The notes under the pieces: generated by a model
Told to the model about the DNA's origin: nothing
The model's database searches: none
The model's input: only the letters and a program-made list of their open reading frames with translations
Part shown: positions 1-64,000 of the stretch, one piece after another
Position numbering within the stretch: position 1 is the first letter of the stretch
Layout of the letters: each line of letters opens with the position of its first letter
Made by a program: the position numbers and the translations under genes
Source: Halococcus qingdaonensis
GTDB lineage: Archaea > Halobacteriota > Halobacteria > Halobacteriales > Halococcaceae
Assembly: GCF_024508235.1 (NCBI RefSeq)
Contig: NZ_CP101943.1
Location: 124,001 to 188,000 of the forward strand
Direction: 5' to 3'
DNA: 64,000 nucleotides

Positions 1-2
1 AA

Positions 3-708
3 GAACGATATGGCGTCACGTACGATCCAGCTCACCTGAGCCGGAAGTTGCGTACGAGCGGGATGCACTACGCTAAACCACGCCCGATGGATCCACGTAG
101 TCCCGAGAACGCAGATGAGATACTCGCCGAGCGCCTCGCCAAGGCGCTCGGCGAGAAGGATACCGATGAACAGGAGGATGATCCCGTCGTGCTGGGGTTC
201 TTTCGATGAAGCGTGGCCGCAGCCGTTCGACAATTCTCAGCGAATGTGGTCGTACGACCGAACGGTAACGATCGAGAAACCGCTGGTGACAGCTCCGTGG
301 CGCTCGTTCGGCTTCTATGCACTCACTGGAAAGAGTACGATCTCGTTCGGTGAACGAATCATCAAAGAAACCGTCTGTGAGGCCTTGGAGACGATCCGTG
401 AGCAGAACCCGGTCGGTCGGATTCTGCTCGTGGCGGACAACTACGGATCCCATCACGCGAAGCTCACGCAGGAACGGGCCGACGAACTCGGCATCGAGTT
501 CGTCTTCATCCCGCCGTATTCGCCGACGTTGAACGCGATCGAACCGCTCTGGAAGAGTCTCAAACGAGAGATCTCACCGGAGATCTACGAGGACGAAGAT
601 CACTTTCGAGAGTTCCTCACCGAGAAATTTCTTCGATTGAGCCGTCAGCTGAGCTTTGCGGTTGATTGGATCGACACGTTTCTCCCAGATGTCCAAAAGC
701 TACGCTGA
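3..708 (+). pseudogene. IS630-family transposase, 5'-cut by window, frameshifted
   Basis: This is the C-terminal two thirds of a DDE transposase. It begins outside the window. Reading from base 3 gives a linker rich in KPRP and acidic residues, ending in VVLGFF. The frame then breaks at about base 204, where TTT CGA TGA would stop translation. The catalytic part continues in the next frame as DEAWPQPFDNSQRMW, followed by LVADNYGSHH (second Asp) and NAIEPLWKSLKRE (Glu). The protein around the break matches the relative at 3462-6013 (VVGFFDASQPQPYDN), so one extra base accounts for the break. A +1 programmed shift cannot be excluded, but simple decay is more likely. The stop codon abuts the opposite-strand transposase at 709. 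Confidence 0.85.
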
Positions 709-1719
709 TCACTCCCGGAGGGTCGCTGCGTGATAGATCCGCCGGTCGAGACATTCGCGTTTGAGCACCCCCAGTTCGATCTCGGCCATGTTCAACCAAC
801 TCCCGTTCTTCGGGGTGTAGTGAAACTCGAAGCGATCAAGATACGCTTGGGCTTCCTCCGGTGGGAAGAACCGGTAGAAGCCAGCCGGATTGTGCGTGTT
901 GAGATTGTCGAGCACCACCCGGATGCAGTCCGCATCCGGGTAGTGCTCGTCGGCGAGTTCGACCATCCGGTCAATCCACTCGGTAGTGCGTCTGCGCTCA
1001 GTGATTTCGACGTCAACCCAGCCAGTCAGCGGTTCTGTAGCGAGGTGGATACGCTGTTTGCCGTTACGTTGGTAGTGATGATCGACGCGTGCGACCGCTC
1101 CCGGTTCCGCCGGGAGCGGGTCGCGTTCGTGGCCGCGAAGCGCTTTGCTGGACTCGTCGAAACAGACGACTGGGCGGTTCTTGTCGTATGGTTCGTGGTA
1201 GAGGTCAAGGACGTCTTCCATGCAGTAGACGAAGTTAGCGTCTTGTTCGGGCGGGATCGCCCAGTATTCAGAGAGATGCGGTTTTAGGGTGTTTTTTAGA
1301 CGCTGACGAACGGTTTCGTGAGAGATCGACTCGAAGTCGATCTCGTCGAGGGTAACGAGTTCGTCGGCGAGGAGATGTAGCGTCCAGCGTGAGTGGCCCT
1401 CTGGAGGGTCGCTACAGGCGAGTTTGATGAGATGAGCTTCGGCTTTTCCGTCAAGCTTGGGCGTGTATTCACGGTCGGGCTTGCGGCGATGAATCGCCAC
1501 GAGCCCTCGTTCGGCGTAGCTCTTGCGGGTATTGTAGGCGGTTTTCCAGTGACAACCGACGTGCTCACTGATTCGCGAATCAGTGAGGCCATCATCGGCT
1601 TTCAGGAGAATCCGGGCACGGGTGTTGTCCTCGGCCTTTCGCTCGCCGGTCGAAATGAACCACTCAAGCGTTCTGCGGTCTTCGTCAGAGAGATCGACAA
1701 CGTGCTTTTTCGTTCCCAT
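709..1719 (-). pseudogene. IS630-family transposase, 3'-truncated
   Basis: This is a second, distinct IS630-type transposase. An N-terminal helix-turn-helix region (LTDSRISEHVGCHWKTAYN) is followed by a DDE domain with VVCFDESSK, VVLDNLNTHNP and LNMAEIELGVLKRE carrying the acidic triad. I chose the start at MGTKKH (1719); an ATG nine codons upstream is also in frame. The protein ends abruptly after YHAATLRE, exactly where it meets the neighbouring IS630 copy. Family members normally run about 30-40 residues further, so the 3' end has probably been lost at the junction. It is probably inactive. Confidence 0.8.
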
Positions 1720-1778
1720 TCCAGTAGAGATGCGCCGAGAGAGCATAACCTAGCAGGTCAACGGTTGAAGCTACACTG

Positions 1779-1791
1779 AGTGAGGTACTGA
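1779..1791 (-). repeat. Possible solo ISH3-type terminal repeat
   Basis: The bases AGTGAGGTACTGA match the right-hand end of the ISH3-type element at 7010-7022 (TGTGAGGTACTGA) at 12 of 13 positions and lie in the same orientation. No ISH3 transposase is attached. It may be a leftover end, or a chance match in a short stretch. Confidence 0.35.
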
Positions 1792-1801
1792 AATAGCCAG
1801 A

Positions 1802-2992
1802 TTAACTGATTTCATCACAGATTGACGAGAACGCGTCATAGGAGGGATATTCGTAGCAATCCGTGAAAAATTCCTCTTGTAACTCTGCGCGATCTTTTTC
1901 ATAGCGATCGATTCCATTAAGTGCGCTTTCCAGGTCAGCACAAAGTTCGTCTGTAGACTCAGAGACCGGACCAGGAACGTGTTCTTCGTAATCAAAATAT
2001 AATCCTCGTGTCGATTTATACTGTTCAAGATCTGGCGCATAGAAGAGAATGGGTTTGTCCTCAAAAGTAAAATCATAGAATATTGATGAATAGTCGGTAA
2101 TGAGGATGTCACAATATTGGAGAAACGGGTACAGGTCATCACCATTCTCTAGCAAAAATACCCGTTCGTATTGATCATAGGGGATATCCAATTCATCATG
2201 TGGGTGAGACGATACATACATGAAAGAATCTCTCTGTTTGAGAAGTCGATCAATTTTTTCGAAATTCGGCTTAATATTAGACAAAGAGAATCCATTTTCT
2301 TTGCCAAAGGCGTTACGCCACGTTGGTGTATAGAATATAATATCATGTTGCTCGGACATCGATGAAATCTTATCCAATTCTTGCGTACAAGTTCTGATAT
2401 TAAAATTTTTATCTTCTTGATAGAAAACATCAAGCCGTGGGTATGGTGCTATAATGAATTTAGAGCTATCTAGGTTTTTGGCTTTTCGGAATGTTTCTAG
2501 AGGCGTACCTATATTTGTGACGACAAAATTCGACGGGCCAACAAAAGAGTCCCAGAGATATCGCTTTAATCGTTTCATAACGCCGAGATTTGCTTCGCTT
2601 ACATCGGTACCCATCTTTTTTAGCGCATTTCCGTGATGGGTATCGATTACAGTTGCGCCACCAAGATTTTTTCCAAATTGGGGACCATGGGTTTCAATTG
2701 CAACCCCTGCTCTGAGAAGACGGAACCGGCCAAGTATAGAATCATGTTTGTAGGCAGAGAAACCACTTTCTCGGAGTTCTGAGACGACTCCTTCAGATGT
2801 CCCGATCCAGCTAGCTGATATCTCATCTCGTTCTTTGATGCAGTAGAGAAATAAATATTTTGAGTTCTCTGCGAATCGATCGCCTTCTCCAGCGATGAAC
2901 ACCCACTCTGATTCCCGTCTAGGGAACAAGTATGAAATGGCGAGAACAATAGCGAAGGAAGAAAACTTGAGGAACCGTTGAGCTACGGACAT
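1802..2992 (-). CDS. CDP-glycerol glycerophosphotransferase-family protein
   Basis: This 396-residue protein is of the TagB/TagF type (PF04464), which transfers glycerol-phosphate or a related polyol-phosphate from a CDP carrier to a membrane-linked acceptor. A hydrophobic N-terminal segment (about residues 8-23) may anchor it to the inner face of the membrane. Family landmarks are THHGN (118-122), YTPTWR (221-226), SSHPH (261-265) and TDYSSIFYDF (299-308), followed by KPILFYAPDLEQY. The gene is much more AT-rich than its neighbours, which suggests horizontal transfer. It sits alone between IS debris and an ISH3 element. In haloarchaea it would probably build a cell-surface glycan or teichoic-acid-like polymer; the actual substrate is unknown. 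Confidence 0.85.
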   Translation of the reverse strand: MSVAQRFLKFSSFAIVLAISYLFPRRESEWVFIAGEGDRFAENSKYLFLYCIKERDEISASWIGTSEGVVSELRESGFSAYKHDSILGRFRLLRAGVAIETHGPQFGKNLGGATVIDTHHGNALKKMGTDVSEANLGVMKRLKRYLWDSFVGPSNFVVTNIGTPLETFRKAKNLDSSKFIIAPYPRLDVFYQEDKNFNIRTCTQELDKISSMSEQHDIIFYTPTWRNAFGKENGFSLSNIKPNFEKIDRLLKQRDSFMYVSSHPHDELDIPYDQYERVFLLENGDDLYPFLQYCDILITDYSSIFYDFTFEDKPILFYAPDLEQYKSTRGLYFDYEEHVPGPVSESTDELCADLESALNGIDRYEKDRAELQEEFFTDCYEYPSYDAFSSICDEIS

Positions 2993-3104
2993 ATATAGGA
3001 ATATTGTTCGCCAAATATAAACATGGGGAAAAAGAGTCTACAGTCGGTACTTCCCGTCCGTGGCTGCCGCAAGCTGAATGTCAGTACCTCGCAAAGCCGG
3101 TTAG

Positions 3105-3458
3105 TTGAAACGTCTACTTGCTGGAGATGTGCATGATCCCGAGCAAGCAGACGGCGAAATCCACGAAGACCAGCTCCTTAATTTCCTCGTTAACACCCTT
3201 ACCGGTGCGTTCTCGCTGAACCTCGGCGAGAATGCCGAAATCGATCCCGATGATATCTTCGAGGTCCTCGTCGGCGCGTGCGCCGACGGGACCTCTATCT
3301 CCGAACTCTGCAAGCATAGCAAAGACGCTCCCTCCAGCACTGACGTCCTCTATCACCTCCGCACGAAGTTCGATTTCGATGCCGTCGCTTCCGTCGGTAA
3401 TCTTCTGCTCCAACGCGATATCCTCGATCTTCTCCCCGAGCAGGTGGAGGTCGTCTAA
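3105..3458 (+). pseudogene. ISH3-family transposase, N-terminal fragment
   Basis: The reading frame contains QADGEIHEDQLLNFLVN and later YHLRTKFDFDAV...DLLPEQVEVV, typical of the first third of ISH3-family transposases before the first catalytic Asp. Translation could start at TTG 3105 or GTG 3129. The frame ends at TAA immediately after the TA dinucleotide where an IS630 element has entered (3456-3457). The matching C-terminal piece is at 6531-6837. It is non-functional. Confidence 0.85.
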
Positions 3459-4522
3459 TGACTAAGACAATTTTTGAAAGTCAAAGAACTTCTCACACCA
3501 GCTTTTTGCGTAGCTGACTCGGTGCGTTATTTGCTCGAACACATCCTGTACGAGATCCTTGAATTCGCTCTCATTTTCGACGATGATTGGGCACATCGTC
3601 CACTTGAGTTGGTCCCAGACTTTCTCGATCGGGTTGAGATGTGGTGATCCAGACGGGAGGAAGATGAAATCGATTCCGAGCTGATGGGCGCGCTTACGCG
3701 TGTATTCACAGATATGCGAACCGTGCTTGTCCAAGACGAGCAGAATCCGCTTGCCGGGATTCTGCTCGCGGATCGTCTCCAATACCTCGCAGATCCGTTC
3801 TTTCGTCTCGTCTTCGGTGAATTTTACGAGACTCTCACCGTTGAGCGCGTAGAACCCCACCGCAGAATCGTCGGTCTTGACCAACGGTCGTTCGATGTGT
3901 GGATCGTCGACGTACCAGACACGCCGCGAATTATCGTATGGTTGGGGCTGTGAGGCATCAAAGAATCCGACGACGGTACCGCCGTCGGTGCAAACATCGT
4001 CGTCGACAATCCATCCTTCTCCATCTTCGCCCGCGCGTTTGTTGTGTGGCTGCTCATCCTCGTCGAGCGCGTCACCGACGCGCTCTTCGAGCATCTCTTC
4101 TGGATTTTCCGGGCGGTGTGGACGCTTTGGCCGCGGCTTCGCATACGATAGACCGAGTTTCCGCAGGAACGTGCCGAGGTAGTTCGGGTGGTATTCGACG
4201 TCGAATTCTTCGGCGAGAAGGTGCTGAATTTCCTGCGATTTCCAAGGCTGACCGTCACGCAGTAATTCGATCAGCTCGTCCTGTTCATCCTCATCGAGCT
4301 TCGGGGGCCTGCCGCCCCCGAAGTTCGGCATGAGTTCATCGAGTCCGCCGTTGTTCCAAGCTTCTGCCCACCGGCCTCCTGTCGCTGGTGATCGTCCTAC
4401 TCGATCAGCAGCCTCTGGAACGGTATCGCCTCGGTAGAGATTCTTGACGAAACCGATCCGCCGAAGACGGTGATCGTCTTCGGCTTCCCGAAGTAACTCG
4501 TCGATCTGCCCCTCTGGAAGAT

Positions 4523-5974
4523 CGGTAGTTCCCGACTGTGATTACCGTAATCCTTACTGTAAGCTCAATCGGTAGTCGTTTCAGAATGAGTCTGGCTCGA
4601 TGAGATGTGCACGAAGAACTCACCGAACCAGACGAGCAGATTTCAGCCGACAAGATGGAAACGCTGTCGCTTGATCTCCTCTCAGCACTACCTATGGAAG
4701 GCGTCGAGGGTTCGCCCCTCGACGCCGACGTGATCTGGAAAACTGTCGAGCGAGCCGCTACCGACGCCACTTCCGTTCATCACGTCGTCGAAAACACTGA
4801 CGAAACACCTGATGACGACGAAACTATCATGGATTGGCTCCGGACCATCGAACCGGACGCTCTCGAAGAGGTCGTTAACGACCTTCTTGCTGAACACGCC
4901 ACGACGATCCTCGACCCTGACCGGTCGAGGATCGTCATCATCGATTTCGTCGACAACCCCTATCACGGGACGTGTCTCACCGATCCAATCGAGATCTGTT
5001 CGATGAAGCCCCGCGACGGTACCACCAAGTGCCACCGATACTGTACCGCGTTCGTCCTCGACAGCAAGAAGCCACTCACACTCGCTATAACGCCCGTCAC
5101 GAGCGACGAGGACGCGGCCGACGCTGTCGGGCGCGTCTTCGACCGCGTCGACCAGTTACCCTTCGGGGTCGATGCTATTCTCGCGGATCGCGGTTACTAC
5201 CAAGAGCGCGTCATTCGACGCGCTCGTGCCACTGCTCCTGTCGTTCTCCCAGTCGTGAAGAAAGGCGAACGACTGCGCGATCAACTTGACACGCACGCCT
5301 CCTACTGGACCGAATACGCGATGTACAAGGACAAAGACCGAGAGCTTGAGTTTCCGCACGCGGTCTGTGTCTCCTACCAGAACGGCGACCGCGGCAAGAA
5401 CGGCGAAGTCGTCCGTGGCTACGTGGCGTGCGATCTCACCGATCGCACGCCCAAACAGGTCGAAACGCTCTATCGGAAGCGCTCAGCCATCGAAACCAGC
5501 TACCGCACCTACCGCGAAGCGAGAGCGATAACGGCCACACCAGACCCACTGATTCGCTTCGTATTCGTGGCTGTGAGCTTCCTCTTGCGGAATCTCTGGT
5601 TGATCGTGCGCTGGACGGTCGTCGCCCGCCCACGGCAGGGCGGGCGCGACCTTCCGACTGAGTTCACGTTCGAATTGGTGTGTGGCTGGATCAGAGATCA
5701 CCTAAGCGCTGATCTAGGCTGGCAGTACACGTGGGAGACCAACGGTGTCGGTCTGCCTCCGGGTTACGGCCCGACCGCGGCCTGACCGAAGTCAGGCCGC
5801 TGGGCCGCCTATCCTGAGCAACAGCTCTCGGCTGAATGGGGCGATCGAACCGCCGTAAAGGACGCTCAGGTGCGCAAGTGTCTGCTTCAGTCTCACCAGA
5901 CTGCTCTCGTTGTCAGATCACCCGTCAAACCAGATGCGAACGCGAAATCACGAAAACACAGTCGGGAACTACCG
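4523..5974 (+). mobile_element. Complete ISH3-family-like insertion sequence
   Basis: This 1452-bp element is bounded by 18-base perfect inverted repeats (CGGTAGTTCCCGACTGTG). The flanks are an exact 5-base direct repeat, AAGAT, at 4518-4522 and 5975-5979. It encodes one transposase (4607-5785). It lies inside the 5' end of the IS630 transposase gene and is therefore the youngest layer of this nest. It looks intact and potentially mobile. Confidence 0.92.
4607..5785 (+). CDS. ISH3-family-like transposase
   Basis: This 392-residue DDE transposase appears intact. The likely catalytic residues lie in VIIDFVDNPYHG (first Asp), ILADRGYY (second Asp) and the YRKRSAIETSYRTYRE segment (Glu), the Y-R-E arrangement of ISH3/IS4-like enzymes. 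The C-terminal part (FVFVAVSFLLRNLW, then an ARPRQGGRDLP stretch) corresponds to the ISH3 C-terminus at 6531-6837, though the two proteins are quite divergent. The start is GTG 4607. An ATG two bases upstream is in another frame. Confidence 0.88.
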   Translation: MHEELTEPDEQISADKMETLSLDLLSALPMEGVEGSPLDADVIWKTVERAATDATSVHHVVENTDETPDDDETIMDWLRTIEPDALEEVVNDLLAEHATTILDPDRSRIVIIDFVDNPYHGTCLTDPIEICSMKPRDGTTKCHRYCTAFVLDSKKPLTLAITPVTSDEDAADAVGRVFDRVDQLPFGVDAILADRGYYQERVIRRARATAPVVLPVVKKGERLRDQLDTHASYWTEYAMYKDKDRELEFPHAVCVSYQNGDRGKNGEVVRGYVACDLTDRTPKQVETLYRKRSAIETSYRTYREARAITATPDPLIRFVFVAVSFLLRNLWLIVRWTVVARPRQGGRDLPTEFTFELVCGWIRDHLSADLGWQYTWETNGVGLPPGYGPTAA

Positions 5975-6056
5975 AAGATGGCGCTGGATCTTCGTTCGAC
6001 GTGAATTCCCCATTACCCGCACATCACGCTCCACTTTCAAAAGTTTCCGGGAGCAT

Positions 6057-6491
6057 TAGTGAGACCCCGGCCTTGTTCATGAGTCGGCAGACGTGACGAT
6101 GGGAGAAAGCAACATCGAATGTCTCGGTGAGGTAGTGCTGGGCGAGAACGCTACTCCACGCTGGGTCGTCGTATCCAGCTTCTTCAGGAGGTTCATGGAG
6201 TACAGCAGTGAACTGCTTGAACTGTTCATCGCTGAGTTCGGAAGGACGTCCTGGGCGAGATTTATCGTAGAGCGCGGCGTCGAAGCCGCGCTCTTCGAAG
6301 CGGTTCAACCAGTTGTAGATGGTCTGCCGGTCCCAGCCGTATTTGGCTTCGATATCAGCTGGAGAGAATCCTTCGAGATACTCGCGAGCAGCGGTGAGAC
6401 GTTTGATCGCCTTCGGATCTGTCTCGTCCGCGAGTTGCTCGCGGACTCGACGTTTCGTGAGGTCAGGAATCTTGTTCCCTTCCTTGGCCAT
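6057..6491 (-). pseudogene. IS630-family transposase, N-terminal fragment
   Basis: The frame begins at MAKEGNKIPDLTKRR and contains a helix-turn-helix domain (SPADIEAKYGWDRQTIYNWLNRF). It is cut at NKAGVSL, where the TA-flanked end of the 3458-6056 element begins; the few residues after that are read-through. It is a different IS630 type from its neighbours. Its own upstream end probably lies near 6530, next to the TA at 6531-6532 that re-enters the ISH3 gene. The C-terminal catalytic half is missing. Confidence 0.82.
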
Positions 6492-6530
6492 ATCGGCGAC
6501 TAGTTCGCTGGCGTATCAAAACTTCCGGCA

Positions 6531-6837
6531 TACGGTATACAGTCGCCGCTTCAGCATTGAAGCGAGCTACCGCCTCGCGGAGGAGACGACGATCTCGACG
6601 ACAACGACGGATCCGACGCGACGGCTACTGTTCGTCGTGATCAGCCTCTTGTTTCAGAACGCCTGGCGGTACTTACACTGGGAGTACGTGGCGACGCCTC
6701 GCCGTGGCGGGCGTCGCCTGTGGGAGTGGTCGTTTGAGGAGTTCATCCGCATGGTGACGCGGGCAGCGTGGACGGCCCTCGCGGTGCGTCGGGCCGTCCT
6801 CGCGAATAAGCCACCTGACGACCGCTTCGAGCGGTAA
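6531..6837 (+). pseudogene. ISH3-family transposase, C-terminal fragment
   Basis: This starts in YSRRFSIEASYRLAEETT, which holds the catalytic Glu region. It then runs through FQNAWRYLHWEYVATPRRGG to the normal terminus DDRFER. It is the distal piece of the gene whose N-terminus is at 3105-3458. About 185 bases of non-coding ISH3 end follow, up to the terminal repeat at 7022. Confidence 0.88.
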
Positions 6838-7064
6838 TCCACCGATCGGGATCGCCGTTCGGTGAGTGGCCACACCGTCGCGTCGGCGGCGTTCCGCCGC
6901 CGACTGCGACAGGTTTGATACTCTCGGTAGCAAACTGTCCTCCCCAGCAGCTATTCGACACCGATCCTCCATCAAATTCACATCTCAGAACGAGTCAGGT
7001 GGCGAACTTTGTGAGGTACTGACTATAGTGTAAATGTTTTGTGGCAGCCTCCCTATTGGTAGAC

Positions 7065-8126
7065 GTGACCGACGTAGTGGTAGTTGATCAAGGAACGCCC
7101 GGCGGACGAGACACATACACAAGGAATCTCGTTTCCATGTTACGGACGAACGGGTGGGAAGTCTCTACTATCCGGATGACTTCCGACGCTGACATCCAAA
7201 TATCCCTTCTGACCGGATCTGACCTCGAGTTTCTACTCCGATTCACCATACTCGGGTTAATTGGACAACTCCCGAACGCGAGTATTGTACACACGCAGCG
7301 GACCGTCGAGCTGCTCCCCTTCTACTTGCTCAGATCCGACGCACAAATGGTGGTCACATGCCACGGAAAAGACACTTTGGAGATGAGTTTACATCGACCC
7401 TGGTGGGTGGTTTCTCTGTACAACGCGGTCGAATCGATTGCAATACGATCTGCTGATCAGGTGATCTGTGTCGACCAGTCTACGAAACAGTACCTCCTCC
7501 AGAAACACGACCTACCTGACGACAGATTCGTTGTGATTCCGGTCGGTGCCGATGGAACCATTTTCAATCCAAGATCGCAGGCCGAGTGCCGTCATCAAAG
7601 CGATTATGAACTGGACGACGACATCCTCCTTTTTGCTGGAAGATTATCAGAAGTAAAGAATTTACCGTTACTCTTGAATACATTTGTCGAGGTACAGAGA
7701 CGTCGGGAGTGTTTCTTGGTCATTGCCGGTGACGGTGGACAAAGAGAAGCACTCGAGCGGTCGCTACACAAACGAGGCTTAAACGAGTTCGTCAACCTGT
7801 GTGGCACCGTTGAACACCACGTGTTAGCGGATTTGATGAACCTTGCCGACTGTCTGTTACTCACGTCTGATCATGAAGGAAGCCCGAATGTGGTCCGGGA
7901 AGCACGTGCCTGCGGTCTTCCGGTCGTCTCAACAGACGTCGGTGATGTAAGTCAGATTATTACGGATAACTCACAAGGATATGTTGTCACGGAGCGTTCA
8001 CCGGAAGTTATCGCTGATCGAGTTGAACTGGTCCTAGATGACAATTCGGCCTCTCGAAGTCCTGACCGGAAGGTGTTGTTCGAATTTACTTACAACCGTA
8101 TCGAGACATTGTACTTTAAGAATTAG
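7065..8126 (+). CDS. GT4-family glycosyltransferase
   Basis: This is a GT-B fold retaining glycosyltransferase of about 353 residues. The N-terminal acceptor domain carries GTPGGRDTYTRNLV. The C-terminal nucleotide-sugar domain has FAGRLSEVKNLPLLL and the E-x7-E type motif DHEGSPNVVREARACGLPVVSTDVG. It acts in the cytoplasm, adding a sugar from an NDP donor to a lipid-linked or surface glycan. GTG 7065 is preferred because VTDVVVVDQG matches the usual N-terminus; GTG 7041 is also in frame and only 18 bases from the ISH3 end. The insertion may therefore have replaced the native promoter. The C-terminus (YFKN) is short for the family, and the gene is moderately AT-rich. Confidence 0.85.
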   Translation: MTDVVVVDQGTPGGRDTYTRNLVSMLRTNGWEVSTIRMTSDADIQISLLTGSDLEFLLRFTILGLIGQLPNASIVHTQRTVELLPFYLLRSDAQMVVTCHGKDTLEMSLHRPWWVVSLYNAVESIAIRSADQVICVDQSTKQYLLQKHDLPDDRFVVIPVGADGTIFNPRSQAECRHQSDYELDDDILLFAGRLSEVKNLPLLLNTFVEVQRRRECFLVIAGDGGQREALERSLHKRGLNEFVNLCGTVEHHVLADLMNLADCLLLTSDHEGSPNVVREARACGLPVVSTDVGDVSQIITDNSQGYVVTERSPEVIADRVELVLDDNSASRSPDRKVLFEFTYNRIETLYFKN

Positions 8127-8742
8127 CAATAATTGCAAGGCGAGGACGTTTATTCGTCACACGGAAGATTTGTAGCGATCAGTCAGTATTTTGTCTGAAG
8201 ATTTATGGAATCTCTGCTGGCTGAACGAACCACCGCCATCGATATAGTTATTTGGGTAGAATATCTGCTGATACGCCTGATCCGAGAATCGCCGGAAGGC
8301 GGTGCTGTCCATCCTCATGCGGTCGGTGCTAGAACGGTGCTGTCTGTGGTCTCGTAGTGATAGCAGTTGCTCATGATTGCGATCTAACCGCAGTGGAGAG
8401 ATATCACTCAAGTGTCTCTCACGCAGGTACTCCTATCGAATCATACACCTCCTCTTGGTTGTATATCTGGTAGCGATCACTCCGGGACGCCAGCGCGTGA
8501 GGAAGAGAAACACCTATGCGGGCTTTCTCGGTTGTCGCCTGCGGCGGCAGCCGGGCTGTAACGCCCAGTATTCGGCTTCCTTCGCCCATAGACCAATCAC
8601 ATACACGTGCTCTCGCACGGTTTACTGCTCGGTCTCTTGCGCCCCATACTTTCCTCACGCTCTCTAGGGATAGCCACTCGTTATCGCCTAAGGATTCGTC
8701 CGAACCAGCAGGCGCTACCGTCTCCCGCGTCAGCCGGAAATC
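8127..8742 (+). other. No confident gene
   Basis: I see only short, unconvincing frames. On the minus strand 8160-8310 reads as a plausible but unrecognised peptide (AFRRFSDQAYQQIFYPNNY). It may be debris of an AT-rich glycan gene. The right part (about 8660-8742) probably belongs to the left end of the ISH8-like element that follows. Confidence 0.5.
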
Positions 8743-10119
8743 ATGGACCGATGGCTCAATATTCTCGGTCAAGAACTCCGGTATCTGCTCCCACCACGGT
8801 CGGTGCGCGAGCACGCTCGCGCTACCGACCTCGTTGAACGCAACCGATTCATCGACGCCTTCCCGTTCTTCTGGTCGTTCGTCATCGGCACTACCCAATC
8901 CGACGGATCTCTTGCTGCCGTTCAAGACCTCTACAAGGCTTTCACGGGAGACTCCGTAGCATACTCAACCGTCCAGCAGTGGGTCACAGCTGATCTCACC
9001 GAGCTACTTACCGACATCTGCGGCTACATCGGCGTTGAGCTTGGGCAGACGGAATCAGCGCTCGAAAGCCGCTTCGAGCGCTTCCGAGATGTCTTCATCT
9101 CGGATGGGACCATCTGTACGCTCTCGGCGGAGGCTTTCGAGGAGTTTCCCGGATTAGGCGACGATCACGCTGGAGCGAAGCTCCACGTGATCGAATCACT
9201 CGCTTCGCGGGCACCGATTTTCTCATCGATCACCGACGCTCGTACCCAAGAAACCACGCAGCTCCAGGTTGATGACTGGGTCGATGATTCCCTGCTTCTG
9301 TTCGACCTCGGCTACCTTGACTACGCGAGGTTAGCACGGATCGACCGCAATGGCGGCTGGTTCGTGAGCCGACTCAATGTCGACGCCAACCCCGAAATCA
9401 TCGACGAACTTCGGACCTGGTGTGGTGATACGATCAATCTGGAGGGCACGCACCTCCAAGAGCTGCTGCCCGATCTCTATCGGCAGATCATCGATCCGAC
9501 GGGGACAGTCGGTGCGGATCGGAACGATCCGCACCTTCCCTACGATGTACGAGTCGTCGGCGTCCGCCACGAAGACGACGAGGATGATCACCACACGGAG
9601 GAAGTCGAGGTTGATCACGACTATCACCTGTATGCGACGAATCTCCCGGTAGACGCGTACGCGCCGCGAGAACTCGCGGCGCTGTACAGCAATCGCTGGA
9701 GCGTGGAAACGGTCATCGACGAGCTGTAATCAGTGTTCGAGTTGGACGAGATGACGGTGCGACGGGAGGCAGCGGTGGAGTGTTTCATGATGGCAGCGCT
9801 GTTGATGGTGCTGGTGAGTCGGTATCGGCTCCGGCGGGTACGAGCACGGCTCGGGCCCGCCTCACAGCGATCAGTCGAAGAGGAAGAGCGCATCGAACCG
9901 GTGAGGTTTTCGAAGCGAATCCAACTGTTTAGCGGTGATCTGCTGCGGATATTGGCTGAACAGCTCGGGTATGGGTGGGACGGAGCCGGGTCCGCGATCG
10001 TCGAGGGAGCGATCGACCCAAACGTCGATCGCCACGCGCTCACGGAGCGAGTGGCTCACGGAAGCGTCGATCCGAGCCTGCGAAACGCGGGTGAACTGGC
10101 GACGATCCGGCCCGGCTGA
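8743..10119 (+). pseudogene. IS4-family (ISH8-like) transposase with internal stop
   Basis: The frame has the ISH8-type layout: an N-terminal region, VFISDGTICTL (first Asp), LLLFDLGYLDYARLARIDRNGGWFVSR (second Asp) and YSNRWSVETVIDEL (Glu). An in-frame TAA at 9727-9729 then replaces the Lys expected from the intact relative at 11284-12591 (RWAVELLFRELKTLYELDE). The frame stays open for another 129 codons to 10119. A single base change (AAA to TAA) explains the break. Element ends are not clear; GCCACTC near 8672 and GAGTGGC near 10152 could be parts of degenerate terminal repeats. Confidence 0.85.
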
Positions 10120-10415
10120 CGGTCGTCAGCCGAGCCGGGAAGCTTCGTGTTGAGTGGCAACATTGCCGATTCGGCGCGTTTCTGAAAGGAAACCGACTTA
10201 AAATCAGTTAACTCCAGCAATATCGATCTTGATTAGCCCCTTCGTTCCCTATTTTTGAGAATATCTACAGCTATCAGCAGGCCAGATTCCGCGTAGAACG
10301 CTCATTCGGACCTAAGGCGATAACCAGTGCTTGCAGACTGGTTTTGCGATGAGGTGCCGTCTGAATGCCTCGGACAATCTGTTTTTCAGGGTGTTAATGA
10401 AGATCCAACCTCCAG

Positions 10416-11160
10416 GCACTGCTAACTTAGACCGGCAGCTTCGATCGGCGGTTGATTGTCAAGAGCTTGGTGACTCCGGAGGTGATTGTAGTAATAGGCG
10501 TAGGCAGTCAGCCAGCGCTGGCGCTTGGCTGACTGCCGTTCCATGTCTCGTGGAACCGTGCGATCCGCATCGTGAACGTCTGAAACAGCTTTTCGACGAT
10601 GTTGCGGTCAGTGTAATCGAGGTGACCGCCCAGATCGGTCTTTGCAAGGGCGGTGAGGTAGCCTATACCGTCGACGAGAAACACCGCGTCGAGACGCGGT
10701 GTTTCTCTTTCAATTCGCGGAGAAACGACGTTGCTGGGTTGGTTCCACGGTGTTGAGAAAGTCGTGCGTGAAGCACGACTTTCGAATCGATATCGATCGC
10801 CGCATACAGCCAGAATTCACGTTCTTCGGCCAGCTGAACCTGTTTTTCGTCGACAGCAACGCGGTCAGGTTCGGCGGTGAACGTTTGCTCGTGAGACTCG
10901 GCGAATGACTGGCACCAGTTGCGGATAGCGGGGCGGCTGCGGTCGACGCCGAACCAGCCGAGCATGTCGCGGATTTCGGCAAGTGAGGCGACTGAGGCAT
11001 GCAACGCGCACGCCAGCCGGATCAGGCCGGCTGGCGTGCGCTCCCCGTCCAAAAGCAGTACAGTGCTGGCGTCCTCATCTGCCAACCGGAGTTCCTCTAT
11101 CATAGGCCTATCATGTATGGAGGAACTTCACCCACTTCAGCCGACTAAGTTAACAGTGCC
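10416..11160 (-). mobile_element. IS6-family element
   Basis: The terminal repeats are GGCACTGCTAACTTAG on the left and its inverse (with C to T at one position) on the right. GGCACTG is the signature start of IS6-family elements. The element is 745 bp. Immediately outside are AACCTCCA (10408-10415) and AACCTCTA (11161-11168), an 8-base target duplication with one mismatch. The transposase inside is broken, so the element would need a partner in trans. Confidence 0.88.
10422..11103 (-). pseudogene. IS6-family transposase, two frameshifts
   Basis: The first part is open from MIEELRLADED and includes RPAIRNWCQSFAE and the first catalytic Asp in RVAVDEKQVQ. The frame is lost at about 10690, where KEKHRVS should continue into AVFLVDGIGYLTAL. 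It is lost again at about 10525, where GSQPSA should continue into QRWLTAYAYYYNHLRSHQAL. Each break is consistent with a one-base deletion. The rest carries the second Asp and the final Glu region, and ends at TAG 10422-10424 inside the terminal repeat. It is inactive. Confidence 0.85.
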
Positions 11161-11199
11161 AACCTCTAGGAATTTTGGACAATGAATATTAATCGTCCT

Positions 11200-12600
11200 C
11201 ATCCGTCTTTAGCTAAGCGCTAAACCGCGTGACTACGGCTGGAATCGAAGTCGGTTCATGAACGGAATGAGGAGGAGTTCGGTGTGACCGACGAACCCTC
11301 CTCGGGCCGAATTGAACAGCGGCTCACTACGCTCTTTCCATCGACGGCTCTCGAAGACCACGCCGAGGCAGTCGGCGTGGTCGAACGCGACAGCAAGTTC
11401 CAGGTTCCAGCGATGGTCTGGGCGCTCGTGTTCGGCTTCGCCGCTGGCGAGAGCCGAACACTCGCCGCCTTCCGTCGCGCGTACAACGCTACTGCGGACA
11501 AGACGCTCTCACCCGGTGGTTTCTATCAGCGGTTGACACCGCTGTTCGCCGCGTACCTTCGCAACCTCGTCGAGTTCGCGCTCGACGAGGTTGCTGTCCC
11601 CCACACTGTCAGTGACGAGTTCGACCAATTCAGGGACATAATGATTGCCGATGCAACCGTTCTGCGATTGCATCGGTTTCTACGCGAACAGTACCGAGGT
11701 CGCCGAGAGGAGCAGGCTGGAGCGAAGCTCCACCTGCTCCACAACGTCACCGATCGAACCATCGAGAAGCTCTCCATCACCGGCGAACGTCCCCACGACA
11801 GCACCGAGTTCAAGACCGGATCGTGGCTGAAAGGACGGTTGCTGATCCTCGATTTGGCGTACTTCAAGTTCCGTCGCTTCGCTCGGATCGACGAGAACGG
11901 CGGTTACTTCGTGAGCCGCCTCAAGCGGAATACGAAACCGGAGATCGTCGCAGAACTGCGCGAATGGCGCGGTCGCGCCATTCAGCTGGAAGGCGAGCAG
12001 GTCTTCGAGATCGCGGAGGATCTCCACCGCAAATACGTCGACGTCGAGGTTGAGGTGGAGTTCAGACGCGGGCTGTACGCGGGCACGCGCTCGTGGGATA
12101 CGAAGCGGTTCCGCGTCGTCGGCGTCCGTAACGAGGACGCCGACGACTACCACTTCTCCATCACGAATCTCCCGCGAAAGTGGTTGTTGCCGGCGGATAT
12201 AGCTACGATGTACCGTTGCAGGTGGGCGGTGGAATTGCTGTTTCGTGAGCTGAAGACGTTGTACGAACTCGACGAGTTCGACACGGCCAACCCTGCGGTA
12301 GTGGAGATTCTGCTGTATGCGGCGGTGCTGACGCTGTTGGTGAGCCGCGAGTTGCTGGAGTTGGTGATTGAGCACGCGGACGATGAGGCGGTGTTCCCCC
12401 CGGAACGCTGGGCGGCGACCTTCCGGTCGCACGCCCAGCGGATCCTCAAGCGACTCAGCAACTATCTCGGCTACTCGCCACCGCCGCTGTTAGAGCGGAT
12501 GGCAGCCGACGCACGGAAGATCCATCAACAACGCCCAATCCTACAGGAACGGTTCGCTACCGCCGCTCAATCCACCGCTGGAGTTAGCTAAAGACGAATG
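11200..12600 (+). mobile_element. Complete ISH8-like IS4-family element
   Basis: This 1401-bp element has 17-base inverted ends (CATCCGTCTTTAGCTAA on the left, one mismatch on the right). A perfect 10-base target duplication TAATCGTCCT lies at 11190-11199 and 12601-12610. Long duplications of this kind are characteristic of the ISH8 group. It interrupts an AT-rich reading frame whose tail is at 12602-12805. Confidence 0.93.
11284..12591 (+). CDS. ISH8-like IS4-family transposase
   Basis: This 435-residue transposase is intact, starting at GTG 11284. Its DDE residues lie in MIADATVLRLHRF, LLILDLAYFKFRRFARI and YRCRWAVELLFRELKTL. The last contains the Y-x2-R-x3-E-x6-K signature of the IS4 family. 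The stop overlaps the right terminal repeat. The sequence is complete and shows no damage, so it could supply activity to the related broken copy at 8743-10119, although the two differ substantially. Confidence 0.92.
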   Translation: MTDEPSSGRIEQRLTTLFPSTALEDHAEAVGVVERDSKFQVPAMVWALVFGFAAGESRTLAAFRRAYNATADKTLSPGGFYQRLTPLFAAYLRNLVEFALDEVAVPHTVSDEFDQFRDIMIADATVLRLHRFLREQYRGRREEQAGAKLHLLHNVTDRTIEKLSITGERPHDSTEFKTGSWLKGRLLILDLAYFKFRRFARIDENGGYFVSRLKRNTKPEIVAELREWRGRAIQLEGEQVFEIAEDLHRKYVDVEVEVEFRRGLYAGTRSWDTKRFRVVGVRNEDADDYHFSITNLPRKWLLPADIATMYRCRWAVELLFRELKTLYELDEFDTANPAVVEILLYAAVLTLLVSRELLELVIEHADDEAVFPPERWAATFRSHAQRILKRLSNYLGYSPPPLLERMAADARKIHQQRPILQERFATAAQSTAGVS

Positions 12601-12601
12601 T

Positions 12602-12805
12602 AATCGTCCTATATTTTCTGCGAGCCTGAGAAATGAGAGCTGGCAAGATATCCACCGGTATGATACTCAGGCCGATAAAATACTCACGTCGGAACTCTAC
12701 AACACTAAGGAGGACCCGAAGATGGATAACGAACTGTCTGAGTCCCAAAGCGGAAAATACGACGATCTGCGTGCTGTGGCGGAGTCAAAGATCGAGTGGC
12801 TCTAA
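12602..12805 (+). pseudogene. C-terminal fragment of a sulfatase-like protein
   Basis: An open frame runs straight out of the ISH8 target duplication. It reads through NRPIFSASLRNESWQDIHRYD, then SELYNTKEDPKMDNELSES, and ends AVAESKIEWL. The SELYNTKEDP segment resembles the leu-tyr-asp-leu-x-x-asp-pro motif near the end of sulfatases and related phosphohydrolases. The 5' part should lie upstream of the ISH8 and IS6 insertions. With one copy of each duplication removed the frame continues leftward for only a few codons, so the gene was already damaged. Family assignment is tentative. Confidence 0.5.
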
Positions 12806-13056
12806 AATGAAGAAGAGCAACAGGTTCCACAACAGAATATGGAATCAAGGTTGGCTGATCTAGGGTATCTATAGAAAATCGCAGAAGTGTTCATAGATTC
12901 TCATCCGTACCGAAACGCTGTCGACCGCTTGGCAATGATCTACCACCCTATTGCTGGAATATCCTGAGAAAAGAGCTCCGAGAATCGTGCAGATCCCTAT
13001 AGATCGAGAGTGAAATGGGCGAAATGCGATGGTTTGTTGGATCGAACGGTGCTGGA

Positions 13057-14898
13057 TCACGAACCTGAACCAGATGTGTTCGTGCTTGGCGCAGCAACTA
13101 CCCAAACTGATAAGCCACCATTAAAGTATATTCTGTTGGCAGTATTGTCATTTTTCAACCTCTGAAGTTCATCTGCAGTATAGTAGTTCAGGTCTTTGTA
13201 GCGCCACTTTGGTTCAGCATGATACCAGCGACGGTCAGCGGTCCGTGTCACAAGATAGATTGAGTTGTTAGCCCCTATTGCTTTCGAGATAGATGTGTAT
13301 TCGTTGTAACCCAGCATTCTCGGTAGACTAAGCGTACTCCTGATATAATTGCCCTGTTTGAGCGCATTAACTGTTCGAGCGTGACCATAAAAGTAGTTAG
13401 CAAGTTTGTCTCGATCCCCACGAAGGGCTGTTTGTTTATTCATATTCTTCGTGTCGAGATGCCAGTTGTAACCCGTTGCAGTCTTCTCCGAGATATGATC
13501 GTTAGGTTGATACGTAGTACCCAAGTCAAGACCAATCACAGGAGTCGACATAATCAACAACATAGCAACGGCAACCCGTGTTGACGTTAGAGTGCGAATT
13601 CTTTGGCTGACTTTCAGTATTGCAATCGCAACAGCAAGTACACTAAACATGATGAGATATTGAGATACACGAATGATATTAGCTGCAAAAATTCTAACAA
13701 AAAGCAATAAGATGCTAATCAATCCGCCAATAATATATTGGGATGAGACGTATTTTTCATAAAAATTTGTATTGCCTCGGAAAGCCTTATGCAATAAATA
13801 TAGCACTGCTACACCAGCCACGCCGAAATACAAAAGTAACACTCCCCACTTTTGGAGGATGAAACGTGTAATCAAATGAATGAGTGAGTAGTCTGTAATC
13901 AATGCTTGTTGTGCTATCGTAGCCCCACCGCCAGTTTCTGTTATGAGGAGATTACCAATTGCACCGCGGATATAACTGTTCACAGTTTTAAATATAATAG
14001 GAATTCCAACCAACAAAATAAACGAAATTATGGTAGCCAAAGTCGGGTTCCGATCGAACCCAGAGATATTGGACTGCCGCTTCAGAACTGCGTACCCTAA
14101 GATGGTAATGCCTGCAATAACTGACGTGTATGGATGGAAGACAGCCAGCCCAGTAGACACCAACAGTAAACAAAAGAGCCAACGCCCACTATTCGTTGTG
14201 CTGTACCGTTCCAACGCTGCAAGCGCTATAAACAGAAATGAATATGCAAAGAGCCATGGCATAATCGAAACTCGATACGCACCGAAAATAGGAGCAAGTG
14301 ATGCGAGACCGGTTGCTGCGGTCAATTGACTGTCTCCTGTTACTATCTGTACAAAGATGATTGTCGATAGGATAAATAACATAAAAAACGCCCATGCAAC
14401 GGTCCACATGAGGATTCGTGATGGGAGCCCTGTAAGTAGTGATCCCTCCGCAAACAGAAGGTAAGTCGCTGGATACTGGAAATTATGTATTTCACCCGAA
14501 GATAAAATATCACTTATGTAGCCTAGATGAACAAGGGTGTCAAGTCCAAATCCCGTTGTGAGAACGTATCCTCGGGCCAAAGAGAAATGAAAAAACCCAG
14601 CATAGGCGACTGCGGCTACCGCTAATCCTCCCCAGAGTCCTCTTTGGTAGTCAGTAATAATAATCGAAGCGCTCAACGCAGTTACTGCGATACAGATGAG
14701 TATTCCGAATAGAACCAGGGTTGGAAGCGGCATTCCAGCATATACCGAGATATCGAAGGTATGGGCTAGAGGGGTCAGTGCTACAGACATCAAAAAAAGG
14801 CTACAGCAGATGATAACGATTTTCCAGCGACGCGTAGCAGTACGTTTCATGTATTGATCCATACCATCGTCGTATCGTTCAAAGATATCCCAAGTCAT
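13057..14898 (-). CDS. Polytopic membrane protein, GT-C glycosyltransferase-like
   Basis: This 613-residue protein has about 12-13 predicted membrane helices between residues 28 and 455 and a soluble C-terminal domain of about 150 residues facing outside. The first extracytoplasmic loop contains GFGLDTLVHLGYISDIL and the HNFQYPATYLLFAEGSLL segment. An acidic residue in this loop and the overall plan are as in GT-C enzymes that use lipid-phosphate sugars. No exact family is recognised. It is AT-rich and lies between IS-rich DNA and the epimerase operon, so a role in building or exporting surface glycan is inferred. It could instead be a polymerase (Wzy-like). Confidence 0.7.
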   Translation of the reverse strand: MTWDIFERYDDGMDQYMKRTATRRWKIVIICCSLFLMSVALTPLAHTFDISVYAGMPLPTLVLFGILICIAVTALSASIIITDYQRGLWGGLAVAAVAYAGFFHFSLARGYVLTTGFGLDTLVHLGYISDILSSGEIHNFQYPATYLLFAEGSLLTGLPSRILMWTVAWAFFMLFILSTIIFVQIVTGDSQLTAATGLASLAPIFGAYRVSIMPWLFAYSFLFIALAALERYSTTNSGRWLFCLLLVSTGLAVFHPYTSVIAGITILGYAVLKRQSNISGFDRNPTLATIISFILLVGIPIIFKTVNSYIRGAIGNLLITETGGGATIAQQALITDYSLIHLITRFILQKWGVLLLYFGVAGVAVLYLLHKAFRGNTNFYEKYVSSQYIIGGLISILLLFVRIFAANIIRVSQYLIMFSVLAVAIAILKVSQRIRTLTSTRVAVAMLLIMSTPVIGLDLGTTYQPNDHISEKTATGYNWHLDTKNMNKQTALRGDRDKLANYFYGHARTVNALKQGNYIRSTLSLPRMLGYNEYTSISKAIGANNSIYLVTRTADRRWYHAEPKWRYKDLNYYTADELQRLKNDNTANRIYFNGGLSVWVVAAPSTNTSGSGS

Positions 14899-15318
14899 TT
14901 AAATTCTCTGTACTTGCTCTGTTGATCGGCGATTCCGTCTGGCAGTTCTATCGCTGAATTCAGGGGGAATTGGACACGCCCTCTTGCGGTATGGAGCGGT
15001 TACGACAACGTGCGAAAAAAGTATTTCTCTGTTAGATGTCTGAGAGGTATCGCCGACGATACCCCGATCCGTTTGATGATTTCTATCGAATTTGATAATT
15101 TCCACAACCGCAGAGTCAGGCTTCTGCATCATGCGTCACGTCGAATTGACGGATAGAGACGCTAAGAATTGCATTTATCCACCCCTCCCCTTCGCCGTCT
15201 ATCAATCAAATCAACAGGGCATAGCATTTCGAAGTCTCCCGCTTCAAAACCCTCGTTCTAACGGTCCATCCCGGTGCTGTCTAACGGTTCACCAGAGCCC
15301 ACTCATCCGGATAACAAG
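14899..15318 (+). other. Intergenic, no gene seen
   Basis: This divergent intergenic region lies between the membrane protein and the epimerase operon. It has only short unconvincing frames. The right edge holds the promoter of the operon. Confidence 0.6.
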
Positions 15319-15327
15319 CTATTAAAC
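15319..15327 (+). promoter_or_regulatory. TATA-like box of the epimerase operon
   Basis: CTATTAAAC lies about 30 bases before the ATG at 15354, the distance expected for a leaderless haloarchaeal transcript. No Shine-Dalgarno motif precedes the ATG. Confidence 0.55.
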
Positions 15328-15353
15328 TGTACGACCGATCCCTTACATACAAC

Positions 15354-16376
15354 ATGAGCATCGACTGGGAGAGGAAATCAGCTCTCGTGACCGGTGGTGC
15401 AGGATTTATCGGGTCATTTCTGACCGAAGAACTCGTCAATCGCGGTGCCCACGTTCGTGTCGCGGACAATCTTTCGCGTGGTGATATTGATAAGATCGAG
15501 CCTCTTCTTGACGACATTGATTTCCGCTCGCTTGATCTTACCACTCACAAAGGCTGTGTCGAAGCCACCGAGGATATCGACTACGTGTTCCATCTTGCCG
15601 CGAGTGTTGGTGGTATCCACTATATAAAACGAGAGAACGTTAACGGTCTCGCACCGAGCGTACTGATGAACCAGCATATGCTCGAAGCCGCGGACACCAA
15701 CGACGTGGACCGATTTCTCTTCGCGTCGAGCGCCTGCATCTATCGCCAACAACACGACGATCTCAACCGATTCACCGAAGACCAAGCGATCCCTGCTGAC
15801 CCGCATAGTACCTACGGGTGGGCAAAGGTACTCGGCGAGGTAGCTTGCGACGCTTACCAGACTGACACTGATCTCGACACAGCAAGCGCCCGCATCTTCA
15901 ATGCTTTCGGACCGCGCGAGAGCCTCGATCCGGATAGCAGTCATGTCATTCCGTCGCTGTGCCGAAAGGTCATTGAGGAACCCAACGGCGGTTCAATCGA
16001 ACTATTCGGCGACGGAACGCAGGAGCGTGGATTCATCTACGTCACGGACCTCGTCGAAGGGTTGCTCCACGCTATCGAGAAGAAGGCTGATGGCGAACCG
16101 ATCAATATCGGGAACGGCAGCGAAGTCGTTTCGATGAACGAACTCGCGGAGATGATTATCGCCATTAGTGAAAAAGATCTCACCATTGAACATGATCTCT
16201 CGAAACCCACGGGGACAGACAAGTACGCGGCAGACACGGCGAAAATGAAGGCAGAACTCGATTGGGAGCCATCTACGCCGCTTAAGGAAGGACTTGAGAC
16301 TGTCTACAAGTGGGCAGCAGAGGAACTCGAAAGTTCCAAACAACCAGCTTTCGCAGATGGTGATGCTAACAAATGA
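15354..16376 (+). CDS. NAD-dependent sugar-nucleotide epimerase/dehydratase
   Basis: This is an extended short-chain dehydrogenase of 340 residues that interconverts NDP-sugars in the cytoplasm. It shows the nucleotide-binding GGAGFIGS (14-21), the SSAC serine (125-128) and the catalytic YGWAK (154-158). The region RIFNAFGPRE and the later FGDGTQERGFIYVTDLV are shared with GalE and GDP-mannose-epimerase-like members. The sugar specificity cannot be read from the sequence. It is the first gene of an operon: its stop overlaps the start of the next epimerase by four bases (ATGA). The two enzymes probably make the donor used by the downstream glycosyltransferase. Confidence 0.88.
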   Translation: MSIDWERKSALVTGGAGFIGSFLTEELVNRGAHVRVADNLSRGDIDKIEPLLDDIDFRSLDLTTHKGCVEATEDIDYVFHLAASVGGIHYIKRENVNGLAPSVLMNQHMLEAADTNDVDRFLFASSACIYRQQHDDLNRFTEDQAIPADPHSTYGWAKVLGEVACDAYQTDTDLDTASARIFNAFGPRESLDPDSSHVIPSLCRKVIEEPNGGSIELFGDGTQERGFIYVTDLVEGLLHAIEKKADGEPINIGNGSEVVSMNELAEMIIAISEKDLTIEHDLSKPTGTDKYAADTAKMKAELDWEPSTPLKEGLETVYKWAAEELESSKQPAFADGDANK

Positions 16377-17392
16377 GTGCTTGGGCTGGCGAGCAAGTTC
16401 TGGTAACTGGTGGAGCATCGTTCATCGGAAGTCACCTCGTGGAGGATCTCGTCGCAGCAGGTGCCGACGTGCGTATCGCGGACGATCTTTCGAGTGGGAA
16501 GCCGAAAAACCTAGAAGCAGTCGCTGACGATATCGAACTTCTTGAAGGCAATCTTAAACACTGGGAGTTCGCCAACGAGGCAACAGCAGGCGTAGATACT
16601 GTTTTCCACCTCGCGGCGGACCACGGCGGACGCGGATATATCTCGAACTACCCAGCGAACTGTGCGACAAACCTAGCGTTGGACAACATCGTCTACGAGA
16701 CTGCCGCCGAAAACAACGTCGAGCGGATCTGTTTTGCATCAAGTGCTTGTACATATCCAACCGACATCCAACAGGAACGCCAGCGCCTCCACGAAGACAT
16801 GGTGAGTTTCGACGAACGTGGCGGCGCATACGCCGACGAGATGTATGGATGGGCCAAGCTCATGGGCGAACGGTCGCTGCAAGCCTACCAGGAACAGTAC
16901 GATATCGATACGAGCGCCGTTCGGATCTTCACTGCGTATGGGCCTCGGGAAAACGAAACCCACGCGATCGTCGCGTTCATGGCGAAAGCATACGCCGGCC
17001 AAGATCCCTTCGAGATCTGGGGCGACGGTGACCAAACTCGCAACTTCACCTACGTCAAAGATATCACGCGCGCACTCCGACTCGCTGCTGAGAACATCAC
17101 CGATGGAACTGCGGTCAACGCCGGTATCAGCCGGTACGTGACGATGAACGAAGCCGTCGAGTATGTCTTTGACTACTTCGACTGGGAACCTGACGAGATC
17201 AACTATATGACGGATAAACCAGAGGGGGTCCGTCATCGTGCCGCAGACACCACTCGGGCCAACGAACTCCTCGGCTGGGAACCCGAGTACACCGTCGAGG
17301 AGGGGATCAAGAACACGCTCGATTGGTACGTGGACGCCCGCGACAAAGAGTACGTCCGCGAGAACCTCGAAACACTCCTCCACGAGCGATAG
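16373..17392 (+). CDS. NAD-dependent sugar-nucleotide epimerase/dehydratase
   Basis: This is the second extended SDR enzyme of the operon, 339 residues. It has GGASFIGS (13-20; Ser replaces the middle glycine of the usual GxxGxxG), SSAC (123-126) and YGWAK (158-162). It also has an AADHGGRGYI segment like that of GDP-mannose 3,5-epimerase relatives, and WGDGDQTRNFTYVKDI. It differs clearly from its neighbour and is not a recent duplicate. Translational coupling through the ATGA overlap suggests the two act on successive steps or alternative forms of one NDP-sugar. The substrate is unknown. Confidence 0.88.
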   Translation: MSAWAGEQVLVTGGASFIGSHLVEDLVAAGADVRIADDLSSGKPKNLEAVADDIELLEGNLKHWEFANEATAGVDTVFHLAADHGGRGYISNYPANCATNLALDNIVYETAAENNVERICFASSACTYPTDIQQERQRLHEDMVSFDERGGAYADEMYGWAKLMGERSLQAYQEQYDIDTSAVRIFTAYGPRENETHAIVAFMAKAYAGQDPFEIWGDGDQTRNFTYVKDITRALRLAAENITDGTAVNAGISRYVTMNEAVEYVFDYFDWEPDEINYMTDKPEGVRHRAADTTRANELLGWEPEYTVEEGIKNTLDWYVDARDKEYVRENLETLLHER

Positions 17393-17408
17393 CATAGTTC
17401 TGAATCTC

Positions 17409-18695
17409 ATGTCTGAAAGCGATACAGAGTACGTCCTTGTCTCGGAGTATTTCCATCCCGACACTGCTTCGACCGGACAGCTGATGACGGATCTCGCGGT
17501 TGGCCTCCAAGAGCGCGGGCTTGACATGACTGTCTTCACTGGGCAACCGAACTACCATAGTGGGGCGAACGAAACACAACCATCACATGAGTTCTATAAA
17601 GGAGTCGAGATCAATCGGATTCGCGCACCTCAACTCCGCCAATCGTCGTTCATCCGTCGAGGATTCAACTGGATCGTCTTTACGATCTGGATGTTTTTCG
17701 CCTTGCTGCTGAGCAACGCGCCTGACAATCGCGAACTCGTCTTCGTCTCGAACCCGCCATTCCTACCGCTTGCGATGTGGCCTGTTTGTCGTCTTCGTGG
17801 CTGGGAATACACTTATATCGTATACGATCTCTATCCCGATTTCACGGTCGAAACAGGCTATTTCAAACGCGGAGGAGTCATCGATCGGGTTTGGTCGCGT
17901 CTGAGTGCAGCAGTATTCCACGATGCAAAGCATATCGTCGCCCTCGGTCCAGCGATGCGCGATCGGATCAGTCGCGTCGCGGGTGCGGACTTCGATGTAG
18001 AAAAAATTGCAATCATTCACAACTGGGAAGACGAGGAATTCATCGAGCCAAAAACGAAAGATGAAAACTGGTTTAGCAAAACACACGGTCTTGACGAGCA
18101 ATTCACGCTTCTCTATTCGGGAAACATCGGGGACAATCACGATCTCGAAACTGTCATCAAAGCAGCAACAGAATTCGAAAACGACACAAAGCTTCTCATC
18201 ATCGGCGAGGGCGACAACAAAGACAGTATCGTAGAACTGACCGATCAGCTCGGACTCATCGGCGATACGGTGGAATTCATGCCCTACCAACCGCTGGATG
18301 ATCTCCCATACTCGCTTACGGCTGGCGATGTCTCGCTTGTTTCCGTTGAAGAAAGTTTAGAAGGTGTTTGCGTTTCGAGTAAACTATATACAGCGTTGGC
18401 TGCGGGCCAACCAGTGCTTCTCATTGCCCAACCGAAAAGCGATGAAGCACGGATTCTTGACACATGCAATGCTGGGATTCGTGTTTCTCAGGGCGATTCA
18501 GAGGGAGTAGCAGCCGCGCTCGAAACGTGGAAGTCGGATCCAGAGTTGCTAGCCGAACAGGGTCAGAACGCCCGTTCGAGTTTCGAAAACCGATTCACGA
18601 AAGATCACTCTCTCGACCGGTATTTCGAGCTTCTCTCTCACGAACATACTCTATCGGAGGAATCCCCGACGCTGTCTTCAACCCGCGCCGAATAG
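17409..18695 (+). CDS. GT4-family glycosyltransferase (WbuB-like)
   Basis: This 428-residue GT-B enzyme starts 16 bases after the epimerase stop. ATG 17409 is preferred over far-upstream in-frame starts because MSESDTEYVLVSEYFHPDTASTGQ is the normal N-terminus (YFHPD-x-ASTGQ). The acceptor domain has hydrophobic segments around FIRRGFNWIVFTIWMFFALLL that probably associate with the membrane. The donor domain contains LLYSGNIGDNHDLETVI and SLEGVCVSSKLYTALAAGQPVL (residues about 315-336), where the E-x7-E region lies. It probably transfers the sugar made by the two preceding epimerases to a lipid-linked glycan. Some haloarchaeal paralogues sit in N-glycan clusters. Confidence 0.88.
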   Translation: MSESDTEYVLVSEYFHPDTASTGQLMTDLAVGLQERGLDMTVFTGQPNYHSGANETQPSHEFYKGVEINRIRAPQLRQSSFIRRGFNWIVFTIWMFFALLLSNAPDNRELVFVSNPPFLPLAMWPVCRLRGWEYTYIVYDLYPDFTVETGYFKRGGVIDRVWSRLSAAVFHDAKHIVALGPAMRDRISRVAGADFDVEKIAIIHNWEDEEFIEPKTKDENWFSKTHGLDEQFTLLYSGNIGDNHDLETVIKAATEFENDTKLLIIGEGDNKDSIVELTDQLGLIGDTVEFMPYQPLDDLPYSLTAGDVSLVSVEESLEGVCVSSKLYTALAAGQPVLLIAQPKSDEARILDTCNAGIRVSQGDSEGVAAALETWKSDPELLAEQGQNARSSFENRFTKDHSLDRYFELLSHEHTLSEESPTLSSTRAE

Positions 18696-18833
18696 TCGAT
18701 TCATACCCTGGCTCGAACGTTTCATTCTCTCCCGGAACTGCTCGAAATCCCAGAAGCTCGCTGCATCGGCATCCGATCCAGCCGTCGGTTTCCCCGTTGT
18801 TCTGGCTCGTGGGATCACGTAGAACCTGGTTGA

Positions 18834-19086
18834 GCAGCAGTAGCCGTATCGTCACATGCCGAGGAGCTATCTGTCACCCAGTCCACCAACATTGCCGACT
18901 ATGTTGTGCGAAACGACGATGGAGTTTACAAGGCGGTTGCTCCTGAAACGGGACAACACTTCGAGAACGCCAACAAGGACGTTCACGCCCTGTTTAACGA
19001 CATCAAAACTACGAGAAAGGGAAATGCCATATCCATGTTCTTTCAGGGCGTTATGAGTTTACTTCATCATTTGTTTTTGATTATGA
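18834..19086 (+). pseudogene. Beta-helix surface protein, 5' fragment
   Basis: An open stretch without a start reads AAVAVSSHAEELSVTQSTN, then IADYVVRNDDGVYKAVAPE and NKDVHALFNDI. One frame change near 19050 leads into YEFTSSFVFDYD. The pattern (secreted protein, parent domain, then a YEF-x-S-x-F-x-x-DYDGI-x-L-x-GAG start of a right-handed beta-helix) continues at 20131 after the IS1595 insertion. The signal peptide region upstream is unreadable. It is inactive. Confidence 0.65.
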
Positions 19087-20130
19087 CTCTCTTACCGAGT
19101 CTGATGAAACACGTTGAGGATGAAGCAGTCAATAAGGCCGTGTAGCGGTGCTCCGACGAGATTCAACGTCCGTACGAACCCGTAGGTTCGAACGGACTGC
19201 TCTAATCCTGGTTTGGAGAGTCCACGGAACTTCTCCAGCCACGGTTCGATGAGGGACCAAAGGCATTCGACCTGATTCGTGTGGATACCCTCGTCTGAGA
19301 CGTACTCATCGTCATGAACGACGGTTCGGTGCTCGTGGTCCATCTGCTGATAGGCGGGTAACTCGTCGGTCCAGATCTCTCCCAGCGGCTGGGAGAGATC
19401 GCCTGCTTCCTCGATTACTGGCTCGAGATTTTCGTCGTACGCAGAACCTTCTTCTGCCGAAACCACACGCAGCACGTCGCGGCACGCCGCGACGAGCGTC
19501 AGTTTGTCTCCAGGGCACCCTCCCAGCGTGATCGGCCAGGATTGCCGGAGCCACCGCGGGAGAGGCCGTCCCGCGGCGGCGACTGTCCTTTGTAACCGGA
19601 GCACTTCGAGCCAGTTTCGTCGATCTGTGTGGGTCCTTCGACGATGTGTTGGATACGTTCCCAGACGAGGGGGAAGCCGCGCTCGAATGCGGCTTCCCCC
19701 TCGCGGAGTTGCGCGTGAATCGTGTCGTAGCAGGGACCGAACAGCTGGGCAATCTGGTTGATGCTGAGTAAGGTATCGGCGTAGAGGATGAAGATGAGTA
19801 TGAGTTCCCCAGGAGTGAGGCCGCTGTTTGCGAACGGTGTGTTTCGGGTGTATGTGAAGCTATAGCGGCAGTTGCGACACCAGACTCGGGGACTCCCGTC
19901 CCGAGTCTGGAGGACTGTTTCATCACATTTAGAACAGGGAGCTTGTTCCCACGCGTGCTTGCAGCGCCGCTCGACGATGGTGTCGAGCGGCTCGGGCGGA
20001 ACACTATTGCCTGCCGCTCAACAACGTCTTGTAGCATCCCGCCGAAAGCTGTCTGCTGGAACATAACCACTAGCATACGGCGGGATGCTGTAGTTCCTAC
20101 GTGACTGTTTCACTAGACTCGGCAAGAGCG
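19087..20130 (-). mobile_element. IS1595-family element
   Basis: The element is 1044 bp. The inner ends pair as CTCTTACCGAGTCTGATG (19089) against the inverse of the 20107-20128 segment, with three mismatches. The target duplication GATTATGA is perfect at 19079-19086 and 20131-20138; eight bases is the norm for IS1595. It splits the beta-helix gene, and removing it joins VFDYD to DGIALTGAG in frame. Confidence 0.9.
19092..20040 (-). pseudogene. IS1595-family transposase, frameshifted
   Basis: The upstream half contains a zinc-ribbon (CSKCDETVLQTRD...WCRNCRYSF), GELILIFILYADTLLSINQIAQLFG and the first Asp in PTQIDETGSKCSGYKG. The frame then closes at GALETN. It resumes in another frame as GDKLTLVAACRDVLRVV, followed by EIWTDELPAYQQMDHEHRTV and TNQVECLWSLIEPWLEKFRG. 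The break lies at about 19505-19515 and fits one missing or extra base. No start codon is visible upstream of LDTIVERRC. It ends at a TAA inside the terminal repeat. Confidence 0.82.
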
Positions 20131-21099
20131 GATTATGATGGCATCGCTCTGACGGGGGCAGGGATGAATGCTACAATAATAGCGATGGGAGTGGGAGCGA
20201 ACGTCGATGCTATTCAATTCGGCCCAGTTGATGAACAGACCCTTTTTCCCATTCATCCAAGCGGTTCAATATAATGGGCGCAAAAACCAAAATTCGTCAG
20301 GGAATTTCTTGGTCACGGATTACAGTGGCGCAAACAGAATCACAAACGCTCATATGAGAGAAGTATTCCCCGTAGGATTTGCAGAAGACGGGTTCCATCT
20401 GACGAAAGCCTTTGGTTTCCAGATTGAGAACTGTCTCCCCGAAGATATGGGAGGGTCGGGGATTACTATCGGTACTGGGACGAGTTCTCATATTCATTTC
20501 GAAAAAATCTATTCGGCGCATAATGATAGGTATGGAGTAAAGTTTTATGACAATAGTAGCGGTATAAATGCTGATATTGATATGACGGCAATAGTCGCTG
20601 ATAATGCTAAAGGGGGCATTGGTAGAGACGGCTATAGGTGGAGGTCATCATACTAACAATTCTTTAGAATTTAATGCGAGAGGTAATGAGAGTCACGGAG
20701 TTGAGATTGGCAATGGTGTGAGAAGAAGCGATATTAAAATAATGGAAAAACAACGCTGGAGACTTGCTACATGACACTTCAAACCCGTCTTATTCGTCCA
20801 GTAACAATATAACTGTTGCACTTAACAAAGATACGACTATTGATGTGAATAACCCACGGAATATCATCAATGGCGTTTCACGGGTCCCCTACAAACCCAG
20901 AACTCGATACCCTTGGGGCAGTTCGGGGCAGGCGAAAATCGCATACGATATGGGAATTATGCTATATGACACGCAAAATGATGACTGGTATCTCCCGTTG
21001 GCTCCCTCTGCGACGAACAATTATATGAAAATCAATGGGACGAAATCAACCATTTCGCAACTATCATTTGCTATGGTGATGGTAGACCGCTCCCAATAG
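20131..21099 (+). pseudogene. Beta-helix surface protein, 3' fragment, several frameshifts
   Basis: After the IS the frame continues DGIALTGAGMNATIIAMGVGAN to about 20270. It shifts to YNGRKNQNSSGNFLVTDYSG and FQIENCLPEDMGGSGITIGT (to about 20630), then to IGGGHHTNNSLEFNARGNES, then to NAGDLLHDTSNPSYSSSNN, and ends at 21099. The repeated short strands rich in Asn, Gly and Ser are typical of right-handed parallel beta-helix proteins (pectate-lyase-like) displayed on cell or virion surfaces. At least three frameshifts plus the IS show long decay. The 3' end overlaps the convergent GT87 gene by 36 bases. Confidence 0.7.
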
Positions 21100-22233
21100 C
21101 ATGACCGCTATACCATAAAGCGGGACACTCCCAACTGTAAAGAGAAGTTCTCCGAGTTCCAATAGTGGGCCACTGACAATCGCGGAATAGATTTCAAATC
21201 TGAAGTTCGAGATGATCAACAGTGAACCCGCCGCCAAAATCACGTACTCGGTTGTGTTTTCAACGATATATAGGAGTACAAATAGCGGAAAAATCACGAA
21301 CTCAAGGTATTCTTTGTAAGCCACCATCGTTGGGATGAGTAAAACCCAGAACAGAAGGTGCATATCACCAATCAGGCCGTCAGTCTCATAGGCTAAATAA
21401 CCTACAACGCAGAGCATGAACATCATTGCTATTACTGATAGAGCTGACCCTCCAAAGTCCAATAGTTGCGATAATGGACGGAGAAGCGAGACAGCTATCG
21501 CGTCTACAGGGATGCCTTCAGCAGGGACGCGGCCCTCGGAATAACTGAATACCATTGCTACGTATCTCTCGGTCATTCCAACACTGACCAGCAGGTTCAG
21601 CACTACTGCAACCCCTCCAAACACCACACAACCGACAACAGCACGCCAGCGTTTCTTGGCGACAAACCATATTCCGCAAGGTGGGAGGAATAGTTTGAAC
21701 AGTGTCGAAAAGACAAAAAGGGTGCTGGCAGCAATTTCTCTTCTCTCATAGGCCATGACAGCAGCTAACGTCACGAATAATGTCAGAAAGACATTGATGT
21801 TTCCGTTCCGAATACCACCAATTGTGAGGATTGATGCGATGCAAAATAGGGACAGTAGTACAGAATCCACCCAAGACAGTTTCACATCGTAGCGTCGGAG
21901 AAAGCGCACTATCAACTGTGAGAGTAAAATTCCAGCTCCGATCTGGAGAATTGCCACGGCTAAATACGCCATCCCCCACGTTGGAAAGATCGCTAATGGG
22001 AGGAGGATCAGGAGTGTTAGCGGCGGGTAAAGGAATGGGAGTGGATAGGTTCCCACATCGGTCCCATATACGGGACCGCCTGTTAACCAGTCCTTCACGG
22101 CGAAATAATAGACCTTGAAATCACCGCCGAAGCCCAAATCCAATATTGACAACTGGTAGAATATTGATGCCACACCTGCGAGGATGCCGAAGACAAGAAC
22201 TAACCGAGTGATTCTTCGTTTAGATGCTATCAC
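21064..22233 (-). CDS. GT87-family (DUF2029) membrane mannosyltransferase-like protein
   Basis: This 389-residue integral membrane protein has about 10 helices and belongs to the GT-C type glycosyltransferases of family 87 (PF09594). Supporting features are the first outer loop with GGDFKVYYFAVKDWLTGGPVYG (the conserved Asp of GT87), the following YPPLTLLILLPLA, and GGIRNGNINVFLTLF, which resembles the family G-x-GQ-x-N motif. Such enzymes use polyprenyl-phosphate-linked sugars outside the cytoplasm. It is AT-rich like the rest of the island. The acceptor is unknown. The 3' end overlaps the decayed beta-helix gene. Confidence 0.82.
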   Translation of the reverse strand: MIASKRRITRLVLVFGILAGVASIFYQLSILDLGFGGDFKVYYFAVKDWLTGGPVYGTDVGTYPLPFLYPPLTLLILLPLAIFPTWGMAYLAVAILQIGAGILLSQLIVRFLRRYDVKLSWVDSVLLSLFCIASILTIGGIRNGNINVFLTLFVTLAAVMAYERREIAASTLFVFSTLFKLFLPPCGIWFVAKKRWRAVVGCVVFGGVAVVLNLLVSVGMTERYVAMVFSYSEGRVPAEGIPVDAIAVSLLRPLSQLLDFGGSALSVIAMMFMLCVVGYLAYETDGLIGDMHLLFWVLLIPTMVAYKEYLEFVIFPLFVLLYIVENTTEYVILAAGSLLIISNFRFEIYSAIVSGPLLELGELLFTVGSVPLYGIAVMLLGAVYHHHSK

Positions 22234-22314
22234 TGTTCACCACGAAAACTGAAGGGGTGGCATTTAATCGCTTGCTTGTTGTCGGCAAACAGCCATCGTA
22301 CCGGCAGACAATTC

Positions 22315-22515
22315 CTATCGGATTTGTGATAAGAATGCGCAGAAGCTTACTCCAGCGAAGAACATAGAAAGACAACAAAGGGAGCAAATAGCTCTTGCAG
22401 CAGCCCTGTGCCCGAAACGTCTAAAGAACAGAACTCCAACAATCGGTGAGGCTATTATCGTACCCCCTGCGGATCGAGCAGCCAGTTCCTCAACACTATC
22501 TGCATTCACGGCCAT
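22315..22515 (-). CDS. Small membrane protein of unknown function
   Basis: This is a 66-residue frame with two hydrophobic stretches (GGTIIASPIVGVLFF and AICSLCCLSMFFAGVSFCAFL). A TTTTAATT box (22542-22549 on the minus strand) lies 30 bases before the ATG, as expected for a leaderless transcript. I recognise no family. The spacing makes it likely to be real, but the length gives little statistical weight. Confidence 0.4.
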   Translation of the reverse strand: MAVNADSVEELAARSAGGTIIASPIVGVLFFRRFGHRAAARAICSLCCLSMFFAGVSFCAFLSQIR

Positions 22516-22587
22516 CTATATACGTACCATCAACTACGGCGAATTAAAACTTAGCATTCTGACCAGTGCTCGGGACAGATGTGACAA

Positions 22588-22745
22588 TCAGTTCGGCACT
22601 CGCTCGGCGTAGACAACCACGAGCACGTGTCTTTTGTCGGGGTGCTCCACGAAGACTGTATCGAGCAGCTGTATTGCTTCGCTGGTGGCCTCGACTCCTG
22701 TTTTCTCGGCAAGCTCGTGGACTGCTGCTGATTGTGGCGGTTTAT
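22588..22745 (-). pseudogene. Nudix hydrolase, C-terminal fragment
   Basis: Downstream of the GT2 gene, in another frame, is SAAVHELAEKTGVEATSEAI followed by LLDTVFVEHPDKRHVLVVVY, ending AERVPN. AAVHELAEKTG matches the second half of the Nudix box (x-A-x-REL-x-EE-x-G); the usual REL-x-EETG has become HELAEKTG. No start codon or N-terminal half is present. It looks like a stub left when the GT2 gene was placed next to it. Confidence 0.55.
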
Positions 22746-24067
22746 CACTGAATCTGTGTACTCAGCGCATGCAGCATGACCGCACTGAGACACGCAAATA
22801 TCCCGATCAGAACGAAAAACATCGAGGTGATTGCGAGCCCACTTGGAAAGCTGCCCGAGTTGATGAAATTCGAGATCGTCCAGTAGCCAAAGCCAAGCCC
22901 AACGAACGCGGAGAGAAAGCCGGGGACTCCCAAGAACGTGATCGGGCGATCGCGCTCAACTGTTTTGACGATGTTCATCACGAGATGAACCCCATGTGAA
23001 ATCGGATTGTGCTGGCTCCCGTTCTCGACATCGTAGTCGATCGTCGTCCCGACTTCCTCGATCGCGTAGTCGTTGTGATGTGCGTGATAGAGGATATCCG
23101 TGCTCGCACTCATCCGGTCGCCAACCTCGTCGTCAGCCAGTAGCGACTCGATCGCGCGGCGATTGTACGCCCGGAAGCCACTCTGTGTATCGTCGATCCA
23201 CGAGGCCGATCGTACGACCCCGAGACTCAGGTTACTCAGCAGATTGATCACGGCGAGCCCGACACGACGATAGAACGGGACTGTCGTCTCCGAGTCAGCT
23301 GCGAACCGACTACCGATGGCGATGTCTGCACCATCGTCGCGAAGTGCAGCCAGCAAGCGAGGAATATCCGCCGGGTCATGCTGGCCGTCCCCATCGAGAA
23401 TAATGAGCTGTTCGGCCCGTTGTTTGTACGCTTCCCGAAAGGCCGTTTTCAGCGCGGCTCCGTAGCCACCGTTGGCCTCGCGTTCGAGGACCGTTGCACC
23501 GGCTGCCCGTGCTTGTTCGACAGTAGCGTCCGTACTCCCGTCATCGATTACCAGCACGTCCTCTTCGTGTTCTAGCACCTCTGCAACTACCTCGCCAATC
23601 GTCGCTGCTTCGTTATAGGCGGGAATCGCAACGAGCGTTGTTGATTGACCGCTGTCAGGCTGTAACTGTGGGATGGCGTCGATAGAGTATCCGGACTCAT
23701 TGAACGCCGACAGCGTTGCCTCACGATCGATATAATCGTCTGGCTCATCATGGATGATGACGCCCGGAAGGCCGAGCGTGCGCGCTGCTGTTTCCAGTTG
23801 CTGGTGATAGGTGTCCTCTTCAGCCGAGTGTGGGACATCGATCAGATGGACGTTCGCTGTATGGATGAAATCGAGCGTTCGAAGCCGATCGTTCTCGTTC
23901 GGGTTGAGAACAAGCACCTGCTGGCCCTGCTGGGTTGCTCGCAGTACGATCCGCGCAATCGCATCGACAGATTGGGGCTCAAAAACAACACCAATTGCAG
24001 GCTGTTCTCTCGCCGTCCCAGAGCTGTGTTCGTCGCGCTGTTCTTCGCTCGCCTTGTATTCGCTCAT
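22745..24067 (-). CDS. GT2-family glycosyltransferase, dolichol-phosphate sugar synthase-like
   Basis: This 440-residue protein has three parts. Residues 1-140 form an alpha/beta domain of unknown role (IGVVFEPQSVDAIARIVL). Residues 143-360 are a GT2 domain with LVAIPAYNEAATIGEVV, VLVIDDGSTDAT and the metal-binding ILDGDGQHDPADI. Residues 372-435 hold two membrane helices. The GT2 part resembles archaeal dolichyl-phosphate hexosyltransferases (AglJ-like), which load a sugar from a nucleotide donor onto the lipid carrier in N-glycosylation. The extra N-terminal domain is known in haloarchaeal relatives. GC content is closer to the chromosomal average than in the AT-rich genes. Confidence 0.82.
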   Translation of the reverse strand: MSEYKASEEQRDEHSSGTAREQPAIGVVFEPQSVDAIARIVLRATQQGQQVLVLNPNENDRLRTLDFIHTANVHLIDVPHSAEEDTYHQQLETAARTLGLPGVIIHDEPDDYIDREATLSAFNESGYSIDAIPQLQPDSGQSTTLVAIPAYNEAATIGEVVAEVLEHEEDVLVIDDGSTDATVEQARAAGATVLEREANGGYGAALKTAFREAYKQRAEQLIILDGDGQHDPADIPRLLAALRDDGADIAIGSRFAADSETTVPFYRRVGLAVINLLSNLSLGVVRSASWIDDTQSGFRAYNRRAIESLLADDEVGDRMSASTDILYHAHHNDYAIEEVGTTIDYDVENGSQHNPISHGVHLVMNIVKTVERDRPITFLGVPGFLSAFVGLGFGYWTISNFINSGSFPSGLAITSMFFVLIGIFACLSAVMLHALSTQIQ

Positions 24068-24513
24068 AACATCATGGGTCAGTCACTGGTCCGGGCCGAC
24101 ACGCTCGTCTGTCCAAGCAGTTTCGAATACCACTACCCGATAGGAAACCTTCACTGATTCTGTCTCCTCCAATCAGCCTCGATTGAATTATCGATACGGA
24201 TCGATGATGATTGATCGATTGGACGAATCTACGGCTATTGCCGTTGGGCGAACTATAGACGCGACCGATACTATTTTTGACCGACAATGAGTGCATTAGT
24301 GCCATTAGATCCCGGAATCATGGTTGCGCCCTGTAACCTGGGGCACTTGTTTGATTAGTCTGAGCCTCCTCATCAATTCACCACCATATATGGAACTGTT
24401 TCTCGCTGTCCATAGTTTCATCGGTTATATACGTTGTGCTTGCAACTGATAATATTAGTTGGTCCGTGAACGATCTAGTGGCTGCGTCTGTCGACGACGC
24501 TCTCCGCTGTCAC
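24068..24513 (-). other. Intergenic; no intact gene
   Basis: No convincing gene is seen. Just downstream of the orphan antitoxin on the minus strand, a short frame (TRSFTDQLILSVASTTYITD) could be the tail of a lost toxin, but similarity to PIN toxins is weak. Confidence 0.5.
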
Positions 24514-24819
24514 CTACTCCTCGCGGCTGGGATTTTCACTGCACCGAATCCCGACTGTCGCCCCATCCCAGTCATCGATCAAGTCACCTTCTGTGGCGGC
24601 ATTCGTGCGTGGGTTCTCCGGCAGTGGTTCCTGATCAAGCTGGGCGAGAATATCGAACAGCGGATCATCCGGATTGGTCCGTTGTTGCTGCTCCATCCAT
24701 ACTTCAGCCGCTTCTCTGAGTGCAGCAGTGAGTGAGAGTCCGCGCTCGTCGGCAAGCGATTTGAAGTGGTCGTATTCTTCATCCGAAAGCTCGGTCTGGA
24801 TGGATGTAGATTCACTCAT
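24514..24819 (-). CDS. VapB-like antitoxin without visible toxin
   Basis: This 101-residue acidic protein begins MSESTSIQTELSDEEYDHF and continues KSLADERGLSLTAALREAAE. That is the short ribbon-helix-helix style N-terminus of haloarchaeal VapB antitoxins, followed by an acidic toxin-binding tail. ATG 24819 is preferred over the in-frame TTG upstream. A PIN-domain toxin normally follows with a few bases spacing. Here a GTG follows the stop, but the frame closes after a dozen codons, so the partner appears to be lost. Confidence 0.7.
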   Translation of the reverse strand: MSESTSIQTELSDEEYDHFKSLADERGLSLTAALREAAEVWMEQQQRTNPDDPLFDILAQLDQEPLPENPRTNAATEGDLIDDWDGATVGIRCSENPSREE

Positions 24820-25007
24820 TGACAACTACCATCATGACGAAGCAACAATTCATCGGAGATAAGCCTATTCATAGACCATCGAAGATGATTTCATGGCGGC
24901 AACGACCTTCGATAGTCAGAAACACTCCCTCGACTCACAAGCAGTAGAAAATACATCATTTCCCAATAAGAATATCGGGCATCGAACTGTATCAACCACC
25001 GAGAACA

Positions 25008-25952
25008 ATGGCCGAGGAAATGCAGGCGATCCGTGTCCACGAGCATGGCGACCCAAGCGTGCTTCGCTACGAATCCGTTGAGCGGCCCGAACCCACAGCC
25101 GACGAACTCCTCGTGCGCGTTCGCGGAGCCGGCCTGAACCCGGTCGACACTGCCGGCCGGTACGGGCAGATCGAGTATCCATTGCCGTGGATCCCTGGCT
25201 GGGATCTGTCGGGCACCGTCGCCGCCGTTGGCGACGCAGTCACCGACTTCGAGGTCGGCGACAGTGTCTACAGTCTAGCCCGCTTTCCGGCTGCGGGCAA
25301 CGCCTACGCGGAGTACGCGACGGTGCCTGCGGCAGACGTCGCTCCACAACCGGAGACCATCGGCCACACCACCGCCGCAGGCGTCCCCATGGTCGCGTTG
25401 ACAGCATGGCAAGCGCTCTTCGAACAGGGCGACCTACAGGACGGCGACCGCGTGCTGATCCATGCGGCCGCCGGCGGTGTCGGCCACATCGCCGTACAGC
25501 TTGCGCTGCAGCACGGGGCAACCGTCATCGGGACCGCTGCCGGCTACAACCAACAGTTCCTCACCGATCTCGGTGTCGACCAGGCCATCGACTACGAGAC
25601 TACCCAGTTCGACGACGCGATCGACGAGCCGGTCGATCTCGTGCTCGATGCGATCGGTGGTAAAACGGGCGAGCGCTCGCTGTCGGTCCTGCGTGAGGGC
25701 GGGACCATCACGCCCTTGCTCGATGCCCCACCCGAAGAGCAACTCGACGCCTACGGCGTCGACAGCCAGCAAGTCGGTGTCGAAGCCGATGGTGACACGC
25801 TCTCTGAGATCGCCACACTGATCGATGAGGGAGCCGTCACGCCAACGATTGCAGACACCTACCCGCTCGCGGATGCAACTGCCGCCCACGAGGAACTCGA
25901 AAGCGATCACGCGCGTGGCAAGCTCGTCCTCGAACCCGACAGCGACACCTAA
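25008..25952 (+). CDS. Zinc-independent quinone oxidoreductase (MDR family)
   Basis: This 314-residue NADPH-dependent enzyme belongs to the quinone oxidoreductase branch of medium-chain dehydrogenases. It has an N-terminal GroES-like fold (GLNPVDTAGRYGQ, GWDLSGTVAAVG) and a Rossmann domain with VLIHAAAGGVGHIAVQLA (about 148-165). The cysteine and histidine ligands of zinc alcohol dehydrogenases are absent. It reduces quinones or alpha,beta-unsaturated carbonyls and is cytoplasmic. ATG 25008 is used; ATG 25020 (MQAIRV) is equally possible. It is a stand-alone gene at the edge of the IS-rich island with normal high GC. Confidence 0.9.
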   Translation: MAEEMQAIRVHEHGDPSVLRYESVERPEPTADELLVRVRGAGLNPVDTAGRYGQIEYPLPWIPGWDLSGTVAAVGDAVTDFEVGDSVYSLARFPAAGNAYAEYATVPAADVAPQPETIGHTTAAGVPMVALTAWQALFEQGDLQDGDRVLIHAAAGGVGHIAVQLALQHGATVIGTAAGYNQQFLTDLGVDQAIDYETTQFDDAIDEPVDLVLDAIGGKTGERSLSVLREGGTITPLLDAPPEEQLDAYGVDSQQVGVEADGDTLSEIATLIDEGAVTPTIADTYPLADATAAHEELESDHARGKLVLEPDSDT

Positions 25953-26004
25953 GCACTTCGATGGCGAAGCCGTTGTCGGATAAAATGGGCAAACGCAGGA
26001 AGAA

Positions 26005-26889
26005 CTAATGCGTCTGCAAGAGGGGCACTTCCCCCTCGATCGAGATCTCGTCACCGACGGCGATCTCCTTGCCGGCCTCGTGTGATGGCAGTCGTGTGAC
26101 GACCGTCAAATAGTAATAATCGTCTGCATCCTCGCGGTCCATGTTCGTTCCCAGCGTCTCTGCATCAGCCCAGTCGGGGAATCGCTCCTTTCGTTGCTCC
26201 ATAAACTTCGCCGTGAAATTCGACTTTCGCTCACCAGTTTCGGGATCCCGGGAGGGGACGACACAGCGTGGCTTACACATAACCCCATAATGGGTCACGT
26301 CGCCAACCGTAAACTCCACGCCAGTACCCGGATCGCGACGTGTCGCCGGCGTGTCCGAATAGAGTTTGTCCTCCCAGAACGGTTCGACACCATCGATTGC
26401 GATGTTGGTTCGCAGTCGCCGGAAAATCCCGTCGGCATCGAGGTCGTCGTACCAGGAGGCGACGTCGGCCAGTGTTTCCTCACCGACGACAGTCGGGCCC
26501 GTGGCGGTGATTCGGATCGGAGCGATACCGCCCGCGGTGTCAGTGAAGTTCGATTGTGCAGCTCGTTCGACGGTGATCGGTTCGTCGAAAAAGTCAGTCA
26601 ACCACGCCTCTAACTCCGGATTGCTGTCGATGCCATCGAGGTCGCAGGCAAACGTCCGGTTCGTATCGTGGATTGCGAAGTCGATCGTGTTTGCCGCGAG
26701 GTCGACTGTGGTGTTGATCTTGTGAACCAGTTTGTTCTGTCGACCGTTCACGTAGGTGCCGTCCTCGCTGAACAGGGCATACTCGCGATCGTACTGCAAC
26801 CGCCCCGAATCACGGATCAACACGCTCCCGACGTCGACCCCGGACAACGATTTGACTGGATACAGCCTGATTCGAGAAACTGCTGCCAT
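26005..26889 (-). CDS. MOSC-domain protein
   Basis: This 294-residue protein has an N-terminal beta-barrel MOSC_N domain (MAAVSRIRLYPVKSLSGVDV) and a C-terminal MOSC domain. The layout is that of the mARC/YcbX group, which reduce N-hydroxylated compounds with a molybdenum cofactor. The cysteine pair of VMCKPRCVVPSRDPETGE (about 203-220) provides the predicted Mo-ligating Cys. TNIAIDGVEPFWED is another group motif. No ferredoxin domain is fused, so electrons would have to come from a separate protein. The gene is convergent with the quinone oxidoreductase, 52 bases away, with no operon partner. Confidence 0.85.
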   Translation of the reverse strand: MAAVSRIRLYPVKSLSGVDVGSVLIRDSGRLQYDREYALFSEDGTYVNGRQNKLVHKINTTVDLAANTIDFAIHDTNRTFACDLDGIDSNPELEAWLTDFFDEPITVERAAQSNFTDTAGGIAPIRITATGPTVVGEETLADVASWYDDLDADGIFRRLRTNIAIDGVEPFWEDKLYSDTPATRRDPGTGVEFTVGDVTHYGVMCKPRCVVPSRDPETGERKSNFTAKFMEQRKERFPDWADAETLGTNMDREDADDYYYLTVVTRLPSHEAGKEIAVGDEISIEGEVPLLQTH

Positions 26890-27001
26890 GACAGGATATA
26901 CTGGTCCGAACTCGCTTAGATGTTGTCTCAGTGTGTGACATTTGTTAACGTATTGGACTGTGGCCGAAGCCGCCGATGGGTGAACCCTACGAGATCTAAT
27001 C

Positions 27002-27052
27002 GTGGGCTATAGTGGGATAGAGTTAACCCTCTGTGGGCAATAGTGGGCAATA
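27002..27052 (+). promoter_or_regulatory. Decamer repeats before the toxin-antitoxin pair
   Basis: Tandem GTGGGCAATA occurs at 27033-27042 and 27043-27052, ending three bases before the antitoxin ATG. A diverged pair, GTGGGCTATA and GTGGGATAGA, lies at 27002-27021, 31 bases upstream. Direct repeats in this position suit an operator for autorepression by the antitoxin-toxin complex. The role is inferred. Confidence 0.55.
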
Positions 27053-27055
27053 AGA

Positions 27056-27331
27056 ATGAACGTCGAATCAGACGATATTCGTACCAAAGAAGCTGACGAC
27101 CGAGGCCGGCTGTATCTCGGCACCGAGTATGCAAACAAGCGCGTCACGGTTGCCGTCGTTGCGATTGAAACCGACCGGCCGGACGAAGAGGAGCTTGCAG
27201 CAGCCTACCGCGACGCGAGCGAATCTGCTGGCGACATTACCCGCGACTGGGAGCATGCGTCCGATGAAGCGTGGGATTCGCTCGGACCGGCTCCTGGTGT
27301 CGAAGGCTACGATCCCGACACTCATGAGTGA
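27056..27331 (+). CDS. Antitoxin of MazEF-like pair
   Basis: This 91-residue acidic protein has an N-terminal stretch (DDRGRLYLGTEYANKRVTVAVV) resembling the swapped-hairpin DNA-binding motif of AbrB-type antitoxins, and a charged C-terminus (EELAAAYRDASESAGDITRDWE) that would wrap the toxin. Its stop overlaps the toxin start by eight bases, so the two are translationally coupled. Repeats directly upstream suggest autoregulation. Haloarchaea commonly carry such pairs. Confidence 0.8.
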   Translation: MNVESDDIRTKEADDRGRLYLGTEYANKRVTVAVVAIETDRPDEEELAAAYRDASESAGDITRDWEHASDEAWDSLGPAPGVEGYDPDTHE

Positions 27332-27680
27332 TGATGTGCCGGTGGTGCGGCGGGGCGATATCGTCATTGTCGCACTGGATCCGACACGTGGTCACGAAAT
27401 CCGCAAGACACGCCCGAGTGTCGTTGTTCAGAACGATGTCGGCAACCGAAATTCCCACACCACGGTTGTCGCCCCCGCAACAACCACCCATCGTGGCTAC
27501 CCCTTCGAGGTGCTGGTGAACGCTGACGAGAGCGATTTCAACGAGGATTCATCGGTGCGTCTCGACCAGATTCGAACGGTCGATATCTCCGAACGAATCG
27601 AGTTCGTCGCCGGGCAGCTTCCAGCCTCCGTCATGCGTGAGATCGATAGTGCGCTACAACTCGAACTCGGTCTCGATTGA
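27324..27680 (+). CDS. MazF/PemK-family toxin
   Basis: This 118-residue protein starts at ATG 27324, inside the end of the antitoxin gene. It has the MazF fold signature VRRGDIVIVALDPTRGHEIRKTRPSV near the N-terminus (R-G-D-I-x-x-x-x-L-x-P). TVVAPATTTHRGYPFEV (Thr/Ser of the active site) and VRLDQIRTVDISERI follow. Members are ribosome-independent endoribonucleases that cut mRNA at short motifs and slow growth when the antitoxin is degraded. The cleavage motif cannot be predicted. Confidence 0.88.
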   Translation: MSDDVPVVRRGDIVIVALDPTRGHEIRKTRPSVVVQNDVGNRNSHTTVVAPATTTHRGYPFEVLVNADESDFNEDSSVRLDQIRTVDISERIEFVAGQLPASVMREIDSALQLELGLD

Positions 27681-27829
27681 TGGAGCCTGCGCCTATTGCG
27701 CGACGACACCTGCGGCACCCTTACCCCTTCGAATCCGGTTAGTTCCGGTGTTGAATCACTCAGCTTAACGAGGAAGAGGCGAAAACATCCGCCAAGTTCT
27801 TTACAAGCCAGTCAAACAGATAGACACCG

Positions 27830-27970
27830 ATGGGGTACAGAAAGACGCCGGACAGCGAAGAACACTGTCCGCAGTGTGATGCGACACAGTCCATCGTCCG
27901 GACTGTGGCTTGGCAACCGAACCAGTGTCGGGAGTGTGGAACCGAAATTCCTTCCGACGAGAACGTCTAG
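27830..27970 (+). CDS. Small zinc-ribbon protein (46 residues)
   Basis: This short gene starts MGYRKTPDSEEHCPQCDATQ and ends QCRECGTEIPSDENV. Two CxxC pairs (CPQC and CREC, 17 residues between) form a treble-clef or ribbon zinc site. Many haloarchaea encode tiny proteins of this type, some affecting biofilm or stress phenotypes. Their molecular roles are mostly unknown. It lies alone between the MazF-like toxin and the ferritin-like gene. Confidence 0.65.
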   Translation: MGYRKTPDSEEHCPQCDATQSIVRTVAWQPNQCRECGTEIPSDENV

Positions 27971-28072
27971 TAAACCAACTCACCGCTCCGCGCCTGATAT
28001 CCTACAGTAGTCGTAGAGTCCGAGCATATTATCGCTCGAACCATCACGTGTTTTTATCAATCACCCATACAC

Positions 28073-28078
28073 TTTTAA
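28073..28078 (+). promoter_or_regulatory. TATA box of ferritin-like/CHRD gene
   Basis: TTTTAA lies 45 bases before ATG 28123. Transcription would start near 28103 and leave a leader of about 20 bases. Confidence 0.5.
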
Positions 28079-28122
28079 TGCTGCCCCTCGACCTTCGAGT
28101 TGGCACACTCGGAGTGGTACAT

Positions 28123-29289
28123 ATGACAGACGATACAACCCCATCTAACGGACGAGACCTGCTACAGTTCATCGGTCGTATCGACGAATCCATCCGCTCG
28201 CGACGTTCGTTCATGTCCGACGCGGCGAAAACTGGCGTTGCCGCGTCCGCCCTGACCACGCTCGGTGCGGGCACCGTTGCGGCCAACGACGGGAACGACT
28301 CCAACGGGAGCGGCGGATCCGACTGGAACCCAAGCGACGTCGAGATCCTCAACTACGCGCTCACGCTCGAGCACCTCGAAGCGGCCTACTACAACGACTT
28401 CCTCGACCAGTATTCCGAACACGAGGTCGAGCGTTCCGAGGTCGCGAACTACTTCGACCGGGAGACGCTGCAGTATTCGGTCTATCAGCAGATCCAAGAC
28501 ACCCGCGACCACGAGGAAGCCCACGTCGAAGCACTCACCAAGACGATCAAGGACCTCGGCGGGACGCCCGTCGAACCCGCCGACTACGAGTTCCCCTACT
28601 CGTCGATCACCGAGTTCGTCGCGGTCGCCGACCGCCTCGAGGCCGTCGGCGTCTCCGCCTACGCCGGCGCGGCCCCGCTGATCGACAGCGAGGACGTACT
28701 CGAAGCTGCGCTGAGCATCCACTCGGTCGAGGCCAACCACCAGACCTACTTCCAGCTCCTGCATCTCCAGCGGCCCGCACCGAACGCGTTCAACCCGGCT
28801 CGCACGCGCGACCAGGTGCTCCCGATCGCCAAGCAGTTCATCGTCGGTGCGGGCGACTCGGGCGGCGGGGACGCGGAGGTCATCGAGCAGTCGAACGTGC
28901 AACTCGCCGGCGAGAACGAGGTACCGCCGGTCGACACCGACGCCACCGGCGAGGCGACGCTGGAACTCGTCGAAGGCAGCGATGGCCCCAAACTGCAGTA
29001 CGAGCTCTCGGTCCAGAACATCGAGAACGTCACGGCCGCCCACATCCATCTCGGCAACGAGGGCGAAAACGGGCCGGTCGTCGCGTTCCTCTTCGGACCG
29101 AAGGAAAGTGGCGTCAGCGAGGACGGGCAGCTGGCAAGCGGCACCATCACCGAATCGGACCTCGTCGGGCCGCTCGAGGGCGAATCCGCCCAGGAGCTCC
29201 GATCGATGACCGAGAAGGGGGCGTACGTCAACGTCCACACGACACAGAACCCCGACGGCGAGATCCGCGGTCAGATCCGCGTCGAATAG
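28123..29289 (+). CDS. Secreted ferritin-like domain plus CHRD domain protein
   Basis: This is a 388-residue fusion. The N-terminus has a Tat-like signal (SIRSRRSFMSDAAKTG, then an Ala-rich stretch, about 24-50). Residues about 70-240 match the ferritin-like family PF13668 (VEILNYALTLEHLEAAYYNDFL, DHEEAHVEALTKTIKDLGG), with Glu and His residues able to hold a metal pair. Residues about 270-388 match the CHRD domain (GENEVPPVDTDATGEATLEL, VTAAHIHLGNEGENGPVVAF, GEIRGQIRVE). The protein is probably exported folded. A role in metal or oxidative-stress handling at the cell surface is inferred. ATG 28123 is preferred over more distant in-frame starts because it places the Arg-Arg signal near the N-terminus. 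Confidence 0.82.
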   Translation: MTDDTTPSNGRDLLQFIGRIDESIRSRRSFMSDAAKTGVAASALTTLGAGTVAANDGNDSNGSGGSDWNPSDVEILNYALTLEHLEAAYYNDFLDQYSEHEVERSEVANYFDRETLQYSVYQQIQDTRDHEEAHVEALTKTIKDLGGTPVEPADYEFPYSSITEFVAVADRLEAVGVSAYAGAAPLIDSEDVLEAALSIHSVEANHQTYFQLLHLQRPAPNAFNPARTRDQVLPIAKQFIVGAGDSGGGDAEVIEQSNVQLAGENEVPPVDTDATGEATLELVEGSDGPKLQYELSVQNIENVTAAHIHLGNEGENGPVVAFLFGPKESGVSEDGQLASGTITESDLVGPLEGESAQELRSMTEKGAYVNVHTTQNPDGEIRGQIRVE

Positions 29290-29361
29290 CGATCCACACC
29301 TTTTTGCGGAACGTCGGTCGCGACGACCGCAACGATCATCCAGCCGCGCCGCCACTCACCG

Positions 29362-29889
29362 ATGATGATGCCCTGGGGCCATCTCGCGTTTGGCTACCTC
29401 CTCGTGTCGGCGCTGATGCGAGTGGTCCCACGATGGGAGATGGATCGCACGACGGTGTTGCTCGTTCTGCTCGGGACGCAGTTGCCGGATCTCATTGATA
29501 AGCCACTGGCGTGGACGTTTCACCTCCTCCCGAGCGGTCGCACGCTCGCACATTCGCTGTTCGCGATGGTGGCCGTCTGTGCGCTCGTTGGCTACTACTA
29601 TCGCCGCCGCAGCCGTCTCGATCTCGGCGTTGCCTTCGCCGTCAGCTACGGCTCCCATCTGATCGGCGACGGATACAGCTTCCTCCTGTCGGGCGAGTAC
29701 GCTTATCTCTCCTCGCTGGGCTGGCCACTGCTCCCACCGCCACCGTTCGGCGATGAGGGAACCTTCCTCACGCACATCCCCGATTTCGCCTTCACGCCCG
29801 GGCTTCTGACACAGATTACGCTTCTGGCCATCCTATACGTCGTCTGGATCGAAGATGGCGCCCCCGGGCGAGAGCTGTTCTCTCGTTGA
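29362..29889 (+). CDS. YdjM-like membrane-bound metal-dependent hydrolase (DUF457)
   Basis: This 175-residue protein has about four helices. It carries the family histidines and aspartates MPWGHLAFGYLL, GTQLPDLIDKPL, SGRTLAHSLF and YGSHLIGDGYSF, which are expected to bind a metal at the membrane face. The group is named for E. coli YdjM, but its substrate is unknown. Several Met codons open the frame; ATG 29362 to 29368 are equivalent. It sits 72 bases after the ferritin-like gene, on the same strand. Confidence 0.8.
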   Translation: MMMPWGHLAFGYLLVSALMRVVPRWEMDRTTVLLVLLGTQLPDLIDKPLAWTFHLLPSGRTLAHSLFAMVAVCALVGYYYRRRSRLDLGVAFAVSYGSHLIGDGYSFLLSGEYAYLSSLGWPLLPPPPFGDEGTFLTHIPDFAFTPGLLTQITLLAILYVVWIEDGAPGRELFSR

Positions 29890-30008
29890 CCGACCGTCCG
29901 GCGCGGTCGTGACGTCGCGACTATGTCCGATCGTTGCTATCGGCCGAAGAGGGTAGAAATATACCGCTGTGGACAGAGGATCGGAACGATGCTGGAGGCC
30001 ACCGGTTC

Positions 30009-33000
30009 GTGAGCTACACCCGCACGCTGCTTTCCCGGTGGTCTCGCCGCGATCGGCTCACCGTCGTCGTGGTCGCGGTCACGACCGCCTTTCTGGTCGG
30101 GACCACCCTCCTGTTGGCCGCGGCCGGCGCACAGACGGCCACGATCGCCGACGAGCTGGACACGACGGCGACAGTGTCGTACGAGGGCTCCTATGGGGCC
30201 GCACAGGCTAACGCGACAACCGACGAGATCGTGTTGCCGACGGCCACGCTGCGTCACAACGACTCCCTACAGCGGTTCGTCGGCGTCCCGCCGAACACGA
30301 CCAACGAACTCGGTGACACCACCGTCGGCTGGCAGCGAGCGACGCTCCCTGCGCCGAACGATACCGTTCAGGGGCCAGTCGCGACGCGGACCGCACAGCG
30401 ATTTGCAACCTCCACAGGCCCCGCCCGCCTGACCGTTCGGCCACACGCCACGAACGCCTCGCTGTTCCCGACCGAGTGGTACGTCGCGAACGCCTCGACG
30501 GTGCGAACGGTGAGCGACGGCGACACGGAGGCGCTCGTCATCCATCCCACCCGATCGGCGAGCGGGTTGCTGTCGGTGCCCGAAACCGGCTCGCCGATTG
30601 TCGCCGCGCTCGTGTTCCTGTTCGCCGGGATGCGCGAGCTGTTGGCGGTGTTGCTCGCCGCGACGCTCGGTAGCGCGGTGCTCGTCGTCGTGGTCGTCTA
30701 CAACGTGCTCCGAATGACCGTCAGGGACCGCCGGCGGGCGATCCGCGTGATCCGCTCGACCGGCGGCACGCCACGGCGGATCCTCGCGCTGTTCGGCGTT
30801 CGGGCGGGGCTGATCGTCACGATCGGTGTCGCGCTTGGCTACGCCGTCGGGATGATCACCACGAACGCCGTCGTCAACGTGGCGGTTTTTGCCGGGTTAC
30901 CGATATCGCTGACACCGACGTTGACGCCGGTCGCCATCGCCGCGCTGGCGGTCATCCTCCCGGGACTCGTGCTTGCGGGCGTGCTCGCGGGCGTCCTGGC
31001 GGCGTGGTCCGCGGCCACCGCGCCGCCGGCCCGGATCGGGGCTACAACCGGACGGACACAGAGCGATCGATCGACGGGCGGCCGCCGGGCGGCGCTGCGC
31101 CCCACGCTGCTCGCCGGCCGCGCCATCGTGCCGACGGCGCTGACGCTCGCCGTGTTCGTTGTCGTCGTCGTGCTCGTCGTCTCGCTGATGGGTGCGGTCG
31201 CGCCGCTGTCGACCCAAAGTGAGGGGACGATCGCCGAGGCCGACGCGCCACACGTCCTCAACAGCCGCATCGATACGAACTACGTCCCCGTGCTTCGAGA
31301 GCGCGGTGTCGCCGCGAGCCCGGAGATCATCCTGCCACAGGCGCTCGATGGCGAGCCGTTCCTCGGACTCGGGGCCAACTACACGGCTTTTGCCGCCGTC
31401 ACGAACGCGAGCCTCGTCGAGGGACGTCCGCCCCGAACCTCGGCGGAGGCCGTCGTCGGCAGCGACCTCGCCACGACGCTCGACATCGATGTCGGCGAGT
31501 CGCTCCCGCTCGGTGGGAGTTTCTCGCCGGCGACGACACGCGTCACCGTCGTCGGGACGTTCGACGCCACCGGCGTCGCCGACGACCAGCTCGTCGTGCC
31601 GCTGTCGACGGCCCATCACCTCGCGCTCGACTCCGGGACCGTCCAGTATATCCGGACCGAGCGAACCGCCCTCCCCGACGGCGCCGGAGCGAACGACACC
31701 GGGAGCGCCGGCGACGCGATCAGCGTGACCGGCGTCTCCATACCCCGTGTCGTCGAGGCGAACCGTTCGTTCGCGGTCACGGCGAACGTCGAGAACCTCG
31801 AGGCGACGAACGTGACGCGGCCGATCACCGTCCGCGTCGGCAATCGGACGCGAACGCGTTCGGTGACGCTCGGCCCGGAGGCAACCGACGAGATCTCGAT
31901 TCCGGTCCGGCTGCCGACGGCGGGCAACAGAACGCTGCGCGTCGACAGCTACACGCAGTCCGTACGCGTGCTTCCACGTCGTTCGCTGTGGCTCCCGACC
32001 GAGTTACCGGGGCGTGCCCCGCCGAACGCGACGCTGTACGTACCCGTGGTGACGCCGGCCGAACAGCCCGTCGAGAACGCATCCGTCGCCGTCGCCAACC
32101 GAACGTGGACCACCGGCGACAACGGCGTCGCACGGGTCACGCTCCCGACCGCACCCGGCGAATACACGCTGCGTGCGAGCAAGGGTGAGCGCCCGGCGGC
32201 GACACAGAACCTGACGGTCACGACGTCGGCCCAGCGCAGGCCCTCGGCCCGTCTTGCGATCACGCCGCAGACGGGAAGCGTGCTCGAACGCCCGGAGGCG
32301 ACCGTGACGGTCGCGAACCCCTGGAACCGGACGCTCACGCGGCGACTCACGCTGACGTCGCCGGTGACGACCCGCGAGCGAAACGTTACGCTCGAACCGG
32401 GAGCGACGACGCAAGTGACCGTCGAGCTGTTCGGCGGCTCTGAGCAGCGGGCCTCCCCCGGCACCTACACCGTGCGCTTGCAGTCGAACGAATCGAGCGG
32501 ATCGCTCGCCCGGAGCGAGTACACCGTCGAGGGCGACCAGCGACTGTTCTCGGCGCTCGCGAGCAACGGCCAGTACTCGGGCGGTGCCGGCATCGGGCAA
32601 GCGATCCGCAGCGTGTTCGGCAACGTCCAGTTGCTGTTCGTGACGATGTTGGTGCTCGCCGCGCTCACCACGATCGGGACGACGACTGCAACCTTCACAC
32701 AGGTCATCCACGCCCGCCGGCGTGCCATCGGCATCCATCGGGCGACCGGCGCGTCCCCGCGACGCGTGCTCACGACCGTGCTCCGTGACGTCTGTCTGCT
32801 CTCGGTGCCGGCCGTCGCCGTCGCGCTCGCCCTCGGCGTCGGGACCGTCCGGCTGCTCGGACAGCTCGATCTGCTCACGCTGTTCGGGATCCGGCTCTCG
32901 ACGGCGATCCCGGGCCCTGTACTGTTGGGCACCGCCGTCGGCGCGTTCGCCCTGTCGGTGCTCGGAGCCGTCCTGGCGACGCTCCCGTTTCTCACCCGTC

Positions 33001-33062
33001 CGCCCACCGACCTGCTCGACGGGACGGTCTCCGAGCCCACGACGCGGGAGGATGACCGATGA
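30009..33062 (+). CDS. Giant FtsX-type ABC transporter permease with Ig-like inserts
   Basis: About 1017 residues from GTG 30009, preceded by a weak context; a longer in-frame start at 29934 lacks support. The order is: one helix (about 15-38), an outside domain (to about 190), a three-helix FtsX core (about 200-345), a further helix (about 370-395), a MacB-like periplasmic domain (about 400-560), three outside Ig/CARDB-like domains (about 571-655, 670-727 and 748-843) and a second three-helix FtsX core (about 864-1007). It resembles MacB/LolC-class mechanotransmission permeases that do not transport through a pore. The large adhesin-like insert is unusual. The stop overlaps the next gene by four bases, and the partner ATPase is at 34801. 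Confidence 0.85.
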   Translation: MSYTRTLLSRWSRRDRLTVVVVAVTTAFLVGTTLLLAAAGAQTATIADELDTTATVSYEGSYGAAQANATTDEIVLPTATLRHNDSLQRFVGVPPNTTNELGDTTVGWQRATLPAPNDTVQGPVATRTAQRFATSTGPARLTVRPHATNASLFPTEWYVANASTVRTVSDGDTEALVIHPTRSASGLLSVPETGSPIVAALVFLFAGMRELLAVLLAATLGSAVLVVVVVYNVLRMTVRDRRRAIRVIRSTGGTPRRILALFGVRAGLIVTIGVALGYAVGMITTNAVVNVAVFAGLPISLTPTLTPVAIAALAVILPGLVLAGVLAGVLAAWSAATAPPARIGATTGRTQSDRSTGGRRAALRPTLLAGRAIVPTALTLAVFVVVVVLVVSLMGAVAPLSTQSEGTIAEADAPHVLNSRIDTNYVPVLRERGVAASPEIILPQALDGEPFLGLGANYTAFAAVTNASLVEGRPPRTSAEAVVGSDLATTLDIDVGESLPLGGSFSPATTRVTVVGTFDATGVADDQLVVPLSTAHHLALDSGTVQYIRTERTALPDGAGANDTGSAGDAISVTGVSIPRVVEANRSFAVTANVENLEATNVTRPITVRVGNRTRTRSVTLGPEATDEISIPVRLPTAGNRTLRVDSYTQSVRVLPRRSLWLPTELPGRAPPNATLYVPVVTPAEQPVENASVAVANRTWTTGDNGVARVTLPTAPGEYTLRASKGERPAATQNLTVTTSAQRRPSARLAITPQTGSVLERPEATVTVANPWNRTLTRRLTLTSPVTTRERNVTLEPGATTQVTVELFGGSEQRASPGTYTVRLQSNESSGSLARSEYTVEGDQRLFSALASNGQYSGGAGIGQAIRSVFGNVQLLFVTMLVLAALTTIGTTTATFTQVIHARRRAIGIHRATGASPRRVLTTVLRDVCLLSVPAVAVALALGVGTVRLLGQLDLLTLFGIRLSTAIPGPVLLGTAVGAFALSVLGAVLATLPFLTRPPTDLLDGTVSEPTTREDDR

Positions 33063-34729
33063 AGCGGCGACACCGGTACGTGGTCGTCTGTCTCGCGGTC
33101 TTCGCCGTCGCGCTCGCGTTCCGGACGCTCACGCTGTACTGGAGTCCCTTCCCCGCGACGCTCGATGGGTTCGACTACGCCGCCCTCGCGCGGGACACGC
33201 TCGCCAGCGGCCAGCTCCCACTGGGTCGTCTGCGGGCCGACAACTTCGTGTTCACCGGCGGCCTCGCGCTCGTCAGTGCGCTCACCGACAGCCGGCCGGT
33301 CACGATGGCACAGCCGGTGATTGCCGTGCTCGGTGCGGGCTCCTGTCTCACCGCCGTCGCCGTCGTCCGGCGGCTGGGACGCCGGCTCGCGCTCTCGGGT
33401 CGTCGCGTTCGGTGTGCCGCCGTCGTCGCCGGGTTCGGGCTCGCAGCCGAAGGGCTCTATCTCCGGCGGACCGGCGTCGCCGACGAGGAGGCGATCGGAC
33501 TGTTGCTCGTTCCGTTGCTCGCGATCACGTTCCATCGCGCCCTCCGGACGCGCCGGCCGGCGTGGATCGTTGCAGCCGCCGTCATCGCCATTGCCTTCCC
33601 GTTGTTGCACACCTTCAGCACGCTCATCGCGGCGCTCACGCTTCTCGGCGTGCTGGCGACCCAGCTTCTCCGCGTGCCGAGCACGCGACTGGCGACGGTC
33701 GGGCTCGTCTTTGTCGGCGGGTTCTGGGCGTATTTCGCGCTCTACTACGAGGTCGCGGCACGGGTCGGCCTCACCGTGCCGTACGTCGGGCGCGTGCTCG
33801 CCTTCCCAGGCCTGTTCATCGCGTGGCTGATCGTGCTGGTCGTCGGCGTCCTCTGGGTACGCTCGGCACAGCCACGCCTCCAGCGGGCGGGGCTGCTCGG
33901 GGCCGTCGCGGTCGGCTATGCCGTTCTCGTCGCGAACGTCTTCGTGCCGGTCTTTCCGGGGACGGTGACGACGCCGCTGCCGATCCTGGCGCTCGCGTCG
34001 TTGTTCGTTGTCCCGGTGGTGTTGGCGAGTTCTCGACTGCCCGACGTGACGGCCGATGCGGGCGACGGTGCCGTCGTCGTCGCGCTGCTTGCCGCGCCAG
34101 CCGTCCAGACGTTCTTCTCGCTGACCGCCTCGCTCACGCCGGAGTTCTACGGGACGGTGATGCGAACGCAGACGTTCGTCCATTTCCCGGTGTTCGTTCT
34201 CGCCGCGCTGGCGGCCGTTGGACTCCCGGCCGCCGGGCGACTCTCGCTCGGGCGGCTGGGACTCCCGGGTCGGCTCGGGTCGGTGCGGACGATCGCCGTG
34301 ACCCTCTTACTACTGAGTGCGGCCCTGACCGCACCGCTCGCGTTCGTCGATCTCGATACGGCGACGTATCCGAGCACGACGACCCACGAGGAGTTCGCCG
34401 CCGCGTCGTTCACTGCGACACACGTCCCCGGACGGTGGACATCGGACGATCCGTCGACGCGGATCGGGTCGCTCTACTACCCCGGCCGTACCCAGGCCTC
34501 GCAAGCCCCGGTCGGAAGCTGGCTGACCGGCGGCTCGCCGCCGGACTGTCCGGTGCTGTCGGCCCGGTCGTGGACGACGAGCGGCGCACATCTGTTCCCG
34601 CTGGCGCCGGCGACGATCCCGCCGACCCGCTATCGCCACTGGCTCGCCGACCGAAACCTCGTCTACACCACCAGCGGTGCCGATCCGTTCTCGCTGACGC
34701 GACCGACCACGTCGTCGTCACAGTGTTGA
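33059..34729 (+). CDS. Polytopic membrane protein, GT-C glycosyltransferase-like
   Basis: This 556-residue protein has about 12 helices and a soluble C-terminal tail (about 440-556). The first outside loop reads PFPATLDGFDYAALARDTLASGQLP, with acidic residues placed as in the DxD-like loop of GT-C enzymes. GVADEEAIGLLLVPLL and FAVALAFRTLTLYW are also seen. No exact family is recognised. It is translationally coupled to the FtsX permease (ATGA overlap at 33059) and followed by the ABC ATPase. This ties a putative lipid-linked-sugar transferase to an FtsX/ABC machine. The function is inferred only from fold and context. Confidence 0.65.
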   Translation: MKRRHRYVVVCLAVFAVALAFRTLTLYWSPFPATLDGFDYAALARDTLASGQLPLGRLRADNFVFTGGLALVSALTDSRPVTMAQPVIAVLGAGSCLTAVAVVRRLGRRLALSGRRVRCAAVVAGFGLAAEGLYLRRTGVADEEAIGLLLVPLLAITFHRALRTRRPAWIVAAAVIAIAFPLLHTFSTLIAALTLLGVLATQLLRVPSTRLATVGLVFVGGFWAYFALYYEVAARVGLTVPYVGRVLAFPGLFIAWLIVLVVGVLWVRSAQPRLQRAGLLGAVAVGYAVLVANVFVPVFPGTVTTPLPILALASLFVVPVVLASSRLPDVTADAGDGAVVVALLAAPAVQTFFSLTASLTPEFYGTVMRTQTFVHFPVFVLAALAAVGLPAAGRLSLGRLGLPGRLGSVRTIAVTLLLLSAALTAPLAFVDLDTATYPSTTTHEEFAAASFTATHVPGRWTSDDPSTRIGSLYYPGRTQASQAPVGSWLTGGSPPDCPVLSARSWTTSGAHLFPLAPATIPPTRYRHWLADRNLVYTTSGADPFSLTRPTTSSSQC

Positions 34730-34800
34730 ATCACAGCAAGCCGCCGTCGAGTAGTTCGATCTCTGGTGGGTTTATGCGTCCGTTGGTCGAACGTCGATCA

Positions 34801-35475
34801 ATGGCTTCCCTCGCCCTCGACGCGACCGACATCGGCGTGACGCGCGGTACCGAGGCGATACTACACGACGTCTCGATCGCCGTGCCGTCCGACGGGCGCA
34901 CGCTGGTCCAGGGCCCGAGCGGCGCCGGGAAGACGACGCTGTTCGACGTGCTCGGGTTGCTCGACCGCCCGACGAGCGGGACGCTCACCATCCAGGAGAC
35001 AGCGACCGACGCATTATCGGAGTCCGAGCGGGCCCGCCTCCGGCGCGAGACGCTCGGGTTCGTCTTCCAGGAGTTCCAGCTCGTCGCGGATCTCACGGCC
35101 TGGGAGAACGCCGCGCTGCCCCAGGACCACACCGGCGAGCGCGACGCCGACTGGCTGGGGATGCTGTTCGACGAGCTCGCCATCGCCGACCTCGCCGAGC
35201 AGTATCCGGCCACCCTCAGCGGTGGCGAGAAACAGCGCGTCGCGATCGCCCGTGCGCTGGCCAACCGGCCCGCGATCGTGCTCGCCGACGAGCCGACCGG
35301 CCAGCTCGACCCGGACACCGCCGATCGGGTGCTCGAACTGCTGCTCGACATCCACGAGACCGCAGAGACGGCGCTGCTCACGATCAGTCACGACCGGCGG
35401 CTGCGCTCGGCGTTCGACGAGATCGTTGCCCTCGAAAACGGCACGACGGTTCCGACGTCGGGTGACCCCGCTTAA
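34801..35475 (+). CDS. ABC transporter ATP-binding protein (LolD/MacB type)
   Basis: This 224-residue ATPase starts at ATG 34801. It has Walker A GPSGAGKTT (38-46), the Q-loop VFQEFQLVADLTAWEN, signature LSGGEKQRVAIARAL (about 139-153), Walker B IVLADEPTGQLD (about 159-170) and the H-loop TISHD. Its closest class powers FtsX-type permeases, and the only FtsX permease nearby is the 1017-residue protein upstream in the same run. Energy from ATP would be transmitted to the outside domains of that permease. An intergenic gap of 71 bases separates it from the GT-C-like gene. Confidence 0.92.
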   Translation: MASLALDATDIGVTRGTEAILHDVSIAVPSDGRTLVQGPSGAGKTTLFDVLGLLDRPTSGTLTIQETATDALSESERARLRRETLGFVFQEFQLVADLTAWENAALPQDHTGERDADWLGMLFDELAIADLAEQYPATLSGGEKQRVAIARALANRPAIVLADEPTGQLDPDTADRVLELLLDIHETAETALLTISHDRRLRSAFDEIVALENGTTVPTSGDPA

Positions 35476-35586
35476 TACGGTTCCACAACGACGATCGCCG
35501 CCAGAGCGTCGCCGACCGATCGTCGGGGAATCCAGCTGAACACCCCACCGCAAGCGAGCGGCGTATGCCGCGAGCAGGGAGGGAGT

Positions 35587-36276
35587 TCAGGCTGCCGCCA
35601 CGGTGTAGTTGCCAGTCCGTGTGGGCCCGCCGTCGATCGTGAGGTCGAACGAATAGTTGCCGGGGGTGGTCGTCGTGACGCCGCCGTCGATGACGGCGAC
35701 GATCTCGTCGCCCGCAGCGACGCTTTCGTTGCCATCGAGTGCGATCGTGAGCGTTCGGCCGTCGTCGGCGCGTCGGACTTCATCAACGTTGGCGGCGAGG
35801 CTCTCGCTCGTCTCGTTGCCGGGCAGGACGCCACCCGTGTCGATCCCGGCCGTGTCGACGTCGGCGGTCGTGACGTTACCGAGATCGAGCCCGCCACCCG
35901 TATCGACCGTGACGTTCTCGAGTCCGTCGCTGGCCGACGCCTCGTCGACCGTCGCCCGGACGAGCAGCGTAGCGTTCGTCGTGTTCGCGCTCGCGGGGGC
36001 GACCGAGAGGTTCACCGCCTCGGTCTCCGCCGGCGCGGCCGTGGACGTGGCTTCACCATCGCCTTCGGTGGCGGTTCCGGGCCCCATCTCAACGCCGTCG
36101 GCCGGCGTGGCCGTGCCCGACGTCACGCCGGTCGTCTCACTGTTGTCGGGACTGCCGCCACAGCCGGCGAGGGCCACCAGCAGCACCATCACACCGACGG
36201 CGAGCATCCGTCGTTTCGAGCGATCGGTCGAGAGCCGTTCGGACAGCCAACGGGAACGTATCTTCACCATTAACAT
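35587..36276 (-). CDS. Secreted lipoprotein of unknown function
   Basis: This 229-residue protein has a Tat-like lipobox signal: SKRRMLAVGVMVLLVALAGC, with the lipidated Cys at residue 39. It is followed by a Thr/Ser/Gly-rich spacer and a beta-rich domain (about 90-229) with many N-glycosylation sequons (NTTNAT, GNETSES, GNYSFD, GNYTVA). An internal ATG at 36207 would remove the Arg pair, so the longer start is preferred. It lies convergent to the ABC operon and divergent from the DUF4129 gene, in a cluster of envelope genes. No family is recognised. Confidence 0.75.
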   Translation of the reverse strand: MLMVKIRSRWLSERLSTDRSKRRMLAVGVMVLLVALAGCGGSPDNSETTGVTSGTATPADGVEMGPGTATEGDGEATSTAAPAETEAVNLSVAPASANTTNATLLVRATVDEASASDGLENVTVDTGGGLDLGNVTTADVDTAGIDTGGVLPGNETSESLAANVDEVRRADDGRTLTIALDGNESVAAGDEIVAVIDGGVTTTTPGNYSFDLTIDGGPTRTGNYTVAAA

Positions 36277-36359
36277 GGATACGCGTCGCTGGCGGTGATA
36301 TAATACTGCTGGTTCGGGGGAACGAAAGGTGTTTTACCCGATCACCGAGTGGATCGAGT

Positions 36360-38540
36360 GTGACCGCCGAGAAACGGACGAGAACGCGATCGCTGACGCC
36401 CCTCGGCTGCGGTCTCGTGATCGCCATCGTCGTTCTCTCGGCCATCGCTTTGCCGGTCGGGACGGCGCTCGGACACACCGACGACGTCGGGATCCGCCAG
36501 GTCGCGAACAACTCCAGCGTCCAGCAGGAGGACCCGCAAGCGGTCGACGACGACGGCAACGTCTCCGAGCTCCAGGGCGCGCTCTCCGATCGGCTCGGCG
36601 AGACGCTCATCGACTGTTCGGAGGGGCTTGAGGTCGGCAACTACGACGCCTGCAACCGATCGAAGGAGTACCCCGACTGGCTCGGCAAATACGTCAACGT
36701 CACCCGGAGCTCGGATTCGGAGACCAACAACACCGACGAATTCCAGGAAGCCAGGGACAATCAGACATCGTACACAAATGACGTCCAGCGCTTTCGCAAG
36801 ACCGTCGACCAGTACCGCACTGCACGCGAAAGCGGCCGGACCGAGCGTGCCCGCCGGCTCGCCCGTCGTGCTCAACGGCTCTCCCAACAGATCAACGAAA
36901 CCGGCGCTCGACTGACCGACGACTACCGCGCGATCGACAACGGTACGACACAGAACTTCTCGGCGGCGATCGCGACAACCAACGAGACCACCGAAAACGT
37001 CTCCGCGGTCGCCGACACGCTCAGCGTCGAGCAGTTCGTGAACACGACGGTCACGGCCTCGACGGCTGACAACCGGATCACGTTCAACGACTCACTCGTC
37101 GTGAGCGGCTATCTCAGAACGGCCAACGGCACGCCGCTTGCCAATCGTACCGTCGTATTGGAGGCCGACAACCGACTCCGACGGACTACCACTGACAAGG
37201 CCGGCCAGTACGTCATCACCTACCGTCCGGCGTTGCTCCCGCTCGATACGCGCCGGCTGACGGTGCGCTATCGACCGTCGACCCTGTCGATCTATCGGAG
37301 CAACCGGACAACCGTCCCCATCGATGTTCGCCAGGTGACGCCGACGCTCCAGGCGGAGACGACCCCCAAGACCGTTGGTTTCGACGAGCTGCTGTCGGTC
37401 ACCGGTCGCGTCGCCGTCAACGACAGCGGCGTCGGCTCCGTACCGGTCGCCGTCTCGATCGACGGCCAGGAGTTCACCCTCGCCGACGGCAGCCGCGTCC
37501 GGACGGGCTCCGAGGGCCGTTTCAAAATGGCTCACGAGCTCCCGGCCGACGTTGCCCCCGGCCGGCAACGCGTTCGTGTCTCCATGCCCCTCGAGAACCG
37601 GTCGGTCGCCAGAACGAACACGTCGATCCCGGTGACGATCACGCGGACACCGACGCAGCTGTCGCTCAACGCCACTCAGGAGTCGGTCAATGGCTCGGCC
37701 GTCGGCGGGCCGATCGTCCACGTCGAGGGCCAACTCAGCGCCAACGGAACGCCCGTCACGAACCAAACGGTAGCGGTCGGGCTGAACAACTCGACGACGT
37801 CCGTCACGACCGACGAGAACGGCAGCTACGACGCCAACGTTACGGTGCCCGAAGGCGTCTTCGCCGATCAGACGGGCACGACGATGGCGACGATCGGTGC
37901 GACCTTCGAGGGTGGAGAGACGAACCTCGAATCGTCGCGTCGTCACACGACCATCGAGCTGATGGTGCCAGCCCAGACGACCGGCCTCATCGAACAGCTC
38001 GTGGCCGCTTTCAGGACGCTCCCGATCAGCTATCAGCTGTTGCTCGGGCTCGGTATCGTAGTCGTGCTCGGCGCCCTTGGTTCGGTGCTCCGGCGATGGC
38101 TCGGCATCACCGAAGACGACACGGACGATGCCTCGTCGACGTCGGCGAGTGGGGCCACAGACAGCACCGACGACCCGCGCGAAGGGCTCAGAGCGCTGCT
38201 CAGGGCGGCCCGCGAGGAGCTATCCGCGGGTGATGCCGACGGTGCCGTCGGGTTCGCGTACACGGCCGTTCGACGAGTCCTGGGTCGCGATCCCGAACTC
38301 GGGGGCGCACGAACCCACTGGGAGTTCCTCGATGCGTGTATCGATCGTGGGCTCGGCGACCGACAGCTCGGGGCGCTCAGACGACTGACCGAACGCTACG
38401 AGCGCGCAACGTTCTCCCAGCGATCGGTCTCGACGGACACGGCCTCCTCGGCGCTTGACGATGCCCAGACGATGACCGATCCGGACGAGCAAGCATCGGC
38501 TGAGAACCCGGACTCAGATGTTGATTCGAGATCGGAGTGA
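36360..38540 (+). CDS. Ig-like repeat membrane protein with cytoplasmic DUF4129 domain
   Basis: This 726-residue protein starts at GTG 36360. A signal-anchor helix (about 14-36) leads to an outside helical domain (about 50-215). Three Ig/CarboxypepD-reg-like repeats follow (about 220-545), each with a GQYVITY, GRFKMAHEL or GSYDANVTV type strand. One membrane helix (about 553-578) leads to a cytoplasmic DUF4129 domain (about 603-700) containing GLRALLRAAREELSAGDADG and THWEFLDAC. DUF4129 proteins often sit near transglutaminase-like or MoxR/DUF58 genes, but none is visible here. With the adjacent lipoprotein and FtsX system it looks like part of an envelope-assembly cluster. Confidence 0.8.
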   Translation: MTAEKRTRTRSLTPLGCGLVIAIVVLSAIALPVGTALGHTDDVGIRQVANNSSVQQEDPQAVDDDGNVSELQGALSDRLGETLIDCSEGLEVGNYDACNRSKEYPDWLGKYVNVTRSSDSETNNTDEFQEARDNQTSYTNDVQRFRKTVDQYRTARESGRTERARRLARRAQRLSQQINETGARLTDDYRAIDNGTTQNFSAAIATTNETTENVSAVADTLSVEQFVNTTVTASTADNRITFNDSLVVSGYLRTANGTPLANRTVVLEADNRLRRTTTDKAGQYVITYRPALLPLDTRRLTVRYRPSTLSIYRSNRTTVPIDVRQVTPTLQAETTPKTVGFDELLSVTGRVAVNDSGVGSVPVAVSIDGQEFTLADGSRVRTGSEGRFKMAHELPADVAPGRQRVRVSMPLENRSVARTNTSIPVTITRTPTQLSLNATQESVNGSAVGGPIVHVEGQLSANGTPVTNQTVAVGLNNSTTSVTTDENGSYDANVTVPEGVFADQTGTTMATIGATFEGGETNLESSRRHTTIELMVPAQTTGLIEQLVAAFRTLPISYQLLLGLGIVVVLGALGSVLRRWLGITEDDTDDASSTSASGATDSTDDPREGLRALLRAAREELSAGDADGAVGFAYTAVRRVLGRDPELGGARTHWEFLDACIDRGLGDRQLGALRRLTERYERATFSQRSVSTDTASSALDDAQTMTDPDEQASAENPDSDVDSRSE

Positions 38541-38583
38541 TATCTGAACTACCCTGACGATAGGGGATTGATCGTGGGCACAG

Positions 38584-38807
38584 AAAGAGAGTACATTTCG
38601 TGTGCTCTCCACCACAAGTACTGCAGGTCCGTATCACGTTGGTCGACACAAAGAGAGTACATTTCGTGTGCTATCGAGGCCAACCAACACGGAACGTGGC
38701 GGATATCAGAAAACCATTAGAGAGTACATTTTGTGTGCTATTGAGCTCAATCGGCAAGGTGGAAAGCGGAGACTAGGAAGACGAAAAGAGAGTACATTTC
38801 GTGTGCT
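38584..38807 (+). repeat. Four 23-base direct repeats, 66-68 base period
   Basis: Copies lie at 38584-38606, 38650-38672, 38717-38739 and 38785-38807. All contain GAGAGTACATTTCGTGTGCT, with one C to T change in the third. Starts are 66, 67 and 68 bases apart. The last copy overlaps the stop codon of orc1/cdc6. The sequences between are unrelated to one another. Confidence 0.9.
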
Positions 38808-39993
38808 ATCCTTCTATCTCCTCGCGCGTCTCGATGACTAGTTCTGGATCAAGGTCGAGTTGATACTCGAAGTACTGCCCACCACTCCGTCCTTGATTTC
38901 GCTTGTCGCGTTGCAGAAATCCCAACATGTGGAGATCCGCGAGATGATCCTGTATACTCTTCAGCGATGTCAGTGGCGTCGTTGCCCAGGATTCTGCAAC
39001 CTGTTCATACGTCTCTCGAATCTCTTTGGAACGCGCCGGAGTATCATCACGTTTCTCGAGGCGTGCAATCGTCTCGAGGACATACTGCGAATGATCCGTC
39101 TGGTCTCGTATTCGATTGGCGAGTCGTCCACGTTGGACGAGTTCACGAGCAGTCTCGATATGGTCATCAATCACACAGCTATCGCCTGCTCGTTCGGCAA
39201 CCTCTCCCCCGACACGAAGCAAATCGATCGCCTGGCGAGCATTCCCCATGTCTTGTGCCGAAATCGCTGATGCCATTCCAACCGCGGATTGCTCCCATCC
39301 GTCTTCGACAAACGCTTGCTCTGCACGGTCTTTGAGGATTGCTTTGAGTTCTGTTGCATCATAAGGACTGAACGAGATCTCGTTTTCCATTAGTGTGTCT
39401 TTCACCTTTGGGGAGAGGGTTTTTCGGAACGTGTAGTTGTTACTGATTCCAATGATGCCGACTCTTGCATCGCTCAGATGCCCGTTTGACCGAGCCCGTG
39501 GTAGTTCATACAACAACGTGTCGACCTCATCAAGGTGGTCGATCTCATCAAAAACGAACAGGTGGGTTCCACCGACACGATCGAGTTGTTGATAGAGCTC
39601 TTCGAAGGCATCGCCCGTTCCGAGCCCCCGCTTTGGAAACCGACTTGCATCCTGTGGAAGAAGCTTGTTCACAAGCACGCGGATAATCATAAAGAGTGTC
39701 TTGCTGTTGCAGTTCACGTTGTGGATATGGAGATCATCTGCTTCATCTCGTGACTGCACCTCATCGTTGAGGGCATCCATCATGTACGTCGTCACAGCTG
39801 TCTTTCCGAGCCCAGCCTTTCCATACAACATGACATTCTCGGGATCGCGTCCAAAGAGAACGTCCTGCAGTGCGTAGCGATACTCCTCGATTTCTTGCTC
39901 TCGCTTCAAAATCGATTCTGGTTGATAGCTTTCGTTCAGGACTTCCTTGTTCGAGAAAATAGTATCCGTAATATCAGCAAATGGTCCTGGCAT
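38806..39993 (-). CDS. orc1/cdc6: Orc1/Cdc6-family replication initiator
   Basis: This 395-residue AAA+ protein has Walker A GKAGLGKTA (58-66), Walker B HLFVFDEIDHL (144-154) and sensor 1 around GIIGISNNYTF. The lid domain has DMGNARQAIDLLRVGGEVAE (sensor 2 Arg). A C-terminal winged helix (about 300-395) would bind origin repeats. It marks origins and helps load the MCM helicase. The gene is slightly AT-richer than its neighbours. A TTTTAAGT box lies 32 bases before the ATG, so the message is probably leaderless. Haloarchaea have several Orc proteins, each tied to its own origin; the five flanking repeats fit that pattern. Confidence 0.92.
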   Translation of the reverse strand: MPGPFADITDTIFSNKEVLNESYQPESILKREQEIEEYRYALQDVLFGRDPENVMLYGKAGLGKTAVTTYMMDALNDEVQSRDEADDLHIHNVNCNSKTLFMIIRVLVNKLLPQDASRFPKRGLGTGDAFEELYQQLDRVGGTHLFVFDEIDHLDEVDTLLYELPRARSNGHLSDARVGIIGISNNYTFRKTLSPKVKDTLMENEISFSPYDATELKAILKDRAEQAFVEDGWEQSAVGMASAISAQDMGNARQAIDLLRVGGEVAERAGDSCVIDDHIETARELVQRGRLANRIRDQTDHSQYVLETIARLEKRDDTPARSKEIRETYEQVAESWATTPLTSLKSIQDHLADLHMLGFLQRDKRNQGRSGGQYFEYQLDLDPELVIETREEIEG

Positions 39994-40020
39994 GCTCTGT
40001 CACCTACTACATACACTAGT

Positions 40021-40028
40021 ACTTAAAA
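40021..40028 (-). promoter_or_regulatory. TATA box of orc1/cdc6
   Basis: TTTTAAGT on the minus strand lies 28-35 bases upstream of the ATG at 39993. Confidence 0.55.
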
Positions 40029-40119
40029 CCTTACTTCGTGAGATTCGTCTGTTTCCCCGTTAATCGAGGACATCGCCGACAACCGCTGTCTCTGCCTGCA
40101 AGGGCCGGTTGAAAACGAG

Positions 40120-40142
40120 AGCACACGAAATGTACTCTCTCT
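40120..40142 (-). repeat. Inverted fifth copy of the orc-linked repeat
   Basis: Read on the minus strand this is AGAGAGAGTACATTTCGTGT followed by GCT. It matches the array at 38584-38807 in 22 of 23 positions but faces it. It lies between the orc1/cdc6 promoter and the aldo/keto reductase stop. Confidence 0.88.
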
Positions 40143-40156
40143 CTCCGAGCCCGTGC

Positions 40157-40966
40157 CTAGTTCCAGGGCGCGTGGCCGGGATCGATGAGGTGCTCGCGCC
40201 GCTCGATGGCGTCGATCCGTGCGATGTCCGCTTCGTCCAACGTCATCTCTCCGGCGGCGAGGTTGTCCCGCATGTGCTCTTCGCTGCTCGCTTTCGGGAT
40301 CACGGCGACGTTGTCCTTGGCGAGGAGCCACGCAATCGACACCTGTGCCGGCGTCGCGTCGTGTTTGTCCGCGACCGCCTCGATCGCGGGCACCTCGAAA
40401 ACTCTCCCCTGAGCGAGCGGTGAGTATGCCACCAGCCAGTGGTCGTGACGCTGGGCGTCCGCGAGCAGCTCCTCCTGGGGCCGTAGTGGATGCATCTCTA
40501 CCTGGTGGGCGGCAAGCGGCGCGTCGAGTACGTCACGCGCCTCATCGAGCAGTTTGGGCGTGAAATTCGACAGGCCGACATGGCGGATCTTCCCCGCGTT
40601 GTAGGCCTCATCGAAGGCGGGCAAAATCGCCTCGTGGTCGTACTCTCCCGACGGCCAGTGGACGTACAGTAGATCGACGTAGTCGACGCCGAGCCGGTCG
40701 AGACAGCCGTCGATCGCCCCCTTCACGTCGTCCGTACTCGATGGGAGATCGACGTGGACGGTTTTGGTCGCGATGAAGACGTCCTCACGGTCGACCGACG
40801 ACGAGGCGATCCCCTCGCCGACGTACTGTTCGTTGCCGTAGGCATGGGCCGTATCGATCGCCCGATAGCCGACATCGAGCGCCGTTCGCACGTTGTCGGT
40901 CCACTGTGGTTGGTCGTTCTCGGAGTAGGTTCCCAGTCCGATCCGTGGGAGATCTTCGATCGGCAT
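40157..40966 (-). CDS. Aldo/keto reductase
   Basis: This 269-residue TIM-barrel oxidoreductase uses NADPH to reduce aldehydes or ketones. The catalytic tetrad is visible: Asp38 and Tyr43 in AIDTAHAYGNE, Lys68 in ATKTVHVD and His103 in LLYVHWPSGE. The cofactor end has VIPKASSEEHMRDNL. ATG 40966 (MPIEDLPRIGLGTYS) is chosen because the family begins here; an upstream in-frame start adds 25 unrelated residues. It is related to 2,5-diketogluconate reductase types. No operon partners. Confidence 0.9.
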   Translation of the reverse strand: MPIEDLPRIGLGTYSENDQPQWTDNVRTALDVGYRAIDTAHAYGNEQYVGEGIASSSVDREDVFIATKTVHVDLPSSTDDVKGAIDGCLDRLGVDYVDLLYVHWPSGEYDHEAILPAFDEAYNAGKIRHVGLSNFTPKLLDEARDVLDAPLAAHQVEMHPLRPQEELLADAQRHDHWLVAYSPLAQGRVFEVPAIEAVADKHDATPAQVSIAWLLAKDNVAVIPKASSEEHMRDNLAAGEMTLDEADIARIDAIERREHLIDPGHAPWN

Positions 40967-41320
40967 CGTCCCGAACTTCGTTCGCTGCTCGCTTGACGCT
41001 GGTGTTTGGCGACGGTGTGTTCTCACGGCAACCGGCTCCACCGTCGCCCCACTCGGCAGTGTGCATCGTATCGGCTCTCACCATCATTATCCGTGCGTCT
41101 CGACCACAACGACGCTACGGGCCACGCTCGACCGTCCTTTTTCCGGACACCCTCCGTGCCTGTCTCGAGGGAGTCTATTAGACCCCACCCCGCGAAGACA
41201 CGGTATGGCATGGAACTCGTATGGTGCCTCGACGGCCGCGACAGAACGGCCACCCGCAGACACCGTCGGCAGTGACGCTCTCAGGGAACGGTGGCGCTCA
41301 CACCCCGGAGTCATCCGACG

Positions 41321-42253
41321 ATGACGATCGAACGACTCGGTGTTCATACCTCGGTCGCGGAACTCTTTCCACCGGCCGTGTTGCGGGACGCACTCGCCGA
41401 TACCGGGCCCACAGTCCGGATCGTCGAGACCGACGACGAGCTCGCCGCCTGTGATGCGCTCGTCACGTTCGACTACGAGGAGTCGTTTCTGCAGGCCGAT
41501 CTCGCGTGGATCCACTCGATCTTAGCCGGCGTCGATCACTTCCCGTTCGATGCACTCGCCGATCGGGGAACGCTGCTCACGAACAGCGCCGGTATCCATG
41601 GTGATAGCGTCGGCGAGACGGTCGCCGGCTACATGCTGATGTTCGCCCGCGGGCTGCACACCCAGCGCACGAACCAACTCCACCAGGAGTGGGCGTATCC
41701 ACCATGGGACGCCGCGTTCACCCTTGACGGTGAATCGCTCTGTGTGATCGGGTTGGGGACGCTTGGGCGGGCCATCGCCATGCGAGCGGACGCACTCGGC
41801 ATGGACGTTACCGGGATCAAGCGTACGCCGATACCCATCGATCACGTCGAGACCGTCTATCCGCCCGACGATCTCCATGAGGCCGTCGCCGAGGCACGGT
41901 TCGTCGCACTTGCCGTGCCGCTGACCGACCGGACCACCGACCTCATCGGCGAATCCGAGTTTCGGATGCTGCGCGACGATGCCTACCTCATCAACGTCGC
42001 CCGCGGGGGCGTCATCGAGCAGTCGGCACTCGTCGACGCGTTGGAATCGGCGTCACTCGCCGGGGCGGCACTCGACGTGTTCGAGACCGAACCGCTCCCG
42101 GACGAATCGCCGTTGTGGGGGATGGACAACGTGATCGTGACCTCGCATGCGGCCGCAGCGAACCGCGAGTACTACCAGCGGGTGGCCGCGCTCGTTCGTG
42201 AGAATCTGCGCCGACTCGACGCCGACGAATCACTCACCAACCAGGTCGTTTGA
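41321..42253 (+). CDS. D-2-hydroxyacid dehydrogenase
   Basis: This 310-residue NAD(P)-dependent enzyme belongs to the D-isomer 2-hydroxyacid dehydrogenases. Seen are the nucleotide-binding VIGLGTLGRAIAMRA (about 144-158), the catalytic Arg region INVARGGVIEQSALVDAL, the Glu in ALDVFETEPLPDESPLW and the His in VIVTSHAAAAN. It resembles haloarchaeal D-2-hydroxyacid dehydrogenases such as DdhA types. ATG 41321 is preferred to GTG 41291. Upstream, 41042-41320 contains no gene that I can support. Confidence 0.9.
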   Translation: MTIERLGVHTSVAELFPPAVLRDALADTGPTVRIVETDDELAACDALVTFDYEESFLQADLAWIHSILAGVDHFPFDALADRGTLLTNSAGIHGDSVGETVAGYMLMFARGLHTQRTNQLHQEWAYPPWDAAFTLDGESLCVIGLGTLGRAIAMRADALGMDVTGIKRTPIPIDHVETVYPPDDLHEAVAEARFVALAVPLTDRTTDLIGESEFRMLRDDAYLINVARGGVIEQSALVDALESASLAGAALDVFETEPLPDESPLWGMDNVIVTSHAAAANREYYQRVAALVRENLRRLDADESLTNQVV

Positions 42254-42517
42254 GCCACGGCTTCCCCCATTTGACTCAGTTCCGCCGCCCGTTGACTACT
42301 GCATACAAGGTGCGTATCAGTCAGGAAATCGCATTCATCGACATACAAAATGTAATATTTGGCAACTCTTTGAGCAAATTTCCGAGTTTCGTGAATTTAC
42401 TTGTACAGATTCACTATCTTCTCAAGCTATTTGTGATAGAAAAATGTTAAAACACAACAAAGATATTGAATTCGGTATGACGCAACTGAAATCGGTGCTT
42501 CGAGTGAGGTGTGCGAG

Positions 42518-43402
42518 CTACGCCTGTTCGAACTCCACGTCCTCGCTGACAGTGATATCGCCGGTGACCTCTGTGTAGGGGTAGGGCATACCGATACCGG
42601 CAGCGTCGAAGCGTTTCTTGACGGCCTCAGTGAACGCTGCAACTGTTGGAGCGTATCCCGTCTTGTTCGGGTCGATCCAGAGACGTCCCGAGAGCACCAC
42701 CGCCGAATCGCCGAGACTCGTTACGGGTGCCGAGGGTTCTTGACTCGTGAGTGCCCCATCGAGGTTCTGTGCTACGTCGACGATGATTTCGCGGGCATCT
42801 TCGATATCGGCGTCGTATTCGATACCGAAATCGACCCCCACGCGAAGTTCGTCGTTACCCATCGGGTTGGTCACGACGGCGTTCACGAGATCGCTGTTCG
42901 GGACGGTCATCTCTTCGTTATCGAAGGAATTGAGCTTCGTCACTCGCAACTGAACATCCTCGACCACCCCGACGTTATCGTTCCATTCGATCCAGTCGCC
43001 CGTCTGAAACGGCTCGTCCTGGATGATGAAAATCCCGGCGACGAAGTTCGAGATGAGATCCTGTGCGGCGAAGCCGACCGCCAGAGCGAGAGCGCCAGCA
43101 AGTGTCCCAAACGCGGCTAGAACGACGCCTGCACCCGCGATTGTAGCGGCGATTGCAAGCGCCACTACCGCAGTGATCGCGACGACGGTACTGATAGTGA
43201 GACTGGTGATGGTTTCGTCGACGCCACGACTATCGAGGGCGCTTCGCAGCGCTCGGACGACGAGTGCCTTCCCAACGTAGTAGATGACAACGAACGCAAC
43301 GAGGAACAGAATGATTGTTACTGCGGCGCTTACGAGCGCGGGTCCATACTGGTTAAGCAACGCCTGCGGGTCGAGTGAAAACCCCTGTTGGAGTGGTATC
43401 AT
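42518..43402 (-). CDS. Small-conductance mechanosensitive channel (MscS family)
   Basis: This 294-residue protein has three N-terminal helices (about 15-45, 65-88 and 90-120). They are followed by the pore-lining glycine/alanine-rich helix GTLAGALALAVGFAAQDLISNFVAG and the beta domain FQTGDWIEWNDNVGVVEDVQLRVTKL. It opens under membrane tension to release osmolytes after hypo-osmotic shock. ATG 43402 (MIPLQQ) is favoured; six more codons upstream are in frame. The Glu/Asp-rich C-terminal domain is typical for halophiles. It stands alone between AT-richer spacers. Confidence 0.92.
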   Translation of the reverse strand: MIPLQQGFSLDPQALLNQYGPALVSAAVTIILFLVAFVVIYYVGKALVVRALRSALDSRGVDETITSLTISTVVAITAVVALAIAATIAGAGVVLAAFGTLAGALALAVGFAAQDLISNFVAGIFIIQDEPFQTGDWIEWNDNVGVVEDVQLRVTKLNSFDNEEMTVPNSDLVNAVVTNPMGNDELRVGVDFGIEYDADIEDAREIIVDVAQNLDGALTSQEPSAPVTSLGDSAVVLSGRLWIDPNKTGYAPTVAAFTEAVKKRFDAAGIGMPYPYTEVTGDITVSEDVEFEQA

Positions 43403-43806
43403 GTGATCGCGTGCCGACAATCACAGAGGCCAGTCATGAATGTTTCTGTTTCCAACAACACAGTTGTTTACAACCAGCTATGAAATTCGTATCTGTCAAG
43501 TGTGTTATGGTTGGCAGAGTAGTCCGTCTGGAGCCAATGGCAACTCAGACCATCCAACCCTCAGATGAGGGTGTCTCCGCAGCGTGCTACGGAAACAAAT
43601 CGTACTATCAGAATTCCTCAGATTCCGGTGTTCAAATGGATATACAACTGTCATAATGGGCTACTGCTGACTACACGCTCTATATCTCGCACGCTGATTC
43701 TATCAGATAATGTGTCATTCTTGAAATCCGGCGGCAAAGACCTCATCAAGCACCACTAGCTGGCTGGCAAAGATGGAGTTTTACCTCTGGACTCCAGAGA
43801 ATCCCT
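43403..43806 (+). other. Intergenic, no gene seen
   Basis: This 400-base spacer of lower GC has no convincing frame or repeat. 42254-42517, on the other side of the channel gene, is similar: AT-rich and apparently empty. Confidence 0.6.
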
Positions 43807-44424
43807 GTGGAACCGGATGATAACCATCGTGGCTGGGCTGAACGCTCGGGAGAATTTTCGCCGACATACTACGCTCAGCTCGGCGCGAACACCGTCAGTG
43901 AGACTCTCGCCACGACGTGTGACTACTACCTGCCTGAGGACGCCGCGATTCTCGAGATCGGCTGTAGCTCCGGCCGTCATCTCACCCATCTTCGTGAGAA
44001 CGGGTTCACCAACCTCACCGGTATCGACATCAACGACGAGTCGTTTGCCGTGATGGCCGATCAGTATCCCGAACTCGCTGCAACAGGCACGTTTCACACG
44101 GGGCTGATCGAAGAGATCGTCCCCGAATTTGCCGACAACGACTTCGATCTCGTCTACTCGGTCGAAACCCTGCAGCACATTCAACCGCAGAACACGTGGG
44201 TGTTCGAGGAACTGGCTCGTATCACCAGCAATCTGCTGATAACCGCCGAGAACGAGGGCAACGGCCCACAGCGTGGCCGAGAAGATGCACAAGTGAGCTA
44301 CGTCAACGACGAATTTCCACTTTATTTCCGAAACTGGAAGCGAATATTCACCGATCTCGGGTTCGCTCAACTCTCGTACGAACCAAGCAAGCGCGATACG
44401 ATTCGTACATTTCAGGCATTGTGA
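43807..44424 (+). CDS. SAM-dependent class I methyltransferase
   Basis: This 205-residue Rossmann-fold methyltransferase has motif I AAILEIGCSSGRHLTHL (46-62), an acidic residue after the second strand (LTGIDINDES) and motif IV-like FDLVYSVETLQHIQP. The substrate is unknown; the fold covers small molecules, lipids and proteins. GTG 43807 opens the frame. The C-terminus (FRNWKRIFTDLGFAQLSYEP) is typical. No operon partner can be seen, and the following 200 bases contain no clear gene. Confidence 0.85.
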   Translation: MEPDDNHRGWAERSGEFSPTYYAQLGANTVSETLATTCDYYLPEDAAILEIGCSSGRHLTHLRENGFTNLTGIDINDESFAVMADQYPELAATGTFHTGLIEEIVPEFADNDFDLVYSVETLQHIQPQNTWVFEELARITSNLLITAENEGNGPQRGREDAQVSYVNDEFPLYFRNWKRIFTDLGFAQLSYEPSKRDTIRTFQAL

Positions 44425-44637
44425 GATGGTGTCCGCATGGATTTCGAGGTCAGGAATATCCTCATGGGACTGGCCGCAAGCGGCACAATCGGAGTCGGTC
44501 TCCGGTTCCACCTGGATTGGTATCGGCGCGCCGGTATATGCGGTCCCACCTTGGATGATACTGAGTGTCCTATTGCTCGCGGCGTTCGTAGTCGTACAGG
44601 CTCAGTTAGGAATTCGAGATGTAGACGTATGCGACGG

Positions 44638-45486
44638 TCATGTCTCGCCGAGGAACTGCTCCGCCGCACCCCGAAAGAGCGCGTCGACCGCTGCCTCCGA
44701 GAGCTCTCGCCGAAGTAGTCCCTCGAACTCCCGCTCGTAGGCGTGTGGCATGTTCGGAAAATCCGAACCATACATGATCCGGCCGGCGAGTTCCTCGAAG
44801 ACGCCGTCATCGATGGTGGCCGGATCGAACTCGACGTGGCGATCGACGACCGTCGCCATCGCAAAACTCGTGTCGAGATAGACGTTCTCGTCGGCACGGG
44901 CGAGATCGAGAAACGCCTCGTGTTCGAAGGTCCCCATATGCGCACAGCAGGCTCGCACCTCCGGAAACCGGTCGCGGAACTCCCGGAACCGTTCGATCCC
45001 GACGTGTGGACTGTCCCCGAACATCGGCGCGGTGCCGGCGTGGTGGAGCACGGGCCGGTCGTACTCGGCACAGAGTTCGTAGGCGGGATCCAAGCGTGGA
45101 TCGTCCGGCGCGACCTCCTGGACGGGACACTGGAACTTCAGCCCGCGGGCACCGTTCTCGAAGGCCGCCTCGACGACCGCGTGCACGTCGTCGGCGGGAT
45201 GGACCGTCGCGAACGGAAGACACATCTCCGAGCTGCTCGCCGCTTCGAGCAGCCAGTCGTTGAGTTCGGCGGCCATACCTGACTTGTGCGCGTACGGTAG
45301 CGCGACGTACCGGTCGATCCCGGCCTCACGGAGAGCGGCCTCGAGTGCCGTCCTCTCGGTTGGATGGTCGAACTCCCACCCCGCGGCATCGGTCAGTGCC
45401 TCGCGAATGGCGGCCATCAGCCGGTCGGGCATTAGATGCACGTGTCCGTCGATCGCGTTGGTAACGGGAACCTCCGTGTGTGACAT
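44638..45486 (-). CDS. Amidohydrolase-family (TIM-barrel) metal hydrolase
   Basis: This 282-residue protein belongs to the amidohydrolase_2 group (ACMSD-like decarboxylases and hydrolases). It has the metal-binding HxH (AIDGHVHLMP, residues 15 and 17), a lysine segment GARGLKFQCPVQEV, His in RPVLHHAGTAP, CCAHMGTFEHEAFL and the catalytic Asp in RIMYGSDFPNMPHAYE. The substrate cannot be inferred. ATG 45486 (MSHTEVP) is preferred over a start six codons upstream. It is unrelated to the methyltransferase that faces it. Confidence 0.88.
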   Translation of the reverse strand: MSHTEVPVTNAIDGHVHLMPDRLMAAIREALTDAAGWEFDHPTERTALEAALREAGIDRYVALPYAHKSGMAAELNDWLLEAASSSEMCLPFATVHPADDVHAVVEAAFENGARGLKFQCPVQEVAPDDPRLDPAYELCAEYDRPVLHHAGTAPMFGDSPHVGIERFREFRDRFPEVRACCAHMGTFEHEAFLDLARADENVYLDTSFAMATVVDRHVEFDPATIDDGVFEELAGRIMYGSDFPNMPHAYEREFEGLLRRELSEAAVDALFRGAAEQFLGET

Positions 45487-45633
45487 TGTCTCTTTTTTCT
45501 CCACTAACCGAGAAAAAGACTCCGTCGGTACTCGACTGGTGTTCCGGGACGACTGCTGAAGCTCGCTACGTCATGTTCTTGGCTGCAGAATCTTTCCCCA
45601 ATACCTTACCTGCTTGGCGAACGAACCCTGCCT

Positions 45634-46056
45634 GTGCCTCCAGCAGACGCTTCCCAGCAATCACACGACGACTTCCAAAGCCATCCGTCCATCCCCTGTG
45701 ACGCATGCGAGTCCGCCCTCAACTCACAGCACGATCACTCGATTTCCTTTCTCCTCATGGATCAGCTTACACTCCCCCTCGTTGGTTGCGACGACCATCT
45801 CGAGCAGTTCACGTCCATCTGTGGATTCACCACAGAGGATACCGCTGAACTCCTCTCGCACCGCCCGGCCGGCGGTATCAACTGCCCCAGCTGTCAGTTC
45901 GTCCCGTACAATCCACAGCACCCTCTTGTTCCGGTACAGAACGGAGCCGTTGCCGTCCTCGCTTGTCCGGACCATCAAGAGGAGATCATCGAGCGATTTC
46001 GGACCGGTCTCGAGACACAACAGAAACTGACGGCTTCGACCGATACGCTGCAGTAG
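45634..46056 (+). CDS. Hypothetical haloarchaeal protein with cysteine motifs
   Basis: This 140-residue protein starts at GTG 45634. It has [20 protein letters not shown], a central [25 protein letters not shown] and [10 protein letters not shown]. The Cys pairs (CDAC and CPSC) and conserved-looking His residues suggest a zinc-binding fold. I recall similar sequences as uncharacterised haloarchaeal proteins but know no function. It lies upstream of, and convergent with, a small winged-helix regulator. Confidence 0.6.
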
Positions 46057-46161
46057 CTCTCAATTGTCTCGTCTGCACGTTCTCACCTCCCGACTCCACA
46101 CGGCTTCTGTGTGGCTCCGTCAATGAATTTCGCGTACCGTAGGGCGATGCTCGCTGGCGAT

Positions 46162-46422
46162 TCAATCGTCGCTTTGCTCGATCCGATCACCATCGGACAC
46201 GAGCTGGTAGCTGTTCTGTCGAGCGTCGTCGATACAGATGCCTTTCTCGACCATGTCGATACGTTCGAGCTGGTTGAGCGCGTTCCGCACCGTCCGACTC
46301 GAAAGATGCGACTGGCGGATGAGCTCTTTTTGCGTTAGTGGGCCCTCGTATTCGAGCACTTTTGCGACGAGTTTCCCGCTCGGTGCGAGACTGTCGATCT
46401 CCGCTGTTTCGGAGCTACCCAT
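46162..46422 (-). CDS. Winged helix-turn-helix transcriptional regulator
   Basis: This 86-residue single-domain DNA-binding protein has the MarR/ArsR-like wing fold. The segment GPLTQKELIRQSHLSSRTVRN forms the recognition helix region, followed by ALNQLERIDMVEKGICIDDARQNSYQLV as the wing. There is no ligand domain, so it may sense through dimerisation or act as a local repressor. The target is unknown. Haloarchaeal genomes carry many such short regulators. Confidence 0.85.
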   Translation of the reverse strand: MGSSETAEIDSLAPSGKLVAKVLEYEGPLTQKELIRQSHLSSRTVRNALNQLERIDMVEKGICIDDARQNSYQLVSDGDRIEQSDD

Positions 46423-46749
46423 CGACTATCCCTACGATCAGCCCCGGGGTAAATCTATCGAAAATCCAATAATTTGGAAGCTGTATTATAAAAATATCTG
46501 ACTAGTCGATCGCCCCTTCGATATCGCTCCCCAGTTCGTTTTGATAGCAAACTCACAACTACCATCCAAACCAGTCGGCGACAGTACCCGATGCTATTCT
46601 GCACCCCGCCCGCTCCAGTGCCGCAGTCAACCCAACCGTCAACACCGGTGCGACCGGAAGCATCTATTGACGACTACCGCAATCGTACAACAAACCCATG
46701 AACACGTTTAGCACTCGGACCGGAGATCACATCGTTCTCAGGACCATGG
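46423..46749 (+). other. Intergenic, no gene seen
   Basis: This spacer sits between the regulator and the TnpB element. It has no open frame or repeat that I can support. Confidence 0.6.
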
Positions 46750-48256
46750 TTGACATCCTCCCCGCCGTGAACGGCGAGGATTCCCGACCGTAGTTGGGAT
46801 ATTAGGGTTCGCAACGTGCTCGTTCTTGTGGATGGAACCGACCATCCGTAGCATCGAACGAACACACTACTGGCTGTGCCAAACAGCCGTTATCCCTATC
46901 GAGCCGGTCAAATGCGGCTGGATTCGGGAGTAGCGTTTGTCTGATGTTCTCCGCACCGTTCGCGTCGGCGTTCGCCGTCCGTCCGCACTGCTGGCAGTGG
47001 TACAGACCACGTTCGACGCGCTGGCTGCCGTTCTTGTGGCCGCACACCGAGCACGTCTTTGACGTGTCGCGTTCGGAGTCCACAACCACCTCGATACCGG
47101 CGGCTTCGCCCTTATATTCGAGCATCGTCATGAGTAGCCCGAAACCCCATCCGTGGAGCATCTTGTTCCCGTGGCGGCCCCAGTCCCAACCGGAGCCGTC
47201 GTCTTCCGAACGGATGCCACCGAGGTCGCCCACCATGAGCCGTCCGACGCCGCGTTCGACACACTCGACGACGATACGCTTCGAGAGGGTGTGATGGAAG
47301 TGCTTGCGCCGGTCCTTGAGTGTGCGCTTCGCGTTCCGAGCGCGGCGCGAAAGCCCGTTCTCGCCTTCGCACTCGTACTCGACGCGCTTGTAGTAGTGCT
47401 TGGACTCTTTGAGCCATCCACCAGGGAACAGCATGGTTTCGTCGCCGAACGACACGGCAGCGATGTTGCTGATTCCGAGGTCCACACCCGCCGTTCGGTC
47501 GCCCGGCGGTTCAGGGTCGATGGTTGTTCGGCAAACGAACTGAAGCCGCCACTCACCGCGCTTGTGGACGGCGCGAACCTGCTGGATGTCCCACTCGGTG
47601 AGGTCCACGTCGGGACGGGCTTCGTACCCACAGAGCACGAAGTCCGAACGGTGTTCTTTGAGATTCCGGCCTTTCGAGAGGCGAACGCGCTGATACTGTT
47701 CGTCGTGTTTGAAGCCAGCCGCTTTGAACGACACTGTGGAGCGTGGGTGCGAATCGCCGCGTTTGCGGTAGCCGGGCGGTCGGGCACGGCTATCGCCGTT
47801 CCGACGCTTCCCGAACCAGCCGTTGAACGCTTCAGCGAGTTCTTCGAGAACGCGCTGACTGGACTGTGAATGAAGGTCCGTATAGCATTCGTGGCCTTTG
47901 AGTTCGGATTTGAGCTCCCCGTCATCGGGGATCTCGCCCGTTTCGTCCCACACGCCTTGTGCATAGTAGCGACCGACGTTCCAGAGCTTCGACGCGGCCC
48001 ACCCGAGTGCATCGAGGTCATCCTGAACCTGTTGCTGGTTCGGGATGGTGGCCTCGAACGTTCGGATAGTTCGCGTCGGCATCTAACTTCATAACTGGTT
48101 ATGCGCCACGTAAACGTGAATCCACCGATCCGACACCGACGACGAATATCCGGCTGGCCACCGACGGGTAGCCGGTGGTTGCACAGTAGTGAGACACAGC
48201 TTACGGCGCGTATCCCCTCCCTAAAGGGAGAGGTTTTGCGCCTGTCTTTCACATAA
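46750..48256 (-). mobile_element. IS200/IS605-group element with TnpB only, copy A
   Basis: This 1507-bp unit is repeated nearly identically at 61309-62815, and the two copies fix its borders. The end downstream of tnpB (TTGACATCCTCCCCGCCGTG at 46750) carries a CGCCGTGAACGGCG hairpin. The upstream end (CTTTCACATAA at 48256) carries a CCCTCCCTAAAGGGAGAGG hairpin. There is no TnpA transposase, so it must move in trans. No target duplication is expected. The guide (omega) RNA of such elements normally overlaps the 3' end of tnpB and the adjacent terminus, roughly 46750-46950. Confidence 0.88.
46802..48082 (-). CDS. tnpB: TnpB-family RNA-guided nuclease homologue, copy A
   Basis: This 426-residue protein has an N-terminal wedge/REC-like region, a split RuvC and a zinc finger. 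RuvC-I Asp201 is in GVDLGISNIAA. RuvC-III Asp373 is in ANADANGAENI. The zinc Cys residues are 344, 347, 363 and 366. At the RuvC-II position, where TnpB proteins normally have Glu (IAFERL in the 58153 protein here), this one has Gly285 (LMVGDLGGIRSED). Either an alternative acidic residue serves, as described for some TnpB groups, or cleavage is lost. It differs from copy B in about six residues. In this element group TnpB with its RNA keeps the element in the genome rather than moving it. Confidence 0.88.
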   Translation of the reverse strand: MPTRTIRTFEATIPNQQQVQDDLDALGWAASKLWNVGRYYAQGVWDETGEIPDDGELKSELKGHECYTDLHSQSSQRVLEELAEAFNGWFGKRRNGDSRARPPGYRKRGDSHPRSTVSFKAAGFKHDEQYQRVRLSKGRNLKEHRSDFVLCGYEARPDVDLTEWDIQQVRAVHKRGEWRLQFVCRTTIDPEPPGDRTAGVDLGISNIAAVSFGDETMLFPGGWLKESKHYYKRVEYECEGENGLSRRARNAKRTLKDRRKHFHHTLSKRIVVECVERGVGRLMVGDLGGIRSEDDGSGWDWGRHGNKMLHGWGFGLLMTMLEYKGEAAGIEVVVDSERDTSKTCSVCGHKNGSQRVERGLYHCQQCGRTANADANGAENIRQTLLPNPAAFDRLDRDNGCLAQPVVCSFDATDGRFHPQERARCEP

Positions 48257-48526
48257 ACCAGACGGTGACGTCTATCTCGGTGCGGGTATGACTGTCCATG
48301 TCGACTCTGGGGTAGTGAGAGTTGGAGCAGATACCACTGGTGAACTCATTGCCAAATCAGATCGAGCGACGACGCTTGCTGCGGAGATACTCCAGAACGA
48401 TCTGCAGTTCCGGATCCACATCGAACCATCGAGCGGCATGAAGCGGCGGTCAGTCCTTGCGTGCTACGCTACTGGTGGCAACCCTGAGCGAATGCAGTGG
48501 GGTGGATTTCGGTGACACGGCTTCCG

Positions 48527-48835
48527 TCGACGATCAGCGGGTTCAGCGAGACGCCGGCTCCATAGAGCGGCGCGATCGCGTTCGCCATGTTCGATGTCCC
48601 CGCCGAGAACGCCATCACACACGCGATGGCAACGACGACCACCGCGCCGGCCAGCTCTCGCATCGTGGTGTTCGCCCCGCGCCGCGGTCTCGGAATCGTT
48701 CCGGTACGATCGAGTTCGAGCAGCGCGCCCTCGGTGCTCGTGATCGCGATCCAGCGGTTGATCCGGGGATAGAAATACCGGCCGACCACCATCGAGATCC
48801 AAAAGCCCACGAGCGGCAGCTTCAAGGCCGCATCG
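48527..48835 (-). pseudogene. PiT-family phosphate permease, internal fragment
   Basis: The minus strand reads KLPLVGFWISMVVGRYFYPR, then INRWIAITSTEGALLELDRT, a short basic linker, and ELAGAVVVVAIACVMAFSAG followed by TSNMANAIAPLYGAGVSLNP. The last segment is the G-x-SN-x-ANAIAPL signature that opens a PHO4 repeat of sodium/phosphate symporters. Neither end of the gene is present. The upstream side is fused to a TnpB remnant, and the downstream side runs into unrelated DNA. It is a relic of a deletion. Confidence 0.7.
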
Positions 48836-49068
48836 TGGACAAAGCCCGCGAGGCTGGTATCGCTGTCGAGTTCGTCGCCCCAGCGTACACCTCGCAGACG
48901 TGTCACGCCTGCGGCCACATCGGCCGGCGAAGCGAACAAGCGGAGTTTGGATGTATGAACGCCGACTGCTGGGTATCGGAGTACCAAGCTGATCTGAACG
49001 CGGCGGCGAACATCGCCAGTCGTGTTGACCCGTGGGGAGAGCCTACCGCTGAAATCGGCGGGCGATGA
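48808..49068 (+). pseudogene. TnpB, C-terminal fragment with element right end
   Basis: The frame reads ERQLQGRIVDKAREAGIAVE, FVAPAYTSQTCHACGHIGRR and FGCMNADCWVSEYQADLNAA. It holds the zinc-finger cysteines and the RuvC-III Asp of a TnpB unlike the other three in the window. The rest of the protein is missing. The non-coding right end follows to about 49284, with hairpins TTCCCACCGTGTGGGA and CGGCCTTTAGGCCG and the terminal GGGGAATGTCAAG, which resembles the ends of the other elements. It overlaps the phosphate-permease relic on the other strand. Confidence 0.75.
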
Positions 49069-49290
49069 CTTCTTGAAAAGCGAAGCTTTCCAATGGTCGG
49101 GAAATCTTCGATTTCCCTCGACGCCACAGGACGGGAGCGCCTTTGACAGCGCCACAGCCCGCCGCGAGCCGAGCGCGAAACCCGCGCAGATGACGCTCGC
49201 GGAGTGGGGGCTAAAACCTCTCCGGAAGACCGGATTCCCACCGTGTGGGATTCCCCGGCCTTTAGGCCGATGGGGAATGTCAAGGGGGAT

Positions 49291-50085
49291 ATGGACGTCT
49301 TCAGTACCGAAACGCCGATCATCGGTATGGTTCATCTGCCGCCACTGCCGGGCGCACCCGGTTTCGACGGGGATCGAACCGCGATCCGCGACCGGCTTTC
49401 TCAGGACGCCAACGCGCTCGAAGCGGGCGGCGTCGACGGTATCATGCTCGAGAACTTCGGCGACACACCGTTCTATCCCGACCGCGTACCCCGACACGTC
49501 GTCGCCGATATCGCCGCCCTCACCGAGACACTCAGCGACCAGGTGTCGATACCCTTCGGCGTGAACATCCTCCGAAACGACGTCCAGAGCGCGCTCGGTA
49601 TCGCCGCCGCGACGGGCGGTGCGTTCGTCCGCGTGAACGTTCACACCGGTGCTCGGCTCACCGACCAGGGCATCGTCGAGGGGATGGCCCACGAGACGCT
49701 GCGGCTTCGCGACCGACTCGATGCGGACGTGACCGTTCTCGCCGACATCGACGTGAAACACTCCGCACCGCTGGCCGACCGGACGCTCGAAGCGACCGTC
49801 GGCGACCTTGTCGAACGCGGCGGTGCCGACGGCGTCGTCGTGAGCGGGACCGGCACCGGCGCGGCCGTCGATACGACCGTGCTCGATCGCGTGGTGGAAT
49901 GTCGTGACGACCACAGGTTCGACGTTCCGGTCCTGCTCGGAAGCGGTGTCACAGCAGAAACGGCACCCGATCTGCTTTCGATCGCTGACGGCGCGATCGT
50001 CGGCACGGCGCTGAAACGCAACGGTGAAACGACCGCTCCGGTCGACGAAGGGGCCGTCGAGCGCCTCGTCGCGTCCGTCCCCTAG
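49291..50085 (+). CDS. BtpA/SgcQ-family protein
   Basis: This 264-residue TIM-barrel protein of the BtpA family (PF03437) begins MDVFSTETPIIGMVHLPPLP and continues GGVDGIMLENFGDTPFY, RVNVHTGARLTDQG, DVKHSAPLADR and VVVSGTGTGAAVD. In cyanobacteria BtpA stabilises photosystem I. In archaea and enterobacteria the family is linked to sugar or nucleoside metabolism, with function unproven. ATG 49291 lies only about seven bases beyond the end of a TnpB remnant, so its native upstream region has been replaced. It overlaps the convergent PfkB kinase gene by four bases. Confidence 0.88.
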   Translation: MDVFSTETPIIGMVHLPPLPGAPGFDGDRTAIRDRLSQDANALEAGGVDGIMLENFGDTPFYPDRVPRHVVADIAALTETLSDQVSIPFGVNILRNDVQSALGIAAATGGAFVRVNVHTGARLTDQGIVEGMAHETLRLRDRLDADVTVLADIDVKHSAPLADRTLEATVGDLVERGGADGVVVSGTGTGAAVDTTVLDRVVECRDDHRFDVPVLLGSGVTAETAPDLLSIADGAIVGTALKRNGETTAPVDEGAVERLVASVP

Positions 50086-51011
50086 TCGTCGGCGAGAAAC
50101 GCACGGACGCTGACCTCGTCGGGCAGACGGCCACAAGCGCCTTCAGCGGTACAGTTGAGCGCGGCGACGCCCGCGGCAAACCGTCCCGCGTCCGCCGGTG
50201 GCGCTCCACCGAGCAGCCAGGCATGAATGAGTCCCGCGGTGAACGCATCGCCCGCACCCGTCGTGTCCTCGATCGGCACCGATAGCGCCGGCACGTCGAT
50301 CGTCCGCTCGCCGGCGAGGAGCACCGCCCCCTCGTCGCCACGCGTGACGGCTGCACGCGGGACGGAGCGGTGTTCGAGAGCGGCGACGGCATCCGCGACC
50401 GCTCCACCGAAATACGAGCGCGCAGCCACCTCGCCGACCACGAACAGATCGGCGACCGAGAGCACTCGATCGATCGTGTCCGGCGTCGTGCCGCGTCCTT
50501 CGAGCTCCGAAAGCGGGCCGGCGAGATCGAAGACGAGCCGTGCGATCTCCCCTCGTTCGCGAGCCGCCACGAGTTCGGCGACGACCGCGTCGGGAGCATA
50601 GGCACTGGTGAAGACGACGTCCGCGTCGGCGAGATACTCCCGATCGGTGTCGTCGAGACGGAGCCGTGGCACGCTCCGTCCGCCGGCGACGACCATCCGC
50701 TCTCCGTCAGGCCCTCGCAGGATCAGCGTGTAGGATGACTCTTCGGTCCCGGAACGCACCCGTGTGACATCGAGCCCGCGCGTTCGCAACGTCGTCTCGA
50801 CCTCCTCGGTGGCGTCCTCGCCGAGACGGGCAACGATACCGACGTCGTGATCGAGGGCGTCGAGACCGGTCCCGACGTTCGCCGCAACGCCACCGACGGT
50901 CGTCGTGTGGTCGTGGACGAACGCCCCACCGTCGGGCTCCGGCAGATTCGATAGCGAATAGACGTGATCGATGAGCGCACTGCCGACCGTGACGACGTCC
51001 AGCGAAGCCAT
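50082..51011 (-). CDS. PfkB-family carbohydrate/nucleoside kinase
   Basis: This 309-residue ribokinase-fold enzyme has an N-terminal SALIDHVYSLSNLPEPDGGAF, the substrate-loop glycines GGVAANVGTGLDALDHDV and the C-terminal signature DTTGAGDAFTAGLIHAWLLGG (about 245-265) with the catalytic Asp. It phosphorylates a sugar or nucleoside with ATP. ATG 51011 (MASLDVVTVGS) is used; upstream in-frame starts add about 31 basic residues. Tail-to-tail overlap with the BtpA-like gene suggests a shared pathway, perhaps nucleoside or pentose salvage. Confidence 0.9.
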   Translation of the reverse strand: MASLDVVTVGSALIDHVYSLSNLPEPDGGAFVHDHTTTVGGVAANVGTGLDALDHDVGIVARLGEDATEEVETTLRTRGLDVTRVRSGTEESSYTLILRGPDGERMVVAGGRSVPRLRLDDTDREYLADADVVFTSAYAPDAVVAELVAARERGEIARLVFDLAGPLSELEGRGTTPDTIDRVLSVADLFVVGEVAARSYFGGAVADAVAALEHRSVPRAAVTRGDEGAVLLAGERTIDVPALSVPIEDTTGAGDAFTAGLIHAWLLGGAPPADAGRFAAGVAALNCTAEGACGRLPDEVSVRAFLADD

Positions 51012-51142
51012 CACGTTCACTCGCAACTGCGCCCGCTTGAACGTGTGGCTCCGAGCTTTGAGGGGGTAGATCGTCCGGATGGAACGGTCGGTGAACACAG
51101 CCACGGCTGCCTGGCTTTGAGAACACAGTACGTCGGGTCGAT

Positions 51143-51454
51143 CTAGCGGGCGTCAGCTTCGACGGTGAACCCGCGCTCTGCGAGCAGTTCGGGCAGCCGA
51201 TCGCTGTGATCACCCTGCAGTTCGATGCGCCCCTCATCGACCGTCCCGCCAGTAGCGAGCTGGCTCTTCAGTTCCGACGCGAGTTCCGAAACGTCGTCGT
51301 CCGCAAGATCGAGACCGTCGACGATGGTCATGGCCTTGCCGTAGCGCCGCTCGTCGACGCGAATCGAGACCTGCTGTTGTGAGCGTTCGAGATCGTCCTC
51401 GATGTCGAGCTCCTCGGGCAAGCCCGTGATTGAACTGAAATCGTTTCCTGACAC
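51143..51454 (-). CDS. Translation initiation factor aIF1 (SUI1)
   Basis: This 103-residue SUI1-domain protein contains QQQVSIRVDERRYGKAMTIV, DVSELASELKSQLATGGTVD and RIELQGDHSDRLPELLAERG, the conserved core of archaeal and eukaryotic eIF1 and of bacterial YciH. It binds the small ribosomal subunit near the P site and checks start-codon pairing. It is a typical monocistronic archaeal gene, and its normal GC content fits a core chromosomal gene. Confidence 0.92.
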   Translation of the reverse strand: MSGNDFSSITGLPEELDIEDDLERSQQQVSIRVDERRYGKAMTIVDGLDLADDDVSELASELKSQLATGGTVDEGRIELQGDHSDRLPELLAERGFTVEADAR

Positions 51455-51658
51455 ACCGATGAATAGGGGTTTCCCACGTAAAACACCACTGGCGGTGGAT
51501 ATTTCTCACTCCGAACCCAGTCCGCACGACGAAGCCGTCGGCTTTCAGTCATATTGACCCTTTGGCTGTTGGTCTCTCGCATGCATACGTATCTCGACGG
51601 AAACGATCGACGACGCAGACGTCGTCACCCGTCGATCAACCCATGCCACACATCAATC

Positions 51659-52135
51659 CTACCCACTCTTGTCGAACCGTCCGCCGACGAAGCGGCCTTC
51701 GGGGTCGACCGTCTCCTTGATCTCGTGGAGTCGCTCGTAGTGCTCGCCGTAGAGATCACTTGTCGTCGCGGCGTCGGTCTCGCCTTCGAAGTTGGGGATC
51801 GGCCCGCCAGCGCCGGCGTCCCGGAGTGCCTCGGCCGTTCCCCGTACCCACTCGATGTTCTCGTGGTTGGTCATCGGATCGTCCCAGTTCGCTTCGATGC
51901 TACAGACGAACGCGGCGTCGCGACGACGGAACGCGCTTTCGTCTTTCTCGACACGATTGACCGCACCGCCCATCGGCCACACGATGACACTGAACTCCTC
52001 GTTCGGTGCGCTCGCAGCACGACGGCCGAGATTCGTTCGGATCGCCTCGGTCAACTCGTCGACGTAGACGGATTTCCAGTAGTAGCGGCGGCCGTGTGGG
52101 AAGCCCGAGTCGGAGTCGGACTGCAGCTCTGTATA
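51659..52135 (-). pseudogene. FAD-linked oxidase, C-terminal (BBE) remnant
   Basis: The minus strand is open from about 52135 and reads SGFPHGRRYYWKSVYVDELT, VIVWPMGGAVNRVEKDESAF, CSIEANWDDPMTNHENIEWV and YERLHEIKETVDPEGRFVGG. This is the substrate-domain end of BBE-type FAD oxidoreductases, in which PhxNF-like motifs normally end the chain. The FAD-binding N-terminal two thirds is absent; upstream DNA is unrelated. From ATG 52054 it could still yield 131 residues, but those would not bind flavin. Confidence 0.75.
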
Positions 52136-52166
52136 GCAAACTGTCCACTCGACGACCGATTCGTGA

Positions 52167-54491
<2,325 letters not shown>

Positions 54492-54659
54492 GTACTCCCG
54501 CAGGATTTTCTTCATCTGTTAGCTCTTTTCAGGAAGTTCCCCGAAACGACCAAATCGGTGCCGAACATCCACCGCGATCCGGCCGACGCCGTCGCGAACT
54601 CCCGATCGTTTCGATAGAATGACGATAGTCACTTGGTTACTGAGTCGTCGATATAGTGC

Positions 54660-54755
54660 ATGTCGTCATCGTACAGCCACGAATCCACCGAGACCGACCG
54701 TTTGCTCGCGCTCAGCGACGGGGTCATCGCCATCGCGATCACCTGCTTCGAGGGA
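54660..54755 (+). pseudogene. TMEM175/DUF1211-type N-terminal fragment
   Basis: The frame begins MSSSYSHESTETDRLLALSD and continues GVIAIAITCFEG before turning into unrelated residues. TDRLLALSDGVIAIAIT matches the first helix of DUF1211 (TMEM175-like potassium channel) proteins, where R-x3-FSDGVFAIAIT is the selectivity-filter region. Only about 30 residues remain, cut before the 3' end of the convergent cyclase gene. Confidence 0.6.
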
Positions 54756-54796
54756 CTCCGCTCAGCTCAACCGCGATCCAGGAGCGTCCATCCGAA

Positions 54797-55432
54797 CTAC
54801 TTGACGACGCCCACCGCACGGACCGGAGCACCATCACCACCGAGCGCCACCGGATACGCACGCAGTTCGAATCGTTCCGGTGTCCGTTCAAGATTGCAGA
54901 GGTTTTCGATAATGAGGTTGTCGGCACCCAATAGGGCGCGATGAGCCTGCAGGCCACTCGATTCACCTTCAGCAGTGCTGTCAGTTGACGTCGGGTCCGG
55001 ACTCAGGGTGTCGACACCGACTGCGTAGCCCCGCTCGGCGCAGGCCGCAGCCCCGCCGGCTGTCAGATATGGATGTTCGAGATATCGATCCGTTCCCCAG
55101 TACGAATCCCACCCCGTCCAAAAGACTACCATATCGGCGGCCTCGTCAGGAACGTCCGCTGCCGTGATCGGTTCGCGATCGGCCATGTCCGTGCAATCCA
55201 CGCGCACTGCATCGAACGTGAACCGATCGAGCGAATAGGTGTCCAGCGTTCGCCCCTCCGCCATGACGTGAGCCGGTGCGTCGATGTGAGTCCCCGTATG
55301 GCTCCCCAGCTGTGCGACCCTGACTCGACAGCCATCCCGGGCATGCGTCGCATGTGGCTCAACCGAAACTGACGGATCACCCGGATAGACGGTCATCCCG
55401 GCTTCGATTCGGTGACTCATATCGATCTGCAT
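54797..55432 (-). CDS. Cyclase-family metal hydrolase (kynurenine formamidase-like)
   Basis: This 211-residue member of the cyclase family (PF04199) has the metal-binding signature SHTGTHIDAPAHVMAEG (44-60), preceded by MTVYPGDPSVSV and followed by VVFWTGWDSYWG and YAVGVDTLSPDP. Family members include arylformamidase and isatin hydrolase; the substrate here is not evident. A stand-alone gene with normal GC. Confidence 0.9.
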   Translation of the reverse strand: MQIDMSHRIEAGMTVYPGDPSVSVEPHATHARDGCRVRVAQLGSHTGTHIDAPAHVMAEGRTLDTYSLDRFTFDAVRVDCTDMADREPITAADVPDEAADMVVFWTGWDSYWGTDRYLEHPYLTAGGAAACAERGYAVGVDTLSPDPTSTDSTAEGESSGLQAHRALLGADNLIIENLCNLERTPERFELRAYPVALGGDGAPVRAVGVVK

Positions 55433-55713
55433 GTCGGTGGTCGTGTCCGGACGGCAAATAGTGGCACGCTCGATCGCTTGCTTCGAACTCGTTCGTAGAT
55501 GCTACGGTGTTTCCGCGATCACCAGTCGTTGCCGCACTGGATCGATAACGGATGCCTCGGAAACTGCGTGACGTAGAGCGTGGGTCACAGATGTGGCCAG
55601 GAAATTGGGATATCATTCGCTCTCAGGTGCAAATTGTGGCTGTTGTCATCAGAAAAACAGGAGGATCGATCACGTTTATGTGAGCGTAGTGCGATGTCCG
55701 CACGGAGGATACC

Positions 55714-56760
55714 ATGATAAGCGATACCGAATTGCAAGAAATGTACGGCTGGATGGTGACGGCTCGATACTACGAAGAGCGTCTCCAAGAGGAGTATCTG
55801 GAAGGGAAACAACCCGCATTCGATATCTCGGCCGGCCCGATCCCGGGCGAGCTGCATCTCGCTGCTGGGCAGGAAGCTGCCGCTGCCGGCGTCTGCTCCC
55901 ATCTTGATGATGCCGATACTGTAACCGCTCCGCATCGCCCTCACCACGTGGCTATCGCCAAAGGTGTCGATCTCAAACGAATGACTGCCGAGATCTTCGG
56001 CCGCCGTACCGGGTTGTGCAAGGGGAAGGGCGGCCACATGCATCTTTTCGATTCCGCGGTGAACTTTGCGGGTAGTGGCATCATCGCCGAAGGATGCCCG
56101 CCGGCAGTCGGGGCGGCACTCGCGGCCAAAAAGCGCGCCGAGGACAGCGTTGCAGTTGCGTATCTCGGTGAAGGCGCGATCAGCCAGGGTGGATTCCTTG
56201 AATCACTCAACCTCGCAAGCGTCCAGAACTTACCAGTATTGTTCGTCATCGAGGACAACGACTGGGCCATCAGTATGCCCAAAGGGCGGGTCACCGACGT
56301 CGGGAACGGAGCCCAACGCGCCGGCGGATTCGATATGCCCGGCAAACGTGTCGATTATGACGACGCATGCGCGGTCTATGAGGCCGCAGGCGAAGCCATT
56401 GGGCGCGCACGTGATGGCAACGGACCGACGCTCCTCGAAGTACAGGTCCATCGACGGATGGGTCATTTCATGGGCGACGCAGAAGGGTACCGTCCTGAGG
56501 GTGATAGCGAGCGTGCAAAACAGCGTGATTCTATCGAACGGATGGAGTCCACCTTACAGAAGGCAGGGATCGATGACGATACGGTCGACGACATCCGCGA
56601 TCGAAGCCACCAACGAGTTGAAGAGGCCATCGAATGGGCCAAAGACCAACCGGAACCCGACCCTGACGAGGCTTACAACGACGTGTTCACGAACCCGCCG
56701 GCAGGTTGGACGCCCAACACGAAGCCGGGACAGACCGAATCCGCAGGAGATGACGACTGA
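55714..56760 (+). CDS. 2-oxoacid (acetoin/pyruvate-type) dehydrogenase E1 alpha subunit
   Basis: This 348-residue thiamine-diphosphate enzyme subunit contains GPIPGELHLAAGQEAAAAGV and TAPHRPHHVAIAKGVDLKRM. It has the GKGGHMHLFD motif and the thiamine-binding sequence YLGEGAISQGGFLESLNLA, ending in VIEDNDWAIS (about 150-185). With the beta subunit it decarboxylates a 2-oxoacid or cleaves acetoin and passes the acyl group to lipoamide. It overlaps the beta gene by one base. The three-gene set lacks E2 and E3. The HLAAGQEA form is shared with acetoin dehydrogenases, but the substrate is open. Confidence 0.9.
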   Translation: MISDTELQEMYGWMVTARYYEERLQEEYLEGKQPAFDISAGPIPGELHLAAGQEAAAAGVCSHLDDADTVTAPHRPHHVAIAKGVDLKRMTAEIFGRRTGLCKGKGGHMHLFDSAVNFAGSGIIAEGCPPAVGAALAAKKRAEDSVAVAYLGEGAISQGGFLESLNLASVQNLPVLFVIEDNDWAISMPKGRVTDVGNGAQRAGGFDMPGKRVDYDDACAVYEAAGEAIGRARDGNGPTLLEVQVHRRMGHFMGDAEGYRPEGDSERAKQRDSIERMESTLQKAGIDDDTVDDIRDRSHQRVEEAIEWAKDQPEPDPDEAYNDVFTNPPAGWTPNTKPGQTESAGDDD

Positions 56761-57797
56761 TGGTAGAAGCAGACGAACCTGAAACGGCCGAAACGACCGG
56801 CGAGCGTGAGACGACGATGAGCCGAGCGATGGTGAGCGCCATCGCGTCGGAAATGCGTGACAGCGACGATGTGTTCGTGATGGGCGAGGACGTTGCTGAC
56901 TACGGTGGGATCTTCGACAGCACTGACGGCCTGCTTGAAGAGTTCGGACGCGAGAAGATCATGGACGTCCCGATCAGCGAGACGGGGTTCATTGGTGCCG
57001 CCGTCGGGGCCGCACAGGCCGGAATGCGTCCCATTGCGGAGCTGATGTTCGCCGATTTCTTCGGCGTAGGAATGGATCAGATCTACAACCAGATGGCGAA
57101 AAACACCTACATGAGCGGCAGCACGGTGAACGTCCCGATGGTGCTCATGACCGCTGTCGGTGGCACGTACAACGATGCCGCCCAACACTCACAGACACTC
57201 TACGGAACGTTCGCTCATCTGCCAGGGATGAAAGTGGTGGTTCCAAGCACCGCTGCCGACGCCAAGGGGCTGATGCACACGGCGATTCGTGATGACGATC
57301 CCGTGGTGTACATGTTTCACAAACGCCTGATGGGAATCGGCTGGATGCCCGCGCCGGACGGGCCAAAGACTTCGGTACCTGAAGACGACTACACCATCGA
57401 CTTCGGCGAGGCGGACGTGAAACGTGAAGGCGATGACGTGACCGTGGTGACGCTTGGTCTCCACGTCCACCGGGCGCTCGAAGCCGCTGACGATCTCGCA
57501 GAGGAGGTCGATGTCGAGGTAATCGATCTCAGGACGTTGGTTCCACTCGATACCGAGACGGTGCTCGAATCGGTCCGGAAAACCGGCCGACTCGTCGTTG
57601 TCGACGAGGACTACCACTCGTTCGGACTCTCTGGCGAAATCGTTGCCCGGGCAACGGAAGGGGCGCTCGCCGACCTCTCGGCCGTGCGCCGCGTGACGAT
57701 GCCGGACGTACCCATTCCGTACGCTCGACCGCTTGAGCAAGAAGTCAATCCGGGACGCGAGGATATCATCGAGGCCGTTCAGTCAACCACGGAATAA
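56760..57797 (+). CDS. 2-oxoacid dehydrogenase E1 beta subunit
   Basis: This 345-residue transketolase-like beta subunit contains DDVFVMGEDVADYGGIFDST, MDVPISETGFIGAAVGAAQAG, IAELMFADFFGVGMDQIYNQMAK and the C-terminal transketolase domain DVEVIDLRTLVPLDTETVLES followed by VVDEDYHSFG. It supplies the glutamate that activates thiamine diphosphate and binds E1 alpha as an alpha2beta2 tetramer. ATG 56760 shares one base with the alpha stop. A 30-residue Thr/Glu-rich N-terminal extension precedes the usual MSRAM start. Confidence 0.93.
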   Translation: MVEADEPETAETTGERETTMSRAMVSAIASEMRDSDDVFVMGEDVADYGGIFDSTDGLLEEFGREKIMDVPISETGFIGAAVGAAQAGMRPIAELMFADFFGVGMDQIYNQMAKNTYMSGSTVNVPMVLMTAVGGTYNDAAQHSQTLYGTFAHLPGMKVVVPSTAADAKGLMHTAIRDDDPVVYMFHKRLMGIGWMPAPDGPKTSVPEDDYTIDFGEADVKREGDDVTVVTLGLHVHRALEAADDLAEEVDVEVIDLRTLVPLDTETVLESVRKTGRLVVVDEDYHSFGLSGEIVARATEGALADLSAVRRVTMPDVPIPYARPLEQEVNPGREDIIEAVQSTTE

Positions 57798-57808
57798 TCC
57801 CACACAAA

Positions 57809-58069
57809 ATGAGTGATGAGACAGTTGCAGTGGAATCCGAAACGATCTGGCCTGCGGATTCCGACGACGTCGAGGAAGCGATCGTCTCGAACTGGTTCGT
57901 CCGTGAAGGGACGACGGTAACCGAGGGCGACCCCATCGCCGAGATCCAGATCGAAAAGGTGAGTCTCGATGTCCCGGCACCAGCAACCGGTGAAATATGT
58001 GAGCTATTGGTCGATGAACAGAGCGAATTCGAACGAGGGGACACACTGGCTCGAATCTCTACGGACTAA
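57809..58069 (+). CDS. Stand-alone lipoyl-domain protein
   Basis: This 86-residue protein consists of a single biotinyl/lipoyl domain. It carries VREGTTVTEGDPIAEIQIEKVSLDVPAPATGEI, with the lipoylated Lys in the hairpin turn IEKV and the opposite strand around CELLVDEQSEFERGDTLARI. No peripheral-binding or acyltransferase domain follows, unlike a normal E2. It starts 11 bases after E1 beta, so it is co-transcribed and presumably serves as the swinging arm or substrate carrier of this complex. The acyltransferase and E3 must be elsewhere, or a TnpB element about 65 bases downstream separated them. Confidence 0.88.
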   Translation: MSDETVAVESETIWPADSDDVEEAIVSNWFVREGTTVTEGDPIAEIQIEKVSLDVPAPATGEICELLVDEQSEFERGDTLARISTD

Positions 58070-58137
58070 TGAACATCTAACGCCAATACGGCACGCAACA
58101 GATGCCGAAATCAGGGTAAAGGTCAGCAGCGCTCGCT

Positions 58138-59558
58138 GTCAGCTTCTCCGCTCTAAAGGGCGGAGCTTGCAGGTGAACTCCCGCTCTGGCCGTCACGACT
58201 CTCGCCGGTGGCAGGTGAAAACTCACCATTCGCGCTCAGTGCTCCCTGCTTGAGGGCAAGCTGACGATTTGCCCGTCCGGACGGAGACTTTTGCCCCGAC
58301 CGGACGTGTTTGAAGCCAACGTTCTTCGCGGCGTTGTAGTCGGCGTGAACCTCGTACCCACACTTCTGGCAGGAAAAGTCGGCTTGGGTGGGTCGGTTGT
58401 CCCGTGCCGTGTGGCCGCATCGAGAGCATCGTTGGCTGGTGTACTGTGGTGGCACTTTCGTCACGTCGATACCGACCGCTTCGGCCTTGTACTCGACGTA
58501 TCCGTACAACTGGTTGAACGCCCACGTGTGGAATTTCTTGGCTCTCGGCATCCGTTCGCGGATGCCGTTCAACCGCTCGAAAGCGATGGTCGAACAGCCG
58601 TGCTCAACGGCTTCGGCGACTAACTCTTTCGAGAGGTTGTGCAAGAAGTCCTCCGCCCATCGGCTCTCGCGGTCGCCGATGGACTCGATGGTATTGTGAG
58701 CCGATTCGGTCCCGATTTGTTGTAGACCGCCACGCACCTGTTCGTACTGTTCGCGTCGGTGATTCAGCAATCCACCCGACCAGAACGTGCCGGTCGACGT
58801 GACCGCCACGTTCTCGATTCCGAGGTCCACGCCGAGGACCGTAGGGTGCTCGACGGGTTCGGTGTCGTCCACCTCCGCTGTTGTACGGAGGTGAAGGTAG
58901 AACGCACCGTCGCGGTGGTGAAGGGTCGCGCCCTTGACCGAGTAGTCGCCGGAGGCGACGTACTCGCCGAACGGCGTCCCATCCGTCTCGGGTGGTAGAA
59001 CGTACTCCGCTTCGACTCTGCCGTCCACCGTCGAAAGCGAGGCGTAGTCCTCGTGGAACGTGGCGCTTCGCTTGTCGTACTCGGCGAAGTCGGCAGTGAA
59101 CGTCGGCAGACTCGCGTAGTCGCCGTTCGACCACCGCGCGAGAACGCCTTTGAGGGCGTCCGCCGCCCGCGAGCGGGCGGCTTGGACGAGGTTCGCCTGT
59201 ATCGACGTTCGGTCGCGGACTTCGGTGTAGGTGCGTTCGTGAAGGCGTTGCTTGCTGGTTTCGATATTGCCGCTGTCGTCTCTCGCGTGAGAGACGACGT
59301 AGTTGGCGGCGTCTCGAAACTCGGCGAATGTATTATGGAGGAGTTCGGCGTCGGCGTCGCTCACGTCGAGTTTCACCGGAACGGTGCGCCGAACGTCCAT
59401 ATTTCATATGATGACCATACACGTAAATAGCCACCGATTCAGTGGGGAGTTGGCTGGCCACCGAATCCACCGACGGCGGTTGCATAGTACCGAGAGACAG
59501 CGTACGCGATTCCTCCCTGCCGTAAACGGCAGGGTTTCCTCGCTGTATCAGGATGAGT
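58138..59558 (-). mobile_element. IS200/IS605-group element with TnpB only
   Basis: The downstream end shows TGTCAGCTTCTCCGCTCTAA with a CTCCGC...GCGGAG hairpin. The upstream end shows CCTGCCGTAAACGGCAGG close to 59540. Both resemble, but are not the same as, the ends of the 1507-bp elements. The upstream leader also contains the shared GGCTGGCCACCGA stretch. Borders are approximate, because only one copy is in the window. No TnpA is present. Confidence 0.75.
58153..59400 (-). CDS. tnpB: TnpB-family RNA-guided nuclease, complete RuvC
   Basis: This 415-residue protein shows all three RuvC acids: Asp192 (GVDLGIENVAVTS), Glu275 (IAFERLNGIRERM) and Asp354 (VHADYNAAKNV). The zinc Cys residues are 325, 328, 344 and 347 (CSRCGH and CQKCGY). 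The C-terminal tail rich in Ser and Gly lies over the element end, where the guide RNA is expected. It should be able to cut DNA at a target defined by its RNA and a short TAM. It is far from the copies at 46802 and 61361 in sequence. Confidence 0.92.
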   Translation of the reverse strand: MDVRRTVPVKLDVSDADAELLHNTFAEFRDAANYVVSHARDDSGNIETSKQRLHERTYTEVRDRTSIQANLVQAARSRAADALKGVLARWSNGDYASLPTFTADFAEYDKRSATFHEDYASLSTVDGRVEAEYVLPPETDGTPFGEYVASGDYSVKGATLHHRDGAFYLHLRTTAEVDDTEPVEHPTVLGVDLGIENVAVTSTGTFWSGGLLNHRREQYEQVRGGLQQIGTESAHNTIESIGDRESRWAEDFLHNLSKELVAEAVEHGCSTIAFERLNGIRERMPRAKKFHTWAFNQLYGYVEYKAEAVGIDVTKVPPQYTSQRCSRCGHTARDNRPTQADFSCQKCGYEVHADYNAAKNVGFKHVRSGQKSPSGRANRQLALKQGALSANGEFSPATGESRDGQSGSSPASSAL

Positions 59559-59646
59559 GATGTTGCTATAAACGACAGCGGGGTCCGCGATATCAACGGG
59601 GCCGACGATACACGAGCACGCCTATTGATGTCCTGAGAACGGTGGC

Positions 59647-61044
59647 TTAGAGCGCGCTTTCGAGCATATCCGCGACCTCGCGTGCTTTCTCGGCGAGCGT
59701 CTCGGACACGTGCCCCTCCGCGACGGCAGCATCGAGCTCGGCATCGTCCACCCGTTCGATTCGCCCGTCGGCGTGTTTCACGACGTCGACGTGGAGATCG
59801 ATATACCGGGCAGCGTCGGGAAAGATCTCGACCGGCGTACAGATGTTCACGTACGTGCCCCGGCGCTTCCCGTCCGCATCCCGATAGACCGTCGGGTACC
59901 ACCACTTGCCCTCGGTCAGCTTCGTGATGGCGGTGTCGCCGGCGTGGCGTTCGATGTCCAACGCATCGTAGGTTCCGCCGGCCGTCATCTCCCGTCGAAC
60001 CGTGATACTCGACTCGTCGCGATCGGTCACGATGCCTTCGCCCAGCGTGATTCGGCTGCCGTCAGGCTTGCCGTGGACGATCCTCACGCCATCGTTCTCG
60101 GCCGGCCCGAACTGTCGGACGACGGTTGCGAACGGGAAGTCGGACTGCAGCGCTCCGTCCGAATCACAGACGGCCTCCACGAAGTCGACGGCAGCACTCG
60201 CGTCCGTACTGCCGGCCTTGATGCGATGGTGGCCTGCCATCGTCGGACAGACGGTACGGCGCATCTCGTCGAGGTCGAATCGTGACGCGCGGCCGAACCA
60301 GAGCCATTTCGTCGCGGGGTCGTCCCAGAGGACGCCGGATTCGGCCTCCGTTTCGGGTGCAGCGGAGAGCGCCGCATCGATCCCCGTGGCTCGGTCGCTC
60401 GCGGCTGCGAGCGCGTCCGACAGCGTGGCGAACTCCGCCTGCTCGCTCGCGTCCGTCCAGCGTGCCCGCCACCCATCGGGCGGGTCGTTCGGGAGCAGGT
60501 CGGTCACGTCGGTCGCCATGCCCGGCCCCGTCGACGTCTCCACGGAGCCATCGCGTACGAGCCGAACCAGGCCACCGCCCACTTCGAAATTCGCATCGAG
60601 CACCGGGCGATCGTCGCTCCACGGTGGGACCGGATCGCGAACCTGTATCCTGAGCCGATCGCCGTCGTCGACTCGCTGCTCCGTGTTCGAGAAGGGAAGA
60701 AAACCCGAGCCAGTGCCACAGTCGACGACAGCACCGCTTCCAAGCGTTTCCGTGACCTCCCCGGCAAACACCGCTTCACGCGGCAGCGCCCCAGTCCAAC
60801 TGAACGTATCCGTTTCGAGATCGGCGAGCTGGCTAACGGCAGTGTCGACAGCTCCTGACTCGCCGTGGATGCCGATGCCCTGCCGATCGTCGGTCGTCTC
60901 GATCGCGATCTCGGACTCCTTGACGGCGAACTCTCCCTCGAAGCGCTCGCGGATGGGTTGCGATGCCTGCACTACTGCATGGTCGGCGTCATCGAAGAGT
61001 CGCGTCAGCGCAGTCGCGTAGATGCCACGAATCCGGACTCTCAT
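59647..61044 (-). CDS. FAU-1-type ribonuclease/RNA-binding protein (DUF402)
   Basis: This 465-residue protein belongs to the archaeal FAU-1 family, which resembles RNase E/G and binds AU-rich RNA. It begins MRVRIRGIYATALTRLFDDA, has an S1-like part (about 75-150, GAVVDCGTGSGFLPF) and a central region with MAGHHRIKAGSTDASAAVDF. A C-terminal DUF402 domain (about 335-465, TYVNICTPVEIFPDAARYID, with the acidic VKHADGRIERVDDAELD) follows. It acts in rRNA or mRNA processing in the cytoplasm. It starts at ATG 61044. The spacer 61045-61308 holds no gene that I can support. Confidence 0.9.
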   Translation of the reverse strand: MRVRIRGIYATALTRLFDDADHAVVQASQPIRERFEGEFAVKESEIAIETTDDRQGIGIHGESGAVDTAVSQLADLETDTFSWTGALPREAVFAGEVTETLGSGAVVDCGTGSGFLPFSNTEQRVDDGDRLRIQVRDPVPPWSDDRPVLDANFEVGGGLVRLVRDGSVETSTGPGMATDVTDLLPNDPPDGWRARWTDASEQAEFATLSDALAAASDRATGIDAALSAAPETEAESGVLWDDPATKWLWFGRASRFDLDEMRRTVCPTMAGHHRIKAGSTDASAAVDFVEAVCDSDGALQSDFPFATVVRQFGPAENDGVRIVHGKPDGSRITLGEGIVTDRDESSITVRREMTAGGTYDALDIERHAGDTAITKLTEGKWWYPTVYRDADGKRRGTYVNICTPVEIFPDAARYIDLHVDVVKHADGRIERVDDAELDAAVAEGHVSETLAEKAREVADMLESAL

Positions 61045-61308
61045 GGCCCGACGTGTCCGACAGTGCTCTGGCGAGGAGATGGTTCACGGCACTTACTCTC
61101 GGAACCCCTGGGAACTCCGTGTTCGAGCGCGCCTCGGAGGGGGCACCCCTTGTCCTCGACGACTTTTCGGTAGGTGTGTGCGAACGCCATCGATAGAACG
61201 TCGGAGTCGGAGCGAAGTTGAGGGTTTGCAGATCCGTTCGCGCTCTCGTGATGGGGATCGGACCTCCGTTTTGGTGAGGCAGAACCGACGAGACGGACAC
61301 CATCAACA

Positions 61309-62815
61309 TTGACATCCTCCCCGCCGTGAACGGCGAGGATTCCCGACCGTAGTTGGGATATTAGGGTTCGCAACGTGCTCGTTCTTGTGGATGGAACCGA
61401 CCATCCGTAGCATCGAACGAACACACTACTGGCTGTGCCAAACAGCCGTTATCCCTATCGAGCCGGTCAAATGCGGCTGGATTCGGGAGTAGCGTTTGTC
61501 TGATGTTCTCCGCACCGTTCGCGTCGGCGTTCGCCGTCCGTCCGCACTGCTGGCAGTGGTACAGACCACGTTCGACGCGCTGGCTGCCGTTCTTGTGGCC
61601 ACACACCGAGCACGTCTTTGACGTGTCCCGCTCGGACTCCACAACCACCTCGATACCGGCGGCTTCACCCTTGTATTCGAGCATCGTCGTGAGGAGGCCG
61701 AAGCCCCATCCGTGGAGCATCTTGTTCCCGTGGCGGCCCCAGTCCCAACCGGAGCCGTCGTCTTCCGAACGGATGCCACCGAGGTCGCCCACCATGAGCC
61801 GTCCGACGCCGCGTTCGACACACTCGACGACGATACGCTTCGAGAGGGTGTGATGGAAGTGCTTTCGGCGGTCCTTGAGTGTGCGCTTCGCGTTCCGAGC
61901 GCGGCGCGAAAGCCCGTTCTCGCCTTCGCACTCGTACTCGACGCGCTTGTAGTAGTGCTTGGACTCTTTGAGCCATCCACCAGGGAACAGCATGGTTTCG
62001 TCGCCGAACGACACGGCAGCGATGTTGCTGATTCCGAGGTCCACACCCGCCGTTTGGTCGCCCGGCGGTTCAGGGTCGATGGTTGTTCGGCAAACGAACT
62101 GAAGCCGCCACTCACCGCGCTTGTGGACGGCCCGAACCTGCTGGATGTCCCACTCGGTGAGGTCCACGTCGGGACGGGTTTCGTACCCACAGAGCACGAA
62201 GTCCGAACGGTGTTCTTTGAGATTCCGGCCTTTCGAGAGGCGAACGCGCTGATACTGTTCGTCGTGTTTGAAGCCAGCCGCTTTGAACGACACCGTGGAG
62301 CGTGGGTGCGAATCGCCGCGTTTGCGGTAGCCGGGCGGTCGGGCACGGCTATCGCCGTTCCGACGCTTCCCGAACCAGCCGTTGAACGCTTCAGCGAGTT
62401 CTTCGAGAACGCGCTGACTGGACTGTGAATGAAGGTCCGTGTAGCGTTCGTGGCCCTTGAGTTCGCGTTTGAGTTCCCCGTCATCGGGAATCTCGCCCGT
62501 TTCGTCCCACACGCCTTGTGCATAGTAGCGACCGACGTTCCAGAGCTTCGACGCGGCCCACCCGAGTACATCGAGGTCGTCCTGAACCTGTTGCTGGTTC
62601 GGGATGGTGGCCTCGAACGTTCGGATAGTTCGCGTCGGCATCTAACTTCATAACTGGTTATGCGCCACGTAAACGTGAATCCACCGATCCGACACCGACG
62701 ACGAATATCCGGCTGGCCACCGACGGGTAGCCGGTGGTTGCACAGTAGTGAGACACAGCTTACGGCGCGTATCCCCTCCCTAAAGGGAGAGGTTTTGCGC
62801 CTGTCTTTCACATAA
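61309..62815 (-). mobile_element. IS200/IS605-group element with TnpB only, copy B
   Basis: This is a 1507-bp near-identical copy of 46750-48256, in the same orientation. Non-coding ends and hairpins are essentially unchanged; most differences are scattered silent changes in tnpB. Flanks differ from those of copy A directly outside TTGACATCC and CACATAA, which fixes the borders. The 14.6-kb stretch between the copies could be lost or inverted-repeat-free recombined by homologous exchange between these direct repeats. Confidence 0.9.
61361..62641 (-). CDS. tnpB: TnpB-family RNA-guided nuclease homologue, copy B
   Basis: This 426-residue protein has about six amino-acid changes from copy A (for example GELKRELKGHERYTD for GELKSELKGHECYTD, and VVVESERD for VVVDSERD). 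It shares Asp201 and Asp373, the four zinc cysteines and the Gly at the RuvC-II position (LMVGDLGGIRSED). The excess of silent over replacement differences suggests that the sequence is kept under selection despite the missing Glu. No TnpA partner is present. Confidence 0.88.
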   Translation of the reverse strand: MPTRTIRTFEATIPNQQQVQDDLDVLGWAASKLWNVGRYYAQGVWDETGEIPDDGELKRELKGHERYTDLHSQSSQRVLEELAEAFNGWFGKRRNGDSRARPPGYRKRGDSHPRSTVSFKAAGFKHDEQYQRVRLSKGRNLKEHRSDFVLCGYETRPDVDLTEWDIQQVRAVHKRGEWRLQFVCRTTIDPEPPGDQTAGVDLGISNIAAVSFGDETMLFPGGWLKESKHYYKRVEYECEGENGLSRRARNAKRTLKDRRKHFHHTLSKRIVVECVERGVGRLMVGDLGGIRSEDDGSGWDWGRHGNKMLHGWGFGLLTTMLEYKGEAAGIEVVVESERDTSKTCSVCGHKNGSQRVERGLYHCQQCGRTANADANGAENIRQTLLPNPAAFDRLDRDNGCLAQPVVCSFDATDGRFHPQERARCEP

Positions 62816-62892
62816 CTCATCGGTCGTCGTCACGCCGAATCTCGTTCGGCGAAATCGGTGACACTCTATGCGTGAATCTCCTTATACGGGTG

Positions 62893-63237
62893 ATGACACG
62901 GATGTGGTGCTTACCGACGGCGATCCTCTGTGACGACCATCTCCGCGGCGAGCACGCGGAACACCACCAACTCGTCGGCACGATCAACAACCACCCTCAC
63001 GGCGAGGCGATCGCCGAGGGCCACGCCGAGAAGGGCAACATCGACACGACACGCCTCGAAGAACGGCACGCCGAACTCGCCGCGGCAATGGAGCGACGCG
63101 GCATGAACCACGACTCACCGCTCGCGTACGACGGTCCCACTTACGGAGCTGGCATGATCGATCTCGAAGCGAACCGTGCCGACCTTCTCGGCCGCTGCGA
63201 GGACTGCGCTTCCAGAGTCGAAGCGCATACTGATTAG
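62893..63237 (+). CDS. Pyrimidine-dimer DNA glycosylase family protein (DenV-like)
   Basis: This 114-residue protein matches the Pyr_excise family (PF03013) founded on T4 endonuclease V. It starts MTRMWCLPTAILCDDHLRGE and continues HHQLVGTINNHPHGEAIAEG, IDTTRLEERHAELAAAMERR and NHDSPLAYDGPTYGAG. The N-terminal Thr amine of T4 DenV is placed at the same position (Met-Thr-Arg), and the Glu of the active site has a candidate in LRGEHAEHHQL. The enzyme would cut at UV-induced dimers, useful for sun-exposed halophiles. ATG 62893 is favoured over an in-frame start seven codons upstream. Confidence 0.8.
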   Translation: MTRMWCLPTAILCDDHLRGEHAEHHQLVGTINNHPHGEAIAEGHAEKGNIDTTRLEERHAELAAAMERRGMNHDSPLAYDGPTYGAGMIDLEANRADLLGRCEDCASRVEAHTD

Positions 63238-63330
63238 CAATGCATTCTCCGATCGACAGTAGTCCTGGAGAGTCCGTGTTCTCCCTTGGCAGACCATTGT
63301 GACTAAGCCGATGTCGGTCAAATGGTGTGT

Positions 63331-64000
63331 ATGCTGATGACACCGGGGCCTACCTCGGTCCCAGACCCTGTCCGCGAGGCGATGAGCCGAGAGCTGATCA
63401 ACCCCGACGTCGAGTCGGAGTTCAACGAGCTCTACGCTCGGGTCTGCGAGAAGCTGGCCGACGTCTACGGGACGGACGATCAGGTGATCGTCACCGGTGG
63501 CGAAGGCATTCTCGGACTGGAGTCCGCTATCGCGTGTCTCGTCGACGCGGACACCGACGTGCTTTGCCTCTCGAACGGGCTCTACGGCGATGGGTTCGCC
63601 GATTTCGTCGAGAACTACGGGGGCACCCCGACGGTCGTCGGTACCGACTACGACACGGAACTCGCGCTGTCGGAGTTGGACGACGCACTCGCTGCGGGCG
63701 ACTACGATGTTGCAACGCTCGTCCACTGTGAAACGCCAACGGGCGCGCTCAACGACATCGAACCCGCCCTGGAGCGCCTCCACGATCACGGTGCGGTGAC
63801 GATCCTCGATGCCGTCTCGTCATTGGGCGGGGTACCCGTACCGACCGAGAACGTCGATGTCTGCCTCGGTGCCTCACAGAAATGTTTCAGCGCGCCACCG
63901 GGATTGGCGATCGCGAGCATCAGCGAGCGTGCCTGGGAGCGCAAGGAAGCGATCGATCCGGACAGCCTGTACACCAACTTTCTCCCGTGGCGAGATACCA
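63331..64000 (+). CDS. Class V aminotransferase, 3' end beyond window
   Basis: The gene is open to the window end (at least 223 residues). It begins MLMTPGPTSVPDPVREAMSR, the standard start of the alanine-glyoxylate/serine-pyruvate aminotransferase group. It then shows VIVTGGEGILGLESAIACLV, VHCETPTGALNDIEP and the pyridoxal-phosphate lysine in LGASQKCFSAPPGLAIAS. It exchanges an amino group between small amino and oxo acids. In-frame ATGs at 63322, 63331 and 63337 compete; 63331 is preferred. About 90 bases separate it from the DNA glycosylase gene. Confidence 0.9.
   Translation, partial: MLMTPGPTSVPDPVREAMSRELINPDVESEFNELYARVCEKLADVYGTDDQVIVTGGEGILGLESAIACLVDADTDVLCLSNGLYGDGFADFVENYGGTPTVVGTDYDTELALSELDDALAAGDYDVATLVHCETPTGALNDIEPALERLHDHGAVTILDAVSSLGGVPVPTENVDVCLGASQKCFSAPPGLAIASISERAWERKEAIDPDSLYTNFLPWRDT

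Follow-up and report, generated by a model that had tools for sequence, protein, structure and literature searches.

The YbbAP-TesA system is the closest analogue of the locus presented here, with a different partner. As outlined in the passages of PMC12646458 devoted to it, YbbAP-TesA combines an internally duplicated FtsX permease, bearing two outer regions, with a separate ATPase, and serves a dedicated outer-face enzyme through a proposed extraction and presentation of lipids; the same architecture recurs at our locus, and a similar role may be proposed for it. By the same passages, YbbP carries 10 TM helices and the partner of YbbAP is a soluble esterase, whereas the permease here has 8 helices predicted by hydropathy, three extra predicted Ig-like domains and an integral-membrane GT-C-like protein as its putative partner. 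No TesA-type esterase was noticed among the recurrent neighbor families. BceAB-BceS, so far as these passages of PMC12646458 describe it, likewise belongs to the Type VII ABC machines, has a partner integral to the membrane and involves isoprenoid-phosphate lipids, but that partner is a histidine kinase and the one here is a glycosyltransferase-like enzyme.

LolCDE resembles our locus in its LolD-like ATPase and FtsX folds, and differs from it in that the permease here is a single duplicated chain, the ATPase falls below the LolD cut-off and a lipoprotein cargo is not indicated. In archaea, the arCOG01314 (DUF4350)/MoxR/DUF58/DUF1616 module was predicted to be a secretion system by Makarova, Galperin and Koonin in 2015 (PMC5898192). 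In relatives of our locus, DUF4350, MoxR, vWA/DUF58-like, DUF1616 and Ig-domain proteins adjoin the system too. The words 'FtsX', 'permease' and 'MacB' are absent from the main text of that paper, and the module as presented there is assigned no GT-C partner, unlike the system described here.

Layout of the locus and its predicted ABC transporter

The window analyzed is a stretch of 64,000 nt from Halococcus qingdaonensis (GCF_024508235.1, NZ_CP101943.1, positions 124,001-188,000, forward strand). A YdjM-type membrane protein (29362-29889, plus strand; PF04307, E 3.2e-15) lies directly 5' of the double FtsX permease (30009-33062, plus strand), which is followed by a 556-aa GT-C-like membrane protein with about 10 predicted TM helices (33059-34729, plus strand), whose family is here called GTC, and by a 224-aa LolD/FtsE-like ABC ATPase (34801-35475, plus strand). 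The permease stop and the GTC start share 4 nt, in agreement with the translational coupling proposed in the original prediction. Beyond the ATPase lie a lipobox protein (35587-36276, minus strand; LAGC at residue 36) and a secreted, membrane-anchored Ig/macroglobulin-repeat protein (36360-38540, plus strand). The lipobox gene is convergent with the ATPase gene and divergent from the last gene; because it is antisense, the five genes from the permease onward do not form one operon. Of the five-gene set originally proposed, the adjacent permease, GTC and ATPase, in that order, are what stands. The last protein had been named a DUF4129 protein; its C-terminus is weakly DUF4129-like, at 18.9 bits against a Pfam cut-off of 24.8.

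The permease is as large as had been claimed, with 1,017 aa and two FtsX stretches in Pfam (PF02687, 73.2 bits, cut-off 25.5). Its 8 hydropathy peaks leave gaps at 38-211 and 399-872, to which correspond predicted extracytoplasmic regions at about 40-205 and 400-870; these two regions hold all 20 of its N-glycosylation sequons. TM2-4 align with TM6-8 as a duplication (P 1.4e-12), and a comparison of the first outer region with the second gave no match. AlphaFold2 modeling of the second outer region from two sequences yielded beta-sandwiches at about 570-655 and 675-737 (block pLDDT 72-90) and a third tandem sandwich at about 763-840 of low confidence (blocks roughly 43-59), while the part before the Ig domains (fragment residues 1-169), which bears on Porter or Sabre folds, came out below pLDDT 50. 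A Foldseek search with the outer-region model returned macroglobulin and Ig tandem proteins. Three outer Ig/CARDB-like domains had been expected; two are confident Ig-like sandwiches, the third is a low-confidence one, and the CARDB assignment found no support. The database labels of permease relatives go no further than ABC transporter permease or FtsX-like permease.

The ATPase carries the Walker A and Walker B motifs, LSGGE, the H-switch and Q-loop candidates. By NCBIfam and the PDB it is nearest to LolD, but its 175.7 bits lie far below the TIGR02211 equivalog cut-off of 307.75, and the 'LolD-type' of the original prediction is to be read as LolD-like only. PDB sequence matches of the permease are to LolC, LolF and, weakly, FtsX. 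The only other FtsX-domain gene in the genome has its own adjoining ATPase, and the pairing of the permease with the 34801-35475 ATPase, presented earlier as the only nearby match, is therefore reasonable. The locus thus combines an FtsX domain, a separate ATPase with full motifs and a duplicated 4-TM unit with a large outer region between its first and second helices, all features of the Type VII (MacB/FtsX) class, and from these we infer that permease and ATPase constitute a Type VII, mechanotransmitting ABC transporter.

GTC as a divergent member of the GT-C superfamily

In members of the GT-C superfamily, the first outer loop contains an acidic residue. In GTC this residue is D36, found in 41/41 letters of 42 aligned sequences (one gap), as had been anticipated for its homologues. 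Like PMT_2 and other GT-C glycosyltransferases, AglB/STT3 included, GTC has the N-terminal module together with this invariant residue; residues 5-204 are collinear with a haloarchaeal PMT_2 profile at a score of 39-40, where the best of 60 block shuffles reached 26.8. A transitive link is provided from outside the order, where genomes G626, G482 and G505 belong: the GTC profile matches a protein there at full length (468 columns, E 3.1e-6), and that protein itself reaches the PMT_2 gathering score. Direct Pfam matches to PMT_2 were obtained for just 2/42 members (best E 6.7e-4). The majority consensus of the family gave no PMT_2 match in Pfam, its best GT-C match being PMT_4TMC at E 3.4, and the window's protein alone gave no GT-C match in Pfam. 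The GT-C-like identity originally proposed is thus carried by family profiles and draws no Pfam support from this one protein. A PDB profile search with the family returned nothing relevant, and an AlphaFold2 model from two sequences reached pLDDT 38.

GTC differs from AglB/STT3 in several respects. A match to STT3 (PF02516) was found in 0/42 members in Pfam, the STT3/AglB motif WWDYG is absent by eye from the window's protein (P0002), and the family has a conserved C-terminal region of its own (W460, C497, W505). A score of 37.7 over 50 columns against the haloarchaeal AglB profile was rejected as a match, because 3/60 shuffles reach it. The sodium/phosphate symporter label that RefSeq gives to relatives was also rejected, since the profile links of GTC point to GT-C families. 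By these comparisons GTC is classed as a divergent GT-C superfamily member, and not as STT3/AglB.

Genomic linkage and neighborhoods

Of 392 genomes drawn from the order, 72 have GTC, and all but three of these also give a permease match at E<=1e-20 (69/72). Both searches covered 41 genomes; a full-length permease is encoded by 8/8 of those with GTC and by 3/33 of those without. The latter three are G005, G011 and G015; G054, which is not among the GTC positives, also has a permease without GTC. The GTC copies number 78, taken from 86 rows after leaving out seven further broken-copy pieces and one 79-residue fragment. In 45 of them the permease lies directly upstream; in 15 it follows downstream on the same strand, no more than 1.5 kb away, so that the recurrence expected of the neighborhood holds for the permease/GTC pair in 60/78 copies across the order (<=1.5 kb, same strand). 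Seven other copies share a contig with the permease at more than 20 kb, the copy of G007 is on a different contig, and that of L037 stands apart from the permease, in a glycan cluster. In L115 and L116, close relatives of the same genus, permease and ATPase occur without GTC in between. The ABC machine can work without GTC, since these two loci and the GTC-less genomes carry the permease.

The permeases fall into two clades in the trees; L069 was left out of the permease alignment (stop codon). GTC is joined to clade 2 in most lineages. In the window's lineage it stands directly 3' of a clade 1 permease, and in another lineage it lies upstream of the ATPase and a clade 1 permease. Since GTC is joined to either clade in three arrangements, the linkage was remade, with two permease paralogues. 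Broken GTC copies adjoin broken permease copies in G209 and G157. Viral contigs yielded no relatives of GTC or of the permease.

Neighbors were counted at 40 of the 42 aligned GTC loci (all but the window and L010, a short locus; L039, from the same genome as L004, is in neither set), at 19 new permease loci and in 20 control regions. The permease loci came from 20 regions chosen for permease matches (L043 was already counted), and 4 of them also have GTC. Relatives of the YdjM-type protein occur at 7/40 GTC loci, 7/19 permease loci and 0/20 controls; for the DUF4129-like Ig/macroglobulin protein the figures are 10/40, 7/19 and 0/20, for DUF4350 11/40, 12/19 and 0/20, and for MoxR 9/40, 12/19 and 0/20. 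In the window's own genome, DUF4350 and MoxR both lie about 84 kb upstream. Lipobox-protein matches numbered just 2 ORFs in the window plus 41 loci scanned, and such a protein stands beside the ATPase in the window, L038, L115 and L116, which is only within the genus. Because of the two matches it is placed, on present sequences, outside the conserved core. The lipoprotein-maturation link proposed earlier gains no support, as the gene is antisense and accompanies the system only in the genus. The glycan-assembly link gains backing from gene neighborhoods with glycosyltransferase, flippase and dTDP-rhamnose genes. On Haladaptatus plasmids, permease and GTC are accompanied by glycosyltransferase, flippase and sulfatase-like genes, joined on one plasmid by dTDP-rhamnose genes; in the window, GT1, GT2, GT87 and epimerase genes lie 5-23 kb upstream of the permease. 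Glycan markers were found in 0/20 controls, except for an epimerase in 1/20 and a sulfatase in 1/20. A Natrononativus GTC copy has metabolic genes around it.

Competing readings and significance

Our best explanation overall, held tentatively and at somewhat below an even chance, is a Type VII ABC machine serving GTC in surface-glycan assembly. A serious possibility, short of being favored, is that the two are separate tools sharing surface islands, with the ABC machine belonging to a DUF4350/MoxR/DUF58 secretion or membrane-remodeling module and GTC to a glycan cluster. The 19 permease loci (DUF4350 in 12, MoxR in 12, ATPase in 17, GT markers in 0), the GTC-less permeases of L115 and L116 and the glycan-cluster GTC of L037 all agree with such a separation. 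It is harder to reconcile with the tight and repeated linkage of GTC, in three arrangements, to one permease clade or the other, with the great rarity of GTC without the permease (3/72 genomes) and with the side-by-side decay of the pair in G209 and G157.

The LolD and LolC/LolF matches, and the lipobox protein by the ATPase in the window, L038, L115 and L116, would also fit a LolCDE-like extractor that lifts archaeal lipoproteins, the adjoining one or others, out of the membrane. We consider this unlikely, as the ATPase falls short of the LolD cut-off, the lipobox protein is outside the core and haloarchaea are without an outer membrane as a delivery target. Less probable still is a defense or antimicrobial/toxin efflux system of MacB or BceAB type, near glycan genes by chance. 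Systems of this sort commonly pair an FtsX permease with a LolD-like ATPase, and the plain labels of the permease relatives would suit one; yet no adaptor, sensor kinase or peptide genes were noticed among the recurrent neighbor families, which are DUF1616, DUF4350, MoxR, DUF58 and glycan genes.

Returning to the Type VII machine serving GTC, co-function of permease and GTC is well supported by genome comparison, and it is fairly probable that permease, ATPase and GTC are one functional unit in surface-glycan assembly. Permease and ATPase would work mechanically at the membrane's outer face, with no pumping across the membrane, and GTC would be their dedicated partner in this lineage, with a sugar or glycan linked to dolichol phosphate as its donor. 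By closing under ATP, the permease might lift the lipid-linked donor or product from the outer leaflet for GTC, or might drive a conformational change in GTC, while a variable surface glycan is being assembled or attached. That permease, ATPase and GTC physically form a complex is inferred, as are the identity of the donor lipid and the direction in which work is done; the specific mechanism of extraction, or of activation of GTC by the ABC machine, is rather doubtful. We regard it as improbable that GTC acts independently of AglB as a ligase or oligosaccharyltransferase, or as a Wzy-like polymerase, for variable haloarchaeal surface glycans and is powered or gated by the Type VII machine; if true, glycan transfer would here be carried out by an ATP-driven complex, whereas known GT-C enzymes need no ATPase.

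An ABC machine kept beside GTC in surface-sugar clusters suggests an ATP-driven step in building the sugar coat, not described before. ATP may drive the transfer, with the ABC machine physically coupled to GTC. It is the partner that defines a Type VII ABC machine, and a membrane enzyme of GT-C fold would represent a new class of partner. An ABC engine would also be added to the predicted archaeal secretion module, for which none was found in the module's description in PMC5898192. For Haloferax volcanii, passages of PMC3871713 and PMC8241124 describe as unidentified the enzyme that attaches the AglB-independent N-glycan; the GTC family, tied to glycan clusters, is therefore a testable candidate for a step of this kind wherever a lineage carries it.

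Gene series and permease architecture

The window (G000:C1:124001-188000; genome 2.70 Mb, one contig) carries a series that begins with a YdjM-type protein (29362-29889, +), followed by the permease (30009-33062, +) and by a GT-C-like membrane protein, here GTC (33059-34729, +), which overlaps the permease stop by 4 nt. The ATPase (34801-35475, +) comes next, then a lipoprotein on the opposite strand (35587-36276, -), and an Ig/DUF4129-like protein (36360-38540, +) ends the series. The element GGGTTTAT, about 30 nt 5' of the ATPase start, is common to the window (about 34767-34801) and to the same-genus loci L115 and L116. It is a candidate promoter of a leaderless transcript, and the ATPase may therefore be transcribed alone.

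The permease contains two FtsX domains, and its eight hydropathy peaks form two sets of 1+3, each split by an outer region; the TM2-4 and TM6-8 profiles align at P 1.4e-12. All its N-glycosylation sequons (20/20) fall inside the two predicted outer regions. The second of these, modelled with AlphaFold2 (residues 400-872, two-sequence input), shows three beta-sandwiches, two of them confident and one of low confidence; its PDB matches are strings of macroglobulin and Ig domains. On this model and these matches, the Ig-like part of the original Ig/CARDB-like reading is right; the CARDB part is putative. The genome's other FtsX system, L195 (G000:C1:434000-450000; 7757-9850, -, and 9850-11016, +), has a 414-aa MacB-type permease immediately after its own ATPase, and its divergent secreted protein looks LolA-like by eye.

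Identity of GTC

The GTC sequence alone found no match in Pfam or NCBIfam, and nothing relevant in the PDB. In a 42-member family alignment, D36, just past TM1, is Asp in 41/41 sequences having a letter there, so that homologues do keep an acidic loop residue, as the original prediction expected. In the next loop, E144 is acidic in 37/42 (33 E, 4 D) and Q in five; H184, R369, W460 and W505 are invariant. When all 42 members were scanned against Pfam, two matched PMT_2 (best E 6.7e-4) and no member matched STT3. In a comparison of profiles, residues 5-204 align collinearly with those of haloarchaeal PMT_2 proteins at a score of 40.4 (39.0 once gapped columns were removed), against 26.8 for the best of 60 block shuffles. 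The AglB profile scored 37.7, which 3/60 shuffles equalled, and for this reason no STT3 kinship is claimed.

A phylum-level profile search of 294 genomes gave strong matches in seven, every one within the same order (Halobacteriales), and weak matches in three outside it. One weak match, aligned over 468 columns (E 3.1e-6), attains the PMT_2 gathering score; a DUF1616 gene directly follows it, and GT-type genes, judged by inspection of translations, surround it. Given this relative and the PMT_2 profile match, GTC is, on sequence grounds, a divergent GT-C superfamily member, as had been proposed. The RefSeq name of its relatives, "sodium/phosphate symporter", is considered wrong in view of that match. 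Outside the order, L190 encodes two GTC-like proteins (3613-5616 and 6816-8714), one adjoining a DUF1616 gene; with no ABC machine nearby, it is possibly an older form of the association.

Linkage and glycan context

GTC is present in 72/392 genomes from the order, and the permease (E<=1e-20) in 69 of those 72. Among 41 genomes in both searches, full-length permease occurs in 8/8 GTC-positive vs 3/33 GTC-negative genomes, kinship being ignored. The permease lies directly upstream on the same strand in 45/78 GTC copies (gap -7 to 170 nt) and about 0.8 kb downstream in 15/78, so that the permease/GTC part of the originally noted five-gene neighbourhood is conserved; in L040 and L132, among the loci read, the ATPase sits between. 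It is elsewhere within 20 kb in four copies, farther away on the same contig in seven and on another contig in four, and none was found for three. Broken copies of both genes stand side by side in two genomes (G209 C1:2807939-2812937; G157 C3:57292-58606), as if lost as a unit.

Permeases fall into two clades in their tree. In most lineages the permease directly upstream of GTC is from clade 2; clade 1, including the window's permease, usually adjoins the ATPase without GTC. Because clade-1-linked GTCs (window, L004, L038 and L040/L041, the last ordered GTC-ATPase-permease) cluster amid clade-2-linked ones in the GTC tree (support 0.716 for all of them, 0.995 for the window's lineage), the linkage to a permease was kept or remade using a different paralogue. 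L115 and L116 run YdjM-permease-ATPase-antisense lipoprotein, with about 60 nt between permease and ATPase at the site of GTC in the window.

A marker scan covered 40 GTC loci, 19 permease loci and 20 control regions, most of which were taken about 1 Mb away in carrier genomes. The GTC loci held permease (34), ATPase (25), DUF1616 (17), DUF4350 (11), DUF58 (11), DUF4129-like (10), MoxR (9) and YdjM (7), and the glycan markers epimerase (9), GT2 (8), GT1 (7), GT4 (6) and UDP-glucose dehydrogenase (6). The permease loci held ATPase (17), DUF4350 (12), MoxR (12), DUF58 (9) and no GT markers; the controls gave ATPase-like genes (5), sulfatase (1), epimerase (1) and none of the other markers named here. 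Plasmids of Haladaptatus salinisoli and H. halobius carry permease-GTC-GT2 with more glycosyltransferases, a flippase and sulfatase-like genes nearby, and in H. salinisoli dTDP-rhamnose genes. In H. caseinilyticus the order is DUF1616-permease-GTC-hypothetical-DUF4350-MoxR, followed by DUF58 and a protein with Ig repeats; glycosyltransferase genes lie to both sides. However, the Natrononativus copy, isolated amid metabolic genes, counts against a glycan context. In the window, GT1, GT2, GT87 and epimerase genes lie at 7-24 kb, and DUF4350 and MoxR about 84 kb upstream in the genome. The GT87 gene (GT-C superfamily; 21064-22233, -) belongs to the upstream glycan region, which is rich in mobile elements: at 4607-12591, three DDE transposase genes surround a GT1 gene. 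On two Haladaptatus plasmids, a PGF-CTERM protein (archaeosortase substrate type) adjoins an FtsX-like permease (L111 10416-11411; L112 10412-11428).

Prior work and proposed role

A secretion system comprising DUF4350, MoxR, vWA, Ig and DUF1616 proteins was predicted in 2015 by Makarova, Galperin and Koonin (PMC5898192); the main text of that paper nowhere uses the words "FtsX", "permease" or "MacB". Searches that left most subscription journals outside their coverage found no literature on a haloarchaeal FtsX-like permease with glycosylation, on an archaeal GT-C/glycosyltransferase with FtsX and an ABC transporter, or on a haloarchaeal MacB/permease with the S-layer. The AglB-independent oligosaccharyltransferase is described as unidentified in PMC3871713 and PMC8241124. 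For that role HVO_2052, a PMT/STT3-like protein of the second H. volcanii pathway (PMC5898192), is a candidate rival to GTC.

Type VII systems do their work at the outer face, where the partner protein sets the function (PMC12646458), and GTC is a candidate conserved partner of this permease/ATPase machine. The ATPase dimer would close the single-chain permease, whose outer regions and TM bundle would extract a dolichol-linked donor or product, or else drive GTC. A Type VII ABC machine and a new GT-C family are thus associated in surface-glycan clusters, and this association is real, order-wide and repeatedly re-formed; the case for their co-function is strong, and their complex is putative.

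Follow-up and report, generated by a model that had tools for sequence, protein, structure and literature searches.

An orc1/cdc6 gene lies between inward-facing repeats

In the window (the whole 64-kb stretch of DNA analysed here), the minus-strand gene at 38806-39993 encodes a 395-aa protein whose AAA+ domain, lid and C-terminal winged helix are all intact. Profile searches matched Cdc6_C (E 2e-20) and Cdc6_lid (E 4e-19), Walker A reads GKAGLGKT and Walker B reads DEID, and the nearest solved structures, 2v1u and 2qby, align with the protein almost end to end. With AAA+ Walker A and B motifs and a C-terminal winged helix, the product is an archaeal Orc1/Cdc6 initiator (hereafter Orc). The orc gene is 49% AT compared to 41% for the window, and Halococcus morrhuae has a counterpart locus that is 99% identical. 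The window genome groups with this species, which places the organism in Halococcus. The features of the locus are as follows.

38587-38609, plus strand: downstream box 1, the outermost, antisense to orc
38653-38675, plus strand: downstream box 2, antisense to orc
38720-38742, plus strand: downstream box 3, with one mismatch, antisense to orc
38788-38810, plus strand: downstream box 4, over the orc stop codon, antisense to orc
38806-39993, minus strand: Orc1/Cdc6 initiator gene, 395 aa, assigned from profile domains and structural relatives
40005-40064, no strand: candidate unwinding region, the most AT-rich 60 bp of the module, overlapping the promoter
40020-40028, minus strand: TATA-like element TTTTAAGTA of the orc promoter
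40035-40042, minus strand: promoter mini-box 2, CTCACGAA, 9 bp from mini-box 1
40044-40051, minus strand: promoter mini-box 1, CAGACGAA, a half box opposed to the upstream box
40117-40139, minus strand: upstream box, sense to orc, at a similar distance in most homologues

The core of the box, GTACATTTCGTGTGCT, is found at 38591, 38657, 38724 (one mismatch) and 38792 on the plus strand and at 40120-40135 on the minus strand, so that orc sits between two inward-facing arrays, with the upstream box in the sense orientation and the four downstream boxes antisense. The initial annotation had reported four repeats with a period of 66-68 bases at the 3′ end of orc, the last on the stop codon, plus an upstream copy in inverted orientation, and all of them were located, the downstream boxes being spaced by 66, 67 and 68 bp. 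It had also described a 23-base repeat; the boxes are present, but the conserved element is longer, about 28 bp, and reads ARAGAGAGAGTA[C/G][A/G]TTTCGTGTG[C/T]TYTC. When up to three mismatches were allowed, the core gave five matches in the 64-kb window compared to 0.38 expected, and no shuffled sequence contained five. In the whole 2.70-Mb genome, there were no additional copies of the core with up to one mismatch and one additional copy with two mismatches. Inverted ORB repeats directly adjoin orc, as in archaeal ORB-type origins.

The box resembles an ORB with an altered string

The oriC1 of the same genome contains GTTCCACCTGAAACGAAGGGGTGGGGG and, at a distance of 243 bp, its inverse, with the strings pointing outward. 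Written in the reading direction of oriC1, the box at the orc locus is GCACACGAAATGTACTCTCTCTC, which consists of a CAC-GAAA core, a short linker and an outer string. The order and polarity of these parts (CGAAA core, outward string) are the same as in the oriC1 ORBs, but the other strand has an (AG)n string in place of a run of G, and the G-string required by the published haloarchaeal ORB definition (PMC3528665) is absent from the box. Five relatives with 57-60% identity (L085, L086, L088, L094 and L111) have a C/G string, for example CACCCCTCATTTCGTCTGTT, at the position of (AG)n next to the same core. Since the core and polarity match oriC1 and the C/G string of the relatives occupies the same position, the box is best read as an ORB whose string has changed. 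The initial annotation had called the repeat unlike the known ORB; this holds for the string, while the polarity of an ORB is kept. In published predictions of haloarchaeal origins, a G-string was a condition for keeping an ORB (PMC3528665, PMC4595724), and no origin was assigned to 52 of 154 orc genes, about a third (PMC3528665). ORBs of an (AG)n class would escape prediction based on the G-string.

Residue 349 in the recognition helix and residue 373 in the wing of the winged helix vary with a base of the box. With the core TTTCGTGTG, residue 349 is D in 21/21 proteins and residue 373 is Q in 20/21, compared to 7/28 and 0/28, respectively, with the core TTTCGTCTG. As this co-variation involves only about three changes on the tree, we did not accept it as proof of recognition, and it is suggestive only.

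Orientation of the boxes is conserved among related loci

The boxes were compared among 70 homologous loci from the order, and 392 related genomes were scanned for the box. The layout is not peculiar to the window genome and recurs beside dozens of related genes: within 1 kb of the 70 homologous genes, there were 117 sense and 14 antisense boxes upstream and 98 antisense and 7 sense boxes downstream, with one intragenic box. For the clade sharing at least 66% identity with the window protein, the corresponding numbers were 83 and 5 upstream and 90 and 4 downstream. The upstream and downstream boxes share one logo, and in most homologues the proximal upstream box starts between -125 and -161 relative to the start codon. 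Having most boxes downstream, which the initial annotation had emphasized, proved to be a trait of this locus, since homologues carry 1-9 boxes upstream and 0-9 downstream. The even 66-68 bp spacing is likewise local; elsewhere it ranges from 42 to about 130 bp, phased near 10.5-10.75 bp by a statistic that ignores kinship. In addition, a motif-free repeat search of the flanks recovered the boxes, with locus scores mostly of 17-76 compared to 7-12 for shuffled sequences. The largest array found is in L091 (G111:C2:571017-576192; 55% identity, on a 598-kb contig), which has 4 upstream boxes and about 12 antisense downstream boxes at intervals of roughly 55-75 bp.

The proposed tie between the box and this type of Orc was borne out, as 97 of the 144 near-exact matches in the 392 genomes have a listed homologue no more than 1 kb away; a search with the reversed pattern gave 1 match. 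The search for the core away from orc genes that the initial annotation had suggested shows that the box mostly accompanies homologues, but a minority forms orphan arrays. Among the remaining near-exact boxes, some flank other orc genes or contig ends, and the orphan arrays adjoin toxin-antitoxin or transposase genes. One orphan array (L152, G363:C22:230500-236500, positions 2683-3993) has three sense boxes and one opposed box around genes for a TumE-like toxin and an HVO_A0114-type regulator, the same inward-facing layout with orc absent between the boxes. Two further arrays without a nearby orc lie beside a Fic/Doc-type gene (L150, G187:C1:430000-436000, positions 2761-2982) and beside a transposase-like gene (L151, G325:C3:50000-56000, positions 2717-2790), and both are probably remnants of integrated plasmids. 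The boxes at the present locus are very probably the binding sites of the Orc encoded between them.

The opposed box mostly occupies one of two places

An opposed (antisense) box was found in 67 of 69 loci, nearly always either just upstream of the promoter, as in a canonical origin, or beyond the gene. It was upstream-proximal only in 17 loci, downstream only in 46, at both places in 4 and at neither in 2, an either/or distribution with a Fisher p of 1.5e-10. A tree built from the AAA+ part shows 7 changes of one trait and 5 of the other; 3/3 independent informative switches agree with expectation, a number too small to reach significance. Such a distribution would follow from a need for an opposed half but not from simple titration, and it suggests that opposition of the boxes is required. 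The placement of the opposed box provides a direct test of whether downstream ORBs are part of an origin or a titration sink.

The orc promoter contains mini-boxes

In most genes of the clade, antisense half-boxes CANACGAA lie directly 5′ of the TATA element, at about -59 and -50 relative to the start codon. Both were present in 23/39 genes by a strict pattern, compared to a background of 0.09 per 85 bp. In more distant clades, among the loci printed, the mini-boxes resemble the box of their own locus, such as ACACTCGAA with TTTCGAGTG. Mini-boxes matched the box core of their own type at 7.45 of 9 positions compared to 6.40 ± 0.21 for permuted types, and none of 5000 permutations was as high, although related types are partly dependent. 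Since the mini-boxes track the sequence of their own box, one protein may bind both, which suggests that Orc is autoregulated through the promoter mini-boxes; the mini-boxes thus predict that Orc controls its own synthesis. In the limited literature covered, we found nothing after 2016 on autoregulation and the G-string.

The candidate unwinding region (40005-40064) is 63% AT over 60 bp, compared to a maximum of 62% in oriC1. It is short and overlaps the TATA element, and the module has no extended AT-rich region past the promoter.

Genomic surroundings

In a sister species (L112, G061:C132:5500-14500, positions 2890-4790), the same flanking genes are present and a TnpB gene replaces the orc module. 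This genome keeps half of the upstream box, GACGAAACGTACTCTCTCTCTC, as a scar, and because the half-box remains, the module was probably lost there. In the window genome, a low-GC stretch (51-56% GC) extends from about 115 kb through window positions 1-26000 (genome 124-150 kb) and ends at most 12 kb from the locus; the GC content is about 64% further left. The other Orc/Cdc6-like genes of the genome (G000:C1) are at 107 kb, just before the low-GC stretch, and at 2.49 Mb (L127 and L128). No ORB-like inverted repeats were among the repeats listed for these two genes, which leaves oriC1 and the present locus as the two candidate origins.

A candidate Orc-specific replicator

Our working interpretation, to which we give an even chance, is that the module is an Orc-specific replicator apart from oriC1 with the initiator gene inside its own origin. 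The boxes, their orientation, their association with this Orc clade, the polarity and core of an ORB and the locus-specific mini-boxes are read directly from the DNA; Orc binding, MCM loading, the site of unwinding, autoregulation and any activity in the organism we infer. In the proposed mechanism, the Orc encoded between the boxes would read both facing ORB arrays and, bound at both sides, would load MCM on the DNA in between, with opening most likely at the AT-rich promoter stretch (40005-40064). By occupying the pair of mini-boxes 5′ of the TATA element, Orc would either repress transcription of its own gene or set its timing. A more specific form of this proposal, which we advance tentatively, is a gene-spanning origin in which the opposed arrays, about 1.3 kb apart around the initiator gene, must act together and the opposed half has been relocated several times in the family. 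If this is true, the initiator's own transcription unit would be the DNA where the helicase is loaded, and the opposed half of the origin would have alternated between a site upstream of the promoter and one past the gene, both of them fixed.

Several results count against a replicator. The cumulative GC skew over 0-320 kb has neither a minimum nor a switch at the locus (162-164 kb), unlike at oriC1, where sampled stretches on either side have skew of opposite sign. Since the locus lacks a switch and the method is weak here, GC skew was rejected as proof of an origin. There is a single full upstream box at the locus, the AT-rich region does not extend past the promoter, the G-string is absent here while the oriC1 of Haloarcula hispanica needs its G-string (PMC3936714), and the downstream ORB cluster of H. 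hispanica is dispensable and negative (PMC3936714). The Haloferax mediterranei plasmid pHME132, considered as functional proof because it would carry this Orc alone, was also rejected, as it has a second Orc.

The precedent of H. hispanica supports an alternative in which only the upstream region, with its box opposed by the two mini-boxes, is the origin and the array downstream serves as a titration sink for Orc: oriC2D has 11 ORBs downstream of cdc6E and no origin activity (PMC3936714). This reading, a doubtful but serious contender, also draws on the antisense promoter mini-boxes, which oppose the upstream box, and on L101 and L103, which carry an upstream antisense box plus a downstream array. 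However, titration needs no orientation, yet the downstream boxes are 90 antisense and 4 sense, and a downstream array that mainly replaces a missing upstream opposed box is not among its predictions. Orientation and the either/or pattern favour an origin half, and precedent favours a sink. The position of the mini-boxes immediately 5′ of the TATA element and the absence of a skew switch could instead mean that the boxes are mainly operators for orc transcription at a dormant or decayed origin, and dormant origins are known in haloarchaea (PMC4595724). We consider this unlikely, since arrays that span several hundred bp, with as many as nine boxes on either side, exceed the needs of an operator and the polarity is conserved at both sides.

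A small mobile element that carries orc and has the inward-facing boxes as its terminal repeats is very improbable. The inverted repeats do surround a gene of 49% AT in a window of 41% AT, the flanks vary among relatives, and the sister genome lacks the module between the same flanks. Yet the module contains no transposase, there are several boxes per side at variable distances and in variable numbers, relatives with a one-sided layout are known, and the half box beside TnpB in the sister genome points to loss and not to an empty target; we rejected this candidate on these grounds. A viral origin was also rejected, as the viral Orc homologues reach at most 26% identity.

Comparison with known origins

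The replicator proposed here can be compared to several known systems. The initial annotation had pointed to boxes flanking their own orc gene, and this layout is confirmed, but boxes on both sides have already been published (PMC3528665, PMC3936714). The closest likeness is the H. hispanica oriC2-cdc6E/oriC2D region (PMC3936714), which shares ORBs upstream and downstream of a cdc6 gene and in which oriC2 relies on its own Cdc6, like the Orc-specific module proposed here. There, oriC2D lacks origin activity and is a negative element of 11 ORBs that titrates Cdc6E, added to a complete upstream origin, whereas nearly all downstream boxes of the present family are antisense, and they mostly stand in for the upstream opposed ORB. 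This comparison covers the layout and the published effect of oriC2D. The E. coli dnaA/oriC/datA system (named in PMC3936714) would be alike if autoregulation and titration hold, but its proteins and sites are unrelated to the present module.

The oriC1 of the same genome (Orc1-type, 2.443 Mb) shares inverted ORBs with outward strings, the GAAA core and possibly an AT-rich stretch between the ORBs, which in the present module is short and overlaps the TATA element. It differs in its G-string and in the upstream position of both its ORBs, which are separated by 243 bp. Haloarchaeal origins next to orc/cdc6 genes (PMC3528665) share the linkage of Orc and ORB families; since their definition demands a G-string, a class like the present boxes would be filtered out. 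ORBs in both intergenic regions around orc/cdc6 are occasional exceptions among those origins (PMC3528665), whereas the both-sided, inward-facing layout is the rule in the present family. Taken together, the both-sided, inward-facing layout with (AG)n strings looks like an undescribed form of a known archaeal origin.
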